A stretch of DNA of 64,000 bases. Source: Dichotomocladium elegans (taxonomy: Eukaryota; Mucoromycota; Mucoromycetes; Mucorales; Lichtheimiaceae). The stretch lies in the NCBI GenBank assembly GCA_025716815.1, contig JAIXMN010000043.1, positions 1-64,000 of the forward strand, written 5' to 3'. Under the pieces are notes generated by a model that searched no databases, was not told the origin of the DNA, and saw only the letters and a program-made list of their open reading frames with translations. Position numbers and translations under genes: made by a program. This document shows, one piece after another, positions 1-64,000 of the stretch; the first letter of the stretch is position 1; each line of letters starts with the position of its first letter.

Positions 1-555
1 ATTAAGTGCTCTTGCCACAGCCCTCTATTCAGCTGGTGCGAGCCTGCTACCATTTCCAATCTAATGGCCTGTACCACAAATCGTTTTGCAATTATTCGTT
101 TCACGAGTTTACCACCGTTTGCATGCTCTCCGCTGTTTTCCTCTTTATTCTTGTGTTCACTGTTAACAACTCTCTTGTTATTTTTGTTAAAACCCACCGT
201 CTCCTATTACAGTAGCTCTTTTGTTTCCTTACAGAGATAATTGGACGCAGGCCCGCTGGAGCTCAAATAATATAATCATCAGGAATAAGCTTCAGAGAAT
301 ATAAATATTCTGCGTTTTATAGCTTTGTATAATATCATTTTTCTATACAATGCCTCTTTTTTCTCGCAGAATACCACTGCTCCCTCAACTATCATTATAC
401 ACAACCGTCCAAACATGATGGAAATTGATTCTAACAGAGATGAAGACCTCGTCGATCCTAGGCCGCCCAAGTTGGACCCACGGGAATCAAAACAGAGACT
501 GTAGGAAGTTTTGGTGTTTTACATATGTAATTTTCAGATTTTATAACACAGTTTT
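1..555. other. No recognisable gene
   Basis: AT-rich stretch with only short reading frames on both strands and no motif I recognise. It ends where a sequence shared with position 7170 begins, so it is probably the flank of the Mutator-like fragment that follows. Confidence 0.4.
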
Positions 556-559
556 TCCT

Positions 560-1525
560 AAGTAAGACAGACCATGAGCTAATCACATTTGTAAAAGTGG
601 TGATGATCGACCATCCAAGACTGAGAAGCGGATAAACAAGCACAGACGGTATTCGAAAGATCAAGTCATGGAGGTGCTCAAGCAGTACTATATTGAAGGT
701 GTATCCATCAAAGAAGCGGGAAACAAAGTTGGTATGCCGAAATCAACTGCACATGGCCTTATCAAACGATACAAGGGCCATTTAAAGCCACCTCCCAAAC
801 GACCAATGAAGGCAAAATCAACACAGCTTTTGATGAGATGCTATGTGCTGAAATCAGGCACTTGCAAATAAATCACAGTGACTGAAATATTACCACAGTT
901 AATTATCTAGGAATAAATGTGCTACATCCATATTTCTTCTCAATTTGCGTGTTTTGATACGTTATACTGACATGCCTCGAAATAATCCTGTGACACAACC
1001 AAATATGCAGACATAGCCCATCAGCGAATTGTCATTGGGGACACCTGGTAACGATTTTCATTTATTCCTGACTCATATGACTTATTGTATCTCATACACG
1101 TGCACAAAACACATAACCAACACCACACCCACCCTTTCCTTGTATATTGCCTTTGTTCCATGTCACTATGTTATGAGGCAGCGTCGCGTGGATTAACATG
1201 CTTCACAAGTTTAAATATCCTTCCATCCAATTGGTGTGACCTTATAATGGAAAGGCGCTCAACGTAAGGATACAACACAAGCTATAATGCAAGGAAGGAG
1301 TGAAAACTGCTAAACGATATAATAACTTTCAAGGGCGCAGAACAGGCAGGAGTGAACTGGTAACAAGCTTCAAGTGTCCATATCAGACCTGCAAAGTCAC
1401 TTTCAGAAAGGTCGAATGATCTTTGTGATGGCATGCAATTTAGTTTAGCCCCCCACTGCAAAGCTAATTTCACACCCCGCAAACAAAAAATCCTACTGGC
1501 TGAATGGCCAGGAAAAATCCAGTAT
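560..1525 (+). mobile_element. Mutator-like (MULE) element fragment, copy 1
   Basis: This segment is collinear and highly similar to 7170-8165. Both begin with GTAAGACAGACCA and run through a helix-turn-helix coding stretch, a non-coding stretch, and the start of a second exon (reading QFSLAPH...) ending near 1525. After that point this copy diverges, while copy 2 continues into transposase C-terminal sequence with a SWIM zinc finger. This copy therefore has only the 5' part of the element and cannot encode a transposase. Assignment to the Mutator/MULE group rests on the SWIM motif and transposase-like text of copy 2. No terminal inverted repeats were found. Confidence 0.55.
668..871 (+). pseudogene. 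Helix-turn-helix exon of MULE-like element, degraded
   Basis: The frame reads EVLKQYYIEGVSIKEAGNKV then GMPKSTAHGLIKRYKGHLKP, a compact homeodomain-like helix-turn-helix (helix, turn around AGNKVGMPKST, recognition helix). The same sequence with a handful of substitutions occurs at 7278-7496. Upstream, the homologous frame has a stop (GCGGATAAACAAG against GCGGAAAAACGAA in copy 2), and near the end one base of an ACAAC repeat is lost, shifting the frame before the last ~20 residues. It is therefore a broken copy. Such domains bind DNA in transposases; a binding role here is inference. Confidence 0.55.
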
Positions 1526-1721
1526 ATTACTGGCTTGATATTTATACTTTGTTATACATTGGATATCCATAGAGGCTATGTAAAAGATATGTCACGCCAT
1601 GTAGAACTTGTCAGGCCATAGCGACATAATATATGCATATGCATACATTACGGGCATGTGCCTAAGGGCGATGGGATCAGGTCATTTTAGCGTGCATATG
1701 CATGATGCAAAATCTTTACAT

Positions 1722-3184
1722 TCATGCCACGTGACTCGCATGATCAGTCCACGACAATTCCCTCTCCTGAAACTCTTGGTCGTCTTCGAGCAATAACAAT
1801 GAATTTGTAGCAGCAGTCCGTCGGTCTGCAGCTCTTGAGGCGGCGGGATCATACCATGTGGATTGCGGGGCAGTGGGAAGGTGAACTGGACAAAGTCGAT
1901 CTGTGTGGACCCAAGAATTATAGAGAGAGCCATTCATATCACGCACTTGGTAGATATCGGTGTCGAGGTTGCGAGCAGTTACCACAAAAGGTCCCTTCCA
2001 ATTGTATTCAAGGTTAAGTTTGTTCTCGTGGCGCATGAGAACGTGCTCTCCAATAGCAAAGACCTGGGGCTTGAGCACGGCATCCCAAATGGCTTTGTCC
2101 CTTTTTGCGTTCGCAGTGAGTCGTTCAGTTGCGGATGCCTGAGCTTCTCGAAGTTGAAGTAAGGAAGGTCTGCGGTCGTCGAGTAATTCTTGTGGGCTGG
2201 CGTCAGGCTCCTTAATTAGCGATGGGCGAAGCATATCACCAGGTAAATGGGGCTCAACACCATATACCAAAAAATATGGACTCACACCAGTTGTGCGGTG
2301 TTTTCTGATATGACATGCAAAAACAGCCGTGTCCAAATAGTCATCCCAGGTGGAAATCGCACCGTTTACATACTTGCGAAGCATTTGTTTTAAGATTCCG
2401 TTGGTGCGTTCGACCTTACCATTCGACCTTGGATGAAACGCGGATGTTGCTTGATGGTTAACTTTAAGACGCCCAAGGTATGTGTTCAGAACTTTGGACA
2501 TGAAGTTTGCACCGCGATCAGTGACAACCTCCATGGGACAAGAGAATGGCATCACAATTTCGTTAAACAGGAAGTCGGCAATCACCAGGGCAGTCGCATC
2601 TGGGACAGCTCGTGTGATCGTCCAATTGGTAGTATAGTCCACAGCAACAAGAATCCATCAGTTGCCGCGGGCCGTTGTTGGAAGCTCGCTGATAAAATCT
2701 AGGTGCCAGCAAGAAAATACTGGCGGAATTGCTGGCAGGCACATTGGGCCTCGATGAGTGTATCGGTTTGCCTTCGCAGCGAGCTGCCATTGTGGGCATT
2801 TTTGAGCCAATCTTGGATGTCCGCTTTCATATCCGGCCACCACCAACGTTTCTTGATTAAATCAAAGATGGTTTCATGGCCAGCGTGTCCAAAACTCTTG
2901 TGGAAGTGCTGTACGAGATCTGCCCTTCGGGTTAAAAGTGCATAACATACCTCTTCCTCTTGTCCTTTGGTTTTTACCTTGCGAAACACCTGATCGTTAC
3001 AGACTGTGAATTGGCTCTGGTGCTTCTGTAGGATATCCTTGTATACCGCCAGCCATTCAGCCGGTTTGCGAGTGTAAAAACGAGGCCAGTCGGATTCTTG
3101 TATTGCTTTGACCGCATACAGATATTCGGGTACAAGTGAAGCCTCGGTCGTCAGACACTGAGGGCCATCGCGACGTGAAAGCAA
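1722..3184 (-). pseudogene. Element A integrase (broken)
   Basis: Two frames encode the integrase. Frame 2699-3184 carries the zinc-binding N-terminal region (HKSFGHAGHETIFDLIKKRW) and linker. Frame 1722-2642 carries the catalytic core, starting DYTTNWTITRAVPDATALV, with the second aspartate in EVVTDRGANF and the glutamate in SNGKVERTNG, followed by the C-terminal region ending in LLLLEDDQEFQERELS. A frameshift near 2650-2700 separates the halves, around the residues that hold the first catalytic aspartate (VDY). Integrases insert the retrotransposon cDNA into host DNA; this copy cannot make a complete one. No chromodomain is seen at its C-terminus. Confidence 0.85.
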
Positions 3185-3202
3185 GTCAGGGACATGGTTT
3201 TC

Positions 3203-4450
3203 TCAGCCGGGCTTATATTCGATGTGAGGGTCGTAAAGCTCAAGCTCTGCTATCCACCATGTTAGTCGTGGCGTGGGCTTGCGCTGTGTGCGAAAGTAGT
3301 GGAGTGGATGATGATCAGTGATTATGGTGTATTTTCGTCCTTCCACAAAACAACGCCAGGCATGCAACGCTGTAAGGATCCCTAGAAGTTCTCGTTCTTG
3401 AGCAGGGTAAGCACACTCCTGGAGAGAAAACTTTTTTTGACTCAAATGCAACAGGGTGGAGTAACCCATTGGGTCCTTCCTGTAACAATACGCCACCACT
3501 AGCATAATCTGATGCATCCGTCTCAATCACGAAAGGCTTGTCCTGATTGGGTGGTTGAAGTACCAGGGCGCTTGCCATGTGTGACTTGAGTTCGTCAAAG
3601 CAGCTTGGCATTGCTCAGTCCAGACAATAGTTCTTGTTTTTGCACTGTTCCTTGCGTTGAGATCAGTTAACGGGGTAGCAATGGACGCGAAACCCCCGAT
3701 GAACCATCGATAATGAGAGCAGAGCCCAACAAACTGCCTCACTTCCTGGACGTTGGTAGGCTGTGGCCAGTCTTGTATGGCTTTGACCTTTTTGCTCGAC
3801 GGCAGAATACCTTGAGCACCCAACTGATACCCTAGGAACTCCAGTTCAGTTTGGAAAAAGGAGCATTTCTTGCGATTGGCTATTAGTTTGGCTTGACGTA
3901 GGCGATCAAGGACCTGACGCACATGCTTGAAGTGCTCCTCCTCGGTCTTTGAGTACACCAACACATCATCGAGGTATACCAACGCAAACTTGTCAATGCA
4001 GTCGGCAAGTGTCTTGTTCATCATTGATTGGAAGACCGGTGGTGCGTTTGTCAAACCGAAACTGAGGGCGCGCCATTCGAATGACCCATACCTGGTATTA
4101 AAGGCCATCTTTGGGATATCCTCCTCGCGGATTCGGACTTGATGGTACCCACTGCGAAGGTCTATGCTGGAAAAGTACTGTGCACCTGCAAGCCGCTCGA
4201 GACACTCGTCAATCCGCGGGAGTGGATGGGAATTTCTGTTTGTTACCCCATTTAGCGCGTGGTAATCAATGCAAAGGCAGAGGGAACCATCTTTTTACTT
4301 ACAAAGAGCACTGGTGCTCCCCATGGTGACATGCTTGGTCGGATAAGACGTAATTCTAATAACTCGTCAAGCTGCTTACGCAATTCGTCCAATTCCTGAG
4401 GGCTCATTTTATAAGGGTGTCGATTAATAGGTGCGGCATCACCGGTGTTG
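3203..4450 (-). pseudogene. Element A reverse transcriptase / RNase H (broken)
   Basis: The fingers and palm text [11 protein letters not shown] lies in frame 4252-4524. The palm motif YLDDVLVYS (a YxDD form) is in 3527-4108, which continues through the RT connection region [23 protein letters not shown]. RNase H is split between 3315-3611 ([20 protein letters not shown]) and 3203-3526 ([15 protein letters not shown] and TIITDHHPLHYF, ending HIEYKPG). Indels move the reading between frames at least three times. In the family this enzyme copies the element RNA into DNA. Codon 1 is not defined because the domain lies inside a polyprotein. Confidence 0.85.
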
Positions 4451-5239
4451 ATGACATGTGAAACATCGCGAATTGGGGGAAGTCCTGGTAGTTTGTCCTG
4501 GTAGTTTGTCCTGGAAGACGTCACTGTAGTCAGCGAGTAATTCGTTAATGCTATTACGTGTGGTCGGTATTTTCTCGGTTGATGGTTCTTTTAGATAGAG
4601 CAAAAACATGTCGGTGACCTGCTTTTGCTGTTCTAGCCGTTGTAGTTGTCGATGAGAAATCAGATAGGATAACTCTGGGAGGTTGCGGCGATCCTTAGGG
4701 TGGAGTGTATACTCTTTACCGCTCTGCGAAATGCGCCAGGTCTCGAGATTCCAATCTGGTGTGGGGTGCATGCGTTTGATCCAATCGCGTCCCAGGATTA
4801 AGTCAAATTTGGTATCCAACACGTAAGCTTGGACATCGTGTACAAGGCCAGCTGCGTCCAGCGAGAGGGTTACAATTTCCTTGATTTCCATCATATGCCC
4901 ACTGGCGGTTTCGACGCCCTGGCTAGGAGCAGCTTTTCTTGGGAGCCCCTGTGCGACCTTGGATGTTACGTACGACGCCGTTGCTCCGCTATCCAAAAGA
5001 ACCTCGATGTTATGACCATTACACAGCATGGAATACAAGGGCAATTGCGTCTGGTTTATTGAATACAATGACTCGATATGTTTGATGTCATTCTGTACGC
5101 CTTCTGACATCCTATGTGGTTTTTGTAGCGGTAGGTCTTCAGAGAGGTCAATCAGAGGCGCAATTTCTGTCTCCGTCGTCGTCTTGTCTTGGTCCATTGT
5201 GTGAAGGGATAACTTGGTACGCGCTGGGACTCCCTTCAA
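4439..5239 (-). pseudogene. Element A aspartic protease region
   Basis: A 266-residue frame contains the retropepsin motif VLLDSGATASYV, where DSGA is the catalytic aspartate triad region, and downstream FDLILGRDWI, the conserved ILGxDW motif. It ends just before the RT with text related to element B (LPGQTTRTS against LPGLPPDRD). Gag-pol proteases cut the polyprotein during particle maturation. The frame starts with Met at 5239, overlapping the gag end by 4 nt, but whether that Met is used is unknown. A short local duplication (CTGGTAGTTTGTC repeated near 4485-4510) disrupts the junction with RT. Confidence 0.8.
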
Positions 5240-5886
5240 TCCTGACGCGCTTTGACTTTTAAATCAACTCCTTTCGAGGAATGAGCGAATTGACCCTGCC
5301 GATTCCTCCCAAATGAGGGCGAACTACAATTCCGCGCAAGGTGGCCTCTACCACCACAATTGTAGCACTGCTTGTTTGACACCCTATGCTGACCGACGAC
5401 AGGGCCGGAATGATTCTGGTTGTGGGACGCACGATTGTCGCGCCACTGCTTTCGCCCTTGACCCCATTGTTGTTGTGGGATTTGGCGGATGGAGTCAAGG
5501 TCCATTGGTGTTGGTCCATTTGAGGGCAATGTCCCTGGGATCGAGTTCTGATATGCAGCCGTGGCTGGAATAGCTTCCCGAAGTTCTTGAGTGTACTGTT
5601 GTACTGACTCATATTCTTCGGCTGCTTCGTAGGCGTCATGCAGAGTCTTTGGCTTGTGAAGAGCGACCTGTAGACAAGGGTCATACTCAAGTCCTCGCAA
5701 AAAGTAGTGAATCGCATCTTCATCCATCATCCCGGGAAGATCCAGCATGATATTGCGGAAAGCAACAATATACTCATGTGTCATGACCCAAAATGGGATT
5801 ATTCGAGAGCGTTCGCCCCTTACCCTGGGTACCCCTTTCACGAATGCATTTATTGTCCTGGTTGCATTAATTTTGGTCGATTGCAT
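5236..5886 (-). pseudogene. Element A gag, 5'-truncated
   Basis: The frame carries the end of a retrotransposon gag domain (EYIVAFRNIMLDLPGMMDEDAI..FLRGLEYDPCLQV) and one CCHC zinc knuckle, CYNCGGRGHLARNC. Element B has the equivalent text (DFRNIWLEIPTMTDDEAL) and a CYNCGGLGHLQRSC knuckle, so this is the same gag lineage. The N-terminal part is missing: the first ~20 residues of the frame do not look like gag and come from the adjoining element C sequence. Gag would package the element RNA. Confidence 0.8.
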
Positions 5887-5889
5887 TTA

Positions 5890-6473
5890 TTACTCCGTCT
5901 ACATTTATTAATTCTTCAAGTCATTGCAACGAACCTCAGTATATCCCATACGCCTCTCCCATAAGATCTAGTATAAATACCCTCGTATTTGTTATAATAA
6001 AATATCATCAGATTATCCTTCGTCATATATCATCCCTGGTCATCAGTTCTCTGTCTATCCAGTTTATCGTTCATACCTATCTTTTGTCCTGCCTCTTGGG
6101 CTCTGCCTTGTTCCTGGTAGCTAGCCGAATTGGTGCATGCTGTGTGATTCGAAGTACCTAACACCCACCCCCCATAGTGTAGTTCTTGTCTTGTCCTCCA
6201 TCTCTTTTCCTGTCTTGTCTTGATTCTTTTCTGTCTGGCACAATTCTGGTTAGTAGTATAGTATTGTTCTCTAGAGTAGTTCCTGACCTTTCCCTCTACT
6301 CCATTGCCAGCACTATCACTGTCAACCCATTCTTGGTCTGTGCCTGCCTTCTGTTCTCCTGCCTTGCTCCTGCCTCTGACTCTACGTCTTCCTGCACTAC
6401 ACTTTCTTGTCTGCCCGGTATCCGCGACATCATAATCTGATCATTGGTGTTACCTACTTCCTGTCTATCTGCA
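5890..6473 (+). promoter_or_regulatory. Element C LTR/leader remnant
   Basis: The ~580 bp in front of the element C gag contain a TATA-like TAGTATAAATACC at about 5968, then a pyrimidine-rich non-coding leader (repeats of CTGTCTTGTC and similar) reaching the gag ATG. This is the arrangement expected of an LTR promoter followed by an untranslated leader. The exact LTR boundaries, a primer-binding site and the partner LTR were not identified. Confidence 0.4.
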
Positions 6474-7169
6474 ATGCCCAAATCTGGTCTGCCTCGAGTC
6501 CCTCTGCCTCAAGACACTGAAACCAAACCGCGTTCTGTGGTTGTCAATGCTGCCAACACTGACGATGTCACTAACTCCATGTCACGCCTCCATCTTGGCA
6601 TGGAAGATGGAAATCGTGTAGGCGACATAAAAATTTCAATTCCGACGCTCACTGGCGAGACTGCTGATGTCTCCACGTTTATCGCCAAAGTCAAGTTAGC
6701 CATCCGCATGAACCCCGAGCAATATCCAGACCATCTCACGAAGATCTTGTTCATGTGTTCGAACATGTCTGGCGTCGCATTCACTTGGGCCAAACCTTAT
6801 ATCATGGAGCTTGATGATGAAGAGGTCGACCCTATCATGCTTTCGTTCCCCGCCTTCCTTACTGCTTTCCGCGCTGCCTTTGGCGAAGTCAACGAGTTAA
6901 GGGATGCCAAAGAAAAACTCTTGACGATGCGCCAAGGAAACAAGCCTGCTAGTGAGCACGTTGCCGCGTTCTGCCGCTATGCCGTCAAGACCGAATTCAA
7001 TGACGCTGCTTTGTTCGCAATCCTACAACTTAGTTGGTCGGACCGCATCAAGGATCAACCCACCACTCGCGACCTCCCTGACGATCTATGGACCTACGCG
7101 TCAAAGGTTATAGAGTTAGATACTCATGTACGCTCTCGCGATGGGAAACGCTCCCAGCACCCCACATAC
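6474..7169 (+). pseudogene. Element C gag, truncated by MULE sequence
   Basis: ATG at 6474 opens a frame of about 230 residues resembling a retrotransposon gag capsid region: SIPTLTGETADVSTFIAKVK, then FTWAKPYIMELDDEEVD and FPAFLTAFRAAFGEVNELRD. It ends in SKVIELDTHVRSRDGKRSQH. At about 7170 the homology to the Mutator-like element begins, and the frame runs on without a stop into its helix-turn-helix, giving a fused 340-residue ORF ending at 7496. No zinc knuckle, protease or pol follows, so the element is truncated. An LTR retroelement gag is the best reading; the clade is uncertain. Confidence 0.6.
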
Positions 7170-7277
7170 TGTAAGACAGACCACGAGCTAATCACCTTTG
7201 TACAAAGTGATGATCATCGACCATCCAAGAGTGAGAAGCGGAAAAACGAACACAAACGATATTCAAAAGATCAAGTC

Positions 7278-7496
7278 ATGGAGGTGCTCAAGCAGTACTA
7301 TATTGAAGGCGTATCCATCAAAGAAGCTGGAAACAAAGTTGGTATGCCGAAATCAACTGCACATGCGCTTATCAAACGATACAAGGGCCATTTAAAGCCA
7401 CCTCCCAAACGACAAATGAAGGCAAAATCAACAACAGCTTTTGATGAGATGCTATGTGCTGAAATTAGATACTTGCAAATAAATCGCAGTGACTGA
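7278..7496 (+). pseudogene. Helix-turn-helix exon of MULE-like element
   Basis: The frame reads EVLKQYYIEGVSIKEAGNKV, GMPKSTAHALIKRYKGHLKP, then a short tail AFDEMLCAEIRYLQINRSD before a stop at 7494. The first part predicts a homeodomain-like HTH, as in many transposase N-termini. Compared with copy 1 it keeps the frame to the end. It is read in frame with the upstream element C gag, which appears to be an accident of insertion rather than a designed fusion. Confidence 0.5.
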
Positions 7497-8068
7497 AATA
7501 CTACCACATTTAATTATCTAGGAATGAATGCGCAGCATCCATAGTTTTTCTCTCAATTGCGTGTTTTGATACTTCACTGTCATGCCCCCAAATCGTCCTG
7601 TGACACAACAAAATATGTAGACATACCTCATCAGTGAGTTGTTATTGTGGAACACCTCGTAAAGATTTTCCTTGTTCTTCTTTGCAAGAATAAACTTTCA
7701 TTCCTGAATCCTATGACTTATTGTATCTCATACACACGCACGAAGCACATAACCAACACCACATCAACCCTTTCCTTGTACATTGCCTTTGTTCCATGTC
7801 GCTATGTTATGAGGTTGCATCGCGTGGATTAACGTGCTTCACAGGTTTAAATGTCCTTTCATGCAATTGGTGTGACCTCATAATAGAAAGACGCTCAACG
7901 CAGGGATGCAACACAAACTATAATGCAAGGAAGGAGTGAAAACTGCTAAACGATATAATAATTTTCAAGGGCGCAGATCAGGCAGGAGTGATCCAGCAAC
8001 AAGCTTGAAGTGTCCATACCAGACCTGCAAAGTCATTTTCAGAAAGGTCGAATCATCTTTGTGATGGC

Positions 8069-8896
8069 ATGCAATTTAGTTTAGCCCCCCACCGCAAAGC
8101 TAATTTCACACCCCGCAAACAAAAAATCTTACTGGCTGAATGGCCAGGAAAAATCCAGTACGTTGAAAGTTGGCATAACCAGCTTAAGACGATTTATATG
8201 CGTCGAAAGCAGAATCGCACACTAGATGGTCTTGTCTTCCTTCTTGTTGATGAGATTGACTTTGACATCCAGTGGGAGATTAGGAGATTGACAAACCTTG
8301 TCAGCACTAAAAACAAAATGCAGCGGGATGAGCGAGCACTTGTGAGGATTGCCCACCTCATTCCTGAGAGCGAAGTCCCATCTTTTGTGGTGCCTCTTAG
8401 CAATGGTGAAGGCTTCCGCATGCGTTCTTTTACAAATGCCGAGAAATTCTATGAGGTACACACATCATTGATTTTCCATCTTCTACAAACTAATTTGTTC
8501 CCTTAACCAAAGGTGTATTGCGAGAATACACATGTCACTGCTTGCACATGTCTGGCGTATGATCGTAAAAAAAGGGCATGTAAGCACATGTACTTAGTGG
8601 TTCAGCACAGTCCTACACAGTCGATGAAACCCGATGAAGCTGTCTTGGCAGTGAACACAACAGTCTTTCCAGGGAACCAAACGTCGGCGCCTGGGGACGT
8701 CAAAGCTGAAGCTCATGAGTCAATCGACAATAGAGTGAAAGCTGTATTCGCTCACATGAGCAATACTTTAAAGCGATCGTACATTGCTGATGACAAAGAT
8801 GGCGAAATGCTTTTACAAGCAGCACTTCGTCTAGAGGCAGAACTGAACCGTGTGTCAAAAATTGGTCACCATATGAAACTTCGCCGCCAAAATTAA
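8069..8896 (+). pseudogene. MULE transposase C-terminal part with SWIM zinc finger
   Basis: Two neighbouring frames (8069-8506 and 8513-8896) read as one coding part interrupted at about 8455-8515, probably by a short intron or a frameshift. The first has VESWHNQLKTIYMRRKQNRT and LVFLLVDEIDFDIQWEIRRL, typical of the segment after the catalytic core of Mutator-like transposases. The second has ACTCLAYDRKKRACKHMY, matching the SWIM pattern CxCx(n)CxH. SWIM fingers in these proteins bind nucleic acid. The DDE core is missing upstream, so no active enzyme is expected. Confidence 0.6.
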
Positions 8897-8899
8897 AGC

Positions 8900-9966
8900 A
8901 ACAATCCATTCATTTCTCCCAGACCTTATATACTTCAAAACAGTCTTTTATTCCTTGGTGTTCTTTAACCAGTTCCTCTCAGCACATCACCTCCTAATTG
9001 TCATGCTGTTCAGTCATTCCAAGCGTTTGCGCTGCTGACTGGTTCTAGCTGCACAACTTGCTGGTAGGTCTGAGGTTCCATTATTCCTTGGCGTATAGTT
9101 TTGGTATATTGTTCAGAGTGATGTTGTTACGAAATGCGGTGAGATTCACCTTGCTGCTGATTGTGATTGACTTATTGTTAATGCAGCAAGACAATTTCCT
9201 AATTGATGGCGAAACTGTTGTGCATTTCGTGTATACTACCCTTTCCATTAGAAGACTGCGCAGTACTTGAACTCTCTTGTAGAGTCAGTAAGCAAAAAAA
9301 GGGGGGGAGGAGAGCGGCAGTCGAACCATTGCATAATGTCTCTAAAGCATACAAAACATCTGTTCAGCGGAAGATTGGAGCAAATGTCGGCAAAATGGAT
9401 GGAACATCTAAGCTGTTTCTTTTTTTGCCAAAATCCCAAACTGCCCTGAATCGCCTGCAACTTACTGCTAAATGATGAAACACAAATGTGCTGCCTGAGT
9501 ACACATTTGAGACTAGTAAACAAATTAGTGAAAAAAACTGCACAATCAAAAAGATGTCGCTTTTTTTTTCTTTCCAAGAGGGATGATGTACTGTATGTTG
9601 AAGTGCGCCATAATTGTTAAGGAAAATGCGGAAGGCTGCATCAGTTGTTTTTGGCGACGAGAAAAGCAGAGAATTGCGTTTGGACTGAATGATTTGGCAG
9701 AGGGGAATTCAAGGATCAAATGGCATGCTCCAGTCAGGTGATGTTGTCTGTTTCATGAAATAATGAGTCAAATGATCACGATGCAAGAAGCAGAGATTTG
9801 AGCAGATTGTGGTAGACAGTTGCAGCAGTGAAGGCCAACAGAGAAAAAATTCGCAGCAAAGTGAACAGCTGACTAGCAAATCTGCGGGCTTATAAATTCA
9901 GAAATTTCCTGGGGGGAGCCCTGAGGGTAGGAGGCCCATAATGATGTTCATTTGACACCTTTTAAG
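8900..9966. other. Non-coding stretch, nothing recognised
   Basis: About 1.07 kb between the MULE fragment and the palindromic MITE. Reading frames are short and overlap on both strands around 9203-9577 without recognisable protein text. There are A/T runs but no tRNA-like or repeat structure that I could identify. Confidence 0.4.
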
Positions 9967-10512
9967 GGTTGAAAGGTAGTTTATCACTACATATTTCAAT
10001 ACAGTCAGCTTTAAAACTCAGTTAAAGCCACCCAAAAAAATTTTCAGTAAACAATATAGGATTTTCAAGAAGAACTTTGCCACAAATTTTAGTTATTCAT
10101 ATAGACCATTTAGGTTTTTCATTTTTTTTCCTTCAAATTCAAATACAAGTTTTAGTATTTCGTTTCTCTTCTTCCTTTGAAATTAGAATGAAACATAAAT
10201 GTTTGGCCTCCCAAAACTATTCTGGTGTGAAAAGAAGAGAAGGAAGACTCACCTATAGCCTTGATTGAAATGTTCTTGCTACTATTGCCTTTAAATTTGA
10301 CAAAAGGGTAGCAATGAAATACTAAAATTTGTATTCAAATTTGAAGCAAAAAAAAAACGAAAAACCTAAATGGTCTATATAAATAACTAAAATTTGTGGC
10401 AAAATTCTTCTTGAAAACCCTGTATTGTTTACTGAAAATTTTTTTGGGTGGCTTTAACTGAGTTTTAAAGCTGACTGTATTGAAATGTGTAGTGATAAAC
10501 TACCTTTCAACC
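9967..10512. mobile_element. Palindromic MITE-like repeat, interrupted
   Basis: The arms 9967-10056 and 10423-10512 are inverted copies: GGTTGAAAGGTAGTTTATCA on the left is mirrored by TGATAAACTACCTTTCAACC on the right, and the arms continue through CAGTCAGCTTTAAAACTCAG and its complement to the centre. The centre is occupied by a 366-bp MITE with TA duplications (10057-10422). Without that insert the arms would form an almost perfect ~90-bp hairpin. The outer target duplication is unclear; TTTTAAG lies on the left and CCCCACA on the right. Confidence 0.7.
10057..10422. mobile_element. 366-bp MITE, copy M1 (TA-flanked)
   Basis: Terminal inverted repeats of about 110 bp start TAGGATTTTCAAGAAGAACT (consensus C at base 1) and end with the complement ...TCTTGAAAACCCTG, flanked by TA at 10055-10056 and 10423-10424. 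The internal ~150 bp has no coding capacity. Same length and sequence as M2 (12455-12820) and M3 (13865-14230); this copy is the most diverged. A TA target duplication is typical of Tc1/mariner elements. Strand is arbitrary because the ends are symmetrical. Confidence 0.85.
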
Positions 10513-10639
10513 CCACATGCTGAATCATTCTTCCCGCATTATTGGCAAAGGAATATAAGCTGTAATGGTTATTTTCTTGTATAAATCAATTGATGGAATG
10601 TGTGAAAGGAAGGTGCTTTACAAATACTCAGCAAAAGTC

Positions 10640-10790
10640 CCTGTCATACCTGCAAAGTTATTTTAAGAAGGTTGAATGGTCTTTGTGATAGCTCGCAATT
10701 TAGTTAAGCCCACCCATGATGCTAATTTCGTGCATCGCAAACAAAAATTCTTACTGGCTAAATAGCATTGAAATTTCAGTATAAAAGTTT
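10640..10790 (+). mobile_element. Mutator-like element fragment, copy 3
   Basis: A short stretch matches the second-exon start of the MULE-like element: CCTGCAAAGTTATTTTAAGA onward and GCAAACAAAAATTCTTACTG parallel 8023-8165 and 1388-1525, with substitutions. It lacks any usable frame. It shows that the same element was once present at least three times within 11 kb. Confidence 0.5.
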
Positions 10791-10799
10791 TGGGGTAGA

Positions 10800-11700
10800 A
10801 CACAATTGTCAATAGGTCTAACCAGGCCAAGTTCAATCCTTTCCTGACTATCACTGACTCCGGTATACGACGGGCAACACATTAGAACCGCCGTTCTGTA
10901 ATGGGCTGTATACTCTGTCATTTTAAAATATATATCTGGCATAATCAACTTGGGAAGACATTGCCATGGACAAGCGGTCCCGGGTACTAGCAGATGACAG
11001 CGCACTTCAGCAAATAAACGGCTACCGGCAAAATAACACGTTTGGCCAGGAAAAAACGCGGGGTTTCCTTATATGTGTATTTATAATGGGATACTGGCTC
11101 ACACAACAGACTTTGTGGTTTCCGTAGCGACCGGACCACATTACATGGTTTCTAGCTTCTATAGCCACCAAGGCAACTATAGGAACTCGGATAGTGCAGG
11201 TGTTGCACCCGGCTGTCTCATGAAAAGGTACTGCTACCACGGCAGCTATGAAAAGACCTGGACAGCATTTATCACAAGAAAGTATGTCTATCTTCACTAG
11301 CGTCACTAAGGCATTAGTCCGTACTTTCTGCCCCACCGCGCAATTACGCCATACAAGCCGGTTGCGGCCTTGAGTTCTGTATTGCCGGGCTTCTTCTGTG
11401 AACAGCTTTCAGATAGAATTTCCTGCGGACCCAATACGGCGGTCGTAGAGTGTTACCGGCTTTAAGAGAAAGGCATCATACCAATGCTCTGCATTTTTTT
11501 TTACTTGTTGCTCACAAGCAAGATCTATCATATTCCTTTCCAATTGCTGATGCATGACATTGTTCTCAGATGGGCAACTGAAGTAATGGTTGGTACAATG
11601 AGTGCTAGGCTTCCAAATTAGTGTTTCATTTCCGCGTAATTGAGCTCATCTGTCCACAATGTGGTAAGTAAGGTTTGTAGAGACTGTCAAAGTACAATGA
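10800..11700. other. Non-coding stretch, nothing recognised
   Basis: Only short, mutually overlapping frames on both strands (for example 11022-11336 and 11073-11300), with no recognisable motif. No inverted repeat or RNA structure noted. Confidence 0.35.
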
Positions 11701-11899
11701 GACTCTTGGAGGTGTTTTTAATAGAAAGAAAAATTCTTCTGTCTGTTTACTCCTACACTACATAGTGGTTTATATATTTTTATGGGTAAACTAGATTCCG
11801 CCCGATTGACATGGGTCAATTGTCCTGGAAATTTCCATAAGAGGAGTTGTTGGGGTGCGGTACTTGACAAGTCATAGAAAAACTTTTCGTTCATTCCTG

Positions 11900-12114
11900 C
11901 AACTGAATCCCAGACCATCCTCACGTCAGTAAAGCCTCAAAAAACCCAGTGGGAAAAAATAGAGGAGAAAAGACTGTGGATATGGATCTAGTGGCTATGT
12001 ATGATCGTGTTTCCCTTGCCTTAGTCATGCTTCTGTATTGCAGTTGTTCCAGTTCTTTACGTCATTGCCATGGATATTCACTTTATTGGTTCTCTTGCAA
12101 TCACTTATACGACA
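11900..12114 (-). repeat. Element D LTR part
   Basis: On the minus strand a polypurine tract (GGAGGGGGGGTAA) at about 12115-12128 is followed by TGTCGTATAAGTGATTGC, a TG-starting LTR-like edge at complement 12114. It lies just after the chromodomain stop, where a 3' LTR belongs. Within it, 11913-11985 is about 85% identical to 38730-38812, so the family has another copy in this window. The far end of the LTR was not determined. Confidence 0.5.
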
Positions 12115-12197
12115 TTACCCCCCCTCCAGATTGGGACAATCGTGAAGAAATTGTAGGGAGTATAGTCAATTGCAGGATGTTGAGTAAATTAAGATCG

Positions 12198-12453
12198 TCA
12201 TCTCTGACTTCTTCTCAAATTCTTGTCAGTCTTGTTATAGTTAGATCGTGATCGCTTCTTGCCGGGTACTTTATCCTTTTTGTGTGATGACTCAATTTCA
12301 GGTGGTATGTCAGCATTCTTTTCATCTTGTCCCAGTCTATGGCAGTATTCAATGATGAATCCAGGATCAGTGAATTTGTCAGGTGTTGACCATTGATCAT
12401 CTTCAGGTCCATAACCCTTCCATTCTACGTGATATTGATGGTTTCCTGGCTTT
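12198..12453 (-). pseudogene. Chromodomain tail of a gypsy (chromovirus) integrase
   Basis: Read from the MITE M2 boundary at 12453 down to a stop at 12198, the minus strand encodes NHQYHVEWKGYGPEDDQWST, then DKFTDPGFIIEYCHRLGQDE and a basic tail rich in K and R. This matches the chromodomain pattern (Y-x-V-x-WKGY, then W and an IIEY helix) at the integrase C-terminus of chromoviruses, where it targets integration to marked chromatin. Everything upstream of it is missing, cut at the MITE edge. Elements A and B lack this domain, so it belongs to a different element, here called D. Confidence 0.7.
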
Positions 12454-12454
12454 A

Positions 12455-12820
12455 CAGGATTTTCAAGAAGAACTTTGCCACAAATTTTAGTTGTTCATAT
12501 AGACGGTCTAGGTTTTTCGTTTTTCTTTGCTTCAAAATCGAATACAAATTTTAGTATTTCGTTTCTCTTCTTCCTTTGAAATTAGAATGAAACATAAATG
12601 GTTGGCCTCCCAAAACTATTCTGGTGTAAAAAGAGGAGAAGGAAGACTCATCTATAGACTTGATTGAAATGTTCTTGCTGCTATTGCCTTTTAATTTGAC
12701 AAAAGGGTAGCAACGAAATACTAAAATTTGTATTCGAATTTGAAGCAAAAAAAAACGAAAAACCTAGACCGTCTATATGAACAACTAAAATTTGTGGCAA
12801 AGTTCTTCTTGAAAATCCTG
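12455..12820. mobile_element. 366-bp MITE, copy M2 (TA-flanked)
   Basis: Begins CAGGATTTTCAAGAAGAACT and ends with the inverted copy, flanked by TA (12453-12454 and 12821-12822). Long TIRs of ~110 bp surround a non-coding centre. Its left flank is the chromodomain remnant of element D and its right flank is the LTR of element B, so it lies at a junction between two retrotransposons and not inside one of them. Confidence 0.9.
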
Positions 12821-12822
12821 TA

Positions 12823-12971
12823 TATATATACTGCTATCAATTATTCTATGAATGATGTGGAACACACTAGTAAAAGAGCTTCTAGCAAATGCCATTGTTG
12901 AAGGAAGGAAAAGGAGAAGATTCTAGAAGGAGCCAGCAAAAGCTGTTATATGCAGTCACATGACTATGACA
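12823..12971 (-). repeat. Element B 3' LTR remnant
   Basis: A purine-rich tract (CGGGAGGGGGTAT) on the minus strand is followed at complement 12971 by TGTCATAGTCATGTGACTGC, matching the start of the 5' LTR at complement 26959. About 280 bp present in the 5' LTR (26660-26935) is missing here after CATATAAC. The rest matches (for example AGAATCTTCTCCTTTTCCTT and ACTAGTGTGTTCCACATCAT, one mismatch) until it stops at MITE M2. Confidence 0.7.
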
Positions 12972-13863
12972 ATACCCCCTCCCGAAAATCTTGGTCGTCC
13001 TCGACCAGCACTGAAGCAATAGTGTTGGCAGCATCAGCAAGTTGTCTCCAGCGTGCTCTTGTAGCAGTGGGATCATACCAAGTGTCAGGGTTTCCGTCGG
13101 CCTTGTTGATATGTATCGGGCGTAGTCGATCAGTATGTACCCATGATTTATATGCTTCTCCATTCATGCTGTGCAACTTGTATATGTCCATGTGGAGATT
13201 TCAGTCGACAATCTTGTAAGGTCCACACCAGTTATACTCCAAGCCCAACTTGTTTTCATGCCGTAATAGAACAAAGTCGCCAACTGAGAATACTTGTTTC
13301 TTGGTGAGCAAATCCCATTGTGCTTTGTCTTTTTCGCGATCCTTCTGCATGCGAGATATAGCTTGTGCTCGAGCGTCACGTAATGAACGAAGTGTAGGAA
13401 GTCGGCTTAAAACAAGTGCGTTTGGATCATTGGTTGGCTCTTCAGTGATAACAGGACGTAAAGGATCTCCAGGCAATTTGGGTTCTTGACCATACACCAT
13501 GAAGAATGGGCTCATTTGGGTGGTTCTGTGTTTGCGAATGCGACATGCAAACAAGGCAGTATCAAGAAAATCATCCCAGCGATGTATATCACCATGCACA
13601 TACTTGCGTAACATTGACTTAAGGATGCCATTTGTGCGTTCAACCTTGCCATTGGATCGAGGGTGGAAAGCTGAAGTCAAATTGTGCTTGGTTTTGAGCC
13701 GGCCAAGATAGTGATCCAAAAACTTGCCCATGAAATTAGCGCCACGATCAGAGACAATTTCTTTGGGACATCCAAAGCGCATCACGATTTCTTCATGAAT
13801 GAACTTGGCAATAGCGTCACTAGTGGCGTCAGGAACAGCACGTGCAATAGGCCAATTTGTTGT
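12964..13863 (-). pseudogene. Element B integrase, distal part
   Basis: Read from the M3 boundary, the frame opens with NKLAY-type core text and carries the second catalytic aspartate in EIVSDRGANF and the glutamate in SNGKVERTNG (frame 13201-13785). It then gives HKLGLEYNWCGPYKI. A second frame, 12964-13191, has MDIYKLHSMNGEAYKSWVHT and ends NTIASVLVEDDQDFREGVLS. A 1-nt frameshift near 13195 separates them. Alignment with element A shows the same C-terminus with no chromodomain. Confidence 0.8.
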
Positions 13864-13864
13864 A

Positions 13865-14230
13865 CAGGATTTTCAAGAAGAACTTTGCCACAAATTTTAG
13901 TTGTTCATATAGACGGTCTAGGTTTTTCGTTTTTTTTTGCTTCAAATTCGAATACAAATTTTAGTATTTCGTTGCTACCCTTTTGTCAAATTAAAAGGCA
14001 ATAGCAGCAAGAACATTTCAATCAAGTCTATAGATGAGTCTTCCTTCTCCTCTTTTTACACCAGAATAGTTTTGGGAGGCCAACCATTTATGTTTCATTC
14101 TAATTTCAAAGGAAGAAGAGAAACGAAATACTAAAATTTGTATTCGATTTTGAAGCAAAGAAAAACGAAAAACCTAGACCGTCTATACAAACAACTAAAA
14201 TTTGTGGCAAAGTTCTTCTTGAAAATCCTG
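13865..14230. mobile_element. 366-bp MITE, copy M3, inserted in integrase
   Basis: Identical in length to M1 and M2 and nearly identical to M2, but in the opposite orientation. TA duplications lie at 13863-13864 and 14231-14232. On the minus strand the flanks join as GTCGACTA|TACAACAAATTGG, restoring integrase residues VDYTTNW, the same residues seen uninterrupted in element A. This confirms the exact ends of the MITE and that it arrived after element B. Confidence 0.93.
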
Positions 14231-15953
14231 TATAGTCGACAGCAACAAGGATCCAGCGATTACCATTGGCAGTGGTAGGTAGTTCACCAATAAAATCCAG
14301 GTGCCAACGAGAGAAAGCAGGAGGAATTTCAGTCAAATGCATTGGGGAATGGTGGGTATTTCGATCAGCAACTGCAGCCAATTGGCATTGTGCACATTGA
14401 GCAAGCCATTCTTGAATATATTCCTTCATATTGGGCCACCACCATCGTTTGCGCACTAAGTCATACATTGTAGTTATTCCGGGATGTCCAAAAGCCTTAT
14501 GCAGTTCTTGTACAATATCGGCACGTCGTGAAAACATAGCAAAACGGACTTCTTGGAGAGTGTCATTCATCTTGACCTTGCGAAACACCATGTCGTTACG
14601 CACCACGAATTGGTCACGATGTTTGCCTAACAAGTCAGCATAAGATGGGGGCCATTGGTCTTCAGATCGCAAATAGAATTTGGGCCAATCAGATTCTTGA
14701 ATTGCACGAGTTGCATAGAGATATTCTGGTTCCATATCCGATTCATGGGAAAGACAATGAGCACCATCACGCCGAGAAAGAATATCAGGGACATGGTTGT
14801 CTTTTCCAGGCTTGTATTGGATATCAGGATTATACAGTTCCATTTCAGTGATCCACCGAGTCAAACGAGGTGTAGGCTTGCGTTGAGATCGGAAATACTT
14901 CAATGGGTGATGATCTGTGAACACAGTATAAGAGTGGCCTTCAATAAAACGTCTCCAAGAGCGTAATGCATGCAAGATACCCAACAGCTCTCTTTCTTGT
15001 GCAGGATAATTACGTTCGGCAGGAGAAAGCTTCTTGGATTCAAAAGCCAAAGGATGCAATTCACCATCCTCACCTTCTTGTAGGAGAACAGCACCAACAC
15101 CAAAATCGGACGCATCAGTTTCAATCACAAAGGGCTTGTCTGCATTAGGTGGTACCAAAATGGGCGCTTGAATCATGCGTGACTGAATCTCTTCAAATGC
15201 CGCCTGACACTTAGGTGTCCACTCAATCGAACGCGTCTTGCTTATGGTTCCTTTTGTCAAGTCAGTCAACGGTGCAGCAATAGTTGAGAAACCACGTATG
15301 AAACGCCTGTAATGTGACGCCAAACCAACAAATTGCCTCACTTCTTGAACATTGGTGGGGATAGGCCATTCTTGGATTGCCTTTACCTTGGACTTGGATG
15401 GCAGAATGCCTTGAGCGTTCACTTGGAAACCAACAAACTCCAACTCGGTCTTGTTGAATTCGCATTTCTTGAGATTGGCGTACAACTTGTGAGCTCGTAA
15501 ACGATCCAACACCATGCGCACATGCCTGAGATGCTCTTCTTTGGTACGGCTGTAGATAAGGATGTCGTCAAGGGAAACCAGAGCAAACTTGTCGAGATAA
15601 TCACCAAGGACTGAATTCATCATGCGTTGGAATGTAGGTGGTGCATTAATCAAGCCAAATGGGAGGACTTTCCACTGCCAGGCGCTGTATCTTGTATTGA
15701 ATGCTGTTTTCGGAACATCTTCAGGCCGAATACGTACTTGATGATATCCACTCTTGAGATCAATACTGGAGAAGTATCGAGCACCACCAAGTCGTTCAAG
15801 ACATTCATCAATTCTTGGTAAGGGATGTGCATTGCGACGTGTTACAGCGTTAAGAGTGCAATAGTCAATACAGAGTCGCATGGAACCATCTTTCTTGCGC
15901 ACAAATAGAACTGGAGCACCCCATGGAGAATTGCTTGGTTCGATCAATCCCAA
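14231..15953 (-). pseudogene. Element B RT-RNase H-integrase N-terminal part
   Basis: One open frame covers the reverse transcriptase ([20 protein letters not shown], palm motif [13 protein letters not shown] with SLDD in place of the usual YxDD), connection, RNase H ([47 protein letters not shown]) and the integrase zinc-binding region ([33 protein letters not shown]). It ends at the MITE M3 boundary with WILVAVDYT. The SLDD change at the palm could impair polymerase activity. The frame continues about 125 nt into the MITE before a stop at 14106, which is not genuine coding sequence. Confidence 0.88.
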
Positions 15954-15977
15954 AGTCTGCAGTTCAGCCAGTTGTCG

Positions 15978-16754
15978 TCATAGCTCATCCAATTCAAGAG
16001 GGCTCATCTTGAAGGGATGTCGGTTGATGGGTTGAGCATCACCGGTATCGATTACATGCTCAATATCACGGTCTGGAGGTAAGCCTGGTAACTCATTCCT
16101 GAAGACATCAGCATATTCCTGAACCAAGCTGTCAAATGTGCCATCATATTTGTCTGCCTTTCCTGCTGTATAAAATAAATACATCTCGCTGATAGCCTTG
16201 GACCTTGACAATCGTTGGATCTCGCGATGACTGAGAAGATATGCCAGATCAGGGATCTGCCGCTTACGACTTGGCGTTAAGATGTGAATATGGTTGTTTT
16301 GCTTGATTTGCCATGTGTCGTGTCGCCAATCTGGTACTGGTTGTACGTGCTTGAACCAATCTCTGCCAAGAATGATATCGAATTTGGTATCAAACACATA
16401 TGCCTTCGATGGATGGATGTAGCCTTCAGCCATTGAAAGTTCAAAAGAAACGAGAGACTTGATTGCCATAGTATGTCCACTGGCTGTTTCGACTTCTCGT
16501 CCTTGCACCAAGTGATGTGTCATATTCTTGCAAACACGTGGAGAAATGTAGGATGTACTAGCGCCAGTATCAAGCAAGACAGTGACAGGTTTTCCATTGC
16601 AGACCATAGAATACAGAGGCAAATCCGATTCCTTTATTGTGTTCAATTCCTTCAAATGGGTTATGTCCAGCTCAAGATCAGATGTTGGCTTGTTATTTCC
16701 ACAAATGGGCTCTTCGGCAAGATCAATGAGTTGTCCTTCAGGTACTTGTGCCAC
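15978..16754 (-). pseudogene. Element B aspartic protease region
   Basis: A 258-residue frame with the retropepsin motif VLLDTGASTSYIS (DTGA active site) and DIILGRDWFK (ILGxDW). It ends LDEL followed by TGA, after which the RT text resumes in the same frame (RQLAEL). Element A has an arginine codon in the corresponding region, so the TGA is most simply a CGA-to-TGA mutation. The protease processes the gag-pol polyprotein. Confidence 0.85.
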
Positions 16755-16813
16755 ATTCGTTGTTGCATTGAGGGAGTTGTGCTGATTGGTTGCTATGCGC
16801 GACGATGACTCCC

Positions 16814-17748
16814 TTACATACGTCGCGCTCCGTCTTTTAAAGGTTTGTCCTTATTGGGAAGTCGTTGAACAGGTCTATAGCGCCATTCACCAGGTAAATC
16901 GGAAGGGCAAGAACGTTGTAAATGACCGAGTCCTCCACAATTGTAGCAACGGGACGGTTCTTGATTCATACGATTATTGTCACGACGAGAGAATGTTCTT
17001 GGAGCACGCCAATCATTGCGCCGATATCTTGTTTGAACAGCATCGAGATCCATGTATTCAATATCGCGAGTTGGTTTAGATCTTGTCATCAATGTTGTCT
17101 TGTTGCCAGCATTCGGATGTAATGATCTTGCACCTTCATACGCAAATGCAATCTTCTCCGCTTCAGCAGTTGTTGTCGGAAATTGGGTATGCACGTAGAC
17201 TTGAACATGTTCAGTCAATCCACGCACGAAACGGTCCAACGCTTCATCATCCGTCATTGTTGGAATTTCGAGCCAAATGTTGCGGAAGTCGTTCACATAT
17301 TCTTCAACAGAGCCAGTTTGTTTCAAAGCGGCCAATCGATCGCATGCGGTTTGATAAGCGTTACGAGGCTTAAATTCGTCCAACACCAGCTTGCAGAATT
17401 CATTCCAAGTGCTTGCATGATGTCCAACGATTTCTTTTGTACGCCACCAAGTGTCAGCTTCTCCTCGGAAAAGATTGATTGCATATTGGACCCAGTCGAC
17501 TTCATCCATTCCAGTAACTTCGGCATAACGTTGTACAGATCGTAGCCAGCTTTCAGCAGCATGTGTTGTTCTTGTTCCATAGTAAGTGTCAGGTTCTCGT
17601 AGCCTAGGTCTAAACATGGGTCCTTTCTGGTTCTCTTGGTTCTTAAGCAATTGCGTCAATGCCGCCAAGATAGCAGTATTCATATCTTGTCCTTGTTCTT
17701 GCATAATAAATCGTTCTTGGTTCGTAAATGGTGGCTCGTCGTCTGATA
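16814..17748 (-). pseudogene. Element B gag, main part
   Basis: From the transposon boundary at 17748 the frame reads SDDEPPFTNQERFIMQEQGQ, then a gag domain (ESWLRSVQRYAEVTGMDEVD; WWRTKEIVGHHASTWNEFCK; DFRNIWLEIPTMTDDEALDR) and a CCHC knuckle CYNCGGLGHLQRSC, ending at 16814. The apparent start MKSPV at 17761 is an artefact: those bases are the inverted-repeat tip of the inserted transposon. The real first ~25 codons lie at 26336-26411 on the far side of the insert. Gag forms the particle that encloses the element RNA. Confidence 0.85.
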
Positions 17749-18877
17749 CAGGACTTTTCACAAGAAGTTTGCATTTTCTAAAAGTTTTTCGGACATGGTG
17801 ATAGTTATCCGGAAACTAGAAAGCGAAAATCGGATATGGTGTTGCGATAACTCGGAAAGCTCGACTTGATTTTTCATGGTCAGGTTCAAGGTTTATCCAG
17901 AAACGAGAACCGAATTTTTCGGAAATCCTCACAATTTTTTTTCGTCCTTGGAGAACTTAATTTTTCGGACAGGCGACAAGCTTTCTTTCGAACTTGAGGA
18001 TTTGATTCATTCGTTCTCTGACAGACATTTCATTCGGAAGCCTGCACTCCGTTATCCGCAAAACGTCCCTCGATTTACCGTAATCGTCCACTGAGAGCAT
18101 TCGGACGAAGTCTTTAAATAATCGCAGTTGTATATACAATTCGAAATCGTGCAATGTTGTTCGGAAAGAAGATGGCTTTTATTCGGAAAGGAGCTAAACT
18201 CGCTATGCTTCTGTAATGCACTCGCATGGGTACAGTTATTTTTAGTTTCTCCACTAGTGATTGAGCAGGTCGAATGGAGGTGTCAATTACAGGCGAGGGA
18301 TTGGAGCTAAAAGAAAAACGCGACTGCCGAAAAATTTTACTATTTTTACTTGTGGGAAGTAGAACGGAAAATATGTGTTCCCTTCCCTTCATCACCGTCC
18401 TGAACGTTTCACTCCCAAATTCCGCACGAGTTCTCAGCCGACATAGTATTGCTACAATAATGGGATAAATGCCTACGCTCCTCCCTGCCACAAATCGCTT
18501 TCATCCCGGCACATTTTACAAGCAGCTAAAGCTCTGATTTCATGGCAGCAAAGTCGTTGATTTGTGTTCTTGTAAACGCATTGGCGGGGAATGTCATATA
18601 GTATGTCCGCATGCTTGTTAACACTATTGGATCAAACAGCATTACTCCAGAGATTTACCTATATAGTTGTAAACACAAGTTTGAATTACATGGAGGCGGT
18701 ATGGGTGAGTGTCTCTGATACAATGCCATAGAAAATGGCTAACATGCATCCTCTAGTGCCCTGAAATATTGTTCTTACGTTGCTATCTCTCAACATGACG
18801 GGATGGCCCTTTTTACGTACATGTTATGATTAAACGTGACAGTGGGTTGGTACAAGGAAAACAGTGGACGGTGCCTT
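17749..18877 (+). repeat. Left terminal inverted repeat of the 8.6-kb transposon
   Basis: About 1.13 kb that reads as the reverse complement of 26333-25285 followed by 23818-23730. Identity is very high (differences such as CTAGAAAGCGAAAATC against CTAGAAAGTGAAAATC). The first 160 bp is rich in TTCGGA/TCCGGA-type short repeats (TTTTTCGGAC, TTATCCGGAAAC), which may be transposase binding sites; that role is inference. The open frames in both arms mirror each other and are not genes. Confidence 0.9.
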
Positions 18878-19362
18878 ACTATTTTCTGCGATTTCAACTT
18901 TGAAGCTATTCCATGTGGAGTAATGGTGTTCGAGAGCCTTTTGCTTCCACCCTCGGGGTAGAAAACATTTTTTATGGAGCTTTTACGAAACGACTTGGTT
19001 ATGGCAAGCGTTAAAGTAAATACCATTTCTTTTAGCGGCCAACAGTTGTTTATTGTGTCTGATGTTCTGTATCATGGTTTGACGTAATCCCAACAGCAAA
19101 CTATTATTTTTGAAAATATCTGGATATCACTTTGCACAGCTGCTGTATCCTCTCCCGTAATCTCGGCAATAATCATGATCCAGCCGAGGATAGGGGATCA
19201 GTAAGCAAATGCGGAGGTCGTAAGGTTGCACTTGCTGATGTACCGCGTTGTACAAACGTAAGGATCCATATCATTGAACTAACGCGCCGACCTTACAGAG
19301 AACCTCTCTTCTCCACCTTTCTTTCAGTTTAATCCGCAGTACAGCAAGTATCTCCTGTGACG

Positions 19363-20085
19363 ATGACAAAAGTTAAAAAAGCAAATGGCAAGGGAGGAGC
19401 AGCAAACAAGTCGGCGATAAGAAAACGGTCAACTAGGAACTTGGTCCGACTGCAGAGCAATTGGAGGCAGCTATTAGGTCATTGACTTCCCTTGTGGATG
19501 CTGTCAATGACCTGAAACATGCAAGGGCATCCTCTGCGCAGGTAGATGCACCGTTATCTAATGAAGATAACCAGACAACCGAAGCAAGTCAGGATGTAGA
19601 GCCGACGCCAATCCTTGATGAAATGCTCCGACGAATCCCGGAGTTTACCCTTTTGGACGACCCAGATGTGGAACCTGTGCTAATCCTGGAACAGGATATT
19701 TTATCCGGCCCTGTGGAGGAGATTATAGATGCCATAAAATGCTTGCGACTAGAAGACTGTGTTTGTAAGTGATAGCTATCTTTCTCTATTATTTAACGTA
19801 GTAACCAACTGTAAAGCACCAGCCGAGCTCGCCGATCTTCCAAGAGGTGAATTACAAGAGCTGCCACAATACGATGACAGCGCAAGCAAGGTGCCCGCCG
19901 ATGCTGAATGCAGTTGTTCGGCACTCACCGAGCCCATAGTGGCAAATGGAACGAAGACCTATATGACAGTCTCTCAGTCTGCATTGAGAAAAGCAATGCT
20001 ATATGAGTGCCGCATTGTGATATCAAAGATAGAGAAGGTGGAGAAAAGCGTTCAGAAGTTGTTGGCGTCAAAAAGAAATGTTTAA
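19363..20085 (+). CDS. Accessory acidic protein of the 8.6-kb transposon
   Basis: ATG at 19363 opens a basic start (MTKVKKANGKGGAANKSAIR). A 1-nt deletion near 19440 separates this from the main frame (PTAEQLEAAIRSLTSLVDAV, then an acidic middle). The exon ends at 19764 with donor GTAAGT, and an acceptor AAAG at about 19817 resumes in frame with PAELADLPRGELQELPQYDD, ending SKIEKVEKSVQKLLASKRNV before TAA at 20083-20085. The last ~40 residues look able to form a coiled coil. I recognise no family. Its place just upstream of the transposase, same strand, suggests a helper role, which is inference. Confidence 0.5.
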
Positions 20086-20160
20086 AAGTTTATTATATAT
20101 TCTTCCCATACTTTCATAAGATACTCTTCCTCTCTCTTTTCCACCGTAAACCATCACTCA

Positions 20161-21828
20161 ATGACCACATCTAAACTTACCAAATCTCGAAACATCTCAA
20201 CTCGTTCCTCGGGTAGAATTTCAAAACGTACGCATCGACTTGCTATCCATTCGCGCGGTGCGGGCAATAGTCTTTCAATTGATACACCCAACCTTGCTGA
20301 TACCTTGAACTCTCTGGATCTTCGCCAAGTCACTCCCCACGAAGAGCTGGATGAGATTACAGAGGTTGAGCGTGGTTAGTTATTTGTTACTTTCATAACC
20401 TGACGTATCCACTAAATCAAAGTAGACGATGACGCTATGAGCGAAGATGAGGATGAATCCCGTTTCCTCCAATATCGTTTCATAGCAGATGAGTCTGAGT
20501 CGGACTACAGTAGCAGCGGCAAGGAAGAAAGCAGTGGTGGCAGCGGCGACGACGACAACGATGATGAAAATGCTATGAATGTTGCGATAACTACGCCACC
20601 TGCTCACGAAATGCTGGGCATGCAGTCATTGCTGCCGGCTGTCAGAGCGCCGATGCCGCCTACCTTCAACTCTGAAGTGATAGAACAAATGCAAATCGTC
20701 GCAGTACGCACTGCCAAGAAAAAGACCCATGTAAAGAATGGGCCGAACCTAAGCGAGAAGGAGATTAAACGTATAATCCATTTAGCAATTTTATGCGGAA
20801 TGACACATGCTGAGACTGCAAAGATCGTGGGCACCACATGGCAGAACGTTGGTCACATCCTTCGCCGATTCAAAAATAATGGAGGCAACTGGGAGTCGAT
20901 GCCTAAAGGGAGAACAGCTCCAAGAAAGATCAGCGTGGAGGGCGACTCCTTTCTTTGGGAATTTATCCGGCTTCACAACAGCGCGACACTAGGCCAAATC
21001 CAGAAAAAATACTTCGAAAAATTCAACAGCATGGTCTCTATTTCCACCCTTCACCGGCACCTCATATATCAGTGCCGGCTTACCCTTAAGCGATCAGGCA
21101 GATACCCTGAGCGTCGCGATGATGATGAAACTAAGCAGATGAGGCAAGATTACGTCTACAACTGGATAGACAAGAAGATAATCGACTACTAGCGCAACTG
21201 TGTCTTCATAGACGAGGCTTCGTTCAGTGCCAGTATGCGACGCAACTACGCCAGGTCCGAAGTTGGATGTCCAGCTCGGGTCATGGTCCCCGCCCTTCGC
21301 GCCCCGTCAATGACGTTATTGGCGGCTATCAGCAGGGATGGGCTTGTCGAAGCGATCATCAAGACTGCAGCACGAGACAAGGCAGTGAACAAGGACAATT
21401 CCGCTACCACCGCCAGGGCAACATTGAAAGAGTCTAAAAGAAGAGGCACGACCAGTCTTGACTTCTTGGCGTTCTTGCATTTAGTAATGAACAGACTCGA
21501 TGGTCAGAGTAGACAGGGTGCATACCTGGTTTGTGACAATGCACCGATCCATACTCCTTCTTTTATTGCAGAAGCAGTCGAAGAGCGTGGTTATCATCTT
21601 GTCTTCCTGCCCCGCTACTCGCCATTCCTTAATCCGATAGAGGAATTCTTCTCCAAGGTTAAAGCGTTATGCCGTCAAGACCCGATCAACGAAGATAACA
21701 TAATCAGTGATATTGTGGCTCGCATGACCAAGTCGATGTCAAAAGTGACCCCAGGCGATTATGAAGGCTGGGTTATGCATTCAATTAGCTTTTTCGAGAG
21801 ATGCCGCCAAAAAGAATCAATGCTGTAG
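20161..21828 (+). pseudogene. Tc1/mariner-type DD34E transposase, one in-frame stop
   Basis: Exon 1 (20161-20374) encodes a basic N-terminus; donor GTTAGT at 20375 and acceptor AAAG at 20422 join CGT-G to TA-GAC, giving an acidic linker and then two HTH regions (LSEKEIKRIIHLAILCGMTH, AETAKIVGTTWQNVGHILRR; SATLGQIQKKYFEKFNSMVS). The catalytic core follows: FIDEASFSASMRRNY (first D), LVCDNAPIHTPSF (second D) and YSPFLNPIEEFFSKVK (E), with 34 residues between the last two, i.e. DD34E. A TAG at 21190-21192 lies 8 codons before FIDE; otherwise about 539 residues are open. Tc1/mariner transposases cut at TIRs and insert at TA, matching the flanks seen. The stop probably inactivates this copy. Confidence 0.85.
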
Positions 21829-22180
21829 ATCACGCACTTTATCCTTTGTATCCAGTCCTTCTCACATTTCTTCTTTTTCCTCATTTTACTGTGGTTCTAG
21901 TCAAAATATATACAACTATTATCATCGGGTGTCAAAATCGTTATTATTACTGCTGTCGAAACAGGTAGTTAAACTATCAGTGCAATGTGCAACACTCTTT
22001 CCGTTGAGAAATCTCAATCATCCTTTTGTGAACCATTGATTTTATTCTCCCCAATTTCCTCTTTCTTCCTGATAAACTTCACATCACGTACCTCTACCTC
22101 AGTAAGCTATCCTTTTCACGATCGCTTATAGAGCATTACCCGCTTACTTATGACCACTGAATAGAGACGCGACATATAAC

Positions 22181-22439
22181 ATGACCAACGACGAACAACG
22201 TAGCTCCACTATGCAGATTGATACTTTGTCAGAGCGCGAAAGAGACGCGATCTACGCGCTGACTGGACAAATGAAGTCGTTTAGTTTCCAGGACGAGGAC
22301 GACGAACATCAACGTTAGTATCTTAGCAACTGACTTATGCTCATTTCAACTTACCTACCTTGTATCGATGACTATACCATTAAGTCCAAAGACAGGCCGA
22401 CCCCGGTATTCTTGCTGAGGAATACACCTTCAGCGTCGA
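22181..22439 (+). other. Possible upstream exons of the second transposase-like gene
   Basis: ATG at 22181 opens an acidic peptide (TNDEQRSSTMQIDTLSERER) ending at a donor GTTAGT near 22315, the same donor form as in the neighbouring transposase gene. A possible second exon follows an acceptor ATTAAG at about 22385 and ends at GTGAGT near 22440. The reading phases do not join cleanly to the ATG at 22483, so either an indel has occurred or these are not exons of that gene. Confidence 0.35.
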
Positions 22440-22482
22440 TAGTGAGTTAATGGGAAAAGAATCACGTGTGGAGAGCTTATAG

Positions 22483-23712
22483 ATGATGCACACAGACGAC
22501 CACGACATGGAGGAGACCCAAACAGCCGCTGCTGTCGAACCTATAGCTGCATCTGTTCGTCGAGTTCGTAGCAAGAAAGTGTCAGCCAGCAAAAGTTTGG
22601 CTGCACCAAAAACGGGCAACGTGTACAAGCGTGGTGACAAGACCAGGTACAAGCGTCACAATGCGGAAGTAGTCAAGGCGGCGATGGAGAAGCACATCAT
22701 GTGCAGTGTCCCGATGGCTAAAGCCGCCAAATCTGCGAATATGGCAGTGTCGACGTTTTCTGACCACCTCGCTCGTTACCAGTTGGAGCAAGAATCGCCT
22801 AAAAAGCGAGGCCCGAAAGCCAAGGCCCCATTTAGCAAGGCCCTGGTTAGATTGATCCTGGAATACGTTGACACTCACCCAGTTTGCGCTGTTGACGATG
22901 TGTTATCGCATTGCATGGATGAAGATATCGATGGGCTCCCTTCGCGCGTGCCACTGCAAAGATGGCTACAAAAGAACGCAAGAATCACGTTTCAGCGATT
23001 GAAAAGCTTTAATGTGGAGCGATCGATCGAAGCGGCGCAGGAGCACGAAAGGCAATTTAACCGATTGTCAGCCAGAGCTGAATTTGAACCTGACAAGAAT
23101 GTCGTGTTCGTCGCGGAAGTGGCATTCCTGGTGAATGGCCGGCGCATGTACCCAGCATGCTCCACAGAATCATCTTCGCAGACCGCCGATGTGGACGATA
23201 AAAAGCCACACTTGTGCCTTCTAATTGCGTTTGACCACACTGGCATTATAACCACAGCATCAAAATCTTTTGAAGGACGCGTCACCAAGGATGAATTTAT
23301 CCAATTTGTTGCTGACATTGTGGCGATTTTGGATGCCGAAAAATGGAAGAATCTGTTTCTTGGATTTGATCCTCTCCCTGCTGAGGTGGCAGCGCCAGTC
23401 TTTCAAAAAGCCGAGGAGAAGGGCCACACCCCTTTCATTTTTCCAGCACAGGAGTTGGCTTGGAACCCTGCTGAGTATTTGGTACGAGACTTGCTACTTT
23501 GCTGCAACCGACAGCTGTCGCCTGGGGAAGGCAAACAGTCGGCGATCGCTTTGATGCTGTCTTTGAATCCATGTCGCCATCAAAATGCGAAGACATATCT
23601 TCCTGGCATTTCCGTCTGCTTCAGATTAATAAAGGCATTTTGCTCATTTATTAAATACTCATACTCTACTCGGCTGTATATCCTGTCGACTTGTATACAT
23701 TCTTACGATTGA
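22483..23712 (+). CDS. Second transposase-like protein, degenerate DDE fold
   Basis: Open frame of 409 residues. The N-terminus is basic with a nuclear-localisation-like stretch (KKVSASK; RGDKTRYKRHN) and an HTH (VPMAKAAKSANMAVSTFSDH; KKRGPKAK). Residues from about 205 resemble a Tc1/mariner core: VVFVAEVAFLVNGRR sits where F-I-D-E is expected, FLGFDPLPAEVAAPVFQKAE where the second D region lies, and FIFPAQELAWNPAEYLVRDL matches the LPxYSPxLNPIE motif with its glutamate kept. The first catalytic aspartate reads alanine, so catalysis is unlikely. It may be a DNA-binding partner or regulator (inference). The last ~40 residues (KAFCSFIKYSY...) look like read-through. Confidence 0.6.
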   Translation: MMHTDDHDMEETQTAAAVEPIAASVRRVRSKKVSASKSLAAPKTGNVYKRGDKTRYKRHNAEVVKAAMEKHIMCSVPMAKAAKSANMAVSTFSDHLARYQLEQESPKKRGPKAKAPFSKALVRLILEYVDTHPVCAVDDVLSHCMDEDIDGLPSRVPLQRWLQKNARITFQRLKSFNVERSIEAAQEHERQFNRLSARAEFEPDKNVVFVAEVAFLVNGRRMYPACSTESSSQTADVDDKKPHLCLLIAFDHTGIITTASKSFEGRVTKDEFIQFVADIVAILDAEKWKNLFLGFDPLPAEVAAPVFQKAEEKGHTPFIFPAQELAWNPAEYLVRDLLLCCNRQLSPGEGKQSAIALMLSLNPCRHQNAKTYLPGISVCFRLIKAFCSFIKYSYSTRLYILSTCIHSYD

Positions 23713-23818
23713 GCATCTGTAGACACGGTAAAGCACCGTCCACTGTTTTCCTTGTACCAACCCACTGTCACGTTTAATCATAACATGTACGTAAAAAGGG
23801 CCATCCCGTCATGTTGAG

Positions 23819-25284
23819 GGATCTCTGGGAGTATAACATGCCACACTCTAAATATATATATCTATATATTACTATAATAATATATATGCTTGTGTTACAC
23901 AACATTGCCTATATATGTAAAATGGGTCGGGGAGTCCAAAAATGATCATTTCAAACCCCGATAACTATTGCACTTCCCTAGAAAACTTGTTTTTTCTTTG
24001 TTTTATCTATAAACACACCATACGATACTCCCTGAATGATTATGATCTATTTCTGGAAAACTTTTATAACTTGTCATTCATTTTTAGTAACTGAATCGAC
24101 CATTTTTCAGCAATTAATGACCATTTTTTTTCTTATGCCAATTTTACAATATTTTAGCTGCATAATTATAGCAATAAATACAGCAATCTTTATGTGAAAG
24201 TTGTCCCTACTATATTACGGTGATACAAAGCCTGTGAAACCTCAAAATCAAGGTGGATGACTGCCTCATCAATATATGTTTTTAAAGGCTCCCAAATCGT
24301 TCAGTCTGTGGAAGTGGTTAGGGTGTTAGGTAGGGAATGGAGAGGTTCTGGGTTCAACCCCCTGCTTTTTGCAATTTATACTGTACATGTATTTTTTAAT
24401 TCCTGGACCTCGGGTTCAGAGTGGAAAGGTCCTGGGTTCAATCCCCAGCCCTTGCAGCTTGCACTTTTTATTTTTCTAGAAAGTCTTGATGAAACGTAAT
24501 GTATGATCTCAGATTTGATTACTAATCGAATAAAAATATTACCCAATAGGAAATAATCATATGATAATCATATGATAATCACATGCTTATCTTGTGATAA
24601 TGTGTAGAACCTAGAAAAATGTATAAAATGCCATAATTTTCCTGCTTCACATATATCCCCTATTCTACTTGTATGTCTACTTCTACCACACTTACTATCG
24701 AAAGCTCCCTTACTTTCAAGGATATAGCACCTATTCTTTTAGACTGTGTTCAGCCATCAAAGTAAGTCATTAGAAGCAGTAATAGTTTATTATAGCTAAA
24801 GCATCTAAACTAGATGGCTACTTGATATTGGGGCCTTATATCCTGAGAAGTTCCACTCAGAGGGGTCCAAAATAGCTATAGTCTCACCTACTGGGAAAGC
24901 ACCACCCTTACAGAGGTGCTCTCTATAGCACCAGACATTGACAATAGGAAGTCGATATAACTATCTAACTGTTCAGCTCATATAGTAGTAGTAGGTACAG
25001 CAGTTGTAGCTGATCAGGAACTCAATGAAAGTGAGTATAGTGAGGAGGAAATCCTTCCTGTTAGCAAAAGAGTGTGAAACAGTAAATAAAAGAGCTATAC
25101 TAGAAAGGGAGAAGAAGCTGAAATCTAAAGACAAAGTGAAGTATATATGTGTCGGGGTTTAAAATATTGTTACACGATGCGCGTTATTTAGAGCTATCAG
25201 AATATATAATTTTTATGTTTGTAGCATGATTGGTGCACCATCTAGGTCAGATTGAAAGTGTGGTGTGCTATACTCCCATTCAGC
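23819..25284. mobile_element. 1466-bp non-autonomous DNA transposon with 9-bp TSD
   Basis: Bounded by the direct repeat CATGTTGAG. Its own ends are imperfect inverted repeats: TGGGAGTATAACATGCCACA on the left and the complement of TGTGGTGTGCTATACTCCCA on the right. It is very AT-rich and has no transposase frame. A 9-bp duplication with short TIRs fits Mutator-like elements best (8 bp would suggest hAT). It contains a tRNA-like promoter segment at 24296-24480, described separately. Confidence 0.75.
24296..24480 (+). ncRNA. tRNA-derived SINE-like segment with Pol III boxes
   Basis: GTGGTTAGGGTGTTAGG resembles a tRNA A box and GGGTTCAACCCC (about 24350) a B box, spaced about 40 bp as in tRNA promoters. 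A second B-box-like GGTCCTGGGTTCAATCCCCA lies at about 24428 after a partial repeat of the unit. The anticodon-arm region does not fold like an intact tRNA, so this is a tRNA-related SINE head or decayed tRNA and not a functional tRNA. Expression is not shown. Confidence 0.4.
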
Positions 25285-26335
25285 CATGTTGAGAGATAGC
25301 AACGTAAGAACAATATTTCAGGGCACTAGAGGATGCATGTTAGCCATTTTCTATGGCATTGTATCAGAGACACTCACCCATACCGCCTCCATGTAATTCA
25401 AACTTGTGTTTACAACTATATAGGTAAATCTCTGGAGTAATGCTGTTTGATCCAATAGTGTTAACAAGCATGCGGACATACTATATGACATTCCCCGCCA
25501 ATGCGTTTACAAGAACACAAATCAACGACTTTGCTGCCATGAAATCAGAGCTTTAGCTGCTTGTAAAATGTGCCGGGATGAAAGCGATTTGTGGCAGGGA
25601 GGAGCGTAGGCATTTATCCCATTATTGTAGCAATACTATGTCGGCTGAGAACTCGTGCGGAATTTGGGAGTGAAACGTTCAGGACGGTGATGAAGGGAAG
25701 GGAACACATATTTTCCGTTCTACTTCCCACAAGTAAAAATAGTAAAATTTTTCGGCAGTCGCGTTTTTCTTTTAGCTCCAATCCCTCGCCTGTAATTGAC
25801 ACCTCCATTCGACCTGCTCAATCACTAGTGGAGAAACTAAAAATAACTGTACCCATGCGAGTGCATTACAGAAGCATAGCGAGTTTAGCTCCTTTCCGAA
25901 TAAAAGCCATCTTCTTTCCGAACAACATTGCACGATTTCGAATTGTATATACAACTGCGATTATTTAAAGACTTCGTCCGAATGCTCTCAGTGGACGATT
26001 ACAGTAAATCGAGGGACGTTTTGCGGATAACGGAGTGCAGGCTTCCGAATGAAATGTCTGTCAGAGAACGAATGAATCAAATCCTCAAGTTCGAAAGAAA
26101 GCTTGTCGCCTGTCCAAAAAATTAAGTTCTCCAAGGACGAAAAAAAATTGTGAGGATTTCCGAAAAATTCGGTTCTTGTTTCTGGATAAACCTTGAACCT
26201 GACCATGAAAAATCAAGTCGAGCTTTCCGAGTTATCGCAACACCATATCCGATTTTCACTTTCTAGTTTCCGGATAACTATCACCATGTCCGAAAAACTT
26301 TTAGAAAATGCAAACTTCTTGTGAAAAGTCCTGTA

Positions 26336-26411
26336 AATCAATCGGTTCTAGTCCTGGGGTTCGGTATTCTTGAAATGCTCGGTTGTTCACAGATGGATCA
26401 TTAAAAGGCAT
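26336..26411 (-). pseudogene. Element B gag N-terminus, displaced by the 8.6-kb insertion
   Basis: On the minus strand ATG at 26411 opens MPFNDPSVNNRAFQEYRTPG then LEPID, ending at the TA (26334-26335) where the large transposon begins. After removal of the insert it joins directly to LSDDEPPF at 17748, giving one continuous gag frame. This proves the insertion site and supplies the true gag start. Confidence 0.8.
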
Positions 26412-26454
26412 CAGCTACCAATTGTCGTTATCGTATGGCTGATCAGATCAGTGG

Positions 26455-26959
26455 CCAGTGATAATACTTTTGATATTGCTGTGTAAAGTGATGATCCTTT
26501 ATTCCTGACTACTCATGCTATATATATATATATATATACTGCTATCAGTTATTCTATGAATGATGTGGAAGACACTAGTAAAAGAGCTTCTAGCAAATGC
26601 CATTGTCGAAGGAAGGAAAAGGAGAAGATTCTAGAAGGAGCCAGCAAAAGCTGTTATTGTCGGCTATACTTCTTTATCCTTTTGACGAGATCACATGATC
26701 CTGATCCATGATTCCACGACATTCCTTTTTCCTTGATATTCCTTTACACATCACACACAGTCACAGCTTTCCATCACTTTCCCTTTCCCTTCGTTTCTAG
26801 AATCTACATCTCCCGCACATATATAAGAACATGTTGTATTCTAAAATAAACCATCATCTTCATCTCTCGCAAAAAGTCATCTTCTATCATTTGTTGTCCT
26901 GGCCTTGCTTTGCAGCCATTCTTGATTACGACATTATATGCAGTCACATGACTACGACA
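26455..26959 (-). repeat. Element B 5' LTR
   Basis: Starts TGTCGTAGTCATGTGACTGC at complement 26959, matching the 3' LTR start at complement 12971. It includes a (TA)n microsatellite at 26520-26539 and shares ACTAGTGTCTTCCACATCAT (one mismatch) with 12823-12971. The inner edge is not certain; the untranslated leader lies between the LTR and the gag start at 26411. The outer edge is only 31 bp from the tRNA-Glu 3' end. Confidence 0.65.
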
Positions 26960-26969
26960 CTACGACACC

Positions 26970-26977
26970 AACAAAAA
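26970..26977 (-). terminator. Pol III oligo-T terminator of tRNA-Glu
   Basis: On the minus strand the sequence after the tRNA 3' end reads ...TTGTTTTTGTTGG, giving a T5 run suited to Pol III termination, between the tRNA and the LTR of element B. Confidence 0.6.
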
Positions 26978-26990
26978 CAATATAACACTG

Positions 26991-27062
26991 TTCCCCCACC
27001 GGGAATTGAACCCGGGCCACCGGTGTGAGAGACCGGGATCCTAGCCACTAGACCATAGAGGA
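26991..27062 (-). tRNA. tRNA-Glu (anticodon CTC)
   Basis: The minus strand folds as a 72-nt tRNA. Acceptor TCCTCTA pairs with TGGGGGA (two G-T pairs), D arm GTCTAGTGGCTAGGA, anticodon stem CCGGT/ACCGG with loop CTCTCAC (anticodon CTC), and T arm CCGGGTTCAATTCCCGG; discriminator base A. A and B boxes match Pol III consensus (TGGTCTAGTGG; GGTTCAATTCC). A TTTTT terminator lies about 15 bp past the 3' end. No intron. The first 16 nt of this gene recur at every LINE junction downstream. Confidence 0.95.
27047..27062 (+). repeat. 16-bp LINE target repeat in tRNA-Glu (copy 1 of 4)
   Basis: ACTAGACCATAGAGGA is the complement of tRNA-Glu nucleotides 1-16. Identical 16-mers occur at 27489-27504, 32745-32760 and 38029-38044, each exactly between two LINE units, so this is the target site duplicated on each insertion. 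Confidence 0.93.
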
Positions 27063-27488
27063 ATGCGCTACCCAAGCGCGCTCATGGATTGAAGCAAGGC
27101 CATTGGCGACGTACGTGGCCTATGCTTCTTTCCGCGCTTCGGGATGTGGACACTTGCTGTCATCCTGACGCAGAATTTGACAGTGAACCTCCTCAAGGGC
27201 TTGCCCTTGAAGAGTTCTTCACCCGCACTACTTCCGACGCCGATTAACGGCTGTCCTCTTTTCGCTTCTTTGTCCGTGTAGCTTAGCTCCCATTCTTACT
27301 TGTCCCCTCTTCCTCATCTCTTTCTCTCTTCCCTGCACGCAGGTTTTTTCGTCCCTGATGGGTTTTTCCTGTGATCACTCCCTCACTTATATCTATTTAA
27401 TACTCCCCCTCCACCCCCTTATCATTACTGGCCGGTAGATTGCCTAATGGATGCTACCTTTACGAGCCATAGAATAAATAATCTTTGA
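27063..27488 (+). mobile_element. LINE unit L1, 5'-truncated
   Basis: Begins ATGCGCTACCCAAGCGCGC directly after the tRNA gene and matches the 3' end of L2 (from 32318) and L3: the last ~55 codons of ORF2 and the 3' UTR with the shared end CATAGAATAAATAATCTTTGA. It is followed by the 16-bp tRNA-derived repeat. A 5' truncation and a target duplication are signs of target-primed reverse transcription. Confidence 0.92.
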
Positions 27489-27504
27489 ACTAGACCATAG
27501 AGGA
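27489..27504 (+). repeat. 16-bp LINE target repeat (copy 2 of 4)
   Basis: ACTAGACCATAGAGGA, identical to tRNA-Glu complement positions 1-16, lying between L1 and L2. Confidence 0.93.
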
Positions 27505-27609
27505 GAGACCTTGTCGAGCATCGCGCGCGGCGAATTCAAGCTCTTTTTATATTTTCAAATTTGTCACGTGATTACCCCTATCTTATCGGATCGACAATTT
27601 CACCATTAA

Positions 27610-29128
27610 TTGCGAACACGTTGGAAAGCTCTAAAACAAATCAAGAACCACCTGCATCACCCCCGACGCCCCCCTACATCGTTATCGAAGCGGAAAGGAT
27701 CGGCAGACCTTCCTAAAGCATCAAAAATCCCGCAGATAAAGAAAATCAGGGGCACCCAAACACCTGGCCCCATGCCTAATCCGCCCACAAGCAGTGTGCG
27801 TAGCACTCGCCCCTCGCCGGCTGCTCCCGCAACCACCCGCCCCTCTCGCCAGGCGTCACGTTCGCCTACCCGACGCGTAGCAACACCTGCTCGTGCAAAT
27901 GCGCGAGCCCGAACACCAGAGGTTGTTGCAATCGGCAGCACCTCAGACACTGTTGACTCTGTCACTGGCCTGGAGATCTGCAGTCTCACCGACCTCGACC
28001 CGCAGCCCTTGCCTCTGAACCTCCCTGCATGGGCTAGCGCCATGGAACGCCGCTTGAACGAACAGGAGCGCGCAATTGCTGAGCAAAAGGAGTTTTCAGC
28101 CGAACTTGCACGTGTGCTTGCACATAATAAGCAGCTCGAGGCGGAACTAAACGCCGCAAATTGCTGATTGCCGATCTGCAAGGCCAACTTGCCGAAACCA
28201 CCCGTGTGTCTCCCCCCAGCGGGTAATGCCTATTGTTGAAGAGGCAATGGAAGTCGACCCCCGTGGCACGGCCGCATCACGTTGGGCAATGGCAACCACG
28301 CCACCACCAGCCAATGCACAACCAAAAGCGCATACCACACCAACCGCAGCTACAACTGGCGCTACACCACAACCAAGCCAGCTAGCAAGCCCTTCTTCTT
28401 GGGCAACCGTGGCTAAGAAAAATGCAGGCCGCCCACCCGCCGCGCGCGCCCAAACCTACCTCCACCCCACCCGCGCCATGGTCGCTGGGCTGGCCGTGGT
28501 TCCAGCCACACGCAGAGGCCAGAAGACCGGATATACTTTGTGTACCTGGCCAGTACATTCGCATGGCCCATAGCGATGTGCGCAACCGCTTCGCATTCTT
28601 GGTGTCAATCAGGCACGAGTGATTGACATCATTTCCCCACCAAAGGGATAGTCGGGCTGCTCGTCCACTGCTCTTATGAGAGGAACTCCTAGAATGCCTG
28701 AAAAGGGCGGCATCTCCCCCGTCCCCTTCGATCCCATCTCGGCCTCGAACCTCATGGATCCCCAGTGGGATACGCTCTCCTCCGCCGACAAGGCATCCAA
28801 GGCCGCCGACCTTCACCAACGTCGGATTCTGCGCACCTGTTTGGCCACCCACAAGGCGCATGTGGGCCGTGCCATTGCTCACTTTTTCGCCGACCCCGGC
28901 TATGTGGGACCGCATGCTCTGCCCGCCGCATTGCTTGCGGAATTCAACAAGGAACGGCCAGCACCAGTGCGCCGCCACAAGGTGCTTTCACAATCCGCTG
29001 CAGCTGCCGGCTTTCTCGGTACCAGCCCGCCCGCCAGGGAGGACGGCGACGACGACATGGGCGAGGCGATTGCGCAGGACGCCATAACGGACACCAGGAA
29101 CAACAGCCAGTTTCCGCTTCGACAATAA
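27610..29128 (+). pseudogene. LINE L2 ORF1, frameshifted
   Basis: Text matching L3 ORF1 is split over three frames: 27610-28167 (TSLSKRKGSADLPKASKIPQ; a coiled-coil ERRLNEQERAIAEQKEFSAE), a frame around 28226-28573, and 28676-29128 (DLHQRRILRTCLATHKAHVG). The breaks come from single-base losses in C-runs and small deletions. Codon 1 is unclear, as in L3. ORF1 proteins of LINEs bind the element RNA. Confidence 0.8.
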
Positions 29129-29131
29129 TTA

Positions 29132-32100
29132 ATGTGTGATCAGCTCACGATTGCACAACTCAATGCATCAGGCATCGATCGCTCGCCTGATGAGTTGATT
29201 AATTATTGTTTAGAAGAAAATGTAGATATATTATTATTAACGGAAACTTACCTCACTCAAGGCACACTCACAACATCATGGGCGCAATTTCACAACTATG
29301 CGCGGATTCCAGGCAACGCGAGAAGGGGCTTTGGCGGGCTATCGCTCCTGATCCGTCCTGGCTTCCCTTTCCATGTTCATCTACATCAACACCCCAATGA
29401 GTACACCATATCATGCTCTATTGGGCCACTCACGCTCCACGGACTCTACCTCCCACCATCACTCGACCTCGCCACATACACGTCCATCATCAACCGCCTC
29501 CCGATCGACCGCAACACCATCGTATTCGGAGATCTCAACACTCGCCTCGGCAACCAGCTAGGCGATCACGACACCAACCCCCGCGCCCCGGCATTTCACG
29601 ACTGGCTTATCAGTCATGGCCTCCACGTCTGGAACGAAACATTGGCGCATGGTAAGGCCACCTACTACCAGCCCAATGTTGGCCACAGCATCATCGATCT
29701 CTTTGTGTCGCAGACCGATGCCGTCGTCGCACCTTCGCTCACTGTGCGCGACGATCTGTCGCTGAGCTCCGACCACCATCTGTGCGTGTTCCGTTTCTTC
29801 ACAGCAATGGCAGTGCCCAGACTGCCTGCTGCAAACGCGCCTCGCCAACACTGGAAACTCCAGCGCTTGAAAGAACCCGATGTCCTGGAACTCTACGTGT
29901 CCAAATTCACCCAACACGTAGAGCCCCTCCAAGAAGATATCCGCACGTGTGCCGAGCAAGAGTTTGTCGACGTCGATGGGATTGAGAGGATCGGCGAGCG
30001 GCTGACTAGCTGCATCTACGCGGCGCTGGATGAGAGTGTCACACGCGGCACAATCCGTCCCAAGCATTGGAAGTGGTTCTGGTCCGACGACCTGCAGAAG
30101 CTTGCTGATGTACGACAGCACAAATACCAGCAGTGGCTGCGTGCACCAAACACCATCGACCGGGCTCGTCATTGGGAGGCCTATACTGCGGCTCGAACCT
30201 CCCTCCGGGTCGCCATCCGCCGTGCTCGTTCGCAACAGTGGAAACTGTTTTGCCAGCGGATGCAGCACCACAGTTCCAGCGAGGCAAACAGTGTCGTAAA
30301 GCGCATGCGGCGAAACCGCACACCGTCGACTGTCTTCTCCCACCCTGCTGGTCCTGATCATGCCGCGAGACCATGATCACCCATCTCGCTGGCGTCTTTG
30401 GCGGTGATGATCCTCGTCCTCCCCCTCATCGTCATGATCACCTCGACGATGTTGGTTCATCCCCCTTCCCTGTGAATCGACTTGTCCGTGTCATTCGCAA
30501 GGAAGTTCCCGCACGCAAGGCGCCTGGTTCCGACCATATTACCGGCGCCATGCTTAAGCCCATTGCACGCCCCCTTGCTCTGGTGCTTTCCCCCTTCCTC
30601 GCACTCTGCTGGCGATGGTCGCACGTACCACGGCAATGGCGTACAGCCCAGGTCGTCCCGATCCACAAGAAAGGCGACCCTACCCTTGCCGCAAATTACC
30701 GACCAATCAGTCTCACGAGCACATTCCGCAAGCTCATTGAGCGATGCCTCTTGCCTGACATCCTGCAAGAAATGCCTCCCTCGATGTCGCGCAAGGTGGA
30801 TTCCGCTCTCGTCGCGGTGCTCTTGACCAGGCCTTCAACTTGCAAGTGTTGATGCGCCAATATCGCCGCGAATTCCGCAGCTCGCCGGTTGTCGCATTCC
30901 TCGACATCAAGTCGGCATATGACTCTGTTGATCGGCAGGTCATATGGGATGCACTATCCGATCACTTGCGCCCACCCCTCCTCGAGCTGGTTCGACACTT
31001 GTTCAACGACGTGCATGTGTCGGTCATCCTCCAGAACTTTGAATCACGTTCGATCCGTCCCAGGCGAGGCGTCCTACAAGGCTCGATCCTCAGCCCCATC
31101 CTATACGCCGTGTTCATCGACAGCCTGCCAAAGACACTGCGTCTCGGCATCTCTCGTCCTTTGATGATCCGTGCTGTACCGTCTGCTGGTCAGACCGAGG
31201 CCTCCGTTCAGCTGTTGCCTCGTTTGCAGCTACGCGATCCTGAACGCTCCGACACCGAGATTGTTCCGATCAACTCGCTGCTTTACGCAGATGATGTCGC
31301 CATCTTTGGCTCATCCGACGAGGTCCGTTTGCTCTTGGCCATGTGCGAACTCCACTCCTCCCGCCTTGGCTACCGCTGGCATCCTAACAAGTGTACGATT
31401 GTTAATGGCGATCCTCAAGTCCATTATCGCCTGTACGGGGAGAACATCGAGCAAGTGCCTTGGTTTAAATACCTTGGCATCCCTTTCAACGCCAACGGTA
31501 TTGACACCATCCGCATGGTGCAGACCAACGCCACCAAGACCACTGCCGCCATGTCGCTTCTGCATGCGCTGGGCGCTCATCAGTACGGCTTCGGCTTGGG
31601 TGTTTCCCTCCGGTTGTACCGTACCTTCATTCGGCCAATTCTTGAGTACGGGCTCGCCATCATCACGTTGACTGCCGCGAATCGTCACACGCTCGAAACG
31701 GCCCAGAAGCGCTGCATTCGCCTGGCGCTGAATGTCACTGACCCGCTCGCGACCACGCCCACGATAATGCCGCTGCACCTTGCTGCATTGCCGTCCATGG
31801 CATTCCGCGCTCGCATTCTGGTGTTCAAGTTCCTTTGCCGCGCATATTCTGTGCCTCCGTCGACATTGTTGGCCTGTCTCGTCACTTGTTTTCTGCGGCG
31901 TCACCACCCCGTGGAATTGTGGAATAACCTGACGAACAATGCGCTCTGGCGCGACCACAAAATTTTGACCCGCCAAGCCCCCCTTCCGCATGACCCGATG
32001 ACGCATATCCTGGACCATCATTTTGACCTGGAGCTTACGTCACGTCGCACAAAGTTTTCCTCTGTGGCCCGTGCACTGGAGGAATGGCGCTTTGATCCGA

Positions 32101-32537
32101 TCCTGCATCTGCCAGCCAGCAACCTCGCCCGGCACCGTCTCGTCAAGTGGCGGATGCACTGGTTACCACCGCACCCCCTCAAGACCTGCCGTTGTGGGGT
32201 GACCGCCAGCCGACGGCACTTTATCACTTGCGATCTCGTTGGCCCGATGATCCAGCTCCTGCAAGAGAGCTTTCCTGGCCCCGTTGGCGATGATCAGCAT
32301 CCTCTTGATGCGATCATGAATGCGCTACCCAAGCGCGCTCATGGATTGAAGCAAGGCCATTGGCGACGTACGTGGCCTATGCTTCTTTCCGCGCTTCGGG
32401 ATGTAGACACTTGCTGTCATCCTGACGCAGAATTTGACAGTGAACCTCCTCAAGGCTTGCCCTTGAAGAGTTCTTCACCCGCACTACTTCCGACGCCGAT
32501 TAACGGCTGTCCTCTTTTCGCTTCTTTGTCCGTGTAG
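29132..32537 (+). pseudogene. LINE L2 ORF2 (endonuclease-RT), frameshifted
   Basis: Three frames: 29132-30376 gives the APE-type endonuclease (ITLLTET-like VDILLLTETYLTQG, VFGDLNTRLGNQLGDHDTNP, LSLSSDHHLCVFRF). Frame 30373-30852 has the RT fingers (KAPGSDHITGAMLKPIARPL, ANYRPISLTSTFRKLIERCL). Frame 30840-32537 has the palm (VVAFLDIKSAYDSVDRQVIW, SLLYADDVAIFGSSDEVRLL) and the C-terminal C-R-C-G...H-F-I-T-C zinc-binding motif. The two 1-nt losses at about 30366 and 30780 break it; the last ~20 residues are also shifted. Start ATG overlaps the ORF1 stop as TAATG. Confidence 0.88.
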
Positions 32538-32744
32538 CTTAGCTCCCATTCTTACTTGTCCCCTCTTCCTCATCTCTTTCTCTCTTCCCTGCACGCAGGT
32601 TTTTTCGTCCCTGATGGGTTTTTCCTGTGATCACTCCCTCACTTATATCTATTTAATACTCCCCCTCCACCCCCTTATCATTACTGGCCGGTAGATTGCC
32701 TAATGGATGCTACCTTTACGAGCCATAGAATAAATAATCTTTGA

Positions 32745-32760
32745 ACTAGACCATAGAGGA
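32745..32760 (+). repeat. 16-bp LINE target repeat (copy 3 of 4)
   Basis: ACTAGACCATAGAGGA between L2 and L3, identical to the tRNA-Glu 5' end complement. Confidence 0.93.
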
Positions 32761-33030
32761 GAGACCTTGTCGAGCATCGCGCGCGGCGAATTCAAGCTCT
32801 TTTTATATTTTCCAAATTTGTCACGTGATTACCCCTATCTTATCGGATCGACAATTTCACCGTTAATTGCGAACACGTTGGAAAGCTCTAAAACAAATCA
32901 AGAACCACCTGCATCACCCCCCGACGCCCCCCCTACATCGTTATCGAAGCGGAAAGGATCGGCAGACCTTCCTAAAGCATCAAAAATCCCGCAGATAAAG
33001 AAAATCAGGGGCACCCAAACACCTGGCCCC

Positions 33031-34413
33031 ATGCCTAATCCACCCACAAGCAGCGTGCGTAGCACTCGCCCCTCGCCGGCTGCTCCCGCAACCACCCGCC
33101 CCTCTCGCCAGGCGTCACGTTCGCCTACCCGACGCGTAGCAACACCTGCTCGTGCAAATGCGCGAGCCCGAACACCAGAGGCTGTTGCAATTGGCAGCAC
33201 TTCAGACACTGTTGACTCTGTCACTGGCCTGGAGATCTGCAGTCTCACCGACCTCGACCCGCAGCCCTTGCCTCTGAACCTCCCTGCATGGGCTAGCGCC
33301 ATGGAACGCCGCTTGAACGAACAGGAGCGCGCAATTGCTGAGCAAAAGGAGTTTTCAACCGAACTTGCACGTGTGCTTGCACATAATAAGCAGCTCGAGG
33401 CGGAACTAAACGCCGCCAAAGTACTGATTGCCGATCTGCAAGGCCAACTTGCCGAAACCACCCGTGTGTCTCCCCCCAGCATGGGTAATGCTTCTATTGT
33501 TGAAGAGGCAATGGAAGTCGACCCCCGTGGCACGGCCGCATCACGTTGGGCAATGGCAACCACACCACCACCAGCCAATGCACAACCAAAAGCGCATACC
33601 ACACCAACCGCAGCTACAACTGGCGCTACACCCACAACCAAGCCAGCTAGCCATAGCCCTTCTTCTTGGGCAACCGTGGCTAAGAAAAATGCAGGCCGCC
33701 CCACCCGCCGCGCGGCGCCCAAACCTACCTCCACTCCCACCCGCGCCATGGTCGCCTGGGCTGGCCGTGGTTTCCAGCCACACGCAGAGGGCCAGAAGAC
33801 CGGATATACTTTTGTGTACCTGGCCAGTACATTCCGGATGGCCCATAGCGATGTGCGCAACCGCTTGCACATTCTTGGTGTCAATCAGGCACGAGTGATT
33901 GACATTCATTTCCCCACCAAAGGGATAGTCGGGCTGCTCGTCCACTGCTCTTATGAGGAGGAACTCCTAGAATGCCTGAAAAAGGGCGGCATTTTCCCTG
34001 TCACCTTTGATCCCCTCTCGGCATCAAATATTATGGATCCCCAATGGGACACACTCTCTCCTGCGGACAAAGCGGTAAAGGCGGTTGACCTTCACCAACG
34101 TCGGATCCTGCGCACCTGTCTGGCAACCCACAAGGCGCATGTAGGTCGTGCCGTTGCTCACTTTTTTGCTGACCCCAGCTATACGGGACCGCATGTTCTG
34201 CCCGCCACATTGCTTGCAGAACTTAACAAGCAACGCCCACCACCTATGCGCCGACAAAAAGCAATCTTACCATCCACAGCAGCTTCTAGCTTCATCGGAC
34301 CGATCCAGCAAACCAGGGAGGACGGTGACGATGTCATGGAGGAGACAATTGCGCAGGACGCCACAACCGACACCCCGAACAACAGCCCAGTTTCCGCTTC
34401 GACCAATAATTAA
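33031..34413 (+). CDS. LINE L3 ORF1 protein
   Basis: From the first in-frame ATG (33031) the protein has 460 residues; the frame is open upstream to 32767 but without ATG, so a non-AUG start cannot be excluded. The order is a Pro/Ala/Arg/Ser-rich basic N-terminus (SPTRRVATPARANARARTPE), a coiled coil around ERRLNEQERAIAEQKEFSTE to KQLEAELNAAKVLIADLQGQ, a Thr/Pro-rich linker, a globular part (GYTFVYLASTFRMAHSDVRN, LHILGVNQARVIDIHFPTKG, LHQRRILRTCLATHKAHVGR) and an acidic tail. No CCHC knuckle is seen. By analogy with LINE ORF1 proteins it should bind RNA as a coiled-coil oligomer (inference). Confidence 0.8.
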   Translation: MPNPPTSSVRSTRPSPAAPATTRPSRQASRSPTRRVATPARANARARTPEAVAIGSTSDTVDSVTGLEICSLTDLDPQPLPLNLPAWASAMERRLNEQERAIAEQKEFSTELARVLAHNKQLEAELNAAKVLIADLQGQLAETTRVSPPSMGNASIVEEAMEVDPRGTAASRWAMATTPPPANAQPKAHTTPTAATTGATPTTKPASHSPSSWATVAKKNAGRPTRRAAPKPTSTPTRAMVAWAGRGFQPHAEGQKTGYTFVYLASTFRMAHSDVRNRLHILGVNQARVIDIHFPTKGIVGLLVHCSYEEELLECLKKGGIFPVTFDPLSASNIMDPQWDTLSPADKAVKAVDLHQRRILRTCLATHKAHVGRAVAHFFADPSYTGPHVLPATLLAELNKQRPPPMRRQKAILPSTAASSFIGPIQQTREDGDDVMEETIAQDATTDTPNNSPVSASTNN

Positions 34414-37400
34414 TGTGTGATCAGCTCACGATTGCACAACTCAATGCATCAGGCATCGATCGCTCGCCTGATGAGTTGATTAATTATTGTTTAGAAGAAA
34501 ATGTAGATATATTATTATTAACGGAAACTTACCTCACTCAAGGCACACTCACAACATCATGGGCGCAATTTCACAACTATGCGCGGATTCCAGGCAACGC
34601 GAGAAGGGGCTTTGGCGGGCTATCGCTCCTGATCCGTCCTGGCTTCCCTTTCCATGTTCATCTACATCAACACCCCAATGAGTACACCATATCATGCTCT
34701 ATTGGGCCACTCACGCTCCACGGACTCTACCTCCCACCATCACTCGACCTCGCCACATACACGTCCATCATCAACCGCCTCCCAATCGACAGCAACACCA
34801 TCGTATTCGGAGATCTCAACACTCGCCTCGGCAACCAGCTAGGCGATCACGACACCAACCCCCGCGCCCCGGCATTTCACGACTGGCTTATCAGTCATGG
34901 CCTCCACGTCTGGAACGAAACATTGGCGCATGGTAAGGCCACCTACTACCAGCCCAATGTTGGCCACAGCATCATCGATCTCTTTGTGTCGCAGACCGAT
35001 GCCGTCGTCGCACCTTCGCTCACTGTGCGCGACGATCTGTCGCTGAGCTCCGACCACCATCTGTGCGTGTTCCGTTTCTTCACAGCAATGGCAGTGCCCA
35101 GACTGCCTGCTGCAAACGCGCCTCGCCAACACTGGAAACTCCAGCGCTTGAAAGAACCCGATGTCCTGGAACTCTACGTGTCCAAATTCACCCAACACGT
35201 AGAGCCCCTCCAAGAAGATATCCGCACGTGTGCCGAGCAAGAGTTTGTCGACGTCGATGGGATTGAGAGGATCGGCGAGCGGCTGACTAGCTGCATCTAC
35301 GCGGCGCTGGATGAGAGTGTCACACGCGGCACAATCCGTCCCAAGCATTGGAAGTGGTTCTGGTCCGACGACCTGCAGAAGCTTGCTGATGTACGACAGC
35401 ACAAATACCAGCAGTGGCTGCGTGCACCAAACACCATCGACCGGGCTCGTCATTGGGAGGCCTATACTGCGGCTCGAACCTCCCTCCGGGTCGCCATCCG
35501 CCGTGCTCGTTCGCAACAGTGGAAACTGTTTTGCCAGCGGATGCAGCACCACAGTTCCAGCGAGGCAAACAGTGTCGTAAAGCGCATGCGGCGAAACCGC
35601 ACACCGTCGACTGTCTTCTCCCACCCTGCTGGTCCTGATCATGCCGCCGAGACCATGATCACCCATCTCGCTGGCGTCTTTGGCGGTGATGATCCTCGTC
35701 CTCCCCTCATCGTCATGATCACCTCGACGATGTTGGTTCATCCCCCTTCCCTGTGAATCGACTTGTCCGTGTCATTCGCAAGGAAGTTCCCGCACGCAAG
35801 GCGCCTGGTTCCGACCATATTACCGGCGCCATGCTTAAGCCCATTGCACGCCCCCTTGCTCTGGTGCTTTCCCCCTTCCTCGCACTCTGCTGGCGATGGT
35901 CGCACGTACCACGGCAATGGCGTACAGCCCAGGTCGTCCCGATCCACAAGAAAGGCGACCCTACCCTTGCCGCAAATTACCGACCAATCAGTCTCACGAG
36001 CACATTCCGCAAGCTCATTGAGCGATGCCTCTTGCCTGACATCCTGCAAGAAATGCCTCCCCTCGATGTCGCGCAAGGTGGATTCCGCTCTCGTCGCGGT
36101 GCTCTTGACCAGGCCTTCAACTTGCAAGTGTTGATGCGCCAATATCGCCGCGAATTCCGCAGCTCGCCGGTTGTCGCATTCCTCGACATCAAGTCGGCAT
36201 ATGACTCTGTTGATCGGCAGGTCATATGGGACGCACTATCCGATCACCTCCGCCCACCCCTCCTCGAGCTGGTCCGCCACCTTTTCAACGACGTGCAGGT
36301 GTCGGTCATCCTCCAGAACTTTGAGTCACGTTCGATCCGTCCCAGGCGAGGCGTCCTACAAGGCTCGATCCTCAGCCCCATCCTATACGCCGTGTTCATC
36401 GACAGCCTGCCAAAGACGTTGCGTCTTGGCATCTCTCGTCCTCTGATGATCCGTGCTGTACCGTCTGCTGGTCAGACCGAGGCATCTGTCCAGCTGTTGC
36501 CTCGTTTGCAGCTACGTGATCCTGAACGCTCCGATACCGAGATTGTCCCGATCAACTCGCTGCTCTACGCAGATGATGTCGCCATCTTTGGCTCATCCGA
36601 CGAAGTCCGTTTGCTGTTGGCCATGTGCGAACTCCACTCCTCCCGCCTTGGTTACCGCTGGCACCCAAACAAGTGCACGATCGTGAACGGCGATCCTCAC
36701 GTCCACTATCGCCTATATGGAGAAAATATTGCACAAGTGCCTTGGTTTAAATACCTTGGCATCCCCTTCAACGCCAACGGTATTGACACCACCCGCATGA
36801 TACAGACCAACGCCACCAAGACCACTGCCGCCATGTCGCTTCTGCATGCGCTTGGCGCTCATCAGTACGGCTTCGGCTTGGGTGTCACACTCCGGCTGTA
36901 CCGTACCTTCATCCGCCCTATTCTTGAATACGGGCTCGCCATTATCACGCTGACTGCTGCACAGCGTCATACGCTTGAGGCGGCTCAGAGACGTTGCATT
37001 CGCCTGGCGCTGAACGTTACTGACCCGCTAGCGACCACGCCGACGATAATGCCGTTGCATCTTGGGGCATTGCCGTCCATGACATTCCGCGCTCGCATTC
37101 TGGTGTTCAAGTTCCTTTGCCGCGCATATTCTGTGCCTCCGTCGACATTGTTGGCCTGTCTCGTCACTTGTTTTCTGCGGCGTCACCACCCCGTGGAATT
37201 GTGGAATAACCTGACGAACAATGCGCTCTGGCGCGACCACAAAATTTTGACCCGCCAAGCCCCCCTTCCGCATGACCCGATGACGCATATCCTGGACCAT
37301 CATTTTGACCTGGAGCTTACGTCACGTCGCACAAAGTTTTCCTCTGTGGCCCGTGCACTGGAGGAATGGCGCTTTGATCCGATCCTGCATCTGCCAGCCA

Positions 37401-37786
37401 GCAACCTCGCCCGGCACCGTCTCGTCAAGTGGCGGATGCACTGGTTACCACCGCACCCCCTCAAGACCTGCCGTTGTGGGGTGACCGCCAGCCGACGGCA
37501 CTTTATCACTTGCGATCTCGTTGGCCCGATGATCCAGCTCCTGCAAGAGAGCTTTCCTGGCCCCGTTGGCGATGATCAGCATCCTCTTGATGCGATCATG
37601 AATGCGCTACCCAAGCGCGCTCATGGATTGAAGCAAGGCCATTGGCGACGTACGTGGCCTATGCTTCTTTCTGCGCTTCGGGATGTAGACACTTGCTGTC
37701 ATCCTGACGCAGAATTTGACAGTGAACCTCCTCAAGGACTTGCCCTTGAAGAGTTCTTCACCCGCACTGCTTCCGACGCCGATTAA
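34413..37786 (+). pseudogene. LINE L3 ORF2: APE endonuclease-reverse transcriptase, one frameshift
   Basis: Frame 34413-35756 encodes the endonuclease with TIAQLNASGIDRSPDELINY, LLLTETYLTQG (catalytic E), FGDLNTRLG (D/N) and SSDHHLCVF (D/H). Frame 35753-37786 encodes the RT with fingers ANYRPISLTSTFRKLIERCL, palm FLDIKSAYDSVDR and LLYADDVAIFG (YADD), thumb, and a C-terminal motif CRCGVTASRRHFITCDLVG. A run of four C at about 35703, where L2 has five, separates the halves, so full activity needs a frameshift or is lost. APE-type endonucleases nick the target to prime reverse transcription. ATG overlaps the ORF1 stop (TAATG). Confidence 0.9.
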
Positions 37787-38028
37787 CGGCTGTCCTCCTT
37801 TCGCTTCTTTGTCCGTGTAGCTTAGCTCCCATTCTTACTTGTCCCCTCTTCCTCATCTCTTTCTCTCTTCCCTGCACGCAGGTTTTTTTCGTCCCTGATG
37901 GGTTTTTCCTGTGATCACTCCTTCACTTATATCTATTTAATACTCCCCCTCCACCCCCTTATCATTACTGGCCGGTAGATTGCCTAATGGATGCTACCTT
38001 TACGAGCCATAGAATAAATAATCTTTGA

Positions 38029-38044
38029 ACTAGACCATAGAGGA
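38029..38044 (+). repeat. 16-bp LINE target repeat (copy 4 of 4)
   Basis: ACTAGACCATAGAGGA between L3 and the degraded unit L4. Confidence 0.93.
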
Positions 38045-40430
38045 GAGACCTTGTCTAGCATCGCGCGCGGCGAATTCAAGCTCTTTTTATATTTTTCAAA
38101 TTTGTCACGTGATTACCCCTATCTTATCGGATCGACAATTTCACCGTTAATTGCGAACACGTTGGAAAGCTCTAAAACAAATCAAGAACCACCTGCATCA
38201 CCCTCCGACGTCCCTTCTACATCGTTATCGAAGCGGAAAGGATCGTCAGACCTCCCTAAATCGTCAAAGATTCCTCTTTCGAAGAAAATTAGGGATACCA
38301 AAACATCAGGCGACATGCCTAATCCACCTATTAGCAGCGTGCGGAAAACACGCCCCTCGCCTGCTTCTTCTGCAATTACCCGGCCCGCTCGTCAGGCAAC
38401 CCAATCGCCCACAAGGCGTGAGGCAACACCGGTTTGTGCAAATGCATGAGCCCAAACACCTGAGTGTGGTGTTTTAGTTGTTTTTTTAAGTTGGACAGTT
38501 AGAATATGATGAGACTCGTGGATGCCTTTTATTCGAATGAAATCGGAATCAAGATCCTCCATCGCTACACATTTATCTACTATTTATATGATTTATGGGA
38601 GAGGTCCTAATTAGGTCAACTGGCTACTCCGTATTACACGGGTACTCGGAGATGGTAGCACTATTACAGATACGGTGCTTGTGTGTGTATCGGTGACCTC
38701 TGTCATAGATTATGCGTCCTTGTTCCTTTCAGACCATCCTCACGTCTGTAAAACCTCATAAAAACCCAATGGGAGAAAAATAGAGGGAAAAAGACTGTGA
38801 AAATGGATCCTTCAATCCATAATCACCTATGCGACACCAAGCGCTGGAAGTGGTTTGGTCCGACGACCTACAGAAGCTTGCTGATGCGCGGCAGCACAAA
38901 TACCAGCAGCGGCTACGCGCACCAAACACAAGCGACCGGCCTCGCCTTTGGGAGGCCTATACCGCGGTTCGAGCCTCCCTTCATGTTGCCATCCGGCGTA
39001 CCCGCTCGCAACAGTAGAAGGTGTTCGCCAGAAAAATGTAGCACCATAGCTCCAGCGAGACAAAGAATAGTGTCATGGGTATGCGACCTAAGCTCACATT
39101 GTAAATTGCTTTCTCCCATCCTGGTCGTCCTAATTACGCTATCAAGATCATGATCAGTACATTTTGCTGGTGTTTATGGTGGGTAATGATCCACATCCGT
39201 TTCGATGATGATGTTTCCTCGTTCCTCTGCATTATGAATCGATTTGTCCATGTCATCCGTAAGGAAGTTACCGTACGCGAGGCGTCTGGTTCTGATCATA
39301 TCATCGGCGCTATCTTAAGCACATTGTACGCCCACTTCCCCCTTCGAGCTTCTCCCCGATACCCGTTTAACGATGTTATGTGTCGGTCTTCCTTCAGAAT
39401 TTTGAAACGCACTCGATCGGTACACAGAAATAAGTTTTACAAGGTGCGCTCCTTCTACACTCTGTTCATTGATGATCTGTGCTGTGCTGACAACCTGTCA
39501 GGCTGAGACCTCAGTCCAGCTATTGCCTAGTTTGCAGCTATGTAATCCTGCACGTTCCGATACAGAGATCATCTCGATTAAATCGTTGCTATATGCAGAT
39601 GGTGTACGTACCATTTTTGTCTGACGCAACGAATTACATTTGCTGGTGGTCATATGCAAATGGTGGAACCCGAATAACTGCACGATAAAGGATGGCAGCA
39701 TCTCCAGTTCCAATATCGTCTGTATATCGGTGGGGAGAGGGGTGGTTGTTGAGCAAGTGCCTTTGTTTAATCCCTCGGCATACCTTTCAGACCCTAATGA
39801 TATCAATACTGCCCGCACATGGCCTAGACCAACGCCACCAGGATCATAACCTCCATGGGTGTTCATACATGGGCATGGCAATCAACTATACGATTTTGGC
39901 TTGAGCGTCTCGCCCAACCCGCCCTCGAATATGGGTTCGCAGTCTATCACGCTGACCAGTGCGCATCCTTACGCGCTTGAGATGGCCATTCAGCGCTACA
40001 TTCTGGTGTTCACGTACCTTTGCCGTAATCATCCTGTCCGATTATCAACATTACTGTTATGTCTTGTCACTTGCTTTCGGCGGTGGCACCACTATCGACT
40101 CGAATAATTCGTTTCTGGCAACGACCAAAACTTTTAGCCCACCAAATCTTCAACATGATCTCGATCTTGCCGCTGGCTCTCCGCACCATTTTCAAGTAGG
40201 GGTCTAATCTGGGACGGTGACATATGCATTATATACAAACAAGTGCATGCTGTTACCTCGTTCATGCAGCTGGTTCGTTTGCGCTGCGGATGTTGCATGC
40301 AAACAACATCTCCCCATGGGCATTGTGTTGCTTGATCTGCGTGATTTTCTTCCTCTCTCGCCGACTCAATGCTCCACCCCACCTTCATCATTAATACGAT
40401 GGCGTTATGAGTGACATAGTCTAGAATGTC
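38045..40430 (+). mobile_element. LINE unit L4, old and degraded
   Basis: Begins GAGACCTTGTCTAGCATCGC right after the 16-bp repeat, and its first ~415 bp match L2/L3 ORF1 with many substitutions, reaching a stop at 38447. From 38829 it resumes as decayed ORF2 (CGCTGGAAGTGGTTTGGTCC parallels 30066) with fragments of the RT region to about 40150. Large internal deletions and an LTR-like insert (38463-38820) separate the parts. No 3' end or downstream 16-bp repeat was found. Being the most diverged and the farthest from the tRNA, it is the oldest unit. Confidence 0.8.
38463..38820 (+). repeat. LTR-like insert within LINE L4
   Basis: About 360 bp with no LINE similarity splits L4. Its 3' part (AGACCATCCTCACGTCTGTA onward, 38730-38812) matches 11913-11985, part of the LTR of chromovirus element D. 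Probably a solo LTR or LTR fragment of that family; its precise edges and target duplication are unclear. Confidence 0.45.
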
Positions 40431-41464
40431 CTGGTAATACCTTGCCCCCCGAAAGGACAGGTTGCCATTTGATCTTCAATCTAAAGCGGATGGTGACCGG
40501 CGAAGGATGCTAGGGCAAAAGATTGGCACGGAAAAGGCGGACACGCAACACATAATTTGCCTCTTGAAAATTCTCGGTTATTATATGTCTGTATTTCGCT
40601 ATCTGGTAGCTAATAACAGTCTCCAAAGTATGTACGCTGTGTTTATCAACGGTATCTATTTTCATCGGGATACATCGAGCATTCTCTTTTGGTCGATTGC
40701 AAACAATGTTGGCACGTGCTGTTCGGTCATACTACTGAGGATATTATGTTTATGATCTGCAGTCTGATGAGGACCGCGATGGTGGTGGTGTTGCAACTTT
40801 GGTACAACGGACATTCGAGTGTTAGCAGTGCCAACAGTAGCCATGATATCATTTCAATTGCCACCACCAGTACACAGACCTGCTCTCTTGTGTCTTTTAG
40901 GAACTACGCTAGCTACTGGAATCGACGCATTTCAATGTATTGGAATGGAATGAAGGGATATTGAAGTGAGCTACATATTCATTGAATTTATGGTTTATTT
41001 ACGTACATATATTCGGAGTGCCCGCAAAGATAGAGGGACGGTCAAATGGTCATTAGACAGTTCCCGCTTCTATATATCGTACCTTGCAACATGAAAGGGT
41101 GGTAACACGGACATCGGTGACCAGCAGTTATCCGTGCATTTGCTTTGTTCCGGCTCATCCATGATCCCGTACAATCGCATCCATTCATTCACGCGCTCCC
41201 CGCCTGTATCGCAGAGCAGAACAGAAACATATAAGTGAATAAATTTTAGGGGTGTGTGTTCATCAAATAGCCAGGTATATTTGATCTCGTCTGATCGCCT
41301 ATCACTGATTTCACCCAGGTCGGTTGTGGACACGAGCTTTTTACCTCTACTCGATCTCTTCGGTGATCGCGAATCTTGGTGAAGACCACCTAAGCTTCAG
41401 TGCTCCGCGCTTATCATCTTGTTTGAAGCTGAGGCTGGTCACCTAGCATTAGAGTTTTTGTATT
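40431..41464. other. Non-coding stretch, nothing recognised
   Basis: About 1 kb after the LINE array with short overlapping frames on both strands and no motif, tRNA or repeat that I can identify. It is the boundary between the repeat-rich left part and the gene-bearing right part. Confidence 0.4.
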
Positions 41465-42173
41465 ATGGACCATTTTAACCTTCATTACTGCATTTCCCAT
41501 GCTGATCCTAATGGATATCCCTTAGGTATGTCTGAGTTTCGGAGTCAGACGTCTGAGCTGCTTGAAAGAGTGCAAAGCGCGAGAGAAGACGATATATCAG
41601 AGAACCCTTACGCCGATCGCACAAAGCATGTTGTTGGATGCTTGCCCACGGGTGGTGAGAATTGCGCGCCCGTCGTTATTTGACTAGAGATCGATCATCA
41701 GTGATAATCAATGGAAAACCACAAGCCATATTAGCATGTTCTGGAGATCCTCATCCGACTTTTTCTCATTGTTTAGCTTTGGGAAAAGGTATAATCAACG
41801 GTTGGAAATGTATCCCCCCGTTTTATTTTTGGGCGATCGGACTGGCCATCCATCACTCATTTCTCCGGGTCAAGAAAGAAAGGAACATGGCGTGGAACGC
41901 TGGCTCTGGATTGTGCATTTACCCATGGCCCTCGGGCAATGGCGTCAAATCTGTATCTCCATTGGTGGGGATGAATACAGAAGCCTTCCTCTCGCTCTCA
42001 TCGACTTTCTGCTGCTGCAACCCGTTTTTTTTGCTATTAGCTTTCATCGATTCTATCTTCTTCTGTCGGCTGCCATTCATTCCGTTCATTGCTCAGTCGG
42101 ACAATGGCATCAAGTTGTAACTGACACAATACGAAAGATCGGAAAGCTTATTATACGGACATCGACAATCTGA
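41465..42173 (+). CDS. Unknown open frames, possible multi-exon gene
   Basis: ATG at 41465 starts a 72-residue frame (SEFRSQTSELLERVQSARED; NPYADRTKHVVGCLPTGG). A second frame, 41736-42173, reads PPVLFLGDRTGHPSLISPGQ and FLLLQPVFFAISFHRFYLLL, a hydrophobic tail. A GGTGAGAA donor-like site at about 41654 could join them through an intron. I recognise no family, and two frames are open at once over 41736-42120, so this is weak. It could be a decayed gene. Confidence 0.25.
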
Positions 42174-42455
42174 GACATATAATATTTTATTGCATCCCAG
42201 GCTCTCTCTCGTCGGTGCATTATACGGTTTGATCGCTACTAGAGACGGTTTACTTGGTGTGCTTGGGTGGTTTGGTAGCTCCAAATTTAGACGATCAAAG
42301 ATCAAGCATGTATATAATTCGCACATGTCTCTCAAGGAAGGGAGGGCTGGTAATACTTTATTTGATTCAAATCATATTGCTTGAATTCTCAGATAAACAA
42401 TTGAGAGAATCCGCTCTGCATCGACATATGGTGCTGGAGGAGGGCAACCCATAAG

Positions 42456-43418
42456 ATGCAGCAAACCACCAACAACAGTACTGTCATCTGCCTCGCCACG
42501 ATTGATTTTCGCTTGTCAATCTTCGGCCTAGGGATAAAGTTGATTGCAGAAGATCTACCGCAGCACTGGGAGATAAGAGCGGCCAAAGGATGCGTAAAAA
42601 ATACCCATAGCATGAAGCACTCTTCTTGGAAAGTTATCAAATACGTGTTCTCAAACCAGGTGTCCTACCTGCATGAGCCCCGGCAGTGTTTGTGATGCTG
42701 CAGACCACGAATGCTCACCTAAGGTAAAAATAAGAAATCAATATAAGAAAAATCTTTCTGCGCATGAGATTATGTACGAATTAGTTTCAGCAAACGATAG
42801 CCTGTTTCATCACAGCAAGAATGGAAAAAAAGAGGTTATCAAGGACATTGTCAATGCCTTGTACTTCACAACCAACTGACACTATTTTATCAGATATGGC
42901 GCAGAATAGAGGAGCAACATTGACACCTTGAGTAATAGGGATGGAATCGAAACGATGTGATCCCCTCCAATATCATTCAAACTGAGCTCACGTTTCAACC
43001 ATGGAATTGAACAGGGGAATGTGCAACTGGAATACTTTGACAGTGATGGCTTCTTTATGATCGAGCTAGGTCCGCAACTTGCGAAGTTATGTAGATGGAT
43101 TGGAAAAAAAAAAGAAAGGAAGGAAAAAAACAAAAAGCTTTGTGCAAATTGACATGATTGCCACCTCATTCAGTACGCCATAGATCGTATGTTCGATTAA
43201 TCAGACATTGGCACCTGTTTGCATCCATTTTAGCATCCTCACATTTAGAACCTATCCAACCCCTTGGTTCGCAGGCCGGTACTCCTCCAGAGAAAATAAA
43301 CTATTACCTATTCCGCCCTTTTGCATTGCTGGTAGGTATGATTATAGCCTTTGTTCTTATATTATGTATTAAAAGACATGTCTTCCCTGCAAACCTCGCA
43401 AAAAAGATGAAGAGCTAG
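42456..43418 (+). CDS. Possible multi-exon gene with C-terminal membrane segment
   Basis: Exon-like pieces read CDAADHECSPK up to a donor GTAAAAATAAG at about 42723, an open segment after acceptor TTTCAG at about 42791, FNHGIEQGNVQLEYFDSDGF (about 42990-43085), and a last segment PPEKINYYLFRPFALLVGMI then IAFVLILCIKRHVFPANLAK with stop at 43416-43418. The last segment predicts one transmembrane helix and a basic cytosolic tail. The phases of the joins were not fully resolved and no family is recognised. A membrane-anchored protein is the most that can be inferred. Confidence 0.3.
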
Positions 43419-43786
43419 TTGTCATTTCGTTGAAAAAGAGAATGAAATCGGAGGGAATGTATACTATCTCTTTGTAAGGCACACTGCAGGCTGAATTGAA
43501 TAGCCTTTGCCTCACCCAAACCAATCACTACATGCAGAACGGCTATAACAGCCCAAACCCATTTATTATAGGACATTGGTAGTGACTTTGGGTAAAGAAA
43601 AGAGAAACATCATTAAATATGAACATAACGCGGTTGCCGAATAGTCCCCCCCCAAACCGTTGATTGGGCTCCTCACTTATACTCCGGGATTTTTACCACT
43701 TTCCCTATTTAGGCAGATTTCCTTTTTTTTTCCTCTCTTTTTACTTTTCCTCTCTTCTATTAAGAAAATAAAACCAGCAACGAACA

Positions 43787-44999
43787 ATGTCATCCGTGTT
43801 GGATAAAGCTCTTGACGACGTGATTAAGGGCAATCGATCTCATAAACGACAAAGTGGAACTTCATCATCGAGAGGTCAGCGAAGTAGCGGTCCTTCCTTT
43901 GGTGGCATTCGTAAGCGTCCAGCCGCCAGCGGCAGCTCATCTAGGTTGGGTGGGACCTTTGTGAGAAGCGTGCAACTACGAGGTTCTAACAGCGGCTCGC
44001 GTGCAGTAAGTCCCTCCCTCCCCAGTATTCCCACCTTTCCTTACATCCCTACCTCCCTCTCTCGTGAAAAAAAACATCCGCCCTCATAAGGCAACCCGCA
44101 CGAACGTCAGCTAGACAAGATCTAATGATTATAACGCAACAATCTCAAAAGCCCAGGGGCAGTGTGAATCAACAATGGGCTCACGATTTGTTCGACGAAG
44201 AGGATACGGGTAACAATCGCACCGTATTGTCGCGACTTGGTTCCCGCGGAGGCCATGGCCAAATCCGATCTGGCGACGGCACTGAACTCGTGATCGAGAA
44301 CTTGCATTATAATGTCGTGGAAAAAGATCTCCAGGTAAAGGCAAAACACAGGGCGGGGGCGGCGGGCACCGTTTTTCATAATCTGATAGCATAAACTGTC
44401 AGGATCTTTTCGGGATGGTGGGACCCGTAGAAAAGGCCAGAATCACCTTCGATCGCTCCGGTCGGTCAACTGGTGTTGCCCGCATAAAGTTCACACGGAA
44501 CGCTGACGCTGAAAAGGCGATCGAAAAATACAATGGCGTTGAGCTTGATGGTTTGTTTCCTATCCGTATTTATTATCGGAATGTGTAGATTGGTTGACTC
44601 TGAAGGTGTTTTTTCAGGTCAGGCGATGCGTATAGAGATTGCAGCAGGCCGACGAAATGAACGTGGTGGCGACAGCAGAGGCCCTGCGTACGTTAAATGA
44701 TCGTGTCCTATGTCGATTTGCTTCTTACAAAATCTGCGTGCGATTGTCTTACACGCATCTTTCCAACGTTTCTTTTTTACAGCAGAACAGGCGGTGGAAG
44801 AGGACGACGTGGTGGCCGTGGCCGTGGAGGTGATAATTCACGAAAGATCCGAAGCGCAGAGGAACTGGATGATGAAATGGACTCCTATATGAAGACGAGC
44901 ACGGTAACATTGATATCAGTTTTGAGTGATAGTAATGAGAGACTGATTAGATGACATCCACAGGACACCGGCGCAACGGAGAGGATGATGCTCGATTAA
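43787..44999 (+). CDS. Aly/REF-family mRNA export adaptor (Yra1/Mlo3-like)
   Basis: Five or so exons. Exon 1 (43787-44005) gives SSVLDKALDDVIKGNRSHKR and a Gly/Ser/Arg-rich part. After an intron (donor GTAAGT) the next exon begins near 44091 (phase not fully resolved) and reads PARTSARQDLMIITQQSQKP to the RRM: TELVIENLHYNVVEKDLQ, intron, DLFGMVGPVEKARITFDRSG, RSTGVARIKFTRNADAEKAI, intron, GQAMRIEIAAGRRNERGGDS. A later exon has an RGG box (RTGGGRGRRGGRGRGG) and RKIRSAEELDDEMDSYMK, and the last exon ends DTGATERMMLD with TAA at 44997-44999. This order (N-box, RRM, RGG, C-box) is that of Aly/REF proteins, which bind spliced mRNA in the nucleus and recruit the Mex67/NXF1 exporter. Confidence 0.9.
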
Positions 45000-45186
45000 T
45001 CATATTTTGCGTGGAGTCCCGATTATAGCCCTATTCATTTGCAATCACCGTAGTGACAAACCCGTAAATAAAAACAAAACAAACAAAAAGACAGCATCCA
45101 TTACTTTTTGCATCAACGCCTGTATCCAGCAAGATTCATATGCAGTGGCTGTCTGTGACCAAGGAGACAAGGAGTCGGATGTATGT

Positions 45187-48100
45187 TTATTTGAATCCTT
45201 TTGCTTTAACTTTTGCCTTTTTCTTTTTCGGCTCCTGTTTTCGGCTCGAGAAAGCACCAGGGACAGGTTGACTGGCAATGGCCGAAAACAATGAGTCAGG
45301 GTCATGCGAGGTCACATCGGCAGTAGCGACAGCAGCAGCAGCGGCGGTGCCGGCAGCAGCAGCAGCAGCAGCTTCTTTGACGCTACAACTGAACGTGGCT
45401 GGTTCGAAGCGAAGTTTTTTATCTATACCCGCTTTGCTTGGCATTGCTTCTAGGCGCTTTGTCGATAGTTTTACGAGTTCTTTCTCATCATGATACGGGA
45501 AGTAGGACGTGTTCTTCGCTTGCGGTTCCCACTGTTCGCCCCAGGGAAAAGGAACGAATTCATTCTCGGGAAGTCCTGGTTCCCACTCAGTAGCCAAAAG
45601 TTTGGTTGCTGTAGAGAGGGACCCACCCAAAGAAATGCCTTGGAAATAGCGTAGTTTCTCGGCGCCCGCGGACGGTTCGGTATAAAAGGTGATCAGGCTT
45701 GGTTTTATTACCTGCTGTTCAAGATCGATGTTTTTAATACCTTAAACAAACTATGTGATTAATTATCTTCCCTTCTCTAAACTTCATCCGAGAAGCTGCG
45801 GTGCATAGATATATATATTTATATATATGCTTACCAACGCTACTGAATACTGAGGGGAATACATTTTGCCGAAAATCCCATCGCTCGGTTTCTATCCGAT
45901 AATTCGCTCGGGGTATCTTATCTAGTCCAACGTGCGGCAAGTTTTCCATGTTGCAACTGCGAAGCAGCTCTTGGCTGGTAGCACAATCAAGTTAATATTC
46001 GAATGCATAGAGAGGTGTGTCTCTTTCACTTACAGAGTTTCGGGAACATCTATTGGCCCCTTCTGCTCCAGTAACGCGCTGATCGATGGGATTGTCTTCG
46101 CAGCTACTCGTGGTGCCGCTTGTTCGCTCATTGCTGAAGTTTATGGTGATGAATACAAGGGGTACTCGATAGATGAATATCAACGCATTACCCTTTGCTA
46201 GCTTAAGGATCAGACGGACTCTATATGGTTCGGCACGTTGCTCTTTGAAAGCAGCATATTTTGATTCCCGTAGTCGTTCTAATGGAAAGCAGTCTTGTAG
46301 TGGACACATCTGCTGTTGCTCGATTTCACGCAACATTCCATCTCCTTCAACGAACGATTTCATATAAATACCACCATTCTGCAGCAGCCTTAGCCATAGC
46401 AACGCGCTATTCTTTTCAGCGGGTTCTCGTTGATCAAGGGAAGACGCTATAGTAGGTATCACCGAAAAGCCCAGCATTGGAATGGACTCTTCACTGCTGC
46501 TATCGTTTTTGACCTTCAGATAGTTTGTACTAATTAACGGCGATATATGCGTTTCTATCCTTGACTCTGTATGTTCGCTACGAGAAATGAGGACGTACTC
46601 CAAACAATGAGCATACAGACTGCACATTACCTCATATAGGAAATCTCAGATGGATACTTCATATTGAATATCGAGTTTGAGTTCGGATTCCATAGGAAGA
46701 TCCATACTAACGGATATGTTTATGCGTGCATCAGTACGACCCGTCGGTCCCTTCTCTCTCCCACCGCTAGACCCATTACAGACTCACTTGATGAGTCTGT
46801 TTGCTGAGCATGTCCGGCTGTTGGAGGCTGATCGTCCATCCAATGGCGTGTAGATATCAAGGGCCGTCTTGGCTCTCTGGTATCCATTAATAGTATTCTC
46901 TTTGACGTGATTACCCAATACAGGAAAGTCTTCCTCCGATAGAGATTAGTGACCGTTATGATAGGTTCTCTGGGAGACTTGATTTTATATAATAGATGGC
47001 ATAAAAAAACCTTCCAGGGCCGTTATTGTTAAGAGAAATCCTTGGTTCCCTCAAAAGAAAGCGAGGATAGGCGCACTATAGATACCTTGAAATTAATAGC
47101 AACAACATACTCAGCCGATGCGGCAATGAGGGTCGTGCCGTCTTGTCCAAAACATAAAGAATGCCATGATGAGGACGGCAATTTGAATTGTCTAGAAAAT
47201 AGTGTCTTCTTCAGAATACTCTATTCATGACGCGGAAACTTTTCGTACCTTCGGAACCTAGACACTTCAAAAAGAAGTATTTGACCATTGTCTCCAAGGA
47301 TCGAATATACAGATTCATCATATGGACTCAGGGAGATAGCTGCAACTCGGAAATCTGGAAGACTTGAATTGCGGCGGAAAGATACAAACCGATGAACTTG
47401 GTTCGTCGTGGCTATAAGATTGTCTGGGTCACCGGTTACATTAACGTGAAAAAGACTGGAAGTGTATTGTGTACGGACAGCTATGGCAACTGTAGACCAT
47501 GGATCACCGCTGGCGGAGCTGCCAAATCCTTCCAATGCAGATACTTGCAAAATAGGTTGTCCCATTTCAAACGTGTGAGTCGATAGTATGGAGCTAGACG
47601 GTATATCTGCCAAGACCAGTGTCTCAGCTTTATCTTGTGATGGTAGGCTCATGCTTGTGACCACGACACCTTTCCAGCAATAGTCAGTCTATCTATTATT
47701 CGGATATATAAATGAAGCTGCCTGTGGCAGTATTCTTCTTACAAAGTCTTGCTAAGTCCGTTTCAATAGGAAATACAATGACCAAAAGTTCACTTCCATG
47801 ATCATTATCCGTTGAGGTCTTGTGGATCGTCGCAAGAGCCAAGAGATTATGACGTTTCCTATTGTATGCGTTGTGCTTGGCTAAATTCGTTGAATCCAGC
47901 GATGCTACTTTCTCATTATCGATGATCTGGCGAGACCAATAGGATGATTAGGTTGCCTATCGTTGATAGATGTAAATAAAGACTACCGTATGATCCATTT
48001 TGATCTTGTTCCTTCGGCCATCAGGATACTGTCAAAAAAAAAGTCAGTTCCTCGAAATCCAAACTGCAGATATTCTACCAACTTACAGCCTGTAAGGCAC

Positions 48101-48353
48101 CACGATCGTCTTCGTCCATTGAGAATGGGCGAGGAGATCTTCCTTGATCTAAGAGCTGCTGATAAAGATTAGGAGGACGCCATGTCAAAAAAATTGCGAA
48201 AGAAGATCGAACTTTAGATTCAGTAATGTCGCATGATAATTGTGGGTAAAATGGAGGAGGATACAATGGAAAAAGGAGGCAGCTCTCGTTGGCGACATTG
48301 TGTGGCTTCTCTTCGGTCATGGGAATCGGAATGCAGTAATAGAATATGGTCAA
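45187..48353 (-). CDS. RRN6/TAF1C-like Pol I initiation factor subunit
   Basis: Many short exons on the minus strand. N-terminal part: WRPPNLYQQLLDQGRSPRPF then MDEDDRGALQ (about 48080-48353; more exons may lie upstream to 48620). Next come SILMAEGTRSKWIIR, NLLALATIHKTSTDNDHGSE, a propeller-like segment (WSTVAIAVRTQYTSSLFHVN; DFRVAAISLSPYDESVYSIL, 47221-47664) and SWHSLCFGQDGTTLIAASAE (about 47090-47190). The C-terminal helical part is in 45992-46627 (SALLWLRLLQNGGIYMKSFV), then LLATEWEPGLPENEFVPFPW and a lysine-rich end finishing AKGFK. WD40-like blades, then helices and a basic tail ending near GF fit RRN6/TAF1C, which with TBP recruits RNA polymerase I to rDNA promoters. The family call rests on pattern recognition only. 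It converges on the ALY gene, 187 bp away. Confidence 0.6.
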
Positions 48354-48620
48354 GAAGATCCTGTCGGAGAGAAGTTCATGTCACATATTTTTAAATGGGC
48401 GCAAGATAGTAGGCCAGGTTACACAGCAGAAAATTCAGTTCACCTCAAGGGAATAAAAGCAACAACGACGAATGCACCTGCCAGTGCACCTTCAGAGTCG
48501 GCGTGTGCTCCGTTGCCTGCATATATGGTACCTAACATGTATAAAACTGAGGCAAGCTTCAGGATCTCCATATGTAATACACAGAGAAAAACGACTCGCC
48601 TTGTTTTTCAAGGATAAATC

Positions 48621-49109
48621 CCCATATCCCAAAATCCTATAGTAAAAGACACTGGGGGTGGGGCGCGGTTGTTGCTGCTGTCGCCACGGTCGTCGAGGAT
48701 GTGTGGTTAATCCACAACAGTACCATCTTCTCTTTCATGGACTTCAGCTGTACGAACGTCTATGATCTTAATCTCGTTTTATTACCGAAACCTTATGGCC
48801 ACCGTTTCTATATCGAATAACTAGTCTGATCCGTACCCAATTGTCCCAGACCAGGGGAGATATGGCCATCCTTCCGCCGCTTCCGTGCATCCCATTCCGG
48901 CTGTTTCTCTGTGGCCCTCCCCGCAGGTCTCATTTTACAGTCATTGCTGTCCACCATCACCATCTCCTACCTTGATCGTCTGCCCTGCTATTGCCAGACA
49001 CCCATAATGCTCTTCGGAGGAAGTTAAAGTGTATAATTCTACACATTGAAATAACTGCGAACCAGCATCGTTTATTTATGCCCCACACACATACACGTGA
49101 GACATTGGC
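48621..49109. other. Intergenic, nothing recognised
   Basis: Between the RRN6-like gene and SGT2. A G-rich patch (GGGGGTGGGGCGCGG at about 48655) is present. No coding motif seen. Confidence 0.4.
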
Positions 49110-50617
49110 CTAACGATTGTTATTGTTACTGTTATTGTTGCTATTGTTCGCGCCTCCCATGAATTGACGTGCCCTGCAATCATCAATTTTAAGTTAACAC
49201 TGTCTTTTTATCTTCTCTGGGATCAATAGACTCACATGTTCATTAATTCGGGATTTTGCATCATCTCAGCAAGGCCACCTCCACCGCCGCCGCCCATCAT
49301 TCGCTGGGCCCTATCACAGATTGTCTATCCGTTAGCTCGCCGTCCTTTCCCACAGGAAGACAAGGGTTGACACTTACATTTCAGAGATGTTGGGATTATT
49401 CATAAGCTGGTCAAGCGCGCCTGATTGCATCATTTGCTGCGCCATGTTCATCAACGCTGGATTGTTCATCAAACTGCTAAGGTCGGGAAGACCTCCAGCA
49501 GAAGGGGCCGACCGACTAGGCACTGAACGGTCAACGCTTCCGACCTTGCTCTTGGCTGTCTGCAGCAACCGCTGAACAGTGGCATTTTCAGGATCCAGTT
49601 TGAGGCCATTCTCATACGCTTCCACAGCCTCATCGTACTTTTCCAAGGAGAAGTAAGCGTGGCTATCAAAAGAATCATATGTAAAGTGGTACTACTTTAA
49701 GCGCCAAGGTAGCCCAAAGCTTCTTCTGCACCTTACCCTAATCTGCTGTAACCTTTGCTGTACTTGGGATCCAACTCAATAGCCTTCTTGGCATCTTCCA
49801 GCGCCTTTTGGTGGTCACCTTGCTGACTATACGCAGCAGCACTACATCATGACACCAAAAAAAAAGAGAAGAAAACTCAGGATGTACTGTAGTTGTATGC
49901 ATATCTATAGTGCGTACCGGTTGCCGTAATAGACTGCCTGTGACGGGTTCAGGCTAATAGCCTCTGTGTACAGCTTGATAGCCTCTGGATAATTGCGCTC
50001 AGAAACCTTGCGATTTCCCGCTGCCTTGAGTTCCTCTGCCTTTTGCTTATCCTCCTCGGAAACCTCCTAATACAATCCGTTTTTTTCCCGTTTATCAGTG
50101 GATGTTGTGAGAGTTTCGATACGGCACCTAACTTACAGGTTCTATGACAAGAAGAAAACAATTCTAATTAGTACCGTTCCTTTCTTCATTAGAGTCGGAT
50201 GATACTTACTTGCATCGACAGATTGAGCAGCTGTGCTTGCACCAGAAGCCTAAAAAGATATCAGTCTAGATCAGACTCTCCTTTGCTTACAGGTACGATA
50301 GACTGAATGCGTACCTGGCCCTTTGTCTTGGCCTTTGTCTTAAGATAAATATCAAAGATATTTAATAGAGTCGCCGGCTTTGTGCTATAGGCTGCTTGCT
50401 GCGCAGGATCAGCAGGGTCGACGCCAAAGGCTTCGCCAATACATTGCATTGCAACTGAAGAGATGACTAAAATGAATTCGCTGGCAAAAAAAAACTTGTG
50501 GATAATAATACCATCAATACTGTCTGTGTCCTCCTGACTAATGCTTCCATCCTCGCAGGACTTCTTCAAAAACTCGAGAATCGAAAATACAAGTGCTTTC
50601 TTAGTGTCGGTGGCCAT
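49110..50617 (-). CDS. SGT2: SGT2/SGTA-like TPR co-chaperone
   Basis: ATG at complement 50617 gives MATDTKKALVFSILEFLKKS CEDGSISQED, then VAMQCIGEAFGVDPADPAQQ (N-terminal dimerisation domain). After introns come three TPRs (KAEELKAAGNRKVSERNYPE AIKLYTEAISLNP; AYSQQGDHQKALEDAKKAIE LDPKY; SLEKYDEAVEAYENGLKLDP ENATVQ), then an Asn/Met/Gln-rich C-terminus (LMNNPALMNMAQQMMQSGAL, GGGGGGGLAEMMQNPELMN) and an Asn-rich tail with stop at complement 49110-49112. SGT2 binds tail-anchored membrane proteins through this C-terminus and Hsp70/Hsp90 via its TPRs, and passes them to Get4-Get5 in the cytosol. Exon joins: about six introns of 50-100 bp. Start chosen because it matches the family start; an upstream in-frame Met at 50701 is less likely. 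Confidence 0.93.
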
Positions 50618-50818
50618 TGGTGTGAAAGGGAAAGTGCCAGAACAAAGACACCGCTGAGCCGAAAAACGGATAAACAATGAAGCCCCGAATCCTTTAGCCA
50701 ATAAGAGGCCAAGTTAACACTATCATACTCTTACGCCCAATCAAGTAACAAAATCGGGGAGTTCCCCGCAGCCATACGCACATACATAATGCTGATTCGA
50801 TAATCCTTCGTTCTCACT

Positions 50819-51118
50819 TTGTCTGTATTCCCCATCCATTCAATAGGCTCAACCCCTACTTCGGCAGGTCACGAATTGCCTTTCTCGGTCCCAAAATGTG
50901 ACGTTATAAATCCGTACATAACGCATGGTCTATTCGCCCCGCAAAACGAAGACTTGATGCAATTGCAGGAGAAGGAGAGAAGCGTAAATATCTGTTCTGC
51001 TGCCTCCGCGATTTTTGAGAGAATCAACTGTGGCAAAGCAGCGAGGAAAATATCTTCAAGTAACAAGCAGTATGGGAAGAATCCCGCACAGTATTTTTTA
51101 TTTCAAGCGGTGTGTTGA
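50819..51118 (+). CDS. Small hypothetical ORF between SGT2 and Doa10
   Basis: A 99-residue frame (PKCDVINPYITHGLFAPQNE; NICSAASAIFERINCGKAAR) on the opposite strand to its neighbours. Only this strand has a long frame in the 51-kb gap. I recognise no domain, signal peptide or membrane segment. It may be chance; the rest of 50702-51514 shows nothing else. Confidence 0.25.
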   Translation: MSVFPIHSIGSTPTSAGHELPFSVPKCDVINPYITHGLFAPQNEDLMQLQEKERSVNICSAASAIFERINCGKAARKISSSNKQYGKNPAQYFLFQAVC

Positions 51119-51514
51119 ACCAATTAATTGTCTAATGAATCTCTTAATCACCGCAAGCATAAAGGACTCCTCAGAGGACGAGCTTCTCTCCTGTGTATAA
51201 GCCTTTGACTTCCCTTTATAGCGCTTCTTGATGTCGCCTGACCTCATATAACTTCGCTTTGCTCCTGTCTTTAATTCGACCTGGATGGTGAGCTAAAGGG
51301 CATATTACTTGACTAGCGAGGTAATCCAATCAACCATTGTATAGTCATCTTTACGTCTTGATGCACTGACTTATCTTTTATGAGAATATATTGTTGAAAA
51401 AATACAGTACTGCGCATTCCAGTAAGGTAGCGAGAAAGGATTGCAATGATGGGTCAATAGATACAGATGAAGAAGATTACAGATAGGGGAGGCCGGGGAG
51501 GGGGGAAGGTCCCT

Positions 51515-54500
51515 TTAATGTTCGAAGTTGTGAAGGATCATCCCAGCCAGATAGTTATCGTCGCGGATGGTTTGTATCCAGCGGCAAACAACCTTTGTTC
51601 CTAGTCGGCAGAGCTGGACGCAGGCTAGGACAACGAGGACGCATGGGTAAATACTTTGTATCATTCGGATGCGGTAAGACGGGTCTCCGGTGCCTGAAAG
51701 AAAATAAATAAAATTGTGGGTTTCGATATTACAACAGAGAAGATATATATACAAACTCACCAGTGAGCTGAAGATTTGACAATATCGCAGCAAATACTAG
51801 CGGTATTAGAAGGGCAATTAAACCGGCAGAAACGATAGGCAAAACAAGCCGCATGGTGACAGCATATATATCAACGGCATGAATGTTTGCCTCAGTGATC
51901 TAAATGTAAAATGTCAAAATGGCTTGATAATTTGCGTAGCTAGCGACTTACTAAATTTACATGTCGTTGCCACCGGTTCCTGGGGATGACATTGATTATA
52001 CCGTGGATGATTGTCATGCATAAAAATCCTCGAACCCAAATCAGAGCAACGTCGATGCTTGGCGACTCCGTTCCGAAATCTTGCATCGGCAATACCAGGT
52101 ACATTTCCGCCACCGATCCTAGAAGAATCGGTAACAAAATGCCTAGTGCTGCACCCATGTATATCAATCTGCAAGTCTGTTTATTTTTTAAAAAAAATAT
52201 TAGCTAACATCATAGCTTTCCTTTTTGCTACCTTACCAGTACTATAGCTTGATACACCCTGAGACGAACATGAGTCAACCAATTCCCAATGTCTTTCGTC
52301 TGAATAAGGTCGTGACAGAGATTCGCGGTGGCAGTGATTGTGAGCCATGCAGCGTACAGCACTAAACCTCCTGCAAAGTACGAATAAACATCGTGTATCT
52401 CTGTGGCCACATGCAAAAAACTGTGGTATATCCATCGTCCAATTACAATTGGTAATGCAAGTGTCAGAGATAGTAGCAAGACCGAAAAAGACCATAACAT
52501 CAGGATAAAGAGGGCAATGCGTTGCTTGAACGAGGGAGGTAGATAGACAAGTTCGATTCGGCTCATATCATTAGGCTCTATGCTTGCAGGGTGACCTAGT
52601 TCGCGCTCGACAGGATCCAGAATTTGCATTGTTTCAGGATCTGCAGGGACCAGCATTCGTCTTCCTGGAATGTAAGGAATGTTATCAACTTTGGGTGCAA
52701 AGACTAATTGGCCGTTCCGTTGGAATGTAGCCTTGTTTGGCGTAAAGAGCGCCTCCCAGAATCTACCGTGCGAATACACGCCTTCTTCATTGTCGTATCG
52801 TCCGCCAAACATGTACGACGAGAGCCGTAGTTTGCGACAAAGAAATTTCTGCCATCGTACCATAATGACTTTGGCCATATTCTTAATTTTCAAATACTTA
52901 AGAGCATACGGGACTACAATGTGTACAACAAGGAAGTCGAATGGAATAGCAGAAGGAGGATGTCTTGATGACAAAGATGTATATACTATTAATGCGGTAT
53001 CCAAATTAAATGCCCTCCGAGGATATAGCCAAGCTTACCGCAAGTTCCATCGCAACGGTAATATGTCAAGATTTGGCATTTGAAGACACCGAATTGTTCC
53101 GCCCACGCCACAGACGATAATAAACGCATATAAAATACAACTAGAACCGAGATTCTGTAGCTGTGATAGGGTAGAACGTTCGACAATCTCTTTTATGGGA
53201 TGAAATTGTGGGTCGTTGGGGTCTCGAATGAACCACAGGACACCTGGCCGCACACATTCGCGGTACGTGGTGATGACCGCCGCAAATATGAACATGAACC
53301 CTGTGCCGAGGAACCAATGAATAAAAACAGACGCAAAAGGATGCATCTGTAGATGAGCAGCGCGAGTGCGGACTGTTGCACCAGGGAAAAGAGGCAGTGA
53401 TGAGACATCCAGAAGAATGCCACATGCGATTGGGAAAATCAGGAGCTCGATCGCAATAAACATGCCGACCTTAAGAATGATGCCTTGTTGGCGAAGGATA
53501 GGTCTAACCGACCTTCCAAAGCGACTATTGTGGGTGCTCAAGTGACGGTAGTACCATGAACCGAGAAGGATGAGGATAGCATACCCGACCAGGATACATA
53601 TAAATCGGCTAAATGCAGTTTGTCTCGCTGCGAGGCGACTAAAGTTGGATGATAAATATTTGACTGTAGGCTGCACCTGGTGTATAACGTGCGATGCTGA
53701 GCAGTATATATCAAACACACGTTGTTGCAGCGATCCGATAATTTTCCAAGTCATGGCTGCTTCATAAATCCTGTTAAATGAATGCCATGAACGGGAGGAT
53801 ATAATGTCAGTGATGCAGTCCTGGTCATTCCTGTCGCGGTGCTCAATCGATGGATCACTCATGTACGAAATGTGCAATTCCTTGATGAATGACCATATGT
53901 TGATGATGGACATCTGAACTAATCCGTCGAATACAAGGTCGGTGGCTTTTCGGATAGACTCAAGAAGGTTGAAAATTAGCTTGACTGGAGTGACCTAGAC
54001 ACTAGTTTTAGCAAGTTCCATCGTAGTCAGATACCGAGAATGAAAAGGCAGTTCATACAAGAATGAAAACGACACCGAGAATGTATGGGAGCCAGATGGC
54101 GGCAAAAAGGCACAGACTGATTAAGAGCATCACGAGAAACGAATTTTGTGCAAGAACCCATAAGTGTCCCCTCATTCCAAGGACTTCAAGGATTCCGTTA
54201 ATGTCGTCTTGGACATTGTTATCTTCTGGGTTATTTTCGATATTATTGTTATCATTATTATCGACTGCCGGGATTTGTGGGGCCACCGGATTGGCATGGT
54301 TTTGTATCACTTCCATATCTTCATCCATAGGTTCTTCGACAAGAACGCCTCGTCGTTGCTGCTCATGCTCATGCACATTGTCAAGAGGGTGGTCCAGGGG
54401 CCGAATAAATGGTGCATTCGGCGGTTGTCCTCGTACGAATGGAGGAGCCCCATCGCGTTCATCATCGTCAAGTTGCTGCTGTGTCACATCCTCGTTGGCG

Positions 54501-55645
54501 GGAAGGTGAACGCCGGCACGATTTCGACCAGGACCTTGCCAATCTTCTTCTGCGCCTAAAGGTTGAGCGATATGATGTTGCAGATCGGTTTGTGCGGTTC
54601 CTTCTATGCCTTCATTGTCTGAATCTTCAATAATGAGTCCCTCTTCGAGAATTTCGTTCTGTTCATCTAATTCTTCGTGCTCAATTTCGTTTGATATATT
54701 CTGCACAAGCCACTCCCGTAAAAAAAATGTAGCAATGACTATCACAACCGCAGCACAAGCAATGATCTGGCCATGTAAACAGTCGGACCAGAAGGTGCTA
54801 GAAGCGATAGCAGCACAATTAGTTTCTCTTTTGGCAGATACTTCGCCTCTAGCCGTACACACACCTTGTATTGATAACACCGAAGAATTGATAAATGCTC
54901 TGGTATTCTTGAGCGTTGGTTTGCAAGGACATAACATCGACTGGTGTAGATGCATTTTGCTGACTGCTTAGCTGTGCCGCTAGATAATCTCCACACCAGA
55001 AGATGAACCGCCAGTTCCACGAGGTCAGGTAAGGGATGAATATCATCCAATTACAAGTTACAAGTACTGCTCGGATAATTGTGCATATGGTAGAGATTGT
55101 TTTGCGATACATCTGGCCCGCAAGCATCAGAAACGGCAAATTACTGGGCATGTCGGGACGGTACACTATCATTAGTTACACACAAATATGATTCAGCGGA
55201 TCCTTTGTAGGTTTGATCTCTGAGTTTCCGTGCATGAAACAAACCTGGGGTGAACGAAAAAGGATGCTCACAGAGCTCGCAGTATCTATCCTCCAGAAAG
55301 AGACGAACATAGTAAGAGGGATGTGCATTTGCCCAAGAGTGATTTGCTTATGTTTTCCTTTTACAAACACGGAACCATTCCTTACTTTTTCCGACTATGC
55401 GATAACCATTCCGTCAAGCTGCATAAAAAACGAGGACGGAATCAGCAAAACACAGACACAGTGATTTTCGTCCCTCCTTTTCCCGGTCATTACCAGTCTT
55501 GATGGACATGGCGTATGCTACCTGAACACTTGCACGGGTGGAAAAGCGGGTGTTCAGGGGTCTCTCCACAACGGCACACTCTACAGATTTCTGAATCAGG
55601 AAAATGAAGGATTCGATTTTGAAGTTCCCAAAAAATAGTAAGCAT
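51515..55645 (-). CDS. SSM4: Doa10/MARCH6-type ER membrane E3 ubiquitin ligase
   Basis: Exon 1 (55494-55645, start [10 protein letters not shown]) gives the RING-CH start [32 protein letters not shown] small exon (55386-55418) gives [12 protein letters not shown] and the next [13 protein letters not shown], completing C4HC3. Then [20 protein letters not shown] and the TRAM-like first membrane pair. An acidic, Asn-rich loop (54053-54700) follows, then many membrane segments (53035-53913; 52228-53004, with [20 protein letters not shown]) and the conserved Doa10 C-terminal element [27 protein letters not shown]. Stop at 51515. Doa10/MARCH6 is a polytopic ER/nuclear-envelope ligase degrading misfolded and degron-bearing proteins (ERAD-C, sterol enzymes). 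Several 50-100 bp introns; two alternative upstream ATGs are in other frames. Confidence 0.93.
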
Positions 55646-56029
55646 GAGGTAATATGAGGACAAGATGTTTGTGCATGCTTGTGTTGCGTTTTATGTACCT
55701 TCCTCATCCATGGAAAGCGTAGACCTTTTCTCTCTCTCTTTTTTTTTCTGCACAAAAAGGAAGGGCGGAGAAGTGTGAGAAGTAAGAGGAGAAAAGAAGA
55801 CAAGCAGCGCACATACGCAAACAGAGGCAAAATACCCACCCACCCACACACCCACAGACGTACGCGATCACGCGTATATGTATTATGGTGGGCATGTGGT
55901 TGAGCGAGGCAAGTGCGCAAGTAGGGGATTACAATTTGAGCCAATAACATGAGGGCAAGTACGTTATTTACAGGATTTTATTTTTTCAAAGCAATTTTGT
56001 TGTACAGAGATATCTTGCTAGTGGTGCCG

Positions 56030-57129
56030 CTAGATGGAGTGAAGATGGGAGGGCGAGGGGGAGTCGGTAATTGAGGAGATGGCGGGACTGTCAGTGGAGA
56101 CATAGTGGTCGTTGACGAACATCATGATCGCGTGCGCCGCTGCAGTAGCGGGTGAGCTCGGCGGGCTGGGCTGATCGTCACTTTCTGTTTCTGCGCTTGA
56201 ATAGGGTCTGACTCTGAGAGGGCTACGTCCATCATGCTGAAATGATGCTGAGCGTCTACTGTTTCTCCATGTGGACCGCAGTGTACTTCGCTCGTGACTT
56301 GCCGCATCGACGTCCTCATCTCCCATCGCTTCATATTCTCCCCCTTCACCGTCATCATCATCATATAGGTTGGGTTTAATCCGGCTGATATCCGGTTGTG
56401 GTTGTGAGCTTGACATGGATATTTCCTGGTCAATGTGCTCTTGTCCTACTGAAGGTGGCGATGCACAGCCATGGCGTTTGTGGGCCTCCGTCATTTCGAT
56501 GGCATAGGATAAATAATCCAATGAGTTTTTGAGATGGGGCGCCTGATTGGCGTCAAGAGACGATGGCGGGGGTGAATAAGAGAGAAAACTATCTTGCGTT
56601 GATGGTGGTAGCGGTGCTGTGGCTTCTGTTGCTGTAATCGTTGTCGTTGGATGATAGTCATAAGAAGGTGATCGGTCCACCCGTTGGCGTTCGAGCTTTC
56701 GTTTCCTATACTGTGATGGAGTTTGCGGTGCCGAGTAGGTACGATAGAGGCGAGCTTTTTTTAATTTGGCGGACGAAAACTGGCCGCGCTTATCGAGGAT
56801 ATCCTGCTGGGTAAAGCGTGGGGTGGGTATCTCATTGTAGAGCTTCCTCTGTCGCTTCTTCCACATCAACTCCACATCGATCAGTGTGTTGGTCTCCCAT
56901 CCATTGTTGAGTTTGAAGCATGCAAAGTTGAGACGAGTCTTTAGACAGGCAAGATGCTATAGAGCCAGTCAGTCCCCATGTATTCCAGACAGCGTAAGCG
57001 CCTTACCCTTGTAATGTCCGAGGTAACCGTCGGCAAGCCAACCTTGTGTTGATTCGAGATCCTATCGTTTGGCTGTGACGGGGATATATGCATACGTCCC
57101 GGTAAATGGTCGTGATGATGGAACTGCAT
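56030..57129 (-). CDS. Unknown conserved-looking fungal protein
   Basis: The last exon (56030-~56960) is open for over 300 residues. It starts HLACLKTRLNFACFKLNNGW ETNTLIDVELMWKKRQRKLY and continues with FTQQDILDKRGQFSSAKLKK, then a low-complexity Ser/Pro/Asp-rich tail (PPPSSLDANQAPHLKNSLDY, NLYDDDDGEGGEYEAMGDED) ending SPSPSHLHSI. Upstream, after an intron with donor GTAAGG at about 57005, GWLADGYLGHYK joins in frame. Further 5' exons (TTIYRD at about 57100) are possible. A folded N-terminus with a disordered acidic tail suggests a nuclear or regulatory protein, but I cannot name the family. Confidence 0.55.
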
Positions 57130-57139
57130 ATTTTCTTTA

Positions 57140-58054
57140 TCAATACTGTGGAAAAAAAGGGAGCAAGGGGGCTGAAGATGAATAGATATTGTGTGTATAA
57201 AAAAGCGGTGAGAGGAGAAGGAGAGAGAGAGAGAAAAGAGGGATGCCTACGGCAAAAGAAGTATTGAGGGGAAGGAAAAGACAATCAGTCAATGTGAAGA
57301 AAGAGAAGAGCGGAATTGGGTTTTGCAGGCGAAGGGCTGCGGGGTAGGGGGTGAGAAGGGAAGAGGGAATTATCACGCGTTGACGCGTCTTTGCTTTGAA
57401 GTCCCGTCTCACAGCCCGGCGCGTCCATAGCGCGCTTTCGTCTTCTTGCTCTTTGCCCCCCCTGTCTCTCGCTAAACTCAAATCATTATGGATACGCGCG
57501 CCACGCGAAACCAGTCCATTCATCCTTTTCTAGCTAGTATTTGCTCTTGCTCTTCATTAATCCGATATCCTATGTTCAGAGACTCCCGGAAATTCCTTTA
57601 GAATAACAGAGCATCAAATTTTTTATAAATTATGTAAAATTTGGCTAAAAAGTCGTAAAATCTCGATATGAGCGAGTGCGCGCATTGTCTAGTAATGCCG
57701 CTCCATGCGCATCCCTGCAGTCTAGGAGATCTTTGTGGTAAATAAGGAAGTGTCATGGAAACCGAAGGGCTGATAGTTTTACAAGCATGAATAACTCACT
57801 TTCTTCTCTTCTCTCCTTTCGAGCAATTCGAGCATAATATCTTTGATGCCCAATACGTAATGTGTCTCCCCACTCCTAGTTCTGTGCGGCGACAGAAAAA
57901 GAACAGTGGGACGCGAAAACGCAGTTTGAAAAAAGTAAAAAAAAAAAAAAAAAAAAAATTGACGCGCGGCGTCAAAAATATCGCGTGAATGGGGGACGTG
58001 GTGTGTTTGTTTTTTTAACGCTCTCACTATTCCCCGCCTATTCGGACTCTAACA
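57140..58054. other. Upstream region with pyrimidine and A-run tracts
   Basis: Pyrimidine-rich tracts on the minus strand (57180-57300) and an A-run of more than 20 bp at about 57936-57958. Frames here are low-complexity (FLSLSPSPL...) and unlikely to be genes. It likely contains the promoter and 5' UTR of the gene ending at 56030. Confidence 0.4.
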
Positions 58055-58330
58055 CTAGGGGGTCTCAAATAAGCAGATTTTGGTGGATTTTAGAAATCGC
58101 AGATTTTTGAAAATCCGTCACCGATGCTTCTAATTGGCTAGGGCAAAAATCTTTGCAGATTTTCCCAGACCTTCTTTTTCGACGGATTTCTCTAAAATCC
58201 GCAGAACTCTTTTTCCTAATAAAGTAGCTGAATACTTCTAGAAGAATGCTATGTCAAATGGATAGCAAGTAATAAATATAAAAGGCACCTCAACTTGACA
58301 GCTTTTCGCCAATTAATTATCCACTGTATT

Positions 58331-59438
58331 ATGTCCTCTTCCAATACCCACCCAACCAAATCCAGCGACGCAACAACTCGTGGCTACTATGTATGGGACC
58401 AAGAACGCACGCTTGCATTAATATCAATCCTTGGCGAAAATGGTGGTATGCGCTACAGACAGTATCGTGGTAGCGATGGTAGCGGCAAGAAGAAGAAGGA
58501 AGTCGCAAGCAATTGTGCAGATGAGCTGCGCAAAAGGGGAATCAGAGTTGACGATGGGCCTGTACACACCAAGATTAAAAAGCTCGAGGCGTCATATATC
58601 AAGGCGCGCGACTTTTTATCATCTACAGGTGAAGGAATCAATGATGACGATGAAAAGCTTAAGATTCGGCATATCAAAGGTTTGAATATGGCAATTTAAA
58701 ATGTCACTTTAACGCATAGTCTAATGATGAATTATAGATAAGGTCATTGAACATTGTACGTTTTATTTCGAGATCGACGAGTTTGCCCGCGATAGAGCTA
58801 GAGCTTGTCCCCCGTACCGTGCAGATTCTGCCCGTGAAAGCGTTGCAACTGAAGCGGAGATGCTCCTTTTGCCGAGTACAGATGGAGAAACCACTTTATC
58901 ACTCGGAGCGTCCGATGAGGCTGACGAGATTTTAGCAGATCAAGATGCAACGATAAACGAGGGGATAGTAACTCCTGGTCGTGCTGCAGCTGCTACAGCA
59001 AGTACCCACAGTGATATGGAATTCTCTGAAGACGAAAGGGATAGCAGCAACAATGTCGGTAACGCAATCCCTGCACCGATTTCTGTCCCGGCAATGGCGA
59101 TCCCTCGTCGCACCAGTAGCAGCATTGATCCCAGTAGACCTGCCATTACCACCAAGAGACGCCGCGGTGGCGCAACGCTTGCGGAATCTCTTCTCCAGCT
59201 TGGCGAAATGAAAATGGAGCTGGAGAGAGAAAAGATGAAGCATCGGGCGGAAATGGAGAAGGAGCGATTGAAGCAGCAAACAGACTTGGAGAAGGCTAGA
59301 ATGCTGCTGTTACAGCAGGAAATTGCAGTAAGGCTGCAAGAGTCCCAGGAACGCTCCTTGATGTTAAGGCTCGAGCTAAGTAAGCTTGAGCAACGAAAGC
59401 GAAGAAGAGGGAGCTATCAAGAAGAAGACGAGAATTGA
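58331..59438 (+). CDS. Harbinger Myb/SANT-like accessory protein
   Basis: Exon 1 (58331-58679) encodes YYVWDQERTLALISILGENG, GSGKKKKEVASNCADELRKR, and GPVHTKIKKLEASYIKARDF, the pattern of Myb/SANT-like DNA-binding domains in these elements (W-x(n)-basic helix-KIKKLE). An intron of 58 bp (58680-58737) joins KHIK-type HIK to DKVIEHCTFYFEIDEFARDR. Exon 2 runs to 59438 with an acidic/Thr-rich middle and a long coiled coil (MKMELEREKMKHRAEMEKER, LKQQTDLEKARMLLLQQEIA) ending RRRGSYQEEDEN. The total is about 349 residues. In PIF/Harbinger the partner brings the transposase to the nucleus and TIRs. ATG at 58331 was chosen over 58295 because the text before it does not fit the domain. Confidence 0.8.
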
Positions 59439-59975
59439 AGTTATTACATATAGCTATAGTAACGCTACTTCAATAAATATATGATTGATAGACGTGCATA
59501 GTACCATATCTGAATAGTTACTTAGTATCTTACTTGAATACCTGGTCTTCCCTGTAGGAGTTCTAGGAATATTTCTGTAATAGAAAGTGATAGGCGTAGG
59601 TTTGTATTGGAGTGAAAGAAGGAAAAGAGGAATCGAAGGCAGTACTGGTTAAAAAATGCTAAGTGCGTTGCAGCAAGACAGCACAGGACAGAGTACAAGC
59701 AAAATATGGAAGTGTGATGGACAAGAGGAAGCAAAAATTATCAAGCAAGATTTGAATAGTACTGGAATAGAATTGATAAGAAGCATAGATGCTAGGAGAT
59801 GAATCAGATAGGAAGAGAAACGAAGAAATAAGATAAATAATTATGTTTATTACTAATGAATGATGGACATTTGAAGAAGTGTGTATATACTTGACCTGCT
59901 GGACACGCGTCATCGATCGATACCAAATAGAATATTTTGAAACTGAATTATCATTATTCAACTGATAATCTTTTA

Positions 59976-61274
59976 TTATTCCATAGCCTGAAGAACTAGG
60001 TTTTTTATATATTCTCTTTTCGCTTCGCCAGATGAAAACATCTGTGTACTGTGGACACGCACGCCTTCCTCCTCCCTCTCGTCGTCCAGATTACTATCTC
60101 CAATAGTATCGTTTCTCCAATCGAGCGGATCACCATCAACCAACAAAATGTTATGCAAGATTGCACAGGCGTAAAACCATAGGACAGCACGTGCATGGTC
60201 CTTCCTTCTATCAGCTCCTTTGCCAATAACGATTCGTAGACCACGCAAACTTTGGAACCGGCCCTTTAACACGCCTATGGTGTGCTCCACTCGTACTCTT
60301 GCTGTTGAAAGCTGATAGTTAAATGCCTTGTTTTCTGCAAGACTCGCTCGTGGCTCCTTGTATGGCGTGATAATCTCATCGCATGTAGGATAACCTTTGT
60401 CACCTAGCAAGTATTCCCCCCCTTGGAAGTACTTTTCAGGGTGAAGACCCAGATCACTGTTCCGCCAGACCCGGGTATCATGTGCGCTCCCAACATGACC
60501 GCATTCGACAAAGCGTATACGAAGATCAGGATCCGTGACGACCATAGCAGCAAGAGCATATTGGCTCTTTCGCGTGTAATAATCCTCCGCGTTTTCGACT
60601 GGTGCATATGCCAATGGGATCGATGTTCCATCTACATATCCAATACAGTTGGGGAAACCAGAAATGGACTCGTTCACTTCCTTGATTCGTCGTTTTTCTT
60701 CTTGAGTTGGCCACGTGACAGATTTGAGACGAAGCAAGGCAATGATAACTCTATTAGTATAGAGATCGGTTGTACCGTTCCCGACACCAAAACGTCTAGC
60801 CACTTGGCCAGTCGATGATGCATTGCCATACATGCCGAACCGATACAATGCAACTATGAGCTGTCGATATACAGGTGCCTGGTTCTTGTTACTGGCATTA
60901 TGGAACACTTTGTCATCTTTGATCATGTCGACGATACTGGTAAAAGCTTCATATGACATGCGCGCTTCTTGCTTAAACTCTTTCTCGGGCAGATTGAAAA
61001 CGATGTCTGACATGAAGTTCGAAATAGGGATTGACCGGGAACGCTTAGTCACCATATATCTTCTACTGGAGATATGGATGTACATGGCATTCGTTGAAGT
61101 CATCGTTTCATCAAAACCATCGTCGGCGTCGCTGTCCTTAGATCCCTCAGTATCCCTGATGATATCGCCATCATCATCTGAGTCGCTTTCAAAAAGCATT
61201 TCGTGCACATTTTCAGCGATGATCTGTTCTTCCAGAGCATGAAGAGTTTTCTGACGTTCCGAGAAGTTGGGCAT
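59976..61274 (-). CDS. Harbinger DDE transposase (HARBI1/DDE_Tnp_4-like)
   Basis: Intact 432-residue frame with ATG at complement 61274. An acidic N-terminus (MLFESDSDDDGD) and an HTH (ARRFGVGNGTTDLYTNRVII ALLRL) precede the core: GFPNCIGYVDGTSIPLAYAP (first D), MVVTDPDLRIRFVECGHVGS AHDTRVWRNS (HDxRVW box), YLLGDKGYPTCDEIITPYKE (second D), and STARVRVEHTIGVLKGRFQS LRGLRI (catalytic E). All three acidic residues are present. Length is typical for the family (about 400-450). It would cut at the TIRs and insert at a 3-bp CTA-type target. No frameshift or stop is visible. Confidence 0.92.
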   Translation of the reverse strand: MPNFSERQKTLHALEEQIIAENVHEMLFESDSDDDGDIIRDTEGSKDSDADDGFDETMTSTNAMYIHISSRRYMVTKRSRSIPISNFMSDIVFNLPEKEFKQEARMSYEAFTSIVDMIKDDKVFHNASNKNQAPVYRQLIVALYRFGMYGNASSTGQVARRFGVGNGTTDLYTNRVIIALLRLKSVTWPTQEEKRRIKEVNESISGFPNCIGYVDGTSIPLAYAPVENAEDYYTRKSQYALAAMVVTDPDLRIRFVECGHVGSAHDTRVWRNSDLGLHPEKYFQGGEYLLGDKGYPTCDEIITPYKEPRASLAENKAFNYQLSTARVRVEHTIGVLKGRFQSLRGLRIVIGKGADRRKDHARAVLWFYACAILHNILLVDGDPLDWRNDTIGDSNLDDEREEEGVRVHSTQMFSSGEAKREYIKNLVLQAME

Positions 61275-61660
61275 AGTAGAATATGTATTATTATTGAAAT
61301 GAGATGTAACAGTACTTGTAAGGAAAAAATAAAATTGCTCCTTATATACGATACTGCAAGAATAACCAGGAAAAAGTGCCGCTTATGGTTAGATAGACTC
61401 AAAGAATAAGTACGAAGAAGTACTGCTTTTGAAGAATCTCAAAGAATAAGTTCCAAAAAAATAGTACTTTGATTAAAGGGCTCTCTCAAAGAACATTGAC
61501 GAAAAAAGAAAAATACGCGAAAGAAGCTTCTTCGAAAAAAAAAGGGGTCTCAAAGTAACTTAAAAGATTTCTTCTGTGATTGGCTCATTTGAATGTCAGC
61601 CGAAAATTTTCTCTCGGCAGATATCTGCATAGATTTCTACTTTGAGACCCCCTACTTTAT

Positions 61661-62313
61661 TCAGACTTTTTTGCCGCCGATTTCATTGTTTGGATGAGCG
61701 TAGGCCTGTGCGACAAATTTGTTGTGGCGACCCAGAGCAACTAATGCATGATTTGTAAGTCATTGATTTCGAACGTTTTTTCGTGTTCTGTCTCCCTACC
61801 AAGACGGCCATTGGAGCTCAGCTCAACAGTCGTAAATGCCAAGGTTTTGCCCAGCTTGTTACAACGACAGTCCTTAGAACAGGAGATGATGGTTCAATAC
61901 ATGTCCATCGTTATCGTACTGCAACAAAATTTACCACTGTAATAACATCACCCTCCTTTGCGCCCGAGATATAGCTAATGTTGATGTCGGTGCTGACACC
62001 CGTGGCATACATGCCTTTGGAGGCCAAGGCTAGTGATCCACCTACATCGACCTTTGGGGAAGTGGAAGCGGTTTCATTGATCAGCTTCTTCCCACGATTT
62101 CCCTTTTTGTTGAGCTACTACTTACCACAGTCGCCAGCAAGCCACCGTGCACTGACTTGAGCCGATTCTTTCGATGATGATCGATTCTGGTTATGAATAC
62201 ACGTATACACAAATAGAGACCACTGAATGCGGGGATCTACAGTACCAGATGCTGCTTCTCTACCGTAAACTCAGCACGTACACGGCCCTCTTCACTGTCA
62301 ATGACCTTGAGCT
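61661..62313 (-). CDS. PaaI/ACOT13-like hotdog thioesterase
   Basis: At least five minus-strand exons. They read LKVIDSEEGRVRAEFTVEKQ HL (about 62253-62313), SVHGGLLATV (about 62113-62160; the HGG motif marks the catalytic helix), VDVGGSLALASKGMYATGVS TDINISYISGAKEGDVITV (about 61938-62068), KLGKTLAFTTVELSSNGRL (about 61801-61872) and VALGRHNKFVAQAYAHPNNE IGGKKV with TGA at complement 61661-61663. Introns are about 45-65 bp with GTAAGT, GTAAAT and GTAGGG donors. HGG...D and the V-D-x-x-x-x-Y-x-x-A-x-x-G-D strand match the 4HBT/PaaI family, acyl-CoA thioesterases (ACOT13-like, often mitochondrial). The first exon(s) upstream (62314-62600) could not be fixed. The Harbinger insertion sits 6 bp past the stop. 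Confidence 0.8.
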
Positions 62314-62902
62314 ATATATAAATTCATACATGCATACATCGGTACATTGCACAGCACGCATCCTTAAGTAGCTCCCACACTACTAGATTGGCTTACAGCC
62401 TTTCATCCTGATTTGTCTTACCCCTGGAAGAACTAGCCCGTCGTATCCGCCCTCAGTATGAAAGCTCTGTATATGGAATGCAATGTGAGTGGCATGTTCC
62501 CATTCGAAATTACGTTCCCTCTCGGCACGTCCATTTGAACCTTCAGAACACGCTGAACCATTGCAGGCGATCGCATAATGCTGGTGGGCAACATGATTCC
62601 CTAATTTTGAAAGACGTTGTATGACTAAAAAGACTGGTCGGCGGGTGGGCGTAAATAAAGCTCAATTGGCGCTCAGATATAAGCATCAATACATCTTTTC
62701 TATCTTGTTCTCTTTCATTATTCTACTTTACTGCATCCCAAGGCAAATCATATTTGCAAATGATAACTGGATGACAATCGATATCGCCGCATATTTCTTA
62801 TGTCATGAGGATTTGGAGGAAAGATTGCAGGTACTTGTGCGTATACTTTATTTCTAAAAATAAATGGTAGATATTCGTTAGACAACCTTACTCCGAAGGT
62901 AG
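62314..62902. other. Unresolved region upstream of the thioesterase
   Basis: Should contain the thioesterase start. Open but contradictory frames exist on both strands: a minus-strand frame with EWEHATHIAFHIQSFHTEGG and a plus-strand frame with LEELARRIRPQYESSVYGMQ. Neither has a recognised domain. A 79-residue plus-strand ORF at 62621-62857 has one hydrophobic segment but no other support. Confidence 0.3.
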
Positions 62903-64000
62903 CTAGATGGGCAGGAGCATGTTCAGGCTAGCTCCCATATCGCGGTTCCACAGGGAATGCCGAGGAGCATCCTCTGCCATACTCATTGTACAGGATTGAT
63001 CATCTGTAGGGAACAAGAAATGTTGGATTTTACTGCTTAAATCCTTCTACCTGAGAAATCTTCATACCGTAGCAGAGCCATGACAAACGGCGTTGGGATT
63101 CGCGGCTCGTCAATAGGGTCATGGATTAGGCCCTATCCTGAACGTAGAAAGGCTCTCGATCCTGCCCTTGAGCTCGTCGATCAAGTGCGCCTCGAAACAA
63201 CGCTCGCCGTGCTTGAGAAGGTGCCGTAAGCCAACACCACGTATTAGCTCGTGGTATTTCGCCTTTGGGAAGGACTATACCCCTCACAAATACCGCATCC
63301 GGACCAGACTTTTCAATCAAGCCGCCTGCAAGCCTTTCGTCGGCTTGTGCCTGTTGAAGCATGCCGACAAAGAGAGCTTACTGAGTAGAGGTTGGGGATC
63401 GGCATGATGGATGGTTGTGGTCGCATAAAAGTTCTCGAAAACGGATGATGCTTGATCGATCGCAAACAGGAAGCCGTTAAATTCAGTACTGTCGAAGGCA
63501 CGTGCTTATATAGCAGCAAGGCGTTCTTCGGCACGAGCAACTTCAGGATTCATATCCTTGATCGGTTCTAATAACCTGCGGTACTATAGATCTTGCGGGT
63601 TTTATCATGCCGCGGTTTGATGTATCAGAACTTATGATGGACACCGTGTTCGGGCTTGACGTTCTCGGAAACACAGAAGAGAAGGTCCTTCCTCTCAGGG
63701 TCAGTAGCGACTCATCTACATACCGGAGATGACCTGGTGCCCCTGCAGTGTTAGCATGGTGACATAGTTGTTCTCGTCTTCGAGCCCTCTGAAATTTAGC
63801 TCCGTATGGCGGTCGTTGGCCGTTCGACCTCTTAAAGACGGAATATCCATTCCGTCAGTGTGAATGGTGTCTGTGGGACTCGATTGTGCCGTCTTCTTGG
63901 GGTCGGAACGCAGGGGAGTTTATGCCAACAACTTCTTACTAACGTCCTGCCTTGACCTTCTTAGGATGCGTTGCACAAGGGTGGTCATGTCGATCTGCAT
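62903..64000 (-). CDS. Unidentified minus-strand coding region, window-edge
   Basis: The last exon (stop at complement 62903-62905) reads SMAEDAPRHSLWNRDMGASL NMLLPI. It joins through an intron (donor GTAGAAGG, acceptor CCCTACAG at about 63000) to DPIDEPRIPTPFVMALLRYE DFS. Other exon-like pieces follow upstream: GLRHLLKHGERCFEAHLIDE and LKGRIESLSTFRIGP (about 63145-63260), FNGFLFAIDQASSVFENFYA (about 63420-63490) and RGLEDENNYVTMLTLQGHQV (about 63730-63810). The frames between pieces do not all join cleanly, so it may be a gene with many small introns or a pseudogene. No family recognised; the 5' part lies outside the window. Confidence 0.4.

Follow-up and report, generated by a model that had tools for sequence, protein, structure and literature searches.

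LINEs with an AP-type endonuclease probably target the 5′ ends of tRNA genes in a Mucoromycota-type fungus

RESULTS

A LINE array adjoins a tRNA-Glu(CTC) gene

The window analyzed here, a stretch of 64 kb, contains a single tRNA gene according to ARAGORN, a complete tRNA-Glu(CTC) gene on the minus strand (positions 26990 to 27062). Four LINE units adjoin it on the plus strand and are thus oriented opposite to the gene, not in the same direction as the preliminary description had stated. That description is borne out in that all four are LINE units lying in succession after the tRNA, with only L2 and L3 having both ends. L1 (27063 to 27490; ~430 bp) is a 5′-truncated copy that starts at about unit position 4840 to 4844, retains only the 3′ end, and is 98.4% identical to L3 by blastn. 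L2 (27505 to 32746; ~5.24 kb), whose frames are broken, and L3 (32761 to 38030; ~5.27 kb) share 96.6% identity across 5,239 aligned bases, close to the earlier estimate of about 97%, with numerous single-base indels in L2 relative to L3. L4 (38045 to 40092 by blastn, the end being uncertain) is an old, decayed remnant, as had been supposed; its identity to L3 in blastn is 85% at best (unit positions 1 to 420) and 67 to 75% in internal parts, and no 3′ end was seen.

L3 harbors an ORF1 (32767 to 34413, the open frame as listed, whose actual start may differ) with no match in a Pfam scan, and an ORF2 that is split across two frames, in L2 and L3 alike. The first part of the L3 ORF2 (34413 to 35756) carries an AP-endonuclease-type domain (Exo_endo_phos and Exo_endo_phos_2; PF14529, PF03372), and the second (35753 to 37786) a reverse transcriptase domain (RVT_1; PF00078) followed by a C-terminal region. 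Open frames in L2 cover the endonuclease part (29132 to 30376, the region corresponding to the L3 endonuclease-part protein P0001) and the reverse transcriptase part (30840 to 32537). All of these frames are on the plus strand.

With a reverse transcriptase and an AP-type endonuclease in ORF2, a constant 3′ end, 5′ truncation (L1), and a 14-bp target duplication, the elements are AP-endonuclease non-LTR retrotransposons (LINEs). Scanning L3 against Pfam gave the AP-type as the only endonuclease domain and no restriction-like endonuclease, and protein P0002 had no RNase H match (Pfam, E up to 0.01). In a search of solved structures by sequence, the reverse transcriptase part matched R2 and LINE-1 proteins, and no structure resembled the endonuclease part at E up to 0.001. 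The conserved LINE 5′ terminus of L3 (32761 to 32811, plus strand) starts with GAGACCTTGTCGAGCATCG and contains a TATA stretch near +44; where a LINE adjoins the gene, this terminus occupies the place of the tRNA upstream flank. No ribozyme was matched at the LINE 5′ end (Rfam, E up to 1, positions 32745 to 33000), the first 60 nt have no unusual fold (z 0.28), and no DNA of relatives was found in viral contigs.

Junctions carry a 14-bp copy of the tRNA 5′ end

The sequence ACTAGACCATAGAGGA, the complement of tRNA-Glu nucleotides 1 to 16 as previously recognized, occurs exactly four times in the window (at 27047, 27489, 32745, and 38029) and still four times when two mismatches are allowed, against a shuffled expectation of 0.02. 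One such tRNA-derived repeat is present per junction. The target duplication, earlier taken to be all 16 bp, is 14 bp long, since nucleotide 15 matches the element and not the target at at least seven junctions. Its first copy lies within the tRNA gene as nucleotides 1 to 14 (27049 to 27062), and the others at 27491 to 27504, 32747 to 32760, and 38031 to 38044, all given on the plus strand. The tRNA gene is thereby left intact and the target is regenerated at each junction, as the preliminary description had proposed.

Because the duplication is 14 bp and the final bases are the element's own, the first nick would fall after A14, between 27049 and 27048 of the minus strand, and the second cut at tRNA nucleotide 1. 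The first nick would then lie inside the Pol III A box, which we take to be at 27045 to 27055 (minus strand).

Related copies across the genome lie mostly at tRNA 5′ ends

Genome-wide searches covered the host assembly of 39.4 Mb; an RPB2 fragment of this host matched nothing at the level of species. Inspection of the flanks of copies of the window family, suggested at the outset, revealed that all 12 located 3′ ends run into tRNA-Glu or tRNA-Asp 5′ sequence, with the last 40 nt of the element identical in all 12. Insertion exactly at the tRNA 5′ boundary is thus supported; tRNA-Glu is indeed used, although not exclusively, as tRNA-Asp serves within the family and many other tRNAs serve in related families.

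Element 5′ ends of three related families were collected by a 19-mer search that was blind to tRNAs. All 53 come after exact tRNA nucleotides 1 to 14 (52 by script, the 53rd by inspection); among the 52, the gap between these nucleotides and the element is 0 nt in 48 cases, 1 nt in three, and 7 nt in one. A complete tRNA gene (ARAGORN) adjoins 29 of the 53, and eleven kinds of tRNA are represented. The 3′ ends lie at tRNA 5′ sequence in 10 of 11 family A copies (8 exactly) and in 18 of 21 family C copies (11 exactly), which leaves one and three copies, respectively, off target or undecided. Near-identical family A copies occupy Phe, Thr, and Lys tRNA genes, and in each of the five youngest copies of this family the tRNA and the 14-bp repeat match. 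One copy of family C that lies outside tRNA genes likewise has a 14-bp repeat.

Among 20 predicted 5′ ends inspected in more distant families, six are 0 to 4 nt from a tRNA 5′ end (three Val, one Ser, and two Gln, one of the Gln copies being 5′ truncated), one is at a partial tRNA-Val, one is thirteen bp from tRNA-Pro, four are in tandem, three are at the ends of other repeats (D type), and five are without a tRNA or undecided. For family E no tRNA target was found; its degenerate junction 14-mer occurs in four places, on contig C97 only, in a search in which a reversed-pattern control gave 12 matches.

DISCUSSION

Proposed target recognition and insertion

Very probably, the LINEs of the array are part of an AP-endonuclease group that targets tRNA genes in a Mucoromycota-type fungus, by the following mechanism, which we propose from the observed positions, 14-bp repeats, constant 3′ ends, mixed-family array, and intact tRNA genes. 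The ORF2 endonuclease would nick the sense strand of the tRNA gene within the A box, directly 3′ of A14, and the 3′ end so released would serve as primer for reverse transcribing the LINE RNA. The opposite strand would be cut 14 bp away, at nucleotide 1, presumably as the later of the two cuts, giving the order of whole tRNA gene, LINE, and second copy of tRNA nucleotides 1 to 14. The tRNA would stay uninterrupted and probably expressed, insertion might be harmless, and each event would yield a new 14-bp landing pad, so that later copies could insert beside the tRNA itself or into any of the pads. The endonuclease itself would choose the target, each family accepting tRNAs that have its own version of A-box nucleotides 8 to 14. 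The A-box core of 7 bp occurs far too often to produce such selectivity by itself, and Pol III factors or chromatin may therefore contribute.

Alternatively, one of the proteins of the LINE could bind to the Pol III machinery, the position being set by protein geometry instead of DNA reading by the endonuclease. The strong preference for tRNA genes and the insufficiency of the short core speak for such tethering, which is known for other elements that target tRNA genes (PMC5911963); TRE5 ORF1 is described as binding TFIIIB, the proposed model for TRE5-A (PMC5911963). We nevertheless consider it unlikely as the explanation here. Insertion is at a single fixed base rather than in a window, and the families separate by A-box letters 11 to 13 in our interpretive reading of the junctions. 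Moreover, the family C copy outside tRNA genes, with its 14-bp repeat, follows ATGTA, similar to the GTGTA of tRNA-Val, and the copy just outside tRNA-Pro also follows ATGTA and has a ~13-bp repeat. Targeting by read-through sequence from the donor was considered because the bases at the 3′ junctions do not match the target; it was rejected on the near-identical family A copies at Phe, Thr, and Lys genes, and help in priming could come at most from the final bases of the element.

Array growth

Comparison of the copies indicates that the arrays grow through repeated insertion, since the array on contig C55 combines units of two different families and since L2 and L3 each have a nearer match elsewhere (99.6% identity to a copy on C45 and 99.5% to one on C78, respectively) than in each other. 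These closest copies agree with the repeated events over time envisaged in the preliminary description. The alternative it had named, tandem duplication by unequal crossing-over of one LINE that landed by chance beside a tRNA, with the repeats copied along, draws on stretches of 99 to 100% identity shared by L2 and L3 (unit windows 1750 to 3250 and 4500 to 5250) and on switches of repeat type between neighbors in four arrays (C13, C95, C21, and C58), which point to recombination between arrays. As the main origin it is very improbable and was rejected on the mixed array, on the LINEs at the same base of separate tRNA genes on many contigs, and on the closest copies of L2 and L3; L1 was, in addition, 5′ truncated independently. 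Duplication of one unit is thus not borne out for the array as a whole, even with the shared stretches.

Some caution applies to the assembly. Positions 1 to 5051 of contig C58 match positions 22003 to 27062 of the window with 0 mismatches and 6 gap openings, and the arrays that follow differ; the C58 array may be a duplicate or a chimera. That the junctions are mostly artefacts, LINE contigs having been wrongly joined to tRNA flanks, is hardly credible in spite of this shared 5-kb flank, the 99.7% identity of contigs C74 and C95 over 4.9 kb, the indels between L2 and L3, and the repeat-type switches, as the junctions occur with differing tRNA flanks on many contigs, of which some exceed 1 Mb (C13, C35, C68, C79), and as tRNA and 14-bp repeat match in each of the five youngest copies of family A. 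The general targeting result is independent of the window locus.

Relation to known elements

tRNA-Glu is not new as a LINE target. NeSL-related elements are also sequence specific for tRNA genes, namely NeSL-1_TV (tRNA-Pro), LIN15_SM (tRNA-Arg), and LIN25_SM (tRNA-Glu), as listed in PMC4640811, which limits the earlier suggestion of a possibly undescribed insertion site. The endonuclease of the NeSL clade is described there as of the restriction type, while the present LINEs have the AP type, a fungal host, several related families, and many target tRNAs. We found no literature report of an AP-endonuclease fungal LINE radiation on the A box.

NLTR-A of Dictyostelium purpureum is likewise a non-LTR element that encodes an AP endonuclease and lies immediately upstream of tRNA genes. 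It differs, according to the passages on it in PMC5006619 and PMC5911963, in inserting 2 to 6 bp upstream of the mature tRNA, whereas the present LINEs insert at nucleotide 1 (0 nt at 48 of 52 5′ ends), and in an RNase H domain after the reverse transcriptase; those passages do not state a 14-bp tRNA repeat or arrays. TRE5-A and TRE3-A of Dictyostelium discoideum, also non-LTR elements with an AP endonuclease that target tRNA genes, are described as inserting in a window 40 to 54 bp upstream or 40 to 150 bp downstream (PMC5911963); the upstream distance of TRE5-A is unlike that of any of our 52 5′ ends, the furthest being at 7 nt. Dada DNA transposons likewise occupy precise sites in tRNA genes of several kinds, for some families within the A box, and are distinguished in the accounts of PMC3706591 and PMC8869645 by a DDE transposase, 6- to 7-bp duplications, and insertion within the gene body; the present elements, with reverse transcriptase, endonuclease, and a 14-bp duplication, are not members. 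R1 and R2 (28S rDNA) and Keno and Utopia (U2 snRNA) are other sequence-specific LINEs of multicopy RNA genes, and Utopia-1_NVit is reported to be occasionally tandem in U2 genes (PMC4640811, PMC3706591). R1 and R2 are described as interrupting the rRNA gene (PMC4640811, PMC3706591), whereas the present LINEs keep the tRNA gene whole.

Ancestry and significance

A reverse transcriptase tree, drawn with a midpoint and comprising only the families of this genome and 16 database relatives, has tRNA-targeting families on both sides and also holds elements of Lichtheimia, Circinella, Mucor, Rhizopus, Umbelopsis, and Absidia. Read toward the tRNA, the LINE 5′ end of families Glu, A, and B has a TATA stretch around −42 to −47, and that of families Glu and E has a CACGTG box around −52 to −66; among tRNAs without a LINE at nucleotide 1, CACGTG starts at −60 to −74 in 8 of 38. 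It is conceivable, and we offer it with considerable doubt, that A-box targeting is ancestral in a large Mucoromycota LINE clade and that the LINE 5′ end replaces the lost upstream promoter of the tRNA. If this were true, insertion would cost the host nothing, and the LINE would retain a constantly renewed site.

These families have the look of a natural series in which the LINE endonuclease shifted its target among the A boxes of different tRNAs and kept its cutting geometry, a 14-bp stagger with the second cut at tRNA nucleotide 1. Such a series opens two questions to testing, namely the way in which AP-endonuclease LINEs recognize DNA sequence and the means by which a parasite of a compact genome goes on inserting with little harm. 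A short renewable site that all eukaryotes possess is likewise of interest for targeted gene insertion. For annotation, the series explains the LINE arrays beside tRNA genes in the host fungus and predicts similar arrays in its relatives.

The LINE array beside tRNA-Glu

The single tRNA gene detected in the window by ARAGORN, a tRNA-Glu(CTC) (26990-27062, minus strand), is followed by a head-to-tail LINE array whose orientation is opposite to that of the tRNA, not the same as first described. L1 (27063..27490) is a 5′-truncated LINE 3′ end between repeats, L2 (27505..32746) and L3 (32761..38030) are LINEs with both ends and 96.6% identity to each other, and L4 (38045 to ~40092) is an old LINE remnant. 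The 16-mer ACTAGACCATAGAGGA has four exact copies in the window and still four at up to two mismatches (0.02 expected in shuffles). L3 ORF2 encodes an AP-endonuclease-type domain and a reverse transcriptase domain over two frames (Pfam); ORF1 gave no match in the Pfam search. The best ORF2 relative among the matches listed has 60% identity, and the named relatives among the best 120 listed are Mucoromycota (Lichtheimia, Circinella, Umbelopsis, Mucor, Rhizopus, and Absidia). An RPB2 fragment matched nothing at the species level, and the host is taken here as a fungus of Mucoromycota type. The window also holds an RT/RNase H/integrase polyprotein piece (14106-15953), a weak DDE_3 match (22483-23712), and a DDE_Tnp_4 transposase (59976-61274).

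LINEs at the 5′ ends of many tRNAs

We searched the assembly (39.4 Mb, 122 contigs) with the 3′ 229 bp of L3 and found 12 places, a lower bound like all our copy numbers because the searches score best candidates only. Every one of them ends in an identical stretch of 40 nt, with the complement of a tRNA 5′ end directly behind it (Glu-CTC 7, Glu-TTC 3, Asp 2). In the test suggested by the preliminary description, the copies therefore abut tRNA-Glu 5′ sequence in 10 cases and tRNA-Asp 5′ sequence in 2. Genome-wide there are 16 exact copies of the 16-mer (reversed-pattern control, 0), of which nine form the 5′ end of a tRNA-Glu(CTC) gene and seven are array junctions. Seven of these nine genes have a LINE at nt 1 (on contig C45 with 7 extra bases between), or 5 of 7 once the near-identical pairs C58/C61 and C74/C95 are counted singly; those on C1 and C42 have none.

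A query blind to tRNAs, the element's first 19 bases, which are common to related families, matched 53 places at up to two mismatches (reversed pattern, 1): 19 in the window's family (Glu), 18 in family A, and 16 in family B, the ORF2 of A and B being ~51 to 55% identical to that of the window family. The flanks of all 53 element 5′ ends were examined. By script, the exact complement of tRNA nt 1-14 lies upstream in 52 (48 at 0 nt, 3 at 1 nt, 1 at 7 nt); at the 53rd (C95:17058), inspection showed the 14 nt to be a tRNA-Tyr start, CCGAGCTTAGCTCA. As a control, 20,000 14-mers sampled from the window gave 0 exact matches and 67 within four mismatches. A complete tRNA (ARAGORN) adjoins 29 of the 53 (Glu-CTC 5, Glu-TTC 2, Asp 2, Asn 4, Met 1, Ile 5, Phe 2, Thr-AGT 4, Thr-CGT 1, Lys 2, Tyr 1), the remaining 24 being array junctions. 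Counting by 3′ ends, which also picks up truncated copies, places 10 of 11 family A ends at tRNA 5′ sequence (8 exact, 2 with one mismatch) and 18 of 21 ends of a further family, C, at tRNA-Val (11 exact, 7 with 1 to 3 mismatches). Among 20 predicted 5′ ends taken from distant families, six are separated by 0 to 4 nt from the start of a tRNA (3 Val, 1 Ser, 2 Gln), one at a partial tRNA-Val, and one 13 bp from tRNA-Pro; four are tandem, three stand at ends of other repeats, and five are without a tRNA or unresolved. The original observation thus holds and reaches further than tRNA-Glu, with its details corrected.

On C31, the start of a family D LINE coincides with the 5′ end of an HDV-ribozyme-like sequence (C31:494639-494717; L082:260-338) that matches the ribozyme model at full length with 34.3 bits (cutoff, 50; E 0.0035 for this locus); the genome has 23 subthreshold matches, and two prokaryote controls also matched below the cutoff. 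HDV-like matches form outward-facing pairs 10.5 to 12 kb apart on C1, C28, C30, C31, and C37, and family D may target the ends of a large repeat carrying such a ribozyme. A sister family, D2 (L083, L086, L092; C31:737 kb, C68:178 kb, C43:92 kb), is not at a tRNA but abuts the end of a different repeat, which a DNA search located at 39 places; the junction repeat there is ~15 bp. Apparently this lineage has moved from tRNAs to other multicopy targets. Contig C97 (33 kb; L053, L084, L085, L173, L174) carries several tandem family E units with junction repeats resembling a tRNA 5′ end (GGTGCCGGTGTA...), for which a genome-wide search found no matching tRNA outside C97. Groups of LINE-free tRNAs (C42 tRNA-Glu, L122, L130; L104, L106, L131; L110, L112, L121, L128) have in common repeated upstream sequences ending ~5 to 20 bp before the tRNA, as if other elements, perhaps LTR, also target these genes.

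Target duplication and probable cut site

The target duplication is 14 bp: the repeat is recreated at each insertion, as had been proposed, but it is not 16 bp long, the next bases following the element. The 3′ junction bases opposite tRNA nt 15-17 are AAC in the Glu family (target, CAC), GAC in B1 at Asn, Met, and Lys, AAT in B2 at Asn and Ile, and GAC in family A at Phe, Thr, and Lys, with GAT in older copies. At at least seven junctions (C13 twice, C68, C77, C55, C65, C63) nt 15 is unlike the target. Since these bases go with the element and nt 15 differs from the target, the primer would have reached only to nt 14, which would put the first nick behind A14, within the A box, with the second cut at nt 1. 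Among family A copies, the five youngest (99 to 100% identical over 200 bp) occupy Phe, Thr-AGT (two copies), Thr-CGT, and Lys genes. In every case the copy has its own tRNA at its 5′ end and the matching 14 bp at its 3′ end; on C60 and C63 an older unit comes next.

By our reading, tRNA nt 8-14 are TRGCTCA for family A, TRGCKCA for B, TRGTNYA for Glu/Asp, TGGTGTA for C, TGGCCGA for the Ser family, and TGATGTA for the Gln family. A family C copy on C55 lies outside any tRNA, with a 14-bp repeat, TACATGACCATTAC, whose target strand ends in ATGTA; ATGTA likewise precedes the copy beside tRNA-Pro (repeat, ~13 bp). These sites favor an endonuclease that would read DNA, and Pol III factors may help, so short a core being common.

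Growth of the arrays

Sequence comparison indicates that arrays grow by insertion. Duplication of one unit could account for stretches of 99 to 100% identity between L2 and L3, but it cannot have made the C55 array (tRNA-Ile, family B unit, 14 bp, family A unit), which holds two families. Moreover, L2 is closest to the C45 copy (99.6%) and L3 to the C78 copy (99.5% over 4,142 bases), both values exceeding the L2-L3 identity, in keeping with the repeated events first envisaged. The near-identical stretches stand beside others of 82 to 91%, a mosaic implying that conversion or recombination has acted. Repeat type switches between neighbors in four arrays (C13, C95, C21, C58), which means ectopic recombination or misassembly. 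C58:1-5051 matches window 22003-27062 with 0 mismatches and 6 gap openings while the arrays beyond differ, and C58 was therefore not relied on; C58:1-15777 versus window 22003-37836 is an assembly duplicate, a chimera, or a very recent rearrangement.

Consequences for the tRNA and possible age of the habit

The tRNA stays intact, as first noted: its body is whole, and the LINE 5′ end replaces the upstream flank. Families Glu, A, and B have similar sequence over the first ~45 nt of this end. In the direction of the tRNA, the end contains TATA (about −42 to −47); families Glu and E also have CACGTG (about −52 to −66), which is absent from A and B, and family C has TGACGTCA in its place. Among 38 tRNAs that lack a LINE at nt 1 (a mitochondrial-looking gene on C12 was left out), 12 have CACGTG within 110 bases upstream, starting at −60 to −74 in 8. 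These motifs hint that the LINE 5′ end may serve as a spare promoter for the tRNA; equally, they may be the LINE's own promoter.

A literature search, with Repbase entries and most subscription papers outside its reach, found no report of such LINEs in Mucoromycota. The suggestion that insertion exactly at the 5′ boundary of tRNA-Glu may be undescribed stands within that scope. As a target tRNA-Glu is not new: NeSL-related non-LTR families specific for tRNA-Pro, tRNA-Arg, and tRNA-Glu are already in print (PMC4640811). The elements are of the same kind as other sequence-specific LINEs on small RNA genes; what differs here is the exact geometry and the history, in which a LINE lineage apparently changed from one A box to another. 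In an RT tree that compares 10 RT regions of this genome with 16 relatives from the database, composed without a standard LINE clade and rooted for drawing only, tRNA-targeting families fall on both sides of the main split: Gln, Glu/Asp, A, and B on one, Val and Ser on the other. Elements from six named genera are interspersed among them. On the simplest reading of this tree, tRNA targeting would be older than these families.
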